Position numbers and translations under genes: made by a program. This document shows positions 1-38,789 of a stretch of DNA of 38,789 nt, one piece after another. Location: the IMG/VR virus record IMGVR_UViG_3300017917_000442, positions 1 to 38,789 of that record. One strand, given 5' to 3'. The stretch's first letter is position 1. Every line of letters begins with the position of its first letter. The notes under the pieces were generated by a model that searched no databases, was not told the origin of the DNA, and worked only from the letters and a program-made list of their open reading frames with translations. Origin of the DNA: a virus.

Positions 1-1
1 A

Positions 2-1474
2 ACATATCCAGGCAACCGCAACACCTACGGTATGTGGTTTACTCCACCTGATGTTGGTGTGCAAGTATTATGTTTCTTTGTCAACGGCGATCCCAATCAA
101 GGCTACTATGTAGGTTGTATCCCTGCTCCTGGTCAGAATCATATGGTTCCCGCAATTGGCGCAACACAAAATTATGTTGTTGCTGAAGGAAACAAAAATC
201 AAGAAACATATTTTGCTAATAGTAAATTGTTGCCAGTGGCAGAGATCAACGTTAAAGATAACGCGATTGCTGATAATCCTAAATTCTTTGATCAAAAGAA
301 ACCTGTACATTCTTTTGCGGCAGCAGTATTATTTCAACAAGGTTTACAAGATGATCCTATTCGCGGATCAATTGGATCTAGTAGTCAACGCGAAAGTCCT
401 TCTAGTTGCTATGGTATTAGCACACCAGGCCGTGCAATATATCAAGGCGGGTTAACTGAACAAAATATTAAAACAAAATTAAACGATTCTAATACGCAAA
501 CAGCTAGCATTGCTGTTATTGGTCGTAGAACTGGGCATACTTTTGTTATGGATGATGGTAGCCTTGAAGGAAAAGATAATTTAATTCGTATTCGCACCGG
601 CAAAGGTCATCAAATTACTATGAGCGACGATGGCAACTGTTTTTATATTTGCCATGCTAACGGACAAACTTGGGTTGAGTTAGGACAAGAAGGCACGCTG
701 GATGTGTTTAGCACTAACAGTATCAATATGAGAACTGAAGGTGTAATTAATCTACATGCAGACAAAGATATTAATATGTTTGCGGGAGAATCGATCAATA
801 TAAAGAGTAAAAAAGCTCTAGCGATTCAATGTGACGATGCATTATCAATTGCTTGCAAACAAGCTATGACATTGTTTAGTGAAAGTAAATTGGGTATTAA
901 ATCTAATACACAGTTTGCAGTTAAAAGTAAAACTACTACAATCGACGGCGGTACAACCTTGAGTCTCAAAGCTACTTCTATTGCATTAAATGGTGGCCCC
1001 ACAGTAGGTGTCGATGCGCCCAAAGGACTTACAAAATATGTTATGCCAGACACTTCCTTTAATAATAGCACAGGATGGCAAGTATCTCCTGATGGATTAG
1101 AAAGTATTGTGACTCGAGCACCGACACACGAACCTTGGCCGTATCATAATCAGGGTGTGTCAGTTAAGGTAGCATTAGAAACAGGAAAAACTAGTCCTAG
1201 TCCGGGAGCACCTGCATTACCACCTGGAACTAAAATTACTATGACTGGCGCCAATGCACAAAAAGTTGCTGAATTAAAAACTAACTTAGCAAACTATAAA
1301 GCAGAGTTAGCAAGCGATCAAGCATTGCGTGATAAAATTATTGCTGCAGGAACCGACCGTCCTCTTGTTGCAAAACAGTTAGCAGAAATTGACCAAGTTA
1401 TTGCTGACAGAAAAAAAGTGATTGCAGTTACAGAACAACAAATTGCAACAATAGAGAGAATGTCATCTACGTAA
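2..1474 (+). CDS. 5: gp5-like baseplate hub spike protein, 5' end cut off by the window
   Basis: This is the tail-tip spike of a T4-like baseplate: an OB-fold domain that sits on the hub, followed by a trimeric beta-helix needle. The reading frame is open from base 2, so the ATG at 32 is probably internal and the true start lies upstream. Counting from that Met, residues 1-120 look like the OB fold (PPDVGVQVLCFFVNGD, then GYYVG). Residues 170-200 contain the FVMDDG and GHQITMSDDG strands. Residues 210-326 form short repeats of the INLHADKDINMFAGESINIK type, as in gp5/VgrG needles. The last 75 residues are charged and helical, probably coiled coil. No T4-type lysozyme domain is seen between the OB fold and the needle. 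The next gene starts one base after the stop. The family call is strong; a VgrG-like spike is the nearest alternative. Confidence 0.85.
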   Translation, partial: TYPGNRNTYGMWFTPPDVGVQVLCFFVNGDPNQGYYVGCIPAPGQNHMVPAIGATQNYVVAEGNKNQETYFANSKLLPVAEINVKDNAIADNPKFFDQKKPVHSFAAAVLFQQGLQDDPIRGSIGSSSQRESPSSCYGISTPGRAIYQGGLTEQNIKTKLNDSNTQTASIAVIGRRTGHTFVMDDGSLEGKDNLIRIRTGKGHQITMSDDGNCFYICHANGQTWVELGQEGTLDVFSTNSINMRTEGVINLHADKDINMFAGESINIKSKKALAIQCDDALSIACKQAMTLFSESKLGIKSNTQFAVKSKTTTIDGGTTLSLKATSIALNGGPTVGVDAPKGLTKYVMPDTSFNNSTGWQVSPDGLESIVTRAPTHEPWPYHNQGVSVKVALETGKTSPSPGAPALPPGTKITMTGANAQKVAELKTNLANYKAELASDQALRDKIIAAGTDRPLVAKQLAEIDQVIADRKKVIAVTEQQIATIERMSST

Positions 1475-1475
1475 C

Positions 1476-2990
1476 ATGGCAATATTTAAATACACCCTTC
1501 CTAGTGGAAACACATTTGAGTTAGATGCTCCAGCTGGCACTACACAAGCTCAGGCAGATTTTATTTTTTATAGTCAAGTAGCCGCTGGTAGTCTAGTCGG
1601 CTATACAGTAGGACAAGTGTTAACTAGTGAACAATCGCAACTAACAGGATTTGAATTAAGTCGACTAGACAGAGATACTGCTGGCGTACCTCGCGAAACT
1701 ATCTTAGCAATTATTACAGGATTTGATAATGTTCCTTTAATTCCTATTAACGCAGCAAATTACGCTTACACACAATCACTATTCCCGCTAGGCGCAGATC
1801 CTGTTGGTCCACTGACTCCAGATCAAGTTGTGGGATTAATTACAACCACAGATGTTTATGTAGATCAAACAGACACTGAGATTACTAATACGGGCATTGG
1901 TACCTATAACCTTACTCCAGAAACACTAGAGAAAGCAGGATATTTAAAACCAGGAACATCCAATTACCCGGATTTTTCTTGCGTGATCGGAACTCCTAGT
2001 GTTTGGACTGGTAAAGACGGAATAACATCTGTGGCCGGAATCCTAGGCGACCCTGGCTTACAGGCTAAAATACAAAACTCCTCATTAGAGAGTAGTTATA
2101 ATGCGTTAACTGCTAGCGGAACTTTAAACACAACGTCCAGTCAACCTGCTAGTATAAGCACAGGACAAATTTATGGAGCATATGGACTGGCCACGTTAAG
2201 TGCTGGCGCACTGGTGTCTGGGACTGCAGCATTAACTGGAAATCTTAACAAGACCATACAATCAGCATTTGGACCTGTTAGTTCTCTAGGTGGCGAGGCT
2301 GCTGCACGAGTAAGCGGATTATTAAGTACACCAATTAACAACATATCAACTATTGCTAATGGCGCAGTTAACGAAGTCACACAGTCGGTTTCTAATCTTA
2401 GTGCTAGTGTAGTAAAAACTGCTAATGCTGCCGTAGGTTCTATAATTAACAATGCTTCGCAGTTTACAGCCCCGGTGGCTGCTGCCTGGGCAAAAGGTAG
2501 TGCCGCACTAAATTCAACACTTGGGACTGCACAAGGAGTATTGAATACAGCCGCCTCTGAAGCCAAAGGAATAATAACATCAACGGGTATAACTAATGCT
2601 TTAGCAAATCCTCAAGGTACTATCACTAATGCATTAGGTAGCTTATCGGGGTTGACTGCTGGTACCTTAGGATCACTAGGGACTCAGGCCAAAAATATAA
2701 TTACGTCAGTGGGTAGTAGTCTTAATTCGTTTGGAAAAATGTCTCAATTTGGTGTAGACTTTGGTATCTTTAGCACCGACAGTATTGTGTCCCCGACTAA
2801 GATAGCTGCAGGATTTTCAAATACAGTTAATAGACAAACTGTGGATGCTGCCGTAACACGTATCCTTGGCAATGCTAAAATTCCTACGCCAAGTTTTGAA
2901 TTTCCAAGCGAGCTAACCGCGGGAATTAATGCTGATATACAAGCAGCTCAAAACAAATTAAAAGAGTTAAAAACTCAATATATAGGATAG
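1476..2990 (+). CDS. virion structural protein, baseplate-associated, function unknown
   Basis: A 504-aa protein between the gp5-like spike and gp25, so very likely a virion component made with the baseplate. The N-terminus (PSGNTFELDAPAGTTQAQAD, then a GSLVGY stretch) looks like a small conserved beta/helix domain. Residues about 110-215 contain LTPETLEKAGYLKPGT and SVWTGKDGI followed by a GLQ...YNAL helix. This resembles a segment I associate with tail-associated lysozyme-like proteins, but I see no convincing catalytic pair. Residues 220-420 are rich in Ala, Ser, Gly, Thr and Asn with long amphipathic stretches, suggesting an extended helical or fibrous region. The C-terminal 30 residues are coiled-coil-like (DIQAAQNKLKELKTQY). 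No signal peptide or membrane segment is evident. The stop is TAG. Confidence 0.7.
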   Translation: MAIFKYTLPSGNTFELDAPAGTTQAQADFIFYSQVAAGSLVGYTVGQVLTSEQSQLTGFELSRLDRDTAGVPRETILAIITGFDNVPLIPINAANYAYTQSLFPLGADPVGPLTPDQVVGLITTTDVYVDQTDTEITNTGIGTYNLTPETLEKAGYLKPGTSNYPDFSCVIGTPSVWTGKDGITSVAGILGDPGLQAKIQNSSLESSYNALTASGTLNTTSSQPASISTGQIYGAYGLATLSAGALVSGTAALTGNLNKTIQSAFGPVSSLGGEAAARVSGLLSTPINNISTIANGAVNEVTQSVSNLSASVVKTANAAVGSIINNASQFTAPVAAAWAKGSAALNSTLGTAQGVLNTAASEAKGIITSTGITNALANPQGTITNALGSLSGLTAGTLGSLGTQAKNIITSVGSSLNSFGKMSQFGVDFGIFSTDSIVSPTKIAAGFSNTVNRQTVDAAVTRILGNAKIPTPSFEFPSELTAGINADIQAAQNKLKELKTQYIG

Positions 2991-2991
2991 G

Positions 2992-2998
2992 TTAAATA
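2992..2998 (+). promoter_or_regulatory. possible T4-late-like promoter (TTAAATA) just before gp25
   Basis: TTAAATA lies in the 13-base gap after the stop of the 504-aa gene and ends five bases before the gp25 ATG. T4-type late promoters have a TATAAATA element with the transcript starting about six bases beyond it. Such a transcript would begin at or next to the start codon. An AGGATAGG sequence 12 bases upstream of the ATG is rather distant for a ribosome binding site. In AT-rich DNA this could be chance. Confidence 0.3.
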
Positions 2999-3003
2999 CT
3001 GTT

Positions 3004-3378
3004 ATGACTACATTTGTTGGATTTAACACTATCGATCAATACAAAAAGTTTACATTAGTAGACATAGACTTGATTAAACGAGACTTACTTAATGCTTTTA
3101 ACATACGTCAAGGCGAATTAGTAGGTCGTCCTGGCTACGGTACTGTTATTTGGGACTATGTTTTTGAAAATCAAACACAAGAAACTCTAAGAAGTATTAC
3201 AACTGAAATAGAGCGCATTGTTGGCGGCGATCCTAGAATACAAGTTGCTAATTTAGAATTATTTCCGCAAGAAAACGGCATTTTAATTCAGTTAGAAGTT
3301 ACAGTTATTCCAGGACAAACAGCGACTCTGCTATCGGTATTTTTTAACGAGCAGACACGTCGCGCCAGCTACGTTTAA
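3004..3378 (+). CDS. 25: gp25-like baseplate wedge protein
   Basis: A 124-aa protein of the GPW/gp25 family, close to the 132 aa of T4 gp25. It is a small baseplate wedge subunit that helps join the wedge to the sheath initiation site. Diagnostic features are the N-terminal DIDLIKRDLLNAFNIRQGE segment, the GRPGYGTVIWDYVFE core (residues about 41-55), the ETLRSITTEIERIVGGDPRI helix and strand, and the C-terminal beta strands ending in FFNEQTRRASYV. It lies directly upstream of gp6, as expected for a T4-like wedge operon. The family name includes 'lysozyme' in some databases, but T4 gp25 acts structurally. Confidence 0.93.
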   Translation: MTTFVGFNTIDQYKKFTLVDIDLIKRDLLNAFNIRQGELVGRPGYGTVIWDYVFENQTQETLRSITTEIERIVGGDPRIQVANLELFPQENGILIQLEVTVIPGQTATLLSVFFNEQTRRASYV

Positions 3379-3397
3379 CTACCCAGATTATTCCTGT

Positions 3398-3405
3398 AAT
3401 AAATA
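3398..3405 (+). promoter_or_regulatory. T4-late-like promoter AATAAATA upstream of gp6
   Basis: AATAAATA in the 46-base gap between gp25 and gp6 fits the late-promoter core TATAAATA of T4-like phages, including cyanophage variants of the NATAAATA type. Here there is room for a normal leader: the gp6 ATG lies 19 bases downstream, with a GGAA ribosome-binding-like sequence in between. This is one of the two best-placed late-promoter candidates in the window. Confidence 0.5.
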
Positions 3406-3424
3406 ATACAACAACGGAATAACC

Positions 3425-6400
3425 ATGGCTAAAACTACAAGACAAACCGCGATATTTGGTGTTGAAGATTGGAAAAGAATCTATCAAACCTACCGCGAAG
3501 CTGACTTCCAAAGCTACGACTTTGAAACACTACGCAAGAGTTTTGTAGACTACTTACGCTTGTATTACCCAGAAACATTTAACGATTACATCGAGTCTAG
3601 TGAGTTTATTGCTTTACTGGATCTTATGGCATTTATGGGCCAAAGTCTTGCCTTCCGCACAGACTTAAACACACGTGAAAACTATTTAGACACAGCCGAG
3701 CGCCGTGATTCGGTTGTTAAACTTGCTAACTTAGTAAGCTATACTCCAAAACGTAACACTGAATCAAGTGGATTCTTAAAAGTATTTTCCGTTCAAACTA
3801 CAGAAAATGTTTTAGATTATAACGGTGTTAACTTAGCAAGTGTCACGGTTAATTGGGCCGATCCAAGTAACTTAGATTGGCAAGAACAATTTACAGCTAT
3901 TATTAATGCGTCATTAGTAAACACTCAACGTGTTGGTCGCCCCGGCAATAAACAAACTATTCTTGGTGTTGATACTCAAGAATACACAATTAACTTAGTC
4001 CCAGGATACTTGCCTATTGTTTCCTACACTGCTACAGTTGATGGAATCAACATGCCATTTGAAGCAGTTAACGCAACGTCCACTGGTAAAAATTATGTGT
4101 ATGAACCTAGTCCAAAACCAAACGGACAGTTTAATATTTTATTCCGCAACGATCAATTAGGATTTGCTAGTGCAAACACTGGATACTTCTTCTTGTTCAA
4201 ACAAGGTGTATTACAAAATCAAGATTTTAACTTGCCAGAGCGTATTAGCAACCGCACAGTAGATATCAATATCGAAGGCATTAATAACGAAGACAAGTGG
4301 CTATATCAAATTGACAACGTAGGCAACATTGCACAAGAGTGGACCTTTGTTGAAAATGTTTATGGTGCTGCAGTTGAACAATTAACTCCTGGCACAAGAA
4401 CAATTTTTTCTGTGACAAGTCGCACAAACGATCAAATTACATTAAATTTTGGTGACGGTGTATTTGCTACTATTCCAGTTGGCTTATTCCGTTGCTATGT
4501 TCGTGCAAGTAATGGTTTACAATACATTATTAACCCAAGCGAGATGCAAAGTGTTGTAATTCCAATTTCTTATGTTAGCCGCACCGGCAATTTAGAAACA
4601 ATTACATTTACTTGTGGTATCACACAACCTGTATCAAATTCACAAGCACGCGAGACTATCGGCGAGATTAAGCAACGTGCTCCTGCTCGCTACTATACAC
4701 AGAACCGTATGGTTAATGGTGAAGACTATAATAACTTTCCATTTACTGCATACAATAGTATTTTAAAGTCAAAGGCATTGAACCGTGCTAGTATTGGCAC
4801 AAGTCGTTATCTTGACTTAGTTGACAACACTGGCAAATACAGTTCAACAAATATTTTTGCAGCAGACGGTGCACTGTTTGAGGCAAATAACTTACCGGCA
4901 TTTCAATTTACTTGGTTAACCAACAATGATATTTCTGATGTCATTACAAATAAAATTACACCAGTGTTAATCAAAGATGGGGCTGCACAATTTTATTACG
5001 CAAACTATACTCGTCCAAATTTAGCAGTATTAGATATCACCTGGAACCAAAGCACAACACAATTAAATGAGACTACTGGATATTTCCAAAATGCTTTAGG
5101 AAATCCTGTGCAGATTGCAAACTATTCTAGTAATAATACAAAATATATTCAAGTAGGTTCACTTGTAAAATTTGTAGCACCGACTGGATATTTCTTTGAC
5201 AAAGACAATCAATTAGTTGCAGGCACACCAGTTAAGGCCGATGAAAAATATGCAATTTGGGCAAGCCCAACTGCTATCTACTTAGATGGCACTAACCAAG
5301 GCATTGGTAATTTTGCCGATGGACTAGGTCCTGTTGTGCTAAACAATTTTGTTCCAACAGGTGCTATTGCTAGCCAAGTTATTCCACTGTTTACTACAGA
5401 CTTTACAGCTACTTTTGCACAAAGTATTGCCGAACAAATTCGATTAAATCGCAACTTTGGCTTAGGTTATGATAACACCGGAGCAATTACAGGAACTCCG
5501 TATACATGGTATTTGATTAATAGTGCTAACCTTGCAGTTAACGCAAACTTCAGTTTAGCCAATGCAGGTAGTACAGCAGGCGTCCAAAGTGATGCTAGTT
5601 GGTTTATTCAAGCAACCACCGACGGTTCGACTTACACTGTTCAAAGTCGTAGTTTAGATTACTACTTTGGTTCAGTATTAGAAACACGATTCTTCTTCTT
5701 TACTAATCAAAAGATTTATGACAGTCGCACAGGTACAGTTATCAGCGACTTTGTTAATGTATTAAAGACAAATAGCAAGCCAGATAATAATACACCATTA
5801 GAAGGCGATACCAAGTTGCGTATCATCGGTCAACCAATTGAGTCAGATGGCTACGTTGACGACTTCCAAGTATTAGTTGGTTTCCAAGACAACGATGCCG
5901 ATGGCGTTCCTGATAATCCAGATTTCTTTAACGACATTGTTGCACCTAGTGTAAACAGTAATTTAAAATTGGTATTCCTACAACGCACAGTAGACTTTGA
6001 CAATTTACAGCGTTATTTGTTAGTTGAATCGGGTGTTGTTAACAGCGAATTTCCAACCTTGGCTGCTATCGAATTAGCTATGGGCGAGTATGTTGATGGC
6101 CAAGTGTTCTATGCTTACAATCCTAATAACTTGCCAGCAAGTCAAATTGACTATAGTGCAGGAACATTCTACATTATAACATTAAACAACGACGGAACTC
6201 GCACAGTTGATCCTACAGAATCAGGTGCTTGGATTGCTCGTGTTGGTCGACAAGATTTATATTTCCAATATCGTCATAATAGTCCATTAACAAGTCGTCT
6301 TGATCCTGGAACAACAAATATTATTGATATCTATATTGTGACTTTGGCATATTACATCGCTTATCAAAATTGGATCAAGGACTCGACAGGCACTGTGACC

Positions 6401-6889
6401 GAACCAAGTCCTCCAACATTGGATGAGTTAACAACTGAATATGCCGGCTTACAAAATTATAAGATGATTAGCGATAATATGATTCTTAACAGTGTTGAGT
6501 TCAAACCACTGTTCGGTCAAAAGGCCGCAGAAGAATTACGTGCTATCATTAAAGTAATTCCAGCAGCTGGAACTACTGCAAGCACAAGTGAAATTAAAAA
6601 CTTAGTTGTAAATTGTATGGACACCTATTTCACTCTTGACAAATGGGACTTTGGTGCTACATTTTACTTCTCAGAATTAGCGGCATATATACATAGTCAG
6701 ATCGGAGATATTGTGAGTTCAGTTGTATTAGTTCCATTAAACCCTCAAAAGTCATTTGGTGACTTATACGAGATTCGCTCCGCTCCTAATCAAATTTTTG
6801 TTAATGCCGCAACTGTAAATGACGTTCAAGTCATCCAGGCATTGACCAGTACAAACATTCGTACTGCACCCGGTAGTGGAGTAATTTAA
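3425..6889 (+). CDS. 6: gp6-like baseplate wedge protein, enlarged
   Basis: A 1154-aa homologue of T4 gp6, whose dimers tie neighbouring wedges into the baseplate ring. The gp6 signature is clear in the first 130 residues (FVDYLRLYYPETFNDYIES, LLDLMAFMGQSLAFRTDLN, YLDTAERRDSVVKLANLVSY). The C-terminal 180 residues contain the J-like portion (LDKWDFGATFYFSELAAYIH, FGDLYEIR). T4 gp6 is 660 aa, so about 500 residues are extra, mostly beta-rich material between residues 430 and 960. Residues 822-835 read DNDADGVPDNPDFF, a calcium-loop-like motif resembling thrombospondin type 3 repeats. The stop overlaps the next start by one base (TAATG), implying translational coupling. Confidence 0.92.
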   Translation: MAKTTRQTAIFGVEDWKRIYQTYREADFQSYDFETLRKSFVDYLRLYYPETFNDYIESSEFIALLDLMAFMGQSLAFRTDLNTRENYLDTAERRDSVVKLANLVSYTPKRNTESSGFLKVFSVQTTENVLDYNGVNLASVTVNWADPSNLDWQEQFTAIINASLVNTQRVGRPGNKQTILGVDTQEYTINLVPGYLPIVSYTATVDGINMPFEAVNATSTGKNYVYEPSPKPNGQFNILFRNDQLGFASANTGYFFLFKQGVLQNQDFNLPERISNRTVDINIEGINNEDKWLYQIDNVGNIAQEWTFVENVYGAAVEQLTPGTRTIFSVTSRTNDQITLNFGDGVFATIPVGLFRCYVRASNGLQYIINPSEMQSVVIPISYVSRTGNLETITFTCGITQPVSNSQARETIGEIKQRAPARYYTQNRMVNGEDYNNFPFTAYNSILKSKALNRASIGTSRYLDLVDNTGKYSSTNIFAADGALFEANNLPAFQFTWLTNNDISDVITNKITPVLIKDGAAQFYYANYTRPNLAVLDITWNQSTTQLNETTGYFQNALGNPVQIANYSSNNTKYIQVGSLVKFVAPTGYFFDKDNQLVAGTPVKADEKYAIWASPTAIYLDGTNQGIGNFADGLGPVVLNNFVPTGAIASQVIPLFTTDFTATFAQSIAEQIRLNRNFGLGYDNTGAITGTPYTWYLINSANLAVNANFSLANAGSTAGVQSDASWFIQATTDGSTYTVQSRSLDYYFGSVLETRFFFFTNQKIYDSRTGTVISDFVNVLKTNSKPDNNTPLEGDTKLRIIGQPIESDGYVDDFQVLVGFQDNDADGVPDNPDFFNDIVAPSVNSNLKLVFLQRTVDFDNLQRYLLVESGVVNSEFPTLAAIELAMGEYVDGQVFYAYNPNNLPASQIDYSAGTFYIITLNNDGTRTVDPTESGAWIARVGRQDLYFQYRHNSPLTSRLDPGTTNIIDIYIVTLAYYIAYQNWIKDSTGTVTEPSPPTLDELTTEYAGLQNYKMISDNMILNSVEFKPLFGQKAAEELRAIIKVIPAAGTTASTSEIKNLVVNCMDTYFTLDKWDFGATFYFSELAAYIHSQIGDIVSSVVLVPLNPQKSFGDLYEIRSAPNQIFVNAATVNDVQVIQALTSTNIRTAPGSGVI

Positions 6890-9800
6890 TGGCAAGAGTC
6901 CGCACCGTTGACTTCCTGCCAGAGATATTCCAGACACCAGTCAACAGACAGTTCCTCTCAGCAACATTGGACCAATTGGTCCAGGAGCCGTCATTTAAAA
7001 AGACGCAAGGTTATGTAGGACGTAAAGTTGGTCCAGGAGTTAATCCTGCTGATCGCTATGTAGTTGAGCCAACTGCAAGTCGACGTGATTATCAACTAGA
7101 ACCTGGCGTTATCGAAATCAATAAAGAGAATAGCAAAGAAATTATCGATGCTATTACCTATCCTGGTATTACAGATGCATTAAAATTACAGGGTGCCGAT
7201 ACTACTAAAGCAGATCGTCTTTATACTAGCGAATACTACACATATGATCCGTTTGTTGACTTTGATAAGTTTACAAACTTTGCACAATATTATTGGTTGC
7301 CTGCCGGTCCGTTGGATGTAGATGTAAGTGCAACAGCAATTCCGCTCACAGATGATATTACTGTGACAAGAGAAAACGGTGTTTATACATTCAGCGGATA
7401 TAACGGCAATGATCCAGTATTAACATTAGTTCGCGGTGGCAATTATACATTCAATGTAGCACAAAATGCCAAAGAAACTGTTAACTATCGTGTCACAAAT
7501 AACGGCATTTCTAGTTATGTAATTGATTATCAACCTAATCCAACATTAACATTAGTTCGTGGTAATACCTACGTATTCAATTTAAATCTTGACGGCGTGT
7601 ATCCTTTCTATATTAAAACAATTGCTAGTTTAGGTAATAACAACACTTACGATAACGGCGTATTACGAAACGGTGCAACTACCGGCATTATTACATTTAC
7701 TGTTCCGCAGAATGCTCCTGATACACTGTATTATTCTTGCTCAACAGAATTTAATCTTCGCGGCCAAATTAATATTGTTAACGGCCAGCCAGGCACAGGC
7801 CCAGGCTTTTGGATTCAGGCTGAACCTGGTGTTAGTGGAACGTTAAGTTATGCACCAAACATTAGTAGTCGAGATGTATTAGGTGTCACTAACAACGGTG
7901 AAGATTTAGGCACAGTCACATTTAATGTTCCATATAAAGATGCACAGGCATTTTATTATAGTTTGACACCAATTGGAACAGTTGACTTAATTACTAATTT
8001 AAAATTTGATCAAATTAATAATCAATTTGTTGATCCATTTATTCAAGCCACCGGTGGTATCGATGGCATTACTAATCTCAACGGTCGTACTGTAATATTT
8101 TTAAATCAAAATCTTGACCCAGAGTCAGGAGGCTGGCTAAGAACTACTCAGTTTGATCCGTTAGTCGAAGATCCTGCAAACAACGGTTTACCTGGAAGTT
8201 TTGATTCTTTATTATTTGATCAAACAACTCCTTTAGACCCAGCCGACTATTACAGTGTTTGGCAAATCACGTACGAGTATGATACCGACGGTCAAGCCTA
8301 TATGGTATTGAATAGTGTTCAGCAAGTTAATAATTTAGAAAAATTTAATATTTTATTTGGAACACAATGGGCTAGTACAAGTTGGTATAAGAACGCCGAA
8401 GGATATTTTGAAGAAATTCCTTTGCTAACGGCAATCATGGATACACTGTACTATCAAGACGGAACCGACCCAGAAATCTTTGGACAGATTCGTTTAGTTG
8501 ATCAAGAAAATAATGATCAAATAGATATTAACGACATCATTGGACAACGTAATTATACATCACCAAATGGAGTAGTGTTTACCAATGGATTAAAAGTAAC
8601 TTTTAGAGGTAATGTCACACCGTCGAGTTATCTTAACAACAGCTATTATGTTGAGGGTGTTGGCACAGCAATTAAATTATTGCCAGTTAGCAATTTTGTC
8701 ACACCAGAAACTTACACACAAAGTAGTACAGTACCTTACGACTCAACTCCGTTTGATGTAGGTAACTTTGACGCCACATTAAATGCTCCGATTGATCCAG
8801 ATTATCTTACAATCAATCGTGCAGACTTGTCATTAAATCCATGGACTCGTAGTAATCGTTGGTTTCACATTGATGTTATTAACGCATCTGCAGAATATAA
8901 TAATACCGTTGCAGTAGTTGATAACTTGCAACGAGCACGTCGTCCTATTTTAGAATTCCGCGCAGGCACAAGATTATTTGACTTTGGTACTGAATCAATT
9001 GCTCCGGTTGATATTATTGATTTTAGTGCAACTGATGCACTTAGCAATATCAACGGTTCAATAGGATACGGCGTTGACGGTTATACTTTTATCAACGGCA
9101 CTACTGTTATTTTTGCAGCAGATTCCGATCCTAATGTACGTAATCAAGTTTATCAGGTCCAGTTTATTACACCGGATACAGTTCCGCCATTGATTGCTGA
9201 GCCTATTATAAATTTAACTCCAGTATATTCTACACCAATTAAATTTGACCAAACCGTTGTATGTTTAAGCGGCGACACACTACAAGGTAAAAGTTTTTAC
9301 TTTGATGGTGTTAACTGGATTTCTGCGCAACAAAAAACAAAAACAAATCAAGCTCCATTGTTTGATGTGTATGATGCAACTGGAATAAGTTTTAGTAATC
9401 GCGCAAAATATCCAAGTTCAACTTTTGCTGGTAGTAAACTATTCAGCTATGCTACTCCTAGTACTGCTGCCGAAACTACTATTACAAGCACACTCAACGA
9501 TCCAGTATTAGGATTTCAATTAGTTTATTTGAGTTTAAGCAACGTAGGCGATATTGTATTTGACAATAATCTTTACAAAGATACATTTGTATATGCTCCT
9601 GAATCCGTAGGAACAACGGTTCCTATCAGTAGTGGCTTTGTACGCCAATACAGCGATCGAATCACTTACACTAAAGAAATTGGATGGCAAACAGCAGTGA
9701 CCAAGAGTCGTGCTCGTCAACAATTCCAGTTTACTTACGACGGTCGTCCATTGCTGTTAGACGTTAAAGTTATTAATTCAACTGTAGTTCCTGCGGTTCA

Positions 9801-12800
9801 ATTGTATGTTAATGCTGCCTTCCAAGAAAGTTATAACTATACAGTAACTACTACAGATACAACTACGACTATTACTTTTAATACAGTATATACACCCGGT
9901 GACATTGTTGAGGTAGCGGTATTAAGTGATCAAGCAAGCGAAGTGGCATTTTATCAAGTGCCTACCAACTTAGAAAACAATCCATTAAATGCCAATAGTA
10001 GTTCATTCACATTAGGTACTTTACGTAATCACTATAATACCATTTGTGAAAATCTTATTAACATTCAAGGCCCAATTAACGGGGCCAACAATAGCCGCGA
10101 CTTAGGCAACATTATTCCTTATGGTCAACAAATTTTACAGCAATCAGCTCCGTTAACATTAGCTGGTTACTTTATGCGTAGCAAAGAGTATGATATTTTT
10201 GCTAGTCTTGATTATAATAGTCGCGAGTATATTAAATTTAAATCTAAACTATTAGAAACTGTAATCAATAACGACTATGGTAATTTGACAATTCCAGAAG
10301 TGTTAGATTCAGCTATTGCTGAAATCACTGTAGGCCGCACTGACTTAAATCCTTTTTATTGGTCAGATATGTTGCCAACTGGATCAGTTTATACACAAAC
10401 ACAAACCACAGTCACAGCAATTACAACCAGTGTATTCAATACTGTACAAACTTATAATTTTTCCTATAGCAATTATCTAGGATTGTTAGTTTATCTAACT
10501 TTAAAATCAACAGGCAAAACAATTTTATTAGAACGCACAGTTGATTATAATGTAAGTACCGACGGACCAACTTTAACAATTACTGTTCCGTTGTCTGTTG
10601 GCGATGTTGTGACTATTCGTGAATATTCAAACACTGCTGGCAATTTCTGTCCAAATACACCAACTAAGCTAGGACTATATCCTAAGTTTAAACCTGAGAT
10701 TTTTTACGACACAAATTATGTAAATCCAACATTAGTAATTCGTGGTCACGACGGTAGTATTACTGTAGCATTCCAAGACTACCGCGATGAAGTATTATTA
10801 GAGTTTGAAAAACGTATCTACAACAATTTAAAAACTGATAATAATCCTATTCCGTTAACCGTTGACGAAGTTATGCCTGGCTTCTTCCGCACAACAGATT
10901 ATACACAAAGTGAAATTACTACTATATTAGGCACCAGTTTCTTATCATGGGTAGGCTGGAATAAACTTGATTACAAAACTCAAGACTTTATTGCTGACAA
11001 TCCATTTACATATAACTATAGCCAGGCAGGTAGTAAACTTGATCCTGCAACCGAACAAATTAGTAATCTTAACGAACAACAACTGTTAGGTGCTTGGCGC
11101 GGTATCTATCGTTATTTCTACGACACAGAAAGTCCTAACTATACTCCATGGGAAATGTTGGGCTTCAGCGAACAACCAGACTGGTGGGAAGACCGTTATG
11201 GCCCAGCACCATATACTAGTGACAACTTAGTTCTCTGGGATGATTTAGCTGCCGGTTATGTTGCCGATCCTGTTGCACCATACGTTAAATCTAACTATGT
11301 TCGTCCTGGATTACAAAACGTAATCCCTGTAGGCAGTGAAGGACAATTGCTTTCACCTTTTGAAAGTGTAATGGGTGGATATGATCCTAACGGTTTCCGC
11401 AAGAGTTGGCAAGTTGGTGATGGTGGCCCAGTAGAAGCTGCATGGTGGACAAGTTCTAGTTATCCATATGCTGTTATGCGTTTGTTAGCGTTGACACGTC
11501 CTGCGGAGTTCTTTGCACTATTTGCCGATCGTGATGACTATCGTTATAACGCAGAACTAGGACAATACCTATTCAATGATCGTTATCGTTTAGACGCTAA
11601 CGGAGTTCCGGTATACGGAAATGGCCAAAGTCGTGCTAGTTATATTAACTGGATCGTTGATTACAATCAGCAGTTAGGATTGAATAGTACTGATGCATTA
11701 ACTACAGCATTGGCTAACTTAGATGTTCGCTTGTGCTATCGTATGGCAAGTTTTACTGACAAGCAATATCTACAAATTTACACAGAGCGTTCGAGCCCTA
11801 ATAGTTTGAACAGTAGTTTGTTATTACCAGATGAAAGTTATAATCTTTTACTGTATAAGAATCAACCATTTGCAGACATTACCTATAGTGGATTGATTAT
11901 TGAGAAGGTTGTTGATGGCTATGCTATATTTGGTTATAGCACTGTAGCGCCGTACTTCCAAATTTTAGTCAGTGCTAGTAGCGGTACTTTACAAACAGTT
12001 TCGGCCGGCGGAGCAACCGTTCGCGTTCCGTCGCAATATACTAATACAGTTGCACAAATTCCATATGGATATACATTTAGTAATACCACGATGGTTGTTG
12101 ACTTTATTTTAAGTTATGGCAAATATCTTGAAACACAAGGATTGATATTCAATGATCAAGAAAACGGCTATACACTAAATTGGAATCAGATGGCTAGCGA
12201 ATTCTTGTACTTTAGTGAACAAGGTTGGGCAGAAGGAACAATGATCAACTTGAATCCGGTGGCTACTACACTCAAGGCTTATCGTGCTGGTGCTATTGTC
12301 GACACAATCATTAGTTTAACTCCTGAAAACATGTTGCTAGATCAGAACCGCGGAGTTCTTCCTACACGTGATTTAATTGTTGAGCGCAACGGCAACGAGT
12401 TCCAAATTACCTCAACAACTAATCAAACAATTAGTTTCTTGCAACTACGTTTTACTAACTACGAAAACATGGTTGTGCTAGATAATGTTAGTATCTTTAA
12501 TGATTTAATTTACGACCCAATCACTTCTGCTCGTCAGAATCGCATTAAGGTAGTTGCCGCTACTGCAAACGACTGGATTGGCGAGTTAGATGCGCAGGGC
12601 TTTATTCTTAATCAGAACAATGTTAAAGAATGGCAACCTTACGTTAAGTACACCAAAGGCGAAATTGTTTTATTCAAGAACAATTACTGGTCTGCCATGG
12701 ATATTATTCAGCCTAAAGAAAAGTTTGATTATCAAGACTGGGTCAAGAGTAATTACAGTTTAATTCAAGAAGGCTTGTTGCCAAATATTGCCAACAAAGC

Positions 12801-15800
12801 CGATCAACTAGCCAACAGCTATAACATCAATACAGCAAATCTTGAACGTGATAATGATTTATTAAGTTATGGATTGATCGGCTTCCGCCCACGTGATTAC
12901 ATGGCAGCATTAAATCTTGATGACGTTACCCAGGTTAATTTGTATCAACAGTTTTTAGGAACAAAAGGAACTACACTAGCAGCAGAAATTTTCACTCGTG
13001 CAGACCTAGGTAAAGAAACTGGCGAGTACAGCATTTATGAAAACTGGGGTGTGTTGGCAGCAACGTATGGAGCCAACGCTAATAAGAGTTTCTACGAACT
13101 ACAACTCAATGAAGCATTGTTGCAGGCAGACCCAAGCACAATTCAAGTAATACAGACAAATCAAACAAGTCAAGCAAATCAATCTGTATTTTTAAATGAC
13201 GTATGGCGTAGCAGTTATAATTTGACTTCTACAAATATACTGCCAACTACTTACACAACCGACAACGAAACAGCGTTGCCGTCAGCAGGTTACGTTAATT
13301 TAGATGACGTAGATATTACTGTCTTTAGTCTTGACAACCCAGCAAATATTGCTGCTGATATCAATAATATTGGCATTGGAACTATTATCTGGGTAGCAAA
13401 AGTTAATAGCTACAATTGGGGAATTTATCGTTGTACTAAAAAGCCGGGACAAGTGACTCAAATACAGGATAATTTAAATGGTACGTCTATTGCTTATTTT
13501 ACCGAAGCACACGGTCTTGCTGTTGGCGATTTAATTATTTTACGATACTATGGCAACGAGGACGGTGTATATCGTGTGCTTGGTGTTCCTAGTATTACTT
13601 CGATTACGATTGCCGTTGGTTCATATAACACAAATCAAACCTCCACAACAGGCGAAGGTTTAGTATTTTACCTAGAAAGCCAACGTGTTGCACAACCTAG
13701 TGATATTGTTGATTTAAGTTATGTTAAATCATTATTACCTGGTGCTAAAGTTTGGGTCGATAAAAACGAAAATGGCTACTGGGAAGTACTAGAAAAAGAA
13801 CAACCGTTTACAGCGTTTCAACAAATCGCACCAGTACCACCAATAACTAATAGTCGTTTTGGTAGTAGTATTTCGCAAAACTTAAATCACTTTGCTGCCT
13901 TAGTAGGTATGCCAGGCACAGGCAGTGACGCAGGTGTTGTTCATACATACCGTCGTAGCGATGATACTAGTTATATTGACAATGTTATTTTAACACTAAA
14001 TGCTACTGACGTTGTTGGCTATGGATACGCTGTTGATTTTGGTAATGCTAGTTGGGCTGTTGCTAGTGCTCCAGGAAGCAACAACGGTGCAGGTTATATA
14101 AACACTATCTATTTGGTTCCTGGATCAAATGATTACAAACAGACACAATTATTAGTTGCACCAGACCAAGAATTTAATGCTGTCGGCTTTGGTACCGCAG
14201 TATCAATGAGCGGTGATGAACGCTGGATGTATGTAAGTAGTCCAGGAGTTAATCGAGTATACGCATACAATCGTGTCGACGTAGAAGCACAGATAGCAAC
14301 TTATCTTGCCGACGGTGTTACAACGTCATACAATTATAGTGACAAAATTGAGATTGATTCAAATTATCCAGACCAATTAGAAGTAATAGTAGATACTGTT
14401 ATTGCTATCTATCAGATAGATTATGTAATATCTGGCGGTAATATTCTCTTTACAACTGCTCCAACTGTTGGAGCAATTATTAAAATTTTCCGTCGCACTG
14501 GTGTACAGATTGATCAACAAATTTATTATAATGTATTACCAGATACCAATACAGGCAGTGGCTCTGGAGCAATCTTTACAGTTACAAACACACGCGGTGT
14601 GTACTACCCTACGCTGACCAATGCTGGTGTTAATTTTAATGCTGGCGATGTATTGACTATCAGCTACACGCAAATCTGTCCAGCAGGAAGTGTTGCAAAC
14701 GATTTAACTATCACCATTGATAGTGTTTATGACGGCGGTATAATTAACGAATTCACACCATCAGGTAGCGGCATTACTAACACAGCGACATTTGAATTAA
14801 ATCCATATCTATATACTGCTAATAATATCTATGCTTTCACGGTATTAGTTGACGGAGCATTGCAACGTCCACACATTGATTATGACTTTAACGAAGATAG
14901 TAACGATATTACATACGATATTACATTTATGCCAGGATCACTACCGCCAGCTGGTGCAGTGATTACTGTAACTTCTGATACTTACTGGAAATATGTTGCT
15001 ACAATTTCTACAACAACTGTTGGAGCAAATCCACAATTTGGTTCTAGTTTAAGCACAGGACGTGACGGCCGTCAATTAGTTGTAGGTGCACCTGGCGAGT
15101 CAAGTGGCGGTGTTAACAACTCTGGTGCAGTATATGTATTTGATCGTAGCGTAGTGGCATATCAAATCACCGATACTACTCAAGTAACTTATGCAATTCC
15201 AGGCAGTTTTGCAGAACCAATATCTGTATCATTGAATGGAACATTCTTAACTAACGATGATCAATATTTAAATGGTCAATTTACAGTCAGCGGTTCTAAC
15301 GTTGTGTTATCTTCGAGTGTTGCATTAACTGTTGGCGATATTCTAGAAATAGAAACAAACGAATTCCAATTGTTAGAAAAATTCACTGCTACTTACGATA
15401 CTCCTCGTTCTAACGAGTATGGTACTGCTGTTAAATTTGCACACGCAGAAAACATGTTCTTGGTTAGTTCTCCTCGCGATACTAACATTGCAGTACAGTG
15501 TGGATCAATTTATTCTTACACACACCAAGCTAAAGAATATGGAGTTATTACTAGCACCGTTGCTAATCCAACATTAACTGTTGGCGACACTATTCGTATT
15601 AACGATTTTGAAGTTGCTGTACCTGCCTCACCTAATCAAAATATTGAAGGTCTTGTTGCAGCAATCAACACAGCTAATATTCCAAACGCAACAGCAACAT
15701 TAACGTCAGATTTAACATTCACAGGAACCGGATATACTAAAGTATTCGATGTTGGTTCAATCTATTCTGCAACAAGTTCTTATAATACTGTAGTCTATGT

Positions 15801-18800
15801 AGACGATGTATTACAAACAGCAGGCGTACAATATACCTATAACAACACAACACAACAGATAAATTTTGTTACAGCACCTGCTGACAAGAGTGTTATTTTA
15901 GTAGTATCGGGACGCATGACAATCAGTGTTAAGAATGCATTAGCTGCCGAGCCTAAGAATATGTTAACTGTTCTTCCTGGTGTAGTAGGAACTGCATTTG
16001 ATGATCTTGGCTTTGAAACTTATATCTTTACACAAGAAATTCAACCGCCAATCGGCCAGGACTTTGCATACTTTGGCAGTTCCATTGATATTAACACCGA
16101 CGGAAACAATTTAGTAGTTGGTGCACCTAACGGAAATGCAGTTGAACCAGTGACCTTTGATAGCGGTCAAACATACTTTGATGATCGCAGTACTACGTTT
16201 ACATCTACAGTTGTTAACAGTGGTGTAGTTTATACTTACGATTACTTGCCAAGCAACAACGCATCCGCATCCAACCCTGGACAATTTGTGTTTGGTCAAC
16301 AAATATACAATAACACAATTAATACAAATGACCAGTTTGGTGCAGCTGTTAATTATACCAGCGGTCGATTAATGGTTGGTATTCCTGGAAGTGACCTAGG
16401 TGACAGCACTGTAAACTATGGACAAGTTAGTGTATTTGACAACCCAACTGATCGTCCTGCGTGGGCAAGAATACATGTCCAAGAACCACAAGTTGATACA
16501 AACTTAATTAATGGTATATTCAGCTATGACAAACTATTGAGTAAGATTACAACATATTTTGATTATATCAATCCATTGCAAGGAAAGATTTTAGGAGCAG
16601 CACGTCGCAACATTGATTACATTGGTGCTGTAGATCCTGCGCAGTATAACCAAGGTGCTGTTCATAATGTTGGTAATAGTTGGGCTAGTGAACACTTAGG
16701 AGAAATTTGGTGGGATACTGATACGGTTCGATTTATCGATCCAAGCCAGGATGACATTGTATATGCAAGTCGTCGTTGGGGACAAGTATTCCCAGGTAGT
16801 CGAGTAGACATCTATCAATGGGTTGGTAGTAATGTTCCGCCAGCACAATATACAGGTCCTGGAACACCATTAAGTACAATTAGCTATACTGTAAATACTG
16901 CACTCAATAAACAAAATATTATTGAGACCACTTATTATTTCTGGGTTCGCGGAATTTCAACCATTGAAACCGGCGCTGGTAAAACATTAAGCACTACTGG
17001 TATTGCTAGTTATATTGAAAGTCCTAAGACATCTGGAATTCCATATATTGCTGCATTGAACTCTAGTACTGTAGCACTTTACAATGCTCTTGATTTAATT
17101 AGTGCCCAAGATACAATTTTACATATTGGCTACGATCGTCAAGCAGAAGGCGGCGATAATAATATTCACCAAGAATATCAATTCGTTGCAGATGGACGCC
17201 CTGACAGTTTCTTAAATGCTACATTATATCGTAAATTGCAAGACAGTTTCTGCGGAGTTGACGAAGCAGGTGCCGCAGTTCCAGATCCAACATTAAGCCC
17301 AGCAGAACGCTATGGTGTACAATTCCGTCCACGTCAAAGTATGTTTGTGGATCGTTATGCTGCATTAAAGAATTACTTAACACGTGCTAACACAGTATTA
17401 GCACAGTTCCCAATTACTGAAAGTCGCAGTTTTAATTTATTAAACAGCAGTGAGCCTGAACCTAGTGCTAATTCTGGAGCATGGAATAAACGTGTTGCAA
17501 ATCTTGAAGAGCTTGGATATCAAAATTTAAGTATAGTTCCAATTGGATATTTGTACTTGGTAGTTAGCGATAGTAGTCAACAAGGTCGCTGGACTATCTA
17601 TGTAGTAGCAAATGGTACATTACCGGGTGAGCGAGTATTAAATTTAGTTCGCATTCAAAACTACGATACAAAATTATATTGGCATTATATTAACTGGTAC
17701 GAACCTGGATACAATAGCAGTGTTCAACCTTTAGCAGAAGTACCAAATCGCAGTAGCCTTGATACTTTAACATTAACCGACGTTCCTGTTGGCGGAAGTG
17801 TTAAAGTGACTGCTAACAGTCAAGGTAAGTTTGAAATTTATTTACGTACCGATACAGGCTGGACTCGCGTTGGTTTACAAGACGGAACCATTGCATTTAA
17901 CGAAGAGCTGTGGAATTACAGCGTTGGTAATTTTGGTTTTGATGTTGAAATTTTTGATTCGCAGTATTTTGATCAAGAACCAGTAATTGAAACACGTAAA
18001 ATTATTCAGGCAATCAATGAAGAATTATTAATCGATGATCTATTGATTGAGCGTAATCAAGCATTGATTTTAATGTTTAACTTTATCTATGGTGAATTTA
18101 CATCGCCAGAGTGGTTAATGAAGACCAGTTTAATTGATGTTGCACATAAGATTCGTGCATTAATACCATATCAAACATACATGCAAGATAATCAAACATT
18201 CGTGTTAGATTATATTCAAGAAGTTAAACCATACCATGTTCAAGTTCGTGAGTTTAATTTGGCTTATTACGGACAGGATACCTATCCTGGAAACTTAACC
18301 GACTTTGATGTTCCTGCATATTGGAATACTGCACTAACAATTCCACAATATGTTAGCCCAATTTTATTACCATACGACCATGCGTTAACACCAGTACAAT
18401 CAGATATCAGCGACGCTCCAAGTAATGCTGAAATTTGGAAAGCTGAACCATGGATCCAATGGTATAATAATTATCTGTTAGGAATACAAGACGTTTCTGT
18501 AATCTCTGGTGGTGCTGGTTATGTCACTCCACCAGAAGTTGTAGTATCGGGAACATGCATAACTCCAGCTACTATGACCGCAGTTATCAACAGTGCTGGA
18601 CAAGTGGTTGCAGTTAATGTTGTCAACCCAGGCGCCGGTTATAGCACAACTGCTGGTATAACACTTGTTGGCGGAGGATTGCCTGGGGAATGGATCTATT
18701 GGGAAGCCGGCGCTACAGTTGAGTCCAATACTTATATTAACCAATCAAATAATTTATATCGTGTCACTGTTGCTGGAACTTTAGGCAACGTAGCTCCGTT

Positions 18801-21474
18801 TGGCACAGATGATCAAGTTAACGGTTCCGTGACATTAGTATATGTTGGAACCATTGCTACAGCCGCAGCGTTAATGGGCAATGACTTAGTTCGCTCAATT
18901 AAAACAGTACTCAAGTATAATCGTTGCGAATATACTAGTAACATTGTTGAATGGCAAGCTAATACTACTTACAGCAATGGTACATTAGTTCGCTATGCAG
19001 ATACTGTCTGGTCAGCAAATGGTACAGTAAACACTTCAATTTTTATTACAACTGATTGGACTGTAGTCGATGCAGGAACACTTAGTGCTGCCGACCGTAC
19101 AATGGGTTACTATTTGCCTACAGCTAATGAGCCAGGATTAGAATTACCATTATTAATCGATGGTATTAGTTATCCTGGAGTACAAGTGACTGGTCCGTTG
19201 TTCATACAAAATACTGGATTTGATGTTGGCAATTTTGATATTAATCCGTTTGACAACATTAGTCTAGACGCTAACGGATTACCAACTTATGATTATGGTA
19301 TTTTAGATGCTATGTACAGTAGCAGCTACTTGGATATCTATTTAGGCACCCGCCCAACAGATATTAATGTAGATGGTGGCGCCTATATCGACACTTATAG
19401 CAGTCACGCACCACAGGAATTGGTTCCTGGCAGCGAATTTGATACTTTAGATTTACGTGTTTACACAACACCCGGAGCAGATTGGGCATTAGACGGACAC
19501 GGATTCCCCGAAGAAGAACACAGTTATATCTTTAATCCAGCTAGTCCTACATTACCATTTGCATCTGACTTTGATGCTATTCCGACCACAGTTTCTGTGA
19601 TAGTGACTAACGTGACACAAACACACGATTTAGTACTTGATGTTGACTATACAATTGATTGGGTTGCTAATACTATTACAATTATTGGAAGTGGTGCCGT
19701 TGCTGGAGATGTAATACAAATAGCAACATTCGGTATTGGTGGCGGAAATCAACTTTATAAGAATACATATAATGGTGCCGATGTTGGCAACACATTAACT
19801 ATTCCAGTAGCGTATAACTTATTACAAGAGATTGATGTCTTTGTTAACGGTGTTGTGACTACAGACTTTACATATTCTGCACTTGATTCTCACACTACAG
19901 AAATTCTGTTTAACACAACTTATACAATAACTGATCAAGTCACTCTTGTAGCAATTGGTCCAACCACTGTTGGTTCTAGCACATTTAATTACAGTTGGAG
20001 TTCGCCACAGACTCAAGTAATTCCTGCTACTACAGGTGTATTAAGTTATACCTTAACTAACAGTTTAGAATATTCTAATCCAGATAATGTTTATGTCACA
20101 GTAAACGGAACTCGTGCTAGAACTTCTGCAGGAGCAGAATACTTAGGCGATGGTAGTAGTGCATACCTATTACCACAGCGTTTAGGGTTCAGCCAAGCAT
20201 TAATTGCCGACAACGAAGTTCATGTTTACTTAGATGATATTCCGCAAATTTTAGGTGTAGACTTTGTAGTAGAACCGTATGACCCTGCAGATAGCGGTCG
20301 TAGTGTGATATTTGCTACCGAACCATCATTGGGTCAGCGCATTCTTGTTTTTGTCACTACAAACACACAATGTTTAATTAATGGTGATCAACTTGTGTTT
20401 AATCCTGTTGGAGGACTTGTTCCAAGCACTGGCGATAATATTACAGTGACTACATGGAATGACACACGTCAACAAAATCTATTAACACAAGTGTATGTTG
20501 GCCCAACAACCACCGGTGTCACAATAACTGAAGCATACGACGAAACTGCATACGATCTTGGTACCGTGACTGGCGATCCTGGATCATTTGATTATTCTGC
20601 TGGTGTCGTAGTCACAGTTAACGATTTACAACTTGGCAGAATTGTAACTGATCCAACTCGATTAATTGTTAGTTTAAACGGTAATCGACTTGTTTATGGT
20701 AGCGGCTACACAATTAGTGGTGAGGAATTAATTTTATCTTCCGGAATACTCGGACCAGCCGATGTTGTTATAATTACACAATTTACTGATAGTGTTGTTC
20801 CTAACTCAATGGCATTCCGTATTTTCCCAGATATGCGCGGTGTACAAGCAACTTATAGAATTACACCCGAGACTACCACAACATTGGTGCAAGAATTATT
20901 AGCCACTGATGATATTGTATATGTTGCAAATGCTAGCGCACTTGGCAATCCAAGTCCTGATTTAAATATCTGGGGAGTGATTACCGTCAACGGCGAACGT
21001 ATTATGTATCGCGAACGTAATACCGTTGACAATACTGTAAGCAGTTTATTACGTGGCACAGCCGGAACTGCTGCAACTGATCATGCTGTAGGATCATCAG
21101 TCTATGACATGGGTCGCGGCAACTTACTTCCTGCCCAATTCCAAAATTATGTTGTAAGCAATAGCACATTAGCAGATGGCTCAACTACAAATTTTACAGC
21201 AGTTGATATCAATGTTGAAAATTTAGATAGCACTACACTAGAGGAAGCTATAGAAGTTTATGTAGGTGGTACACGTATCACAACAGGATATGTTGTAGCT
21301 GCAACTAATCCTGTTAGAATAGAATTTACTACTGCTCCAGCTAGTGGTAGCGAAGTCACTATTTTAGTAAGACGGGGAGTAACTTGGTACCAAGGCACTG
21401 GTTTAGAACCTAGCGATGGTGTTGCTCTTCAAGATACTAATACACAGGCTGCAAGGTTTTTACGGGGTCTATAA
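6889..21474 (+). CDS. giant 4861-aa baseplate/tail structural protein in the gp7 position
   Basis: One uninterrupted 14.6-kb frame, read with GGAG seven bases before its ATG. Residues 1-140 (RTVDFLPEIFQTPVNRQFL, GYVGRKVGPG, FAQYYWLPAG) form the conserved start of a family found in aquatic T4-like phages, placed where T4 has gp7 (1032 aa). After this come paired cupredoxin-like domains (about 176-298), long beta-rich regions, a W/Y carbohydrate-binding-like module (1915-1955), FG-GAP-like repeats (2324-3180), a GxGY module (3873-3930), a second W/Y module (4022-4062), many 45-aa beta-sandwich units and a GERIMYRER domain (about 4658-4743). The end (LQDTNTQAARFLRGL) matches ends of other phage fibre proteins. 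It probably forms a peripheral wedge arm or fibre with receptor-facing modules. No gp8 homologue follows. The gp7 assignment rests mostly on position. Confidence 0.8.
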   Translation: MARVRTVDFLPEIFQTPVNRQFLSATLDQLVQEPSFKKTQGYVGRKVGPGVNPADRYVVEPTASRRDYQLEPGVIEINKENSKEIIDAITYPGITDALKLQGADTTKADRLYTSEYYTYDPFVDFDKFTNFAQYYWLPAGPLDVDVSATAIPLTDDITVTRENGVYTFSGYNGNDPVLTLVRGGNYTFNVAQNAKETVNYRVTNNGISSYVIDYQPNPTLTLVRGNTYVFNLNLDGVYPFYIKTIASLGNNNTYDNGVLRNGATTGIITFTVPQNAPDTLYYSCSTEFNLRGQINIVNGQPGTGPGFWIQAEPGVSGTLSYAPNISSRDVLGVTNNGEDLGTVTFNVPYKDAQAFYYSLTPIGTVDLITNLKFDQINNQFVDPFIQATGGIDGITNLNGRTVIFLNQNLDPESGGWLRTTQFDPLVEDPANNGLPGSFDSLLFDQTTPLDPADYYSVWQITYEYDTDGQAYMVLNSVQQVNNLEKFNILFGTQWASTSWYKNAEGYFEEIPLLTAIMDTLYYQDGTDPEIFGQIRLVDQENNDQIDINDIIGQRNYTSPNGVVFTNGLKVTFRGNVTPSSYLNNSYYVEGVGTAIKLLPVSNFVTPETYTQSSTVPYDSTPFDVGNFDATLNAPIDPDYLTINRADLSLNPWTRSNRWFHIDVINASAEYNNTVAVVDNLQRARRPILEFRAGTRLFDFGTESIAPVDIIDFSATDALSNINGSIGYGVDGYTFINGTTVIFAADSDPNVRNQVYQVQFITPDTVPPLIAEPIINLTPVYSTPIKFDQTVVCLSGDTLQGKSFYFDGVNWISAQQKTKTNQAPLFDVYDATGISFSNRAKYPSSTFAGSKLFSYATPSTAAETTITSTLNDPVLGFQLVYLSLSNVGDIVFDNNLYKDTFVYAPESVGTTVPISSGFVRQYSDRITYTKEIGWQTAVTKSRARQQFQFTYDGRPLLLDVKVINSTVVPAVQLYVNAAFQESYNYTVTTTDTTTTITFNTVYTPGDIVEVAVLSDQASEVAFYQVPTNLENNPLNANSSSFTLGTLRNHYNTICENLINIQGPINGANNSRDLGNIIPYGQQILQQSAPLTLAGYFMRSKEYDIFASLDYNSREYIKFKSKLLETVINNDYGNLTIPEVLDSAIAEITVGRTDLNPFYWSDMLPTGSVYTQTQTTVTAITTSVFNTVQTYNFSYSNYLGLLVYLTLKSTGKTILLERTVDYNVSTDGPTLTITVPLSVGDVVTIREYSNTAGNFCPNTPTKLGLYPKFKPEIFYDTNYVNPTLVIRGHDGSITVAFQDYRDEVLLEFEKRIYNNLKTDNNPIPLTVDEVMPGFFRTTDYTQSEITTILGTSFLSWVGWNKLDYKTQDFIADNPFTYNYSQAGSKLDPATEQISNLNEQQLLGAWRGIYRYFYDTESPNYTPWEMLGFSEQPDWWEDRYGPAPYTSDNLVLWDDLAAGYVADPVAPYVKSNYVRPGLQNVIPVGSEGQLLSPFESVMGGYDPNGFRKSWQVGDGGPVEAAWWTSSSYPYAVMRLLALTRPAEFFALFADRDDYRYNAELGQYLFNDRYRLDANGVPVYGNGQSRASYINWIVDYNQQLGLNSTDALTTALANLDVRLCYRMASFTDKQYLQIYTERSSPNSLNSSLLLPDESYNLLLYKNQPFADITYSGLIIEKVVDGYAIFGYSTVAPYFQILVSASSGTLQTVSAGGATVRVPSQYTNTVAQIPYGYTFSNTTMVVDFILSYGKYLETQGLIFNDQENGYTLNWNQMASEFLYFSEQGWAEGTMINLNPVATTLKAYRAGAIVDTIISLTPENMLLDQNRGVLPTRDLIVERNGNEFQITSTTNQTISFLQLRFTNYENMVVLDNVSIFNDLIYDPITSARQNRIKVVAATANDWIGELDAQGFILNQNNVKEWQPYVKYTKGEIVLFKNNYWSAMDIIQPKEKFDYQDWVKSNYSLIQEGLLPNIANKADQLANSYNINTANLERDNDLLSYGLIGFRPRDYMAALNLDDVTQVNLYQQFLGTKGTTLAAEIFTRADLGKETGEYSIYENWGVLAATYGANANKSFYELQLNEALLQADPSTIQVIQTNQTSQANQSVFLNDVWRSSYNLTSTNILPTTYTTDNETALPSAGYVNLDDVDITVFSLDNPANIAADINNIGIGTIIWVAKVNSYNWGIYRCTKKPGQVTQIQDNLNGTSIAYFTEAHGLAVGDLIILRYYGNEDGVYRVLGVPSITSITIAVGSYNTNQTSTTGEGLVFYLESQRVAQPSDIVDLSYVKSLLPGAKVWVDKNENGYWEVLEKEQPFTAFQQIAPVPPITNSRFGSSISQNLNHFAALVGMPGTGSDAGVVHTYRRSDDTSYIDNVILTLNATDVVGYGYAVDFGNASWAVASAPGSNNGAGYINTIYLVPGSNDYKQTQLLVAPDQEFNAVGFGTAVSMSGDERWMYVSSPGVNRVYAYNRVDVEAQIATYLADGVTTSYNYSDKIEIDSNYPDQLEVIVDTVIAIYQIDYVISGGNILFTTAPTVGAIIKIFRRTGVQIDQQIYYNVLPDTNTGSGSGAIFTVTNTRGVYYPTLTNAGVNFNAGDVLTISYTQICPAGSVANDLTITIDSVYDGGIINEFTPSGSGITNTATFELNPYLYTANNIYAFTVLVDGALQRPHIDYDFNEDSNDITYDITFMPGSLPPAGAVITVTSDTYWKYVATISTTTVGANPQFGSSLSTGRDGRQLVVGAPGESSGGVNNSGAVYVFDRSVVAYQITDTTQVTYAIPGSFAEPISVSLNGTFLTNDDQYLNGQFTVSGSNVVLSSSVALTVGDILEIETNEFQLLEKFTATYDTPRSNEYGTAVKFAHAENMFLVSSPRDTNIAVQCGSIYSYTHQAKEYGVITSTVANPTLTVGDTIRINDFEVAVPASPNQNIEGLVAAINTANIPNATATLTSDLTFTGTGYTKVFDVGSIYSATSSYNTVVYVDDVLQTAGVQYTYNNTTQQINFVTAPADKSVILVVSGRMTISVKNALAAEPKNMLTVLPGVVGTAFDDLGFETYIFTQEIQPPIGQDFAYFGSSIDINTDGNNLVVGAPNGNAVEPVTFDSGQTYFDDRSTTFTSTVVNSGVVYTYDYLPSNNASASNPGQFVFGQQIYNNTINTNDQFGAAVNYTSGRLMVGIPGSDLGDSTVNYGQVSVFDNPTDRPAWARIHVQEPQVDTNLINGIFSYDKLLSKITTYFDYINPLQGKILGAARRNIDYIGAVDPAQYNQGAVHNVGNSWASEHLGEIWWDTDTVRFIDPSQDDIVYASRRWGQVFPGSRVDIYQWVGSNVPPAQYTGPGTPLSTISYTVNTALNKQNIIETTYYFWVRGISTIETGAGKTLSTTGIASYIESPKTSGIPYIAALNSSTVALYNALDLISAQDTILHIGYDRQAEGGDNNIHQEYQFVADGRPDSFLNATLYRKLQDSFCGVDEAGAAVPDPTLSPAERYGVQFRPRQSMFVDRYAALKNYLTRANTVLAQFPITESRSFNLLNSSEPEPSANSGAWNKRVANLEELGYQNLSIVPIGYLYLVVSDSSQQGRWTIYVVANGTLPGERVLNLVRIQNYDTKLYWHYINWYEPGYNSSVQPLAEVPNRSSLDTLTLTDVPVGGSVKVTANSQGKFEIYLRTDTGWTRVGLQDGTIAFNEELWNYSVGNFGFDVEIFDSQYFDQEPVIETRKIIQAINEELLIDDLLIERNQALILMFNFIYGEFTSPEWLMKTSLIDVAHKIRALIPYQTYMQDNQTFVLDYIQEVKPYHVQVREFNLAYYGQDTYPGNLTDFDVPAYWNTALTIPQYVSPILLPYDHALTPVQSDISDAPSNAEIWKAEPWIQWYNNYLLGIQDVSVISGGAGYVTPPEVVVSGTCITPATMTAVINSAGQVVAVNVVNPGAGYSTTAGITLVGGGLPGEWIYWEAGATVESNTYINQSNNLYRVTVAGTLGNVAPFGTDDQVNGSVTLVYVGTIATAAALMGNDLVRSIKTVLKYNRCEYTSNIVEWQANTTYSNGTLVRYADTVWSANGTVNTSIFITTDWTVVDAGTLSAADRTMGYYLPTANEPGLELPLLIDGISYPGVQVTGPLFIQNTGFDVGNFDINPFDNISLDANGLPTYDYGILDAMYSSSYLDIYLGTRPTDINVDGGAYIDTYSSHAPQELVPGSEFDTLDLRVYTTPGADWALDGHGFPEEEHSYIFNPASPTLPFASDFDAIPTTVSVIVTNVTQTHDLVLDVDYTIDWVANTITIIGSGAVAGDVIQIATFGIGGGNQLYKNTYNGADVGNTLTIPVAYNLLQEIDVFVNGVVTTDFTYSALDSHTTEILFNTTYTITDQVTLVAIGPTTVGSSTFNYSWSSPQTQVIPATTGVLSYTLTNSLEYSNPDNVYVTVNGTRARTSAGAEYLGDGSSAYLLPQRLGFSQALIADNEVHVYLDDIPQILGVDFVVEPYDPADSGRSVIFATEPSLGQRILVFVTTNTQCLINGDQLVFNPVGGLVPSTGDNITVTTWNDTRQQNLLTQVYVGPTTTGVTITEAYDETAYDLGTVTGDPGSFDYSAGVVVTVNDLQLGRIVTDPTRLIVSLNGNRLVYGSGYTISGEELILSSGILGPADVVIITQFTDSVVPNSMAFRIFPDMRGVQATYRITPETTTTLVQELLATDDIVYVANASALGNPSPDLNIWGVITVNGERIMYRERNTVDNTVSSLLRGTAGTAATDHAVGSSVYDMGRGNLLPAQFQNYVVSNSTLADGSTTNFTAVDINVENLDSTTLEEAIEVYVGGTRITTGYVVAATNPVRIEFTTAPASGSEVTILVRRGVTWYQGTGLEPSDGVALQDTNTQAARFLRGL
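7412..7783 (+). repeat. duplicated cupredoxin-like domain within the giant protein
   Basis: Two successive units begin with nearly the same words, PVLTLVRGGNYTFNV and PTLTLVRGNTYVFNL. At DNA level a 15-base string (attaacattagttcg) recurs at 7419 and 7545, exactly 42 codons apart. The second unit is longer and ends with TFTVPQNAPDTLYYSC, the usual closing strand of cupredoxin folds. No full set of copper ligands is evident, so a structural role is likelier than metal binding. Confidence 0.6.
12631..12756 (+). other. first W/Y carbohydrate-binding-like module in the giant protein
   Basis: The segment reads W-QPY-VKYTKGEIVLFKNNYWSA and later KFDYQDW. The spacing of Trp, the Tyr-x-x-Gly-x-x-V turn and the aromatic pair is like the compact chitin-binding type 3 (CBM5/12) fold that occurs in many phage tail proteins. 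A second copy lies at 18952-19063. Confidence 0.4.
13850..16440 (+). other. FG-GAP/integrin-like repeat region in the giant protein
   Basis: Six repeats start at about residues 2324 (FGSSISQN), 2434 (FGTAVSMSGD), 2717 (FGSSLSTGRDG), 2844 (YGTAVKF), 3062 (FGSSIDINTDG) and 3150 (FGAAVNYTSG). Most are followed within 20 residues by a VVGAPG-like strand and a V-x-V/T-Y/F-strand. This is the pattern of FG-GAP beta-propeller blades. The irregular spacing (88-283 residues) shows that other beta modules are inserted between blades. Confidence 0.55.
18952..19063 (+). other. second W/Y carbohydrate-binding-like module in the giant protein
   Basis: The segment reads WQANTTYSNGTLVRYADTVW, then DW, with the same Trp, Tyr-x-x-Gly-x-x-V and aromatic-pair spacing as 12631-12756. 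The two copies are about 2100 residues apart, so they were probably recruited separately or duplicated long ago. Confidence 0.4.
20860..21115 (+). other. GERIMYRER domain near the end of the giant protein
   Basis: Residues about 4658-4743 have the order: ATDDIVYVANAS, a short loop, GVITVNGERIMYRERN, then SLLRGTAGTAATDHAVG. This is a compact beta module that I associate with fibre and baseplate proteins of aquatic phages; its function is not known to me. It lies just before the final beta-sandwich unit and the conserved C-terminal tail. Confidence 0.45.
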
Positions 21475-21478
21475 TCTA

Positions 21479-21486
21479 GGTAAATA
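21479..21486 (+). promoter_or_regulatory. possible late-like promoter (GGTAAATA) before the 46-aa gene
   Basis: GGTAAATA lies in the 16-base gap after the giant gene and ends four bases before the ATG at 21491. It matches six of eight positions of TATAAATA. The arrangement would give an almost leaderless transcript. The AGG within it is ten bases from the start codon and could instead serve as a weak ribosome binding site. Confidence 0.25.
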
Positions 21487-21490
21487 ACTC

Positions 21491-21631
21491 ATGACACAAA
21501 ATACCCAGACAACTCAGCCACAAAAACCAGCACCAAAACCGGCTAATGATACAGGCAGTATCAGTGTTGAGGGCTTTGTAAAGATATTTGATCCAAATAC
21601 TAAAGAGAAATTTGTGGAGAAAAGAGCATGA
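21491..21631 (+). CDS. 46-aa protein related to the start of the next gene product
   Basis: A short frame with ATG at 21491 and TGA at 21629-21631, overlapping the next start as ATGA. Residues 1-20 are a Gln/Pro/Lys/Thr-rich disordered tail. Residues 25-46 read SVEGFVKIFDP then NTKEKFVEKRA. The next protein has IEGFVKIHDP then VSGEVLVDKKNA at residues 10-31, so the two share a beta-hairpin motif. The similarity, the tight gap after the giant gene and the ATGA coupling all argue for a real gene. It may be a small virion adaptor that uses the same docking motif as its longer neighbour. It could also be a shortened copy left by duplication. Confidence 0.7.
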   Translation: MTQNTQTTQPQKPAPKPANDTGSISVEGFVKIFDPNTKEKFVEKRA

Positions 21632-22236
21632 TTATTCAACCCGGACTCGCAAAGATAGAAGGATTTGTTAAGATTCACGATCCTGTTTCGGGCGAAGTTT
21701 TAGTAGACAAAAAGAACGCTATTCACTATGAGAATATTTCCGTAGCAATGGCACAAACATTAAGTGATCGCGGTCTTGGTTACATCTACTTAATGGCATT
21801 TGGTAATGGTGGTAGTGCAGTTGATCCTACCGGAGTCATCACCTATTTGCCGCCAAACACTACTGGTCAAAACGCAGACTTATACAATCAAACTTATACT
21901 AAAGTTGTTGACGATAATAGTGCTGCTAACATAGATCCAAATTATAATAAAATGACAGTGCTACATACCGCAGGTAATGTTTATACTGATATTTTAGTAA
22001 CTTGTTTGTTAGATTACGGCGAGCCCGCAGGACAACAAGCATTTGATAATAGTACCAATTTTAACGGTGAATACGTATTTGATGAATTAGGCTTAAAATG
22101 TTGGAACGGAAGTGCCACAGATTTACGCTTGATTACTCATGTTATTTTTCACCCTGTGCAAAAGAGCTTAAACCGTCAGATTCAGATAGATTATACGCTA
22201 AGAATCCAGACTCTAACGAATTTAAGTGCCGCATAA
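21628..22236 (+). CDS. virion structural protein of a conserved aquatic-myovirus family
   Basis: A 202-aa protein with no membrane segment, placed between the giant baseplate protein and the fibre genes. It begins with the EGFVKIHDP motif (11-19), followed by NAIHYENISVAMAQTL (30-45) and MAFGNGG (56-62). The middle is Asn/Tyr/Thr-rich, and it closes with NRQIQIDYTLRIQT. I recognise this pattern from T4-like phages of aquatic bacteria, where it is annotated only as a structural protein. It probably connects the baseplate or giant protein to a fibre. The start codon overlaps the preceding stop (ATGA). The TAA stop at 22234-22236 sits inside a CATAAATA motif. Confidence 0.7.
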   Translation: MIIQPGLAKIEGFVKIHDPVSGEVLVDKKNAIHYENISVAMAQTLSDRGLGYIYLMAFGNGGSAVDPTGVITYLPPNTTGQNADLYNQTYTKVVDDNSAANIDPNYNKMTVLHTAGNVYTDILVTCLLDYGEPAGQQAFDNSTNFNGEYVFDELGLKCWNGSATDLRLITHVIFHPVQKSLNRQIQIDYTLRIQTLTNLSAA

Positions 22237-22264
22237 ATATGTATAGATTATCATGCGATAAATA
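22232..22264 (+). promoter_or_regulatory. tandem T4-late-like promoters CATAAATA and GATAAATA before the tail fibre gene
   Basis: Two ATAAATA elements lie in the 51-base gap: CATAAATA at 22232-22239, overlapping the upstream stop codon, and GATAAATA at 22257-22264. From the second, a transcript would start near 22270, just before the GGACGGAG ribosome binding site (GGAG at 22275-22278) that serves the ATG at 22288. This is the best-formed promoter plus leader in the structural module and fits strong late expression of the fibre. Confidence 0.55.
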
Positions 22265-22287
22265 CGAATAGGACGGAGTAACTATAA

Positions 22288-23562
22288 ATGGCATATACAA
22301 TTAACTTAACGAATGGTACAATTTTCGCAACTATTGCGGATGGTACTATTAATACATCAAGTTCAATGACATTAATCGGTAAGAATTATGCCGGTTATGG
22401 TCAATTCTTAGATGACAACTTTATTCACTTATTAGAATGTGGTGCTAACAGCACACCTCCTGGTGCACCTTTAACGGGTCAACTATGGTGGGACACTTCT
22501 ACAGGTTTGCTTAAAGTTTATAACGGCACAACTTTTAAAACTATTAGTGCAGCTTCATCTAGTGCTAGTGCACCAACAAGCAACGTAACAGGTGACTTGT
22601 GGTACGATACAACAAACCAACAGCTTAAAGTTTACACAGGTTCTACCTGGTTAGTAGTTGGTCCAGCATATACCAGTGGCACAGGTGTAACAGGCGCTAT
22701 TGCAGATACAATTATTGATAACACTTCTACAAGCCACGTGGTTATCAAATTATACGTTAACGATTCGATTGTAGGTATTATTTCTAAAGATGCAGCATTT
22801 ACTCCGCAAGTTGCTCTTACAGGTTATACAACAATCCGTCCTGGTATTACATTATCAACATTAGTCGGCGCACAAGTTCCTTTATTCCAAGGTACAGCAA
22901 CATTGGCACAAGGCCTTGTTGGTGGTCAGCCATACATGCTCAACAATGCTAACACAAGTACAACAGGTACAGTTAGTGTGTTGAACAACTCAGGTTTATT
23001 TGTTGGTACTAACAGCGACTTGAATCTTTATGTTAGTGGCACATCAACATTTATTCAAAATCAAACTGCAAACGGCAATATGTACTTCCGTGTTAATGTA
23101 GGCGGTACACCAACAAATGCTTTAACAATTAACGGTTCAACTGGTGTTGTTAGTGGTAATCAAGTTAACGCAAACTACGCCGACGTTGCAGAACGTTTTG
23201 AAGCAGACACAGTTTTAGAAGCAGGCACAGTTGTCGAGCTAGGTGGCGAAAAAGAAATCACCAAAGTTGGCGCGGAATTAAGCGACAAAGTGTTTGGTGT
23301 GATAAGTACAAAAGCTGCTTATTTGATGAACAGTGCCGCAGGCTCAGACGAAACACATCCCCCAGTTGCAATGACTGGACGAGTTCCTGTTAAAGTTATC
23401 GGTCAAGTTAACAAAGGCGATCGTCTTGTAAGTGCTGGCAATGGTTTTGCTCGTTCTGCTAAAGCAGGCGAAGCAACAGCGTTTAACGTAATTGGTCGTG
23501 CTCTAGTTAGTAAAACAGAAGCAGGCGAAGGCACAGTTGAAGCCATTGTGACAATTAAATAA
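22288..23562 (+). CDS. tail fibre-like protein with chaperone/peptidase-G2-like C-terminus
   Basis: A 424-aa fibre-like protein. Residues 65-125 hold two copies of a strand-turn unit, GQLWWDTSTGLLKVYNGTTF and GDLWYDTTNQQLKVYTGSTW, common in phage fibres and collars. Residues 130-290 are a Thr/Asn/Gly-rich beta region. From about 297 (YADVAERFEAD) through DKVFGVIST, GRVPVKVIGQVNKGDRL and the C-terminus, the pattern is that of C-terminal domains linked to intramolecular chaperone or peptidase G2 modules, which trimerise fibres. I cannot identify a catalytic dyad, so self-cleavage is only possible. The gene has a strong GGAG site and a promoter candidate of its own. It probably forms a host-contact fibre or tip. 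Confidence 0.72.
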   Translation: MAYTINLTNGTIFATIADGTINTSSSMTLIGKNYAGYGQFLDDNFIHLLECGANSTPPGAPLTGQLWWDTSTGLLKVYNGTTFKTISAASSSASAPTSNVTGDLWYDTTNQQLKVYTGSTWLVVGPAYTSGTGVTGAIADTIIDNTSTSHVVIKLYVNDSIVGIISKDAAFTPQVALTGYTTIRPGITLSTLVGAQVPLFQGTATLAQGLVGGQPYMLNNANTSTTGTVSVLNNSGLFVGTNSDLNLYVSGTSTFIQNQTANGNMYFRVNVGGTPTNALTINGSTGVVSGNQVNANYADVAERFEADTVLEAGTVVELGGEKEITKVGAELSDKVFGVISTKAAYLMNSAAGSDETHPPVAMTGRVPVKVIGQVNKGDRLVSAGNGFARSAKAGEATAFNVIGRALVSKTEAGEGTVEAIVTIK

Positions 23563-23577
23563 TTTTAGGAATAAACA

Positions 23578-24576
23578 ATGACATATTCAACAGGTAGTAT
23601 AATTTTAGCAGATGACTATAATACTTTTGTAGGTAATGTATCTGGAAACTGTATCAACAACGTATGGGGAACAGGAACAGTTAGTGATCTAGGTTGGGGA
23701 CAATCAAATATTGCTAACGTAGCTGTTGGAGGCACTGTGACAGCTACTCAGTGGGCTACTCTAGTTAATAATCTTACTACAATGGGTCAGCACACCGGTG
23801 CTACAATTACTTCAAGAACTGCTCCGGTTGCTGGTAATACTATTAGTGTTTTGGCTAACGTAGCTACAGACATTAACACATTAACTTTAGCTCGCGGAAA
23901 CGCAGTTGCTTCTGGTACAGAATATGGTACATTCACAGGCAACGTAAGTAAAACTACAGCAACAGGTTCTGGTACTACTGCTTGGACTATAACATTTACT
24001 CACACAATTACATTCCCAAGTGCTGCACAAGCACGTTATTTCTGGAATGCTGGTGGCATTGTTCGTTTAAAATATGGCAAGAGTTCAACCGGTACTGACC
24101 ACGATGCAGACTGGAACACACTTGCTGGACAGTGCGGATCTATTAACCTTACCGGCCGTGTAAATGGCGCAACTCAAAGTATTGCAAGTCAAGCATATAC
24201 TGGAACTACACGTATCGGCGGAACAGGTGGTACACAAACTACCTTATCTACAACTACAGGTTGGTATAATTTAACAGCTTCACCAACAACAATATTCCAG
24301 TTAAACAATGCTACTTCTCCGTACACACCGGAATACATTCGTACAACAGCTACAGCTACATCTAGCACAGTTTTAACTTTAGTTACAACATGGGTTGATG
24401 ATGGTTCTTCAGGTGCTGGTGTTAGTTCTAACATCACAGGCGGTACCGCAACTACCAGTCCAAGTACTACAATTACTGGTACTGCACCAACTGTATTAGT
24501 CACATACTTGCCACCAGAATCTACATACCTAAGCAACAGTTGGGGCACCCCGACTATTGCGGCAACTGTAGCCTAA
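23578..24576 (+). CDS. virion protein, probable fibre or fibre-associated
   Basis: A 332-aa protein rich in Thr, Gly, Ala and Ser, 15 bases downstream of the fibre gene with AGGAA before the ATG. The first 85 residues have ILADDYNTFVGNVSGNCINN and ATQWATLVNNLTTMGQHTGA, a pattern I recognise in structural proteins of aquatic phages. The middle contains QARYFWNAGGIVRLKYGKSS (about 157-176) and a DHDADWN stretch. The last 100 residues are low-complexity Thr/Ser beta strands. There is no signal peptide or transmembrane helix. It is the last gene of the structural block, ending in TAATAG before a terminator hairpin. A role as fibre or fibre accessory is inferred from composition and position. Confidence 0.65.
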   Translation: MTYSTGSIILADDYNTFVGNVSGNCINNVWGTGTVSDLGWGQSNIANVAVGGTVTATQWATLVNNLTTMGQHTGATITSRTAPVAGNTISVLANVATDINTLTLARGNAVASGTEYGTFTGNVSKTTATGSGTTAWTITFTHTITFPSAAQARYFWNAGGIVRLKYGKSSTGTDHDADWNTLAGQCGSINLTGRVNGATQSIASQAYTGTTRIGGTGGTQTTLSTTTGWYNLTASPTTIFQLNNATSPYTPEYIRTTATATSSTVLTLVTTWVDDGSSGAGVSSNITGGTATTSPSTTITGTAPTVLVTYLPPESTYLSNSWGTPTIAATVA

Positions 24577-24606
24577 TAGTAGCCGAAAGGCACTGTAGCA
24601 TTACCA

Positions 24607-24626
24607 AAAGCCCCGCAAGGGGCTTT
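24607..24626 (+). terminator. intrinsic terminator closing the structural module
   Basis: A perfect eight-base stem AAAGCCCC/GGGGCTTT closes a GCAA tetraloop of the stable GNRA type. The following TTTACCTTATCTCTATTTT is T-rich but interrupted, so termination may be partial. It lies 30 bases after the last structural gene and is the only GC-rich hairpin I saw in the intergenic DNA. Confidence 0.75.
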
Positions 24627-24652
24627 ACCTTATCTCTATTTTGTAGTATAAT
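24624..24652 (+). promoter_or_regulatory. sigma70-like promoter for the accessory cassette
   Basis: TTTACC (24624-24629), a 17-base spacer and a perfect TATAAT (24647-24652) lie directly after the terminator and in front of the ATG at 24659. Transcription would start about at the start codon, giving a leaderless message; no ribosome binding site is present. TATAATAA could also be read as a degenerate late-promoter element. Confidence 0.5.
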
Positions 24653-24658
24653 AATCCT

Positions 24659-24961
24659 ATGGATACTGAACAACTTATTAGTCACGGTCGTGCTCGTTTC
24701 GAACACGCAGCCGCAAAACGACTACTCAAAGAAAAATATCAAGGCAAATTAACATTTGCATACAACGGCGGCATGTGGCGTGCTGGCCCAGAACTTATTA
24801 CATTACTAACTGGACGCACCGAAGATATTGTTTTACTAGACTTATATGAAAATCCTGTGCGTGTTAATGCGCCGCAATTGCTACAAGAAACCGAACAGCG
24901 TTGGCAAGAACAAATGAATGCCTGGCTAATAGAATACGAACAACTATCACGCAATAGATGA
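24659..24961 (+). CDS. conserved hypothetical phage protein, 100 aa
   Basis: A small, soluble, mostly helical protein. The N-terminus reads LISHGRARFEHAAAKRLLKE, then FAYNGGMWRAGPELITLL, then a short strand IVLLDLYENPVRVN and a C-terminal helix with QRWQEQMNAWLIEYEQL. I recognise this pattern from hypothetical proteins of T4-like aquatic phages but know no function. It is first after the terminator, lacks a visible ribosome binding site and sits six bases after a TATAAT. Its stop overlaps the next start (ATGA), so it leads the glycosyltransferase operon. Confidence 0.72.
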   Translation: MDTEQLISHGRARFEHAAAKRLLKEKYQGKLTFAYNGGMWRAGPELITLLTGRTEDIVLLDLYENPVRVNAPQLLQETEQRWQEQMNAWLIEYEQLSRNR

Positions 24962-25755
24962 CCACCGGCGCATTAATATTCGCTTACAATAATGAACAGA
25001 CAGACTATGTTGCCATGGCTGCATGGACTGCTAAAAACATTCGTAGGCATCTTGGCATTCCGGTTGCCCTTGTGACAGACAAGTTAACTGATTTATACTT
25101 TGAACAAGTAATTATTCAGGAATCAAAAAGTGATAATGGGCGTTGGTTTAGCGATTATGAAACTAATGTAGTGTGGCGCAACCAAACAAGGGTTAATGCT
25201 TACGAATTAAGTCCGTGGAATCAAACATTAGTTCTTGATGCGGATTATGTAGTAGCCAGTGACCAATTAAAAAATGTACTTGCAAGTTCAGAAGAATTTT
25301 TAGCTCATCGGTGGGCATATGATATAACCAGCATTGATAACTTTGATGGGCTTAATCATTTTGGATCGCACCGAATGCCTATGTGGTGGGCAACTGTTAT
25401 GATGTTTAGGCGTAGCGAACACGCTAAATTAATATTTGAGTCTATGTCAATGATTCGTGACAATTGGACGCATTATCGAAATATCTATAAAAATTCATAC
25501 GGCACATATCGTAATGATCACGCTTTAAGTATTGCGTTAGGTATAGCCAGCGGGCATACACTTAACCACGCAAGTATTCCGTGGAACCTAGCAAGCCTTA
25601 CACCAGATCATCGATTAACACAATTAGGACCAGATCACTATCGAGTAGACTTTATGACTTCAGATAAAAAACCTCGCTGGATTGAATTAAAGAATCAAGA
25701 CTTCCATGCTATGGGTAAAAAAGCACTAGGAGAAATTGTTGCCAATCCTTGCTGA
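24958..25755 (+). CDS. GT-A-like glycosyltransferase
   Basis: A 265-aa cytoplasmic protein resembling nucleotide-sugar-dependent glycosyltransferases with a GT-A fold. The N-terminal Rossmann-like half reads GALIFAYNN, then GIPVALVTD, and leads to the DxD-type metal site LVLDADYVV (DAD at 94-96). The second half has MWWATVMMFRRSEHAKLIFE (141-160) and YRNDHALSIALGIASG (184-199), where glycosyltransferases often place an acceptor-site Asp. The donor and acceptor cannot be told from sequence. The next gene product shares the same layout, so they are tandem paralogues. There is no membrane segment. It overlaps both neighbours. Confidence 0.72.
   Translation: MTTGALIFAYNNEQTDYVAMAAWTAKNIRRHLGIPVALVTDKLTDLYFEQVIIQESKSDNGRWFSDYETNVVWRNQTRVNAYELSPWNQTLVLDADYVVASDQLKNVLASSEEFLAHRWAYDITSIDNFDGLNHFGSHRMPMWWATVMMFRRSEHAKLIFESMSMIRDNWTHYRNIYKNSYGTYRNDHALSIALGIASGHTLNHASIPWNLASLTPDHRLTQLGPDHYRVDFMTSDKKPRWIELKNQDFHAMGKKALGEIVANPC
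25728..25732 (+). promoter_or_regulatory. ribosome binding site that decides a TTG start
   Basis: AGGAG precedes two consecutive TTG codons at 25736 and 25739. The spacing is three bases to the first and six to the second, so 25739 is the likelier initiator. No ATG occurs in this frame before residue 46. Confidence 0.6.
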
Positions 25756-26461
25756 ACGTGGATACGTTATTCCTGCTATAGGTAAAGAGTATGTTGCTTG
25801 TGCTCAACAACTATCAAATAGCATACTTAAATTTCATCCTAATGCCAATATCACTATCATAACCGAAGAAATGTTGCCGCACGGTCGTCAAGGTAAATTT
25901 GCAGACGACTGGCAAATGTTTTCTGTAAGTCCTTATAGACAAACAATTAAGCTGGAAGCAGACATGATCTGTGCCAGCCCAATTGATCATTGGTGGACTT
26001 TATTTGAACGTCGTGATGTTGTTATCAGTCAAGGTGCTAGAGATTTTTACGACCAGTCATCTAAGTCAAGATACTATCGTAAACTATTCGATGAAAATAA
26101 TCTTCCTGATGTGTATAACGCTATTACTTACTGGCGTGTTAGTCAAACTGCAAAAGACTTTTTTATATTAGTGCGTAACATTTTTGAAAACTGGAACGAA
26201 TATAAAAAATTATTAAAATTTCCCGACGACGAGCCAACTACTGATGTAGTATATTCCATGGCCGCAGTTATTATGGGCGAGGAAAACTTAACGTTGCCAA
26301 AAGGATTAGGGCCAACAATTGTTCATATGAAGCGTTATATTAATCCAATTCAATCAACTGATTGGACTAAAGAGTTAATTTGGGAAGCGGATCCTTTTAG
26401 AATTAACACAGTGGCTCAATGGGGATTAGTTCATTATCATATTAAGGAATGGTCGTTATGA
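25739..26461 (+). CDS. GT-A-like glycosyltransferase, paralogue of the preceding gene
   Basis: A 240-aa protein (241 if TTG 25736 is used) starting at a TTG codon inside the end of the preceding gene. The N-terminus (GYVIPAIGKEYVACAQQLSN) and HPNANITIITEE fit a GT-A nucleotide-binding half. The expected DxD is LEADMIC (EAD at 73-75), so the first Asp is Glu. The C-terminal half repeats the layout of the upstream paralogue: ENWNEYKKL, then PTTDVVYSMAAVIMG against YRNDHALSIALGIASG. It ends with a conserved-looking WGLVHYHIKEW. EAD is tolerated in some families but may alter metal use. A donor-specificity variant, or a partner of the upstream enzyme, seems likely. Enzyme class is inferred. Confidence 0.65.
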   Translation: MPILAERGYVIPAIGKEYVACAQQLSNSILKFHPNANITIITEEMLPHGRQGKFADDWQMFSVSPYRQTIKLEADMICASPIDHWWTLFERRDVVISQGARDFYDQSSKSRYYRKLFDENNLPDVYNAITYWRVSQTAKDFFILVRNIFENWNEYKKLLKFPDDEPTTDVVYSMAAVIMGEENLTLPKGLGPTIVHMKRYINPIQSTDWTKELIWEADPFRINTVAQWGLVHYHIKEWSL

Positions 26462-26799
26462 GCATAACACCTGAAGAGTTTTGGTCAATACTGCATGCTC
26501 CAGTAGAAACAAAATCTATATTTTATCGTTTGTATTATAACGATGACGGCACGCCTCTTTGTTATAGCATGGAGGATTTACCAGGTAATTATATAGACAT
26601 CGATGTAGAAACGTATCACAGAAGTCCATCAAATGTTCGAGTTATTGACGGTAAATTAAAAGAAATAAAACCAGCAAGTTTAGTTAAAAAATTAAGGCCA
26701 AGCAATGATGGAGTTGCATGTGATCCTAGAGACATTTGTATAGTTGCAAATTCTCAACCAAATATTAAATGGAGTTTAAAAACGCATGAAACAGATTGA
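26458..26799 (+). CDS. conserved hypothetical phage protein, 113 aa
   Basis: The ATG at 26458 is chosen over the in-frame ATG at 26449 because it gives an ATGA overlap with the upstream stop and lies nine bases after AAGGA, whereas 26449 overlaps that site. The protein has an aromatic N-terminal half (FYRLYYNDDGTPLCYSMEDL, then PGNYIDID) and a C-terminal half ending GVACDPRDICIVANSQPN and IKWSLKTH. It is probably a small alpha/beta domain. I recognise the pattern from hypothetical proteins of T4-like aquatic phages, without a known function. Placement between two glycosyltransferases suggests an accessory role in the same process. Confidence 0.7.
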   Translation: MSITPEEFWSILHAPVETKSIFYRLYYNDDGTPLCYSMEDLPGNYIDIDVETYHRSPSNVRVIDGKLKEIKPASLVKKLRPSNDGVACDPRDICIVANSQPNIKWSLKTHETD

Positions 26800-27709
26800 T
26801 ATAGCAGACTTAGACTGCATATACCTTAGCTATGACGAGCCTAACAAAGAAGAATTTTGGGTTAAAATTAAAAACATAGTACCTTGGGCTGTGCGTGTAG
26901 ACGGAGTTAAAGGATCAGATGCTGCCCACAAGGCTGCTGCCGAAGCATCAACTACAGAACGGTTTATTCTTATCGACGGCGATAATATGCCTTATCCAGA
27001 ATTCTTTAATCAAACATTAGAGTTCAAAGATGATGAGTGGGAGTCGGCAGTATATCGTTGGCGTGCTAAAAATAATATCAATGGCTTAATGTATGGCAAC
27101 GGTGGATTGAGTTCATGGACCAAGACTTTTGTTAATAACATGCGAACACATGAAAACACCGACGGTGATGCTGCTAATGATGTAGAGTTTTGTTTTTATC
27201 CAAACTACTGGGCTATGCATGATTGCTTTTCGACTACATTCCCTAACCAATCGGAGTTTCATGCTTGGCGTGCCGGCTTCCGTGAAGGAGTTAAGATGTG
27301 TTTGAACAAAGGTCGTTGTCCAGATGTTAACGAGTTTAAAGATCAAGTGCATCAGCGCAATTTAGACCATCTTACTATCTGGCATAATATTGGACGTGAT
27401 GTTGAGTATGGTATCTGGGCTATTGCTGGTGCTAGAATGGGTACTTACATGACTATGTTGACTAACTGGGATTATAAACTTGTGCAAGACTTTACAGCAC
27501 TACATGATCTATGGAAAACAGTTGAAACATCAGATCCAGAAATTCTTGCAGGTCGTGTAGCCGAAGAGCTTGACGCACTGGACTTGCCTATTACTATGTA
27601 CGGTCCTGAAGAAAGTAAGTTCTTCAAGTTTCACTATCGTAGCAATTGGAACAACGCAGGAATTATGGTTCGAGAGATGGATGTGATTAGACGTCAAGAA
27701 GGTTGGTAA
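26786..27709 (+). CDS. glycosyltransferase-like protein (GT-A type)
   Basis: A 307-aa protein in which residues 10-70 form the nucleotide-sugar half: CIYLSYDEPN, AVRVDGVKGSDAAHKAA, and FILIDGDNMPY with the DxD-type metal site DGD at 64-66. The second half has YRWRAKNNINGLMYGNGGLS (90-109), then HAWRAGFREGVKM (159-171) and WHNIGRDVEYGIWAIAGARM (199-218). Members known to me are annotated as phage or LPS-type glycosyltransferases, without proven substrates. It overlaps the preceding gene by 14 bases. Its last 23 bases overlap the end of the convergent SGNH hydrolase gene, so the two 3' ends cannot be separated by a terminator. Confidence 0.7.
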   Translation: MKQIDIADLDCIYLSYDEPNKEEFWVKIKNIVPWAVRVDGVKGSDAAHKAAAEASTTERFILIDGDNMPYPEFFNQTLEFKDDEWESAVYRWRAKNNINGLMYGNGGLSSWTKTFVNNMRTHENTDGDAANDVEFCFYPNYWAMHDCFSTTFPNQSEFHAWRAGFREGVKMCLNKGRCPDVNEFKDQVHQRNLDHLTIWHNIGRDVEYGIWAIAGARMGTYMTMLTNWDYKLVQDFTALHDLWKTVETSDPEILAGRVAEELDALDLPITMYGPEESKFFKFHYRSNWNNAGIMVREMDVIRRQEGW

Positions 27710-28388
27710 ATTGTTTAGCTAACTCTTTATGTGTTTGCACGCCATAATGAAATCCATCTCTAGCTAAATCAATAATTTTAGTTGGTGAAATAACTTTTCC
27801 GGGTAATTTAGTATAATCTACAAATTGAGTGTGCCAACCTGGAATAAAACTATGTACAGTTGGTAAATTTAAACTAGACATAAAATTAAAGTTTGTTTGC
27901 CAATTTTCAAAGTTTTCTTGCTCAGTATAGATTGGTGAGCATTCCGTTCTCTCATCATCAAACCAATCTGTATGTGGAAGTTCTCTGCGATGGCTAAATG
28001 TGTAGTGTACTAGTATTGCTACTGGATCAAAAAACTCCAAAAGGGTTTTTGTTTTTCTAGACATCCAATCATTACTTGCACCATTTAAACTAAAGTTTAG
28101 AACAGGAATATCGAGTATTCTGGACAGCTCGCTAGGCCAAGTATCTTCTTCGTTTACACCTAGACCTAACGTAAAACTATCTCCTATAGCTAATATAGGT
28201 CGTGTTGTTGTTGTAGGCAATTTAAATCTAAAGCCTATCTCATTAAACGAGTAAGTAACTTTAGGATAGGATTTGTAGTGATTACGATCAAAGCAATGTT
28301 CTAAACTATCCAAGCCTAAAGTATCACACTTTAAGTTAGAATAAAAAGGTATGCCGATCGTTTGTTTGAGGTCATTAATTTGATACAT
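27687..28388 (-). CDS. SGNH/GDSL-family hydrolase, the only reverse-strand gene
   Basis: A 233-aa serine esterase/acetylhydrolase-like protein. Block I is AIGDSFTLGLG with the nucleophile Ser71. A block III-like NGASND stands at 102-107, and block V is DGFHYG, giving the Asp211/His214 pair. Family members remove acyl groups from sugars, peptidoglycan or lipids. There is no signal peptide, so it should act in the cytoplasm, for example on glycan precursors. It is the only gene on the minus strand. Its 3' end overlaps the glycosyltransferase by 23 bases, and its start is 11 bases from the divergent sulfotransferase-like gene. This placement looks like a separately acquired insert. The substrate is unknown. 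Confidence 0.8.
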   Translation of the reverse strand: MYQINDLKQTIGIPFYSNLKCDTLGLDSLEHCFDRNHYKSYPKVTYSFNEIGFRFKLPTTTTRPILAIGDSFTLGLGVNEEDTWPSELSRILDIPVLNFSLNGASNDWMSRKTKTLLEFFDPVAILVHYTFSHRRELPHTDWFDDERTECSPIYTEQENFENWQTNFNFMSSLNLPTVHSFIPGWHTQFVDYTKLPGKVISPTKIIDLARDGFHYGVQTHKELAKQFTNLLDV

Positions 28389-28397
28389 AAATATTTA
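28388..28397. promoter_or_regulatory. palindromic TAAATATTTA between divergent starts
   Basis: The perfect ten-base palindrome TAAATATTTA overlaps the minus-strand start codon and ends two bases before the plus-strand ATG at 28400. Read rightward it is part of CATAAATA (28386-28393), six bases before the ATG. Read leftward it gives TAAATA three bases before the hydrolase ATG. It could be a two-way late-promoter core or a regulator site. The motif is AT-rich, so chance is possible. Confidence 0.35.
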
Positions 28398-28399
28398 CA

Positions 28400-29482
28400 A
28401 TGAATATTCTAGTACTTACTCCAGATAGAGTTGGGTCAACATTATTACAGCGTTTAGTTACTGTTTACGCTAATATAAACGAAAATAATAATCCACTAAC
28501 GATTAACTTACACGAGTTAACCAATGGTATTACCCCATACTACAACGAAACATTTGCTCGCACCGTTTTAGGCAAAAAAGAAGGTGCGTGGGGATACCAT
28601 CAGAGTTTAGAAACTATTGCTGATTTATTAAAGAATTGCGGGCATGATGTGACTTCTCGTTTGGCCCATTACCATATTAAGAATAGAAAAGATCCTCTGT
28701 CGGAACAACTTGATTTTTACAAATACCTTAACAAAAATTTTTATATCATAGCAGCCAAAAGAAAAAATCTATTTGAACACGTTATGAGTTGGTGTATTGT
28801 TGTTGAGTCTAAAAAATTAAATGTTTACTCAACTGAAGAAAAATTTCGTACGTTCGAACAAATACAAAAACACGGTATAACAGTACAATCCGAAAACATC
28901 GAAAGATATCTTAATCAATATCAAGAATACCTCGAATGGGTTGATAATCATTTTCAAGTCAATAGCTACTTTGAATATGAAAGAGATTTACCAAATATTG
29001 AAAATTTTGTTTTAAATCTTAATATCTTTAATTCGTTGCCGCATCTAGTCACTTGGGAAGATCGTTTTAACATTAGTTGGAATGATTGGAATCGAATACA
29101 CTATCTATTAAGTCTAGTGCCGTTTGATCATATGTTCTCTTCTGAAGAAAACGAATTCATTAACCAACACATCGAAACATATTCCAAAGTTAAAATAGAA
29201 TTGCAAGACTTACAAGACCAAGGAGTACTAGTAAGTGGCATTCCAATTAAACTACACACTCTAGCAGAAAAGGCTAAAATTATTCGAAACATCGATCAGT
29301 GTTTAGAGTATTACAATAATTGGATCAGCATTAACAGACCTACATTTGCAGTAAAGTACGAGCCACAAACTCTAAATGAAGTAGCACACTTAGAATATAA
29401 TAAATGGAATACCGGTGTCCAAGATTCATTGCTCACAGTTCCTACCAAACAACTATTACTTGCTGATTTAAAAATCTCTTGA
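28400..29482 (+). CDS. sulfotransferase-like protein
   Basis: A 360-aa protein with the two PAPS-binding landmarks of cytosolic-type sulfotransferases. The 5'-phosphosulfate loop is LTPDRVGSTLLQRL (residues 6-19), close to the PRSGTT-L consensus. The 3'-phosphate segment is AAKRKNLFEHVMSW (118-131), with a basic residue eight or nine positions before Ser130. The rest is helical and less conserved, as usual for acceptor-binding parts. It would move sulfate from PAPS to a hydroxyl, probably on a sugar given the neighbouring glycosyltransferases. No ribosome binding site is visible; a CATAAATA element lies six bases before the ATG. A P-loop kinase relative is the main alternative. Confidence 0.65.
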   Translation: MNILVLTPDRVGSTLLQRLVTVYANINENNNPLTINLHELTNGITPYYNETFARTVLGKKEGAWGYHQSLETIADLLKNCGHDVTSRLAHYHIKNRKDPLSEQLDFYKYLNKNFYIIAAKRKNLFEHVMSWCIVVESKKLNVYSTEEKFRTFEQIQKHGITVQSENIERYLNQYQEYLEWVDNHFQVNSYFEYERDLPNIENFVLNLNIFNSLPHLVTWEDRFNISWNDWNRIHYLLSLVPFDHMFSSEENEFINQHIETYSKVKIELQDLQDQGVLVSGIPIKLHTLAEKAKIIRNIDQCLEYYNNWISINRPTFAVKYEPQTLNEVAHLEYNKWNTGVQDSLLTVPTKQLLLADLKIS

Positions 29483-29507
29483 TTTTTAATCAGTTTTCCT
29501 GTATAAT
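29479..29507 (+). promoter_or_regulatory. sigma70-like promoter for the radical SAM operon
   Basis: TTGATT (29479-29484) overlaps the upstream stop codon. It is followed by an exact 17-base spacer and TATAAT (29502-29507). The ATG at 29513 is five bases further on, so the message would be essentially leaderless; no ribosome binding site is present. This is the best sigma70-type match in the window. The AT-only hairpin in the spacer (TGATT/AATCA) is too weak to call a terminator. Confidence 0.55.
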
Positions 29508-29512
29508 TTAAT

Positions 29513-31453
29513 ATGATCATAGCATTCTATCCTGGTAGCGGTGGCAACCGATACTACCATCATATAAACGGGCGTTCAGAATTTAAACCTCAAACGGCCT
29601 ATGACAATCATCTAATAGCACAAAGTTCTACCTATCGCTATTTAGACAACGACACAATCGGTTTACCAGACGTACCGGCTTTGATACTAACCCATTGTGT
29701 CAATGTTCCACTACTTAAAAAACACTTTCCAGAGCACAAAGAAATTGTTGTTATAGTAGCAGATCTTGACCTTTGCATAAAGCGAGAATGGTATCTAGTA
29801 GATCAACACATAGACAAAGGATTTAAAAACAAATACGAGCATGCGTATTCTAATATTGCACACCACTATAGGTATTATAAAGAATTTCCTTTAGATACTA
29901 CAGGTGCTACAACCGTTATTAATATCAATACAGATGACAGTTGGTTCGCCCAAAGTATGCGAGAAGAACTCAGCTTAATTGATGCGCCAGAACATACTCG
30001 AGCACTAGAAGATTATAAAAAAGCACAACACGTAGATCTTAGCGAACTACCCGGCGACAAAATTGTTAACGGCTTTAAAAGTAAGTTCTTAAACGATGCT
30101 GAAATGATGAAGCAACAACTAGACACTATTGGTCCTGGTATGTGCCTAGCAAAATGGAAACAAGTTAGTTTACACTTACCAACTGGTCTTAACAACAGTT
30201 GCTATCATCCACCACTGCATGAAATAAAATTAGAAGATATACAACGTAGTCCCGGCGGGCTACACAACACAGCATATAAAAAAGAGCAACGCAAAATAAT
30301 GCTTGATGGTGGTAAACCAGCAGAGTGTAGTTATTGTTGGGCTATGGAAGATCAAGGAAAGTTATCAGATAGGCACTATCGTTCTGGTGAACCCTGGGCC
30401 GCAAAAGATTTTGGAAAGATTGTTAGTGGAGAATGGAACGATGATGTTATACCCAGCTATGTGGAAGTTAATTTTAATCATGCTTGTAATCTCAAATGTA
30501 GCTATTGTAGTCCTCAGTTTAGTTCAAGTTGGCAACAAGAAGTTGAGCAATCTGGGGGATATCCTACAAGCACTACTCACAACGACCCTAGTCACTTTGT
30601 TGGCCGCAATCGCCCTATCCCCGTTCGTGATGATAATCCTTATGTAGATGCATTTTGGTCTTGGTGGCCGGAACTATATCCAGAGCTAGAACACTTCCGC
30701 ATGACCGGCGGTGAGCCACTGCTTGATAAGAATACATATCGTGTATTCGATTATGTACTGGCAAATCCTAGCCCTAAATTACATTTAAATGTAACATCAA
30801 ACTTTAGCGTAGATGAAAAGTCATGGCAAAAGTATTTGTCCTATGTTAAACAACTCTGCGAAGGTGAGCAGATTGAACACTTTATGCAGTATGTTAGTTT
30901 AGATGCTTGGGGCACTCCGGCTGAATACATTAGACATGGATTGGATTTTAATCTGCTGTGGAGTCGTGTTAATCAGTTCTTAACAGAAATTCCAGGACGT
31001 AATAGCGTCACCTTTATTGTCACTATGAATAATCTAAGCCTTACAACGCTGGATCGACTGTTTGCCGGCATACTAGAGCTTAGAGATCAGTACAGTACAA
31101 CATATCAACGTGTATGGTTTGATACTCCTGTGCTACGCCAACCTACATGGCAACGCTTAGACATACTACCAGAAAGTTATGTTGATCGTTTAGAGCAATT
31201 AAAAGCATGGATGCAGACTCAACAAGAAACACCAGAAACAAGATTTAAAGGATTTAAGGATTACGAAATAGCACGCTTGGATAGAGATATTGCTTGGATG
31301 CGTGAAGGGCAACAACACGATCATTCAGCGGCCAAAGCAGACTTTTATCGATTCTTTAAGGAACACGATCGCAGACGCGGTACTAATTTTGTAGCTACAT
31401 TTCCTACAATGGTCTCTTGGTGGACTGAATGTGAATACTGGAGTCGTCAGTGA
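29513..31453 (+). CDS. radical SAM protein 1: P-loop/sulfotransferase-like domain fused to twitch-type radical SAM
   Basis: A 646-aa fusion. Residues 1-185 resemble a P-loop sulfotransferase or kinase fold: IIAFYPGSGGNRYYHHI echoes the YPKSGTT loop, followed by ALILTHCVN and EIVVIVADLDLCIKREW. From about 205 comes an auxiliary-cluster-like cysteine set: C211, C230 in NNSCYHPPLH, and C272/C275 (ECSYCW). The radical SAM core has CNLKCSYC (C325, C329, C332) for the 4Fe-4S cluster and TGGEP at 398-402 for SAM. Later landmarks are NVTSNFS and SLDAWGTPAEYIRHGLD. The C-terminus carries EHDRRRGTNF, shared with radical SAM 2. The enzyme should generate a 5'-deoxyadenosyl radical; the substrate is unknown. 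The fusion links it to the sulfotransferase theme upstream. Confidence 0.85.
   Translation: MIIAFYPGSGGNRYYHHINGRSEFKPQTAYDNHLIAQSSTYRYLDNDTIGLPDVPALILTHCVNVPLLKKHFPEHKEIVVIVADLDLCIKREWYLVDQHIDKGFKNKYEHAYSNIAHHYRYYKEFPLDTTGATTVININTDDSWFAQSMREELSLIDAPEHTRALEDYKKAQHVDLSELPGDKIVNGFKSKFLNDAEMMKQQLDTIGPGMCLAKWKQVSLHLPTGLNNSCYHPPLHEIKLEDIQRSPGGLHNTAYKKEQRKIMLDGGKPAECSYCWAMEDQGKLSDRHYRSGEPWAAKDFGKIVSGEWNDDVIPSYVEVNFNHACNLKCSYCSPQFSSSWQQEVEQSGGYPTSTTHNDPSHFVGRNRPIPVRDDNPYVDAFWSWWPELYPELEHFRMTGGEPLLDKNTYRVFDYVLANPSPKLHLNVTSNFSVDEKSWQKYLSYVKQLCEGEQIEHFMQYVSLDAWGTPAEYIRHGLDFNLLWSRVNQFLTEIPGRNSVTFIVTMNNLSLTTLDRLFAGILELRDQYSTTYQRVWFDTPVLRQPTWQRLDILPESYVDRLEQLKAWMQTQQETPETRFKGFKDYEIARLDRDIAWMREGQQHDHSAAKADFYRFFKEHDRRRGTNFVATFPTMVSWWTECEYWSRQ
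31440..31443 (+). promoter_or_regulatory. ribosome binding site supporting a GTG start
   Basis: GGAG lies six bases before GTG at 31450, which overlaps the upstream stop as GTGA. This is better placed than the next in-frame ATG at 31483, which has no comparable site. Confidence 0.6.
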
Positions 31454-32595
31454 TAAACGGTAGAAGATTAGTCAGTGATACAATGAGCGAAGTATTTGAT
31501 GTACTAAAGCCTTGGACCGATGAATACTTTTGGGATTTTAATTTGGTCAATCTTACCCCCGGAAGCATTTATATTTTTGGTCGACAGCATTTTTTAGACC
31601 ACTTACCATTGATAAAAGAACTAGCAGAAACAGATCAATATACTTTTATATTTGGCAACAGTGCTGAAGGTGCGTGGACACTAGAAAGTCAATTAAAACA
31701 ACTTCGAGTAGACGAACTAGTGCGTGCTGGTAAAATACTTGTTATTGGTGGAGCAGATATAGCACCCGAATATAATATTCTAACACACGAACATTTTTTA
31801 CCTAGAATATTAGACTACAAAGAAAACATACAAGCACAAAGTTATACCAAAGACATATTTGCTAAAACTGATAAGCCTTATAAGTTTTTGTTTTTAAATG
31901 GCCGTGCTCGCCCGCATCGCAAGTATCTATATGAACGTTTAAGGCGTACAGGTGCGATAGATCAAAGTCTTTGGACAATGCTAGATAGCAAACCTACAAT
32001 AGTTAGACATTTTAACTTTGTTGAAGGTGACACTAACATTATGGCAACTCCTTCGCCACTACAGCGACTGCCAGACCAATATGAAGTAGAACGCTATCGT
32101 GAGCCTGTATTTGGTCCTATCATACCAGAAAACTGTTTCCTTAAACAAGAATTGTTTAATCGAGAGTGGGGAGAAATATATCTAACTCCAGAACCGTACG
32201 TTGACACTTATTTTAGTTTAGTAACTGAAACTATCTGTGCCGAAAGTCCTTATAGTTTTCGTACAGAAAAAATGGCTAAACCGCTGGCAATAGGACACCC
32301 TTTTATTGTAGCTAGCAACGCTGGATTTTATCGAGACTTACACAACTTAGGATTTCGAACATTTGGACATGTTATAGATGAGTCATTTGATTCAATCGAA
32401 CACCACCAAGATCGTTGTGATCGTATTGTAGAAATAGTGACAGACTTGTCACAGCAGGACCTTGCTGGTTTCTTAAGCGAGTGTCAGGATGTATGTAAAT
32501 ACAATCAACAGCGTTTAGCTGAGTTGCAACAAGAAGTACGTCAAGAATTCCCTAACCGTTTTACCCAATTTATCAATGAACGATCTAGAGTTTAA
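31450..32595 (+). CDS. GT-B/exostosin-like glycosyltransferase candidate
   Basis: A 381-aa protein started at GTG 31450. The N-terminal half has Rossmann-like strands (SIYIFGRQHFLDHLPLIKEL, ILVIGGADI) and FLFLNGRARPHRKYLYERL (147-164). The C-terminal half contains FSLVTETICAESPYSFRTEK (255-274), then MAKPLAIGHPFIVASNAGF and LGFRTFGHVIDESFDSI. This is the nucleotide-sugar-binding pattern of exostosin/fucosyltransferase-like GT-B enzymes, in which the SFRTEK-x-x-KPLA-x-x-HPF stretch is most conserved. It lies between the first two radical SAM genes, overlapping them by 4 and 20 bases, so it belongs to their operon. There is no membrane segment. Enzyme class is inferred from motifs; the sugar is unknown. 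Confidence 0.58.
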   Translation: MINGRRLVSDTMSEVFDVLKPWTDEYFWDFNLVNLTPGSIYIFGRQHFLDHLPLIKELAETDQYTFIFGNSAEGAWTLESQLKQLRVDELVRAGKILVIGGADIAPEYNILTHEHFLPRILDYKENIQAQSYTKDIFAKTDKPYKFLFLNGRARPHRKYLYERLRRTGAIDQSLWTMLDSKPTIVRHFNFVEGDTNIMATPSPLQRLPDQYEVERYREPVFGPIIPENCFLKQELFNREWGEIYLTPEPYVDTYFSLVTETICAESPYSFRTEKMAKPLAIGHPFIVASNAGFYRDLHNLGFRTFGHVIDESFDSIEHHQDRCDRIVEIVTDLSQQDLAGFLSECQDVCKYNQQRLAELQQEVRQEFPNRFTQFINERSRV

Positions 32596-33904
32596 ACAAC
32601 AGGTCTTAGACCCCAAAGGCACTTTCTGCGCTGCCAAATGGTACAATGCTACTATATGGCTAGGCTCCGGTATGACTACCAGTTGCCATCACCCTCCTGC
32701 ACACAAAGTAGATGCTGACCAAGTATCTTTTAGTCCAGCAATACTGCACAACACAGAACAAAAGAAACAAGACCGTGCTCAGATGTTGCGTGGAGAACGC
32801 CCTGCTGGTTGTGAATACTGTTGGAAGATCGAAGATATGGGCAGAGATGCTATATCTGATCGTGTATATAAAAGTAAAATATACACACTAGAAGCATTAG
32901 ACGTAGCATATAACACACCTCCGGAACAAAATGTTAATCTTAAAACACTCGAAATTGCGTTTGATCGCACTTGCCAATTCGCATGTAGTTATTGCAATCC
33001 AGCGTTCTCTAGTACTTGGGTTAAAGATATTAGGAATAATGGTCCTTATACCAATCTTGTTAGTGACGGGCGCGGTCACTTTACTCACCCTCATGATAGC
33101 AGTCAGCTATACCGTTTTGGAGAAACTAATCCTTATGTTGAAGCGTTCTTCCGCTGGTGGGAAACAGACTTACATAGAACACTACAAGAACTACGCATCA
33201 CCGGAGGAGAACCCTTTATGTCAGGAGAAACATGGAAACTCTTGGACTGGTTCAAAAACAACAAGGGCAAGTCGCAGACTAGGTTAGCTATTAACAGCAA
33301 TCTAGGTGTAGAAGTAGACGTAGATCGCTTGCTAGACAGCATAGAAGGACTGGAAGTAGATATCTATACCAGTAATGAATCAGTAGGCAGCCAAGCCGAA
33401 TACATTCGCGACGGATTAGATTATGAGCATTGGTTTGCTAATCTACGTCGATTGCTAGACTCAGACCGTATTCGTGCTGTGCATTGTATGTCGACTATTA
33501 ACGCACTATGCTTAGATACACTGCCTAGACTGTTAAACCAACTGCTACGATTAAAAGAATACTATGGTCGCGAGCGCATGAGTTTTACATTAAACATACT
33601 ACGTTTCCCAAGTTTCCAAAGCCCGTTAGTATTACCATACGAGCTACGCACTGTATATCAATATGAATTAGAAGCATGGTTAGACTCTAACCGTATGAAT
33701 CAGTTCTTACACGAGCACGAAATTAACCATATGCAACGCTTAATTGATTACTTGGACGTAGTTAAAACACCGCACTCAGAAGCATTTGAACTAGATAAGT
33801 TGCGTAATGATTTTAAACAGTTCTATACACAATACGATCAACGTCGCGGTAAGAACTTTCGTGCTACATTTCCTAGATTACAAGAATGGTATGATTCACT
33901 ATGA
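32576..33904 (+). CDS. radical SAM protein 2 (N-terminal twitch-like cysteine domain)
   Basis: A 442-aa protein. The N-terminal cysteine set is C18 (TFCAAKW), C37 in TTSCHHPPAHK, and C79/C82 (GCEYCW), matching radical SAM 1 rather than the later copies. The core motif is CQFACSYC (C133, C137, C140), with TGGEP at 209-213. NSN follows at the next strand, and EYIRDGLDYEHW is present. The expected SxD strand reads TSNES instead, so the usual Asp is missing. The C-terminus carries QYDQRRGKNF and ATFPRLQEWY, again like radical SAM 1. It overlaps the upstream GT-like gene by 20 bases and the next gene as ATGA. It is probably the closest paralogue of radical SAM 1 without the P-loop domain. The substrate is unknown. 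Confidence 0.84.
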   Translation: MNDLEFKQQVLDPKGTFCAAKWYNATIWLGSGMTTSCHHPPAHKVDADQVSFSPAILHNTEQKKQDRAQMLRGERPAGCEYCWKIEDMGRDAISDRVYKSKIYTLEALDVAYNTPPEQNVNLKTLEIAFDRTCQFACSYCNPAFSSTWVKDIRNNGPYTNLVSDGRGHFTHPHDSSQLYRFGETNPYVEAFFRWWETDLHRTLQELRITGGEPFMSGETWKLLDWFKNNKGKSQTRLAINSNLGVEVDVDRLLDSIEGLEVDIYTSNESVGSQAEYIRDGLDYEHWFANLRRLLDSDRIRAVHCMSTINALCLDTLPRLLNQLLRLKEYYGRERMSFTLNILRFPSFQSPLVLPYELRTVYQYELEAWLDSNRMNQFLHEHEINHMQRLIDYLDVVKTPHSEAFELDKLRNDFKQFYTQYDQRRGKNFRATFPRLQEWYDSL

Positions 33905-35229
33905 CCGATAAAATTATAGGCAAGTACAACTGGCGAGATCGTGTACCTAGTTATATTCCTTTAGAAGACTTAACTGAGCAACAGCGTCATAGACTAATGG
34001 AGTCAGACTCGTTCTGTATGTTGCCTTGGATACACTTGCACGCATGGCCCGACGGACGTGCTTATCCTTGCTGTTTAGGACGTGCAGAGCACCCTGTGGG
34101 CAACTTAAAAGAAAACACCATGCGTGAAGTATGGAACGGTGATGCCATGCGTGAAATGCGCTTAAACATGCTGGCGGATCAACCCTGTAAACAGTGCGGC
34201 GACTGCTATGAACAAGAAGCCTACGGCTTTGCATCAATGCGTAATAACTCAAATAAGAACTTTGGGCAACATATAGCAGAAATAGATCAAACACTGCCCG
34301 ATGGCAGTTTACCCGACATGCGGCTACACTATTGGGACGTTCGCTTTAGTAATATCTGCCAACTTAAATGTCGTAGTTGCGGTAGTATATTCAGTTCACG
34401 TTGGTACGACGATGATGTTAAGCTATGGGGCCGAGCACTACGCCCACGTGTACAGTTTGCCGGACGTCATGAAGAAGACATTTGGGAACAGATGCAAGAG
34501 CATATTCCGCACTTAGATCAAATATACTTTGCCGGCGGCGAACCCTTAATTATGGAAGAGCATAACCGTATTCTAAAGCTGTTAATAGAAAAAGGTAATA
34601 CTCGTGTACGCTTGATCTACAATACTAACCTAAATGAACTACGCTATAAGAAAGAGTCCGTACTGGACTTATGGAGTCACTTTCCAAACGTATGTGTAGC
34701 TGCCAGTTTAGATGATATGGGCGAGCGTGCTGAAGTTATACGCTCGGGTACAGACTGGGCCAAAGTAGAACAAAACATACGCGACTTAAAACGCGAATGC
34801 CCGCATATAGACTTTATGATCAGCCCTACACTAAGCATGATGAATATTTGGAACTTTACTAGATTTCATCGTTATATGGTAGAGTCGGGTTTTATACAAG
34901 CCAAAGACTTTAACTTAAACATACTGCAAGGTCCGCAGGACTATCGTATTGATATGCTACCCGCAGAATTAAAGCAGCAGTTTAAAAAGGACTTTGAAGA
35001 ACATATTAAATGGTTAGAACCTATAGACACTATACAACGAGCAGTAGGCGGATTTCGGGGTGCTATAGAGTTTATGATGGCCACAGATAACAGTCACTTG
35101 CTACCAGACTTTTGGCGCACAGTTAATGACTTAGACTGGGCACGTTCAGAAAGTTTATTAAGTGTAGTACCCGAACTAGCGGCTATAGTACAGTATCGTC
35201 CAGAAGATCGAAGAATACCTATCAAATGA
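33901..35229 (+). CDS. radical SAM protein 3 (N-terminal twitch/SPASM-like domain)
   Basis: A 442-aa protein. Residues 38-102 are a clear SPASM/twitch-like auxiliary-cluster domain: FCMLPWIHLHAWPDGRAYPC (C39, C57/C58), GNLKENTMREVWNGDAMREM, then C96, C99 and C102. In classical SPASM enzymes this lies after the core; here it precedes it. The core is CQLKCRSC (C153, C157, C160), with AGGEP at 211-215, YNTNLN, and SLDDMGERAEVIRSG. The extra Cys (CKQCGDC) distinguishes it from its neighbours. The start overlaps the previous stop (ATGA), and its stop overlaps the next start the same way. The architecture matches proteins annotated as twitch domain-containing radical SAM proteins. The reaction is unknown. 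Confidence 0.88.
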   Translation: MTDKIIGKYNWRDRVPSYIPLEDLTEQQRHRLMESDSFCMLPWIHLHAWPDGRAYPCCLGRAEHPVGNLKENTMREVWNGDAMREMRLNMLADQPCKQCGDCYEQEAYGFASMRNNSNKNFGQHIAEIDQTLPDGSLPDMRLHYWDVRFSNICQLKCRSCGSIFSSRWYDDDVKLWGRALRPRVQFAGRHEEDIWEQMQEHIPHLDQIYFAGGEPLIMEEHNRILKLLIEKGNTRVRLIYNTNLNELRYKKESVLDLWSHFPNVCVAASLDDMGERAEVIRSGTDWAKVEQNIRDLKRECPHIDFMISPTLSMMNIWNFTRFHRYMVESGFIQAKDFNLNILQGPQDYRIDMLPAELKQQFKKDFEEHIKWLEPIDTIQRAVGGFRGAIEFMMATDNSHLLPDFWRTVNDLDWARSESLLSVVPELAAIVQYRPEDRRIPIK

Positions 35230-36440
35230 ATTTACCTACAGAAAAGTTCTGCGTATTACCTTGGGTCAGTTTAGAAACTAGCCCTGTAGGTACTGTACGT
35301 CCTTGCTGTCTAGCTGAACAAGAGCTACGTGATGATTCAGGCAATAAGTTTAACTTACTAACAGCTGAGTTTACTGCTATACAAAACAGTCAGGACATGC
35401 GCAGACTACGTGAACAGTTCCTAGCAGGCGAGCAACCTGAAACTTGCCGTAAGTGCTGGAGAGAAGAACGGTCAGGACGTACTAGCAAGCGTATGCATAC
35501 ACTGGATAGACTAAAGCATGTAATTCCAGATCAACCCTGGACAGCAGATGCTCGACCACTAATGTTCTTAGACTTAAAGCTGGGCAATATATGTAATTTA
35601 AAATGCCGTATCTGCGGCTCGTGGTCGTCAAGTCAGTTTGCCACAGAAGAGCTTGCACACTTACCCGCAGGTGAAGATCGTAAGACCAGCTTTCATTATA
35701 CTATGCTACGGCAGGGTGCATGGCCCAGAGAGAATCCTGTGTTCTGGCGTGAACTAGCACAGGTAGCAGATCAAATACGCTACTTAGAGTTTACTGGTGG
35801 CGAACCCTTTATGATCGAAGAACACTTTGAACTGTTAAGATCATTAGTCTCTGCAGGACTAGCCGGTAATATTGAAATACACTATAACACAAACGGTACA
35901 CAGTTTCCTGCAGACGCACAGTTCATTTGGCAGTCGTTTAAAACAGTTGAAATAGCATTTAGTATAGATGACTTAGGCCCACGCTTTGAATATCAACGTA
36001 CTAATGCAGTCTGGTCTGAAGTAGAAGCAAACATAGCCCGTTTCCGCGAACTACGCAGAGTATCCCCTAACATACAGTTGCAAGTATGCTCAACTGTTAA
36101 TGTGTTTAATGTACTGTACTTAGAAGAACTAAGTCACTGGATTGATCAACAGAACTTTGACTTTGTTTACTGGAATATGATGCATGAAGCTTACTACTTT
36201 AGTATCAGCACACTGCCCGATAGAGCTAAACGTGTTATAGATCAACGCTTAGAACTAGCTAACGTAAACCCCGAGGACCGCAAAGAGTTTGATCGCATAC
36301 GTAAGTTTATGCTGAATGGTGCTAGTTTAGATGGCAATATACTACGTATGCGTATAGCCGACTTAGATCGTAAACGTGGAACAGACTTACGACTAGTAGA
36401 ACCCGAATTTGCAGAATTAATCGACTATGTCAAAACCTGA
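35226..36440 (+). CDS. radical SAM protein 4 (N-terminal twitch/SPASM-like domain)
   Basis: A 404-aa protein, the shortest of the five. The N-terminal domain starts at once: KFCVLPWVSLETSPVGTVRP with C9, then C27/C28, and C74/C77 (TCRKCW). The spacing of CC and CxxC is as in SPASM/twitch domains. The core is CNLKCRIC (C123, C127, C130), with TGGEP at 190-194, HYNTNGT, and SIDDLGPRFEYQRTN. The C-terminus reads DLDRKRGTDL, a version of the DRRRGTNF element of radical SAM 1 and 2. There is no membrane segment. It overlaps its neighbours by 4 and 14 bases. It probably binds two iron-sulfur clusters. The substrate is unknown. Confidence 0.87.
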   Translation: MNLPTEKFCVLPWVSLETSPVGTVRPCCLAEQELRDDSGNKFNLLTAEFTAIQNSQDMRRLREQFLAGEQPETCRKCWREERSGRTSKRMHTLDRLKHVIPDQPWTADARPLMFLDLKLGNICNLKCRICGSWSSSQFATEELAHLPAGEDRKTSFHYTMLRQGAWPRENPVFWRELAQVADQIRYLEFTGGEPFMIEEHFELLRSLVSAGLAGNIEIHYNTNGTQFPADAQFIWQSFKTVEIAFSIDDLGPRFEYQRTNAVWSEVEANIARFRELRRVSPNIQLQVCSTVNVFNVLYLEELSHWIDQQNFDFVYWNMMHEAYYFSISTLPDRAKRVIDQRLELANVNPEDRKEFDRIRKFMLNGASLDGNILRMRIADLDRKRGTDLRLVEPEFAELIDYVKT

Positions 36441-37722
36441 AACACTGTGTATGGCACCTTGGACTCATACGTATTTGAGCCCACAGACAGAACGGCGTAT
36501 GTGCTGTGCAAGCCGCGAGCCCGCACAGAACTTTGAACAGTATATAGATACAGCCGCAGGCACAGGTGAATATCGTCCGCTGACCTTAGAAGAACATTGG
36601 AATTCCGAGCATATGAAGTCAGTACGTCGTCGTATGCTGGCCGGAGAAGAATTGCCCGAGTGTGCTGTCTGTAATAATCGGTTATTAAACACCGACGTTT
36701 ACCGTAGCTATTTTGACCACTTATTTGGCAGTAAATATAATGAAGTAGTAACTACAACCGACAGTACAGGATACACTACTATGCGACCCATTAGCTGGGA
36801 TTATCGCTTTAGTAACTTGTGTAACTTTAAATGTCGTATGTGTGGTGATATGTTGTCCAGTGCGTGGGAGTCAGAACAGCGTCAGCACAACATGATTAAC
36901 TGGCAGAATCCAAAGAATAATTGGATGCGACCAGAAGTTAAGGAGCAGATTAGTCAGTTTCAAGATACTCAAATTGAGCAAGAGTTTGCTCAAGCAGTAG
37001 AAGAACACCGTGTAGAAGAAGTATATTGGGTAGGCGGAGAGCCCTTAATGTACGAGCAACACTGGCGTTATATGAAACGCATAATCGAACTAGGTGATGG
37101 GCCTCGAGTCTACGCTAGGTATAACACCAACCTTAGCCGCTGTAACTATCGTGGGATTGATCTTTTTAGTGATATTCTTGATCACGTTAGAGATTATCAG
37201 ATCTGTGCAAGCCTCGACGGAACGGGCAGAATTGGAGAATACATTAGAACAGGCCTCGACTACAATCAATGGCTTGAGAACTTCCGTAGAGCAGTTGCAC
37301 ACAGACGTTATGGACGCCAAGTTAGAATTGACTTTACACTTACACTGCCCGGACTGTTTGAAATCCCAAACATTATGCAACTTGCACAAGAGTACAATAC
37401 AGAAGTCCTAGCTAAAGTAGTATTCAGCTTTACACCCGATATTATACTAAGCCCGTTAGCATTACCCAGAAAGATACTGGATCGTAAGATCGAAGAACTA
37501 ATACCCGGGACTACAGGAGCAGTACGTGATGTACTAAACCAGCTAGGAACTAGGCCCACTTTTGCTGAACAATGGAACCAAGGCGGAGCCGCTGCTGCTG
37601 CGCTGGTTCGAGGAAAACAACGTATTCTACAGTTAGAACAAATCCGCGGAGATACGTATACACTCCGTGATATACTTAAACAAGACCCAGAAATATTGGA
37701 ATGGTATGAAAACATCAATTGA
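36427..37722 (+). CDS. radical SAM protein 5 (N-terminal twitch/SPASM-like domain)
   Basis: A 431-aa protein. The N-terminal set is C8 (LCMAPW), C26/C27 (RMCCASR), and C79/C82 (ECAVCNNRLL), with EEHWNSEHMKSVRRRMLAGE in between, the usual W-N-x-x-x-M-x-x-x-R helix of SPASM/twitch domains. The core is CNFKCRMC (C132, C136, C139), with VGGEP at 202-206, RYNTNLS, and SLDGTGRIGEYIRTGLDYNQ. The C-terminal 90 residues differ from the other four (PGTTGAVRDVLNQLGTRPTF, an Ala-rich GGAAAAALVRGK), suggesting a separate substrate or partner. It is coupled to both neighbours by overlaps of 14 and 17 bases. The substrate is unknown. Confidence 0.87.
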   Translation: MSKPETLCMAPWTHTYLSPQTERRMCCASREPAQNFEQYIDTAAGTGEYRPLTLEEHWNSEHMKSVRRRMLAGEELPECAVCNNRLLNTDVYRSYFDHLFGSKYNEVVTTTDSTGYTTMRPISWDYRFSNLCNFKCRMCGDMLSSAWESEQRQHNMINWQNPKNNWMRPEVKEQISQFQDTQIEQEFAQAVEEHRVEEVYWVGGEPLMYEQHWRYMKRIIELGDGPRVYARYNTNLSRCNYRGIDLFSDILDHVRDYQICASLDGTGRIGEYIRTGLDYNQWLENFRRAVAHRRYGRQVRIDFTLTLPGLFEIPNIMQLAQEYNTEVLAKVVFSFTPDIILSPLALPRKILDRKIEELIPGTTGAVRDVLNQLGTRPTFAEQWNQGGAAAAALVRGKQRILQLEQIRGDTYTLRDILKQDPEILEWYENIN

Positions 37723-38761
37723 ACGCATAGAAATAGTACTAAAGAATGATGATACTGGCAGTTTATTACCAGTATGGATAGACGTATACGATAGTAGTTT
37801 AAGCCGCCGTTGGTTAGCCGCCGTAAATGAATTGTTACGTAGTAATCGGCATCTTGAGAAAAACTATTGTTTTTTAGGATTCCCTAGAGCAAAAAGAGAT
37901 GGCGATCTTATTGTAGCTGAAATTAACCGTAGTATTGTAGCTATACAAGCGAGTGGCCTCGGTTACTTTTTGGACGACCATTTTACATTAGCTAACAGTA
38001 TTAATGAAGATCTAAGTATTAATCATGAGCACTTTAATCAGCTACATCGCTACTTTGAAGACTTACAGGGTACTAGTGGTAATTTAAGTGAGTACTACAC
38101 TCGTGCTGATGATGCTACACGCTGGCATATACGTCAGCTTAACTTACTGTGTCATGAGTTTGAATCTTGGGCATTAAGCAATCGTAAAGTTAATACTGCT
38201 CCAGAATGGGTGCGCCCTAGTCAGCTAATGTGTTGGCTTAATAGTCCACGCTTTGTACTAGAGCCGGAAGACTATGAGCTATTTGGTATAGAAACTATTA
38301 ACCGTGAGCTGGGCGGAGTATACGTAGGTGTTAATAAAGCAGTGGGTAAACACCATTGGGAAGTATTCCAAGACGAAGGTAAACATGGTGCTATGCTGGA
38401 CACTCTAACTACTACAGCTATGCGTGGGCAAACAGAAGCTGCTGGAGACTTTGATATAGAGTGGGCTAACAATCCCGGAGCATATGAGTGGCAACGTAAG
38501 CGTTTAGCACAGTTTAGACAGTGGTTAATAGATAATGGTATAGACCCGGAAGATAAGAGTCTTACTATAGGGCATCCACAGGTAGGGCATGTAGACCTAC
38601 AGGCTAGCTTTGGTACTACTGACTACTGGGATATATGGCAACAGCTCAGCTCACACTTAAACGTATATCAAGTTAAAACTAGCGATGCTGAAGCAACATA
38701 TAAGTACAATTGGTCCGACCCGGACTATCAACAACAGCAAATCACAGCACTAAAAGGATAA
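37706..38761 (+). CDS. unrecognised 351-aa protein at the end of the radical SAM series
   Basis: I do not recognise this family. The ATG at 37706 is preferred over the in-frame GTG at 37667 because it has GGA five bases upstream and only a 17-base overlap with radical SAM 5. The protein begins with strands (IERIEIVLKNDDTGSLLPVW, then IDVYDSSLSRRWLAAVNELL). A middle with many His, Trp and Tyr follows: TRWHIRQLNLLCHEFESWAL, then RPSQLMCWLNSPRF. The C-terminal third has ELGGVYVGVNKAVGKHHWEV, then QVGHVDLQASFGTTDYWDIW. There is no CxxxCxxC, no membrane helix and no signal peptide. The His/Asp/Glu-rich stretches could bind metal. Position alone suggests it works with the radical SAM enzymes as partner, scaffold, next enzyme or substrate. 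Confidence 0.7.
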   Translation: MKTSIERIEIVLKNDDTGSLLPVWIDVYDSSLSRRWLAAVNELLRSNRHLEKNYCFLGFPRAKRDGDLIVAEINRSIVAIQASGLGYFLDDHFTLANSINEDLSINHEHFNQLHRYFEDLQGTSGNLSEYYTRADDATRWHIRQLNLLCHEFESWALSNRKVNTAPEWVRPSQLMCWLNSPRFVLEPEDYELFGIETINRELGGVYVGVNKAVGKHHWEVFQDEGKHGAMLDTLTTTAMRGQTEAAGDFDIEWANNPGAYEWQRKRLAQFRQWLIDNGIDPEDKSLTIGHPQVGHVDLQASFGTTDYWDIWQQLSSHLNVYQVKTSDAEATYKYNWSDPDYQQQQITALKG

Positions 38762-38765
38762 CAGT

Positions 38766-38789
38766 ATGCAATGGATTAGAAACTTATAC
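38766..38789 (+). CDS. start of the next gene, cut by the window end
   Basis: The ATG at 38766 follows AAGGA by seven bases and lies four bases after the previous stop. Eight codons are visible (MQWIRNLY) with no stop. Nothing can be said of its function; its spacing suggests that the operon continues beyond the window. Confidence 0.5.

Follow-up and report, generated by a model that had tools for sequence, protein, structure and literature searches.

A conserved five-paralogue radical SAM block in freshwater jumbo phages and its possible role in glycan tailoring

Radical SAM genes of phages have for the most part been recorded as dispersed auxiliary genes, and radical SAM enzymes of the twitch and SPASM types are best known from peptides and proteins. 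We know of no member of the N-terminal-twitch family NF033640 (NCBIfam N_Twi_rSAM) with a demonstrated substrate or an assigned reaction. Phage glycosyltransferase islands that carry radical SAM cassettes have been read as loci of O-chain modification (PMC7029224). The host recognition cluster (HRC) of the pelagimyophages, defined as the region between VrlC and gp14, adjoins tail-fibre genes, contains many glycosyltransferases and radical SAM cassettes, and was read as serving host surface modification and coinfection avoidance (PMC7029224). The cyanophage LPS gene clusters place a carbamoyltransferase with sugar genes in aquatic myoviruses, as is the case here; radical SAM genes are absent from the text of that paper (PMC3037559). 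The locus described below, within which the window ends, shares with the HRC its tail-fibre neighbours, its richness in glycosyltransferases and its radical SAM cassettes.

Gene content of the block

The locus lies on a 38,789-base IMG/VR virus record, which was analysed over its whole length (the window). The left part of the window is a myovirus baseplate and tail region, with genes for a gp25-like wedge and a further wedge protein of 1154 aa, for a tail protein of 4861 aa and for tail-fibre-like products. The 1154-aa baseplate wedge protein matches PHROG 10646 (E = 2e-282), which confirms the original statement that the DNA comes from a phage. The isolated relatives of the wedge protein are jumbo phages, with most of the records listed at 345–490 kb, and the window is therefore a fragment of a jumbo myovirus. 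The 4861-aa tail-region protein (6889–21474) gave a single FG-GAP repeat match.

Seven overlapping genes on the plus strand form the right-hand end of the window: A (29513–31453; 646 aa, with the radical SAM enzyme at residues 209–635), GT (31450–32595; 381 aa), B (32576–33904; 442 aa), C (33901–35229; 442 aa), D (35226–36440; 404 aa), E (36427–37722; 431 aa) and U (37706–38761; 351 aa from an ATG, or 364 aa from an upstream GTG). The open reading frames reproduce the coordinates first given for these genes, and the overlaps, at 4, 20, 4, 4, 14 and 17 bases in succession, fall in the range of 4–20 bases noted then. All seven genes of the originally delimited set (29513–38761) stand, but its start does not, since the system begins upstream at g100 (24659–24961, plus strand, 100 aa); nor is U its end in related phages, where the system runs on into a carbamoyltransferase gene. 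After g100 come g265 (24958–25755), g241 (25736–26461), g116 (26449–26799), which encodes a small conserved protein, and g307 (26786–27709), all on the plus strand. Two variable inserts separate g307 from A. One is an SGNH/GDSL hydrolase gene on the minus strand (27687–28388; PF00657, E = 2e-5), found at the same position in three of 59 contigs; the other is a sulfotransferase-like gene on the plus strand (28400–29482), which was assigned by eye and has no Pfam match.

The proposal that the locus encodes five N-terminal-twitch radical SAM enzymes is upheld by the search against the radical SAM model: A–E score 313, 295, 409, 330 and 291 bits in order, all above the curated NF033640 cut-off of 170 bits, and the alignments span 334–396 of the 398 model positions. 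The CxxxCxxC core starts at residues 325, 133, 153, 123 and 132 and is followed by GGEP in each protein, exactly as had been read before, and the 'separate cysteine set' ahead of each core is the four-cysteine N-terminal twitch (C-x17/18-C … CxxC). The [4Fe–4S] ligand cysteines are invariant across 48–58 orthologues of B–E, and across just three full-length orthologues of A. Outside the core there are four to six cysteines before it and one or two scattered after it. The Pfam SPASM model (PF13186) matches C, D and E above its cut-off, but in their N-terminal part. Full SPASM radical SAM enzymes have two auxiliary clusters and a C-terminal seven-cysteine domain, and neither Pfam nor the cysteine positions place such a domain in A–E. 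Pairwise identity among the five is only 21–33%, so they are diverged, as had been predicted, and recent duplication is rejected. The C orthologues fall into two subtypes, ~85% and ~48% identical to C of the window. The N-terminal ~192–195 residues of A (window 29513–30088) are an accessory fusion seen in the window and in only three of 58 relatives, and gave no credible match in a sequence-profile search against PDB sequences. This fused domain is P-loop-like (YPGSGGNR) and is encoded by a separate gene upstream of A in four relatives (L049, L051, L054 and L094).

The AlphaFold model of GT (pLDDT 92.7) resembles GT-B proteins throughout (Z 10.8–13.5; best match Z 13.5 over 271 residues, r.m.s.d. 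4.1): the structures listed to rank 50 are all GT-B glycosyltransferases or synthases of that fold, T4 BGT and AGT among them. GT is thus predicted by fold to be a two-Rossmann GT-B glycosyltransferase; the sequence-profile search against PDB sequences returned no credible match for it. By motif only, g265, g241 and g307 may be GT-A-like glycosyltransferases, with an invariant DAD, EAD and DGD, respectively; none of them has a Pfam or PDB sequence match. The proteins g265 and g241 are homologous (hhalign 98%), g241 belongs to PHROG 1903, a family without annotated function, and g307 is the most conserved among the aligned members (81% mean column identity).

A search seeded with U gave 507 matches in viruses, whereas the 84,980 species genomes of bacteria and archaea contained none; U was found in viral contigs only. 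Its model is confident (pLDDT 87.6) and aligns with cyclophilins by VIA-align (Z 8.9–10.4, 132–148 residues, r.m.s.d. 3.4–4.2). The best Foldseek match is no better than E = 0.68, and the sequence-profile search against PDB sequences found nothing credible. The protein is predicted to be a cyclophilin-like barrel with a helical insert, a likeness seen with VIA-align alone, and may be a binding partner of E.

Conservation and transcription signals

Relatives were gathered with B and C as queries, and the comparison of gene order covers 59 non-redundant contigs of IMG/VR (B proteins less than 95% identical between contigs). Wherever a contig reaches, the order on one strand is g265–g241–g116–g307–(0–6 variable genes)–A–GT–B–C–D–E–U, and relatives carry more variable genes at sites from A to E; synteny is kept in 58 of 58, and GT was unrecognised in three of the 59 contigs. 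In almost all contigs the genes immediately upstream of the block are those for the tail fibres and the 4861-aa tail protein. Randomly scattered copies are rejected by this order and by the U-seeded loci, and the copies do not lie in unrelated places of neighbouring genomes. A test set beforehand asked whether at least three of the enzymes are kept with the 351-aa gene; all five are. E is next to U in 48 of 48 contigs. An independent search that used only U as query gave 79 newly fetched loci; E abuts U in 78 of them, and most of those that are long enough also have C, B and the carbamoyltransferase in the same plan.

In a tree of the five enzymes each paralogue forms its own clade (SH-aLRT 97–100), with A and B in one group and C, D and E in another. 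The median dN/dS is 0.07–0.11 for A–E and 0.17 for U. On this comparison of sequences the five-radical-SAM block is a conserved system, and the fixed order, separate clades and low dN/dS bear out the suggestion of a maintained set of enzymes as opposed to redundancy. A–E may form a single pathway.

The marine contigs L209 and L210 keep g424–g332–g265–g241–g307–A–B–C–E–D, with D and E swapped, and GT and U went undetected in both; a third, L208, ends before D. All five enzymes are thus also present in marine phage contigs, and the set therefore predates the freshwater clade. On a 169-kb marine contig, a relative of U is flanked by B-like and E-like genes. L208–L210, L246 and L276 are contigs of GTDB MAGs labelled Verrucomicrobia, Rickettsiales and Pelagibacter, and are evidently phage; L208–L210 carry the tail-gene and radical SAM cassette and L246 and L276 a related one, with seven consecutive N-twitch-like radical SAM genes in the marine contig L276 (NZHE01000012.1). 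Searches of isolated phages by tblastn gave no match for B, GT or U; C matched two Vibrio jumbo phages, at 24%, one short contig of marine origin and nothing else. The isolated Vibrio phage K566 (L006, 255 kb) has five to six related radical SAM matches, mostly clustered, and is a possible cultivated model. The bacterial MAGs L214, L227, L248, L270, L272 and L274 (several of them Bdellovibrionia) have between two and eight related radical SAM genes, most with a gene for a carbamoyltransferase or amidinotransferase in the vicinity. In a census of bacterial neighbours the first 25 families were too mixed to separate sugar from peptide.

The gene after U in relatives is a carbamoyltransferase of the NovN/GdmN/TobZ group (46 of 59 contigs), followed by an amidinotransferase gene on the other strand and then by more GT-like genes; the amidinotransferase was recognised in 47 of 79 U-seeded loci. 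These neighbour genes lie beyond the end of the window and match the NodU/TobZ-type O-carbamoyltransferases (E = 1e-32 to 1e-53) and the GATM/StrB1-type amidinotransferases (E = 1e-11 to 1e-14). Variable inserts in relatives encode SGNH-type hydrolases, a Stf0 sulfotransferase, an NAD epimerase, a DegT sugar aminotransferase and extra radical SAM enzymes. Judged by these gene families, the neighbour content is that of a glycan-modifying locus.

Nine phage contigs of 315–364 kb each contain 10–21 NF033640 genes, including a few weak matches, and exactly two A-type Fe–S carrier genes (PF01521). No Flavodoxin_1 or Fer2 ferredoxin match was found in ten large contigs, and the electrons for the enzymes are therefore presumably derived from the host.

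Early promoters of T4 have GTTTAC at −35, and late promoters of T4-like phages have the motif TATAAATA, with a poorly conserved first base (PMC1524935). In the window, a GC-rich hairpin (AAAGCCCC-GCAA-GGGGCTTT) and a T4-early/sigma70-type promoter, TTTACC-17-TATAAT, precede g100 on the plus strand (24600–24652, with the promoter at 24624–24652). This promoter, the only one of early type in the window, ends 6 nt before the g100 ATG. Gene g100 is kept in 54 of 59 contigs; of its 54 loci, 37 show the promoter pattern and 17 lack a strict match, while a hairpin with a T-rich tail is found in 44; the background is 0.3% and 2.5% per 100 bases. The pattern precedes none of the 14 other genes tested. 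Across the window (24647–24661) and the 54 loci, the −10 box ends 5–7 nt before the invariant ATG (54 of 54), a spacing from which a leaderless g100 mRNA is predicted. A sigma70-like promoter on the plus strand, TTGATT-17-TATAAT (29479–29507), lies 5 nt before A, a spacing like that at g100, where the opposite-strand SGNH gene interrupts the block of the window; TATAAT occurs upstream of A in only six of 58 relatives.

The late-type motif NATAAATA occurs four times in the window, 14–56 bases before a gene start in each case: once at the wedge gene, twice at the tail gene g424 and once at the inserted sulfotransferase-like gene, which is preceded by the late-type CATAAATA. The motif NATAAATA precedes g424 in 25 of 25 loci. 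The T4 late consensus TATAAATA itself occurs 0 times in the window versus 5.3 expected. From these motifs we infer that the block is probably transcribed early, as a unit of its own, and the tail genes late.

Possible function and rival readings

The reading that we tentatively favour, at something short of an even chance, is that the block from g100 to U (24659–38761), together with the carbamoyltransferase of the relatives, is a phage-encoded glycan-tailoring locus, with the host surface as its likeliest target. The glycosyltransferases (GT by fold, and putatively g265, g241 and g307) would assemble or extend a sugar chain, on which the five N-twitch radical SAM enzymes would carry out five different C–H-activating steps at successive sugars or sites; candidate steps are epimerization, dehydration or deoxygenation, dehydrogenation and carbon insertion. 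The carbamoyltransferase would decorate the product, as would the lineage-variable amidinotransferase, sulfotransferase, SGNH hydrolase, epimerase and aminotransferase. With a T4-early-type promoter behind a hairpin, transcription of the block would begin early in infection and be distinct from that of the late tail genes. This conserved early-type control would make a host surface glycan, or its lipid-linked or nucleotide-linked precursor, the likeliest target and disfavours simple decoration of the virion. The effect would be to change host receptors and to shut out competing phages. It is rather unlikely, on our estimate, that the five enzymes constitute a virus-specific, early-expressed five-step radical SAM pathway for a sugar or glycan chemistry not known from cells, in which the virus-only U is a dedicated component and the phage Fe–S carriers load the enzymes.

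Counting against a glycan product are the position of the block among tail genes, the late-type promoter of the inserted sulfotransferase-like gene and the predicted cyclophilin-like fold of U, which could bind a peptide. The same three observations favour modification of the phage's own tail-fibre or adhesin proteins, in which radical SAM enzymes would alter side chains and glycosyltransferases would glycosylate so that host recognition is tuned. We consider this unlikely, as the hairpin and early-type promoter set the block apart from the late structural genes and protein-only chemistry needs no sugar-tailoring neighbours. Nor need there be a single pathway: a tolerant island could accumulate paralogous radical SAM enzymes that act on independent substrates, and the varying copy number (at least 6–21 per record) and the extra radical SAM genes inside and outside the block are what such an island would contain. 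Freshwater contigs, however, keep the same five orthologues in fixed order with low dN/dS, and the full set of five is found again in marine contigs, which makes an island of this kind quite unlikely.

Two further substrates have been weighed. SPASM and twitch radical SAM enzymes are often RiPP maturases (reviewed in PMC11002830), and g100 and g116 are small conserved genes within the block, so that maturation of a small ribosomal peptide during infection might be considered. The overlapping genes from A to U leave no gap for a precursor, however, and A–E have no PqqD/RRE match at E = 0.01 (an RRE can escape sequence models). The lack of room for a precursor inside A–U and the missing PqqD domains thus disfavour a RiPP-like product; by eye g100 and g116 are unlike leader–core peptides, no export or protease gene was recognised, and we regard such a product as improbable. 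Hypermodification of the phage DNA against restriction, of the carbamoyl- or glycosyl-cytosine type, is the least probable of the four. A phage carbamoyltransferase of the PF02543/PF16861 type makes 5-carbamoyloxymethylcytosine (PMC8670742), the likeness of GT extends to T4 BGT and AGT among other GT-B folds, and an early-type promoter would suit the purpose; but in that study the contigs in which glycosyltransferases flank the carbamoyltransferase were unmodified ones (PMC8670742). The partner thymidylate synthase/dCMP hydroxymethylase (PF00303) is found in none of ten large contigs, which may be incomplete, and modification of the hmC type is rejected for this reason.

Relation to known systems

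The cassette of five enzymes is fixed, and strongly constrained by purifying selection, in many giant phages of fresh water; together with a promoter of its own, a partner protein and Fe–S carriers it amounts to a concrete, testable biosynthetic system. If the glycan-tailoring reading is true, phages perform radical chemistry in several steps, on glycans of the host or on their own virions. This could account for superinfection exclusion among uncultured hosts, and the five orthologous groups offer a route to the first substrate for NF033640. All five proteins exceed the cut-off of that family, and here five divergent paralogues share one operon.

The original prediction held that no phage pathway of this layout had been described. 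This is true of the layout, but not of the kind, as islands of radical SAM and glycosyltransferase genes have been reported in aquatic phages (PMC7029224, PMC5332604); searches of open-access literature found no account of the fixed core of five paralogues, of U as its partner, of the promoter arrangement or of the carrier genes. The T4-like marine viral genome TARA_ERS488813_N000010 is alike in combining many radical SAM genes (12) with an A-type Fe–S carrier in one phage; the passages considered mention neither a conserved cassette or gene order nor a promoter or partner genes (PMC5332604). New to the present locus are the early-type promoter and hairpin at the start of the block, in contrast to the late-type promoters of a tail gene. 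The pelagimyophage HRC has been described as hypervariable, with its radical SAM genes as added cassettes, whereas the block described here has a fixed five-paralogue core, U and its own early-type promoter, and is carried by jumbo phages.
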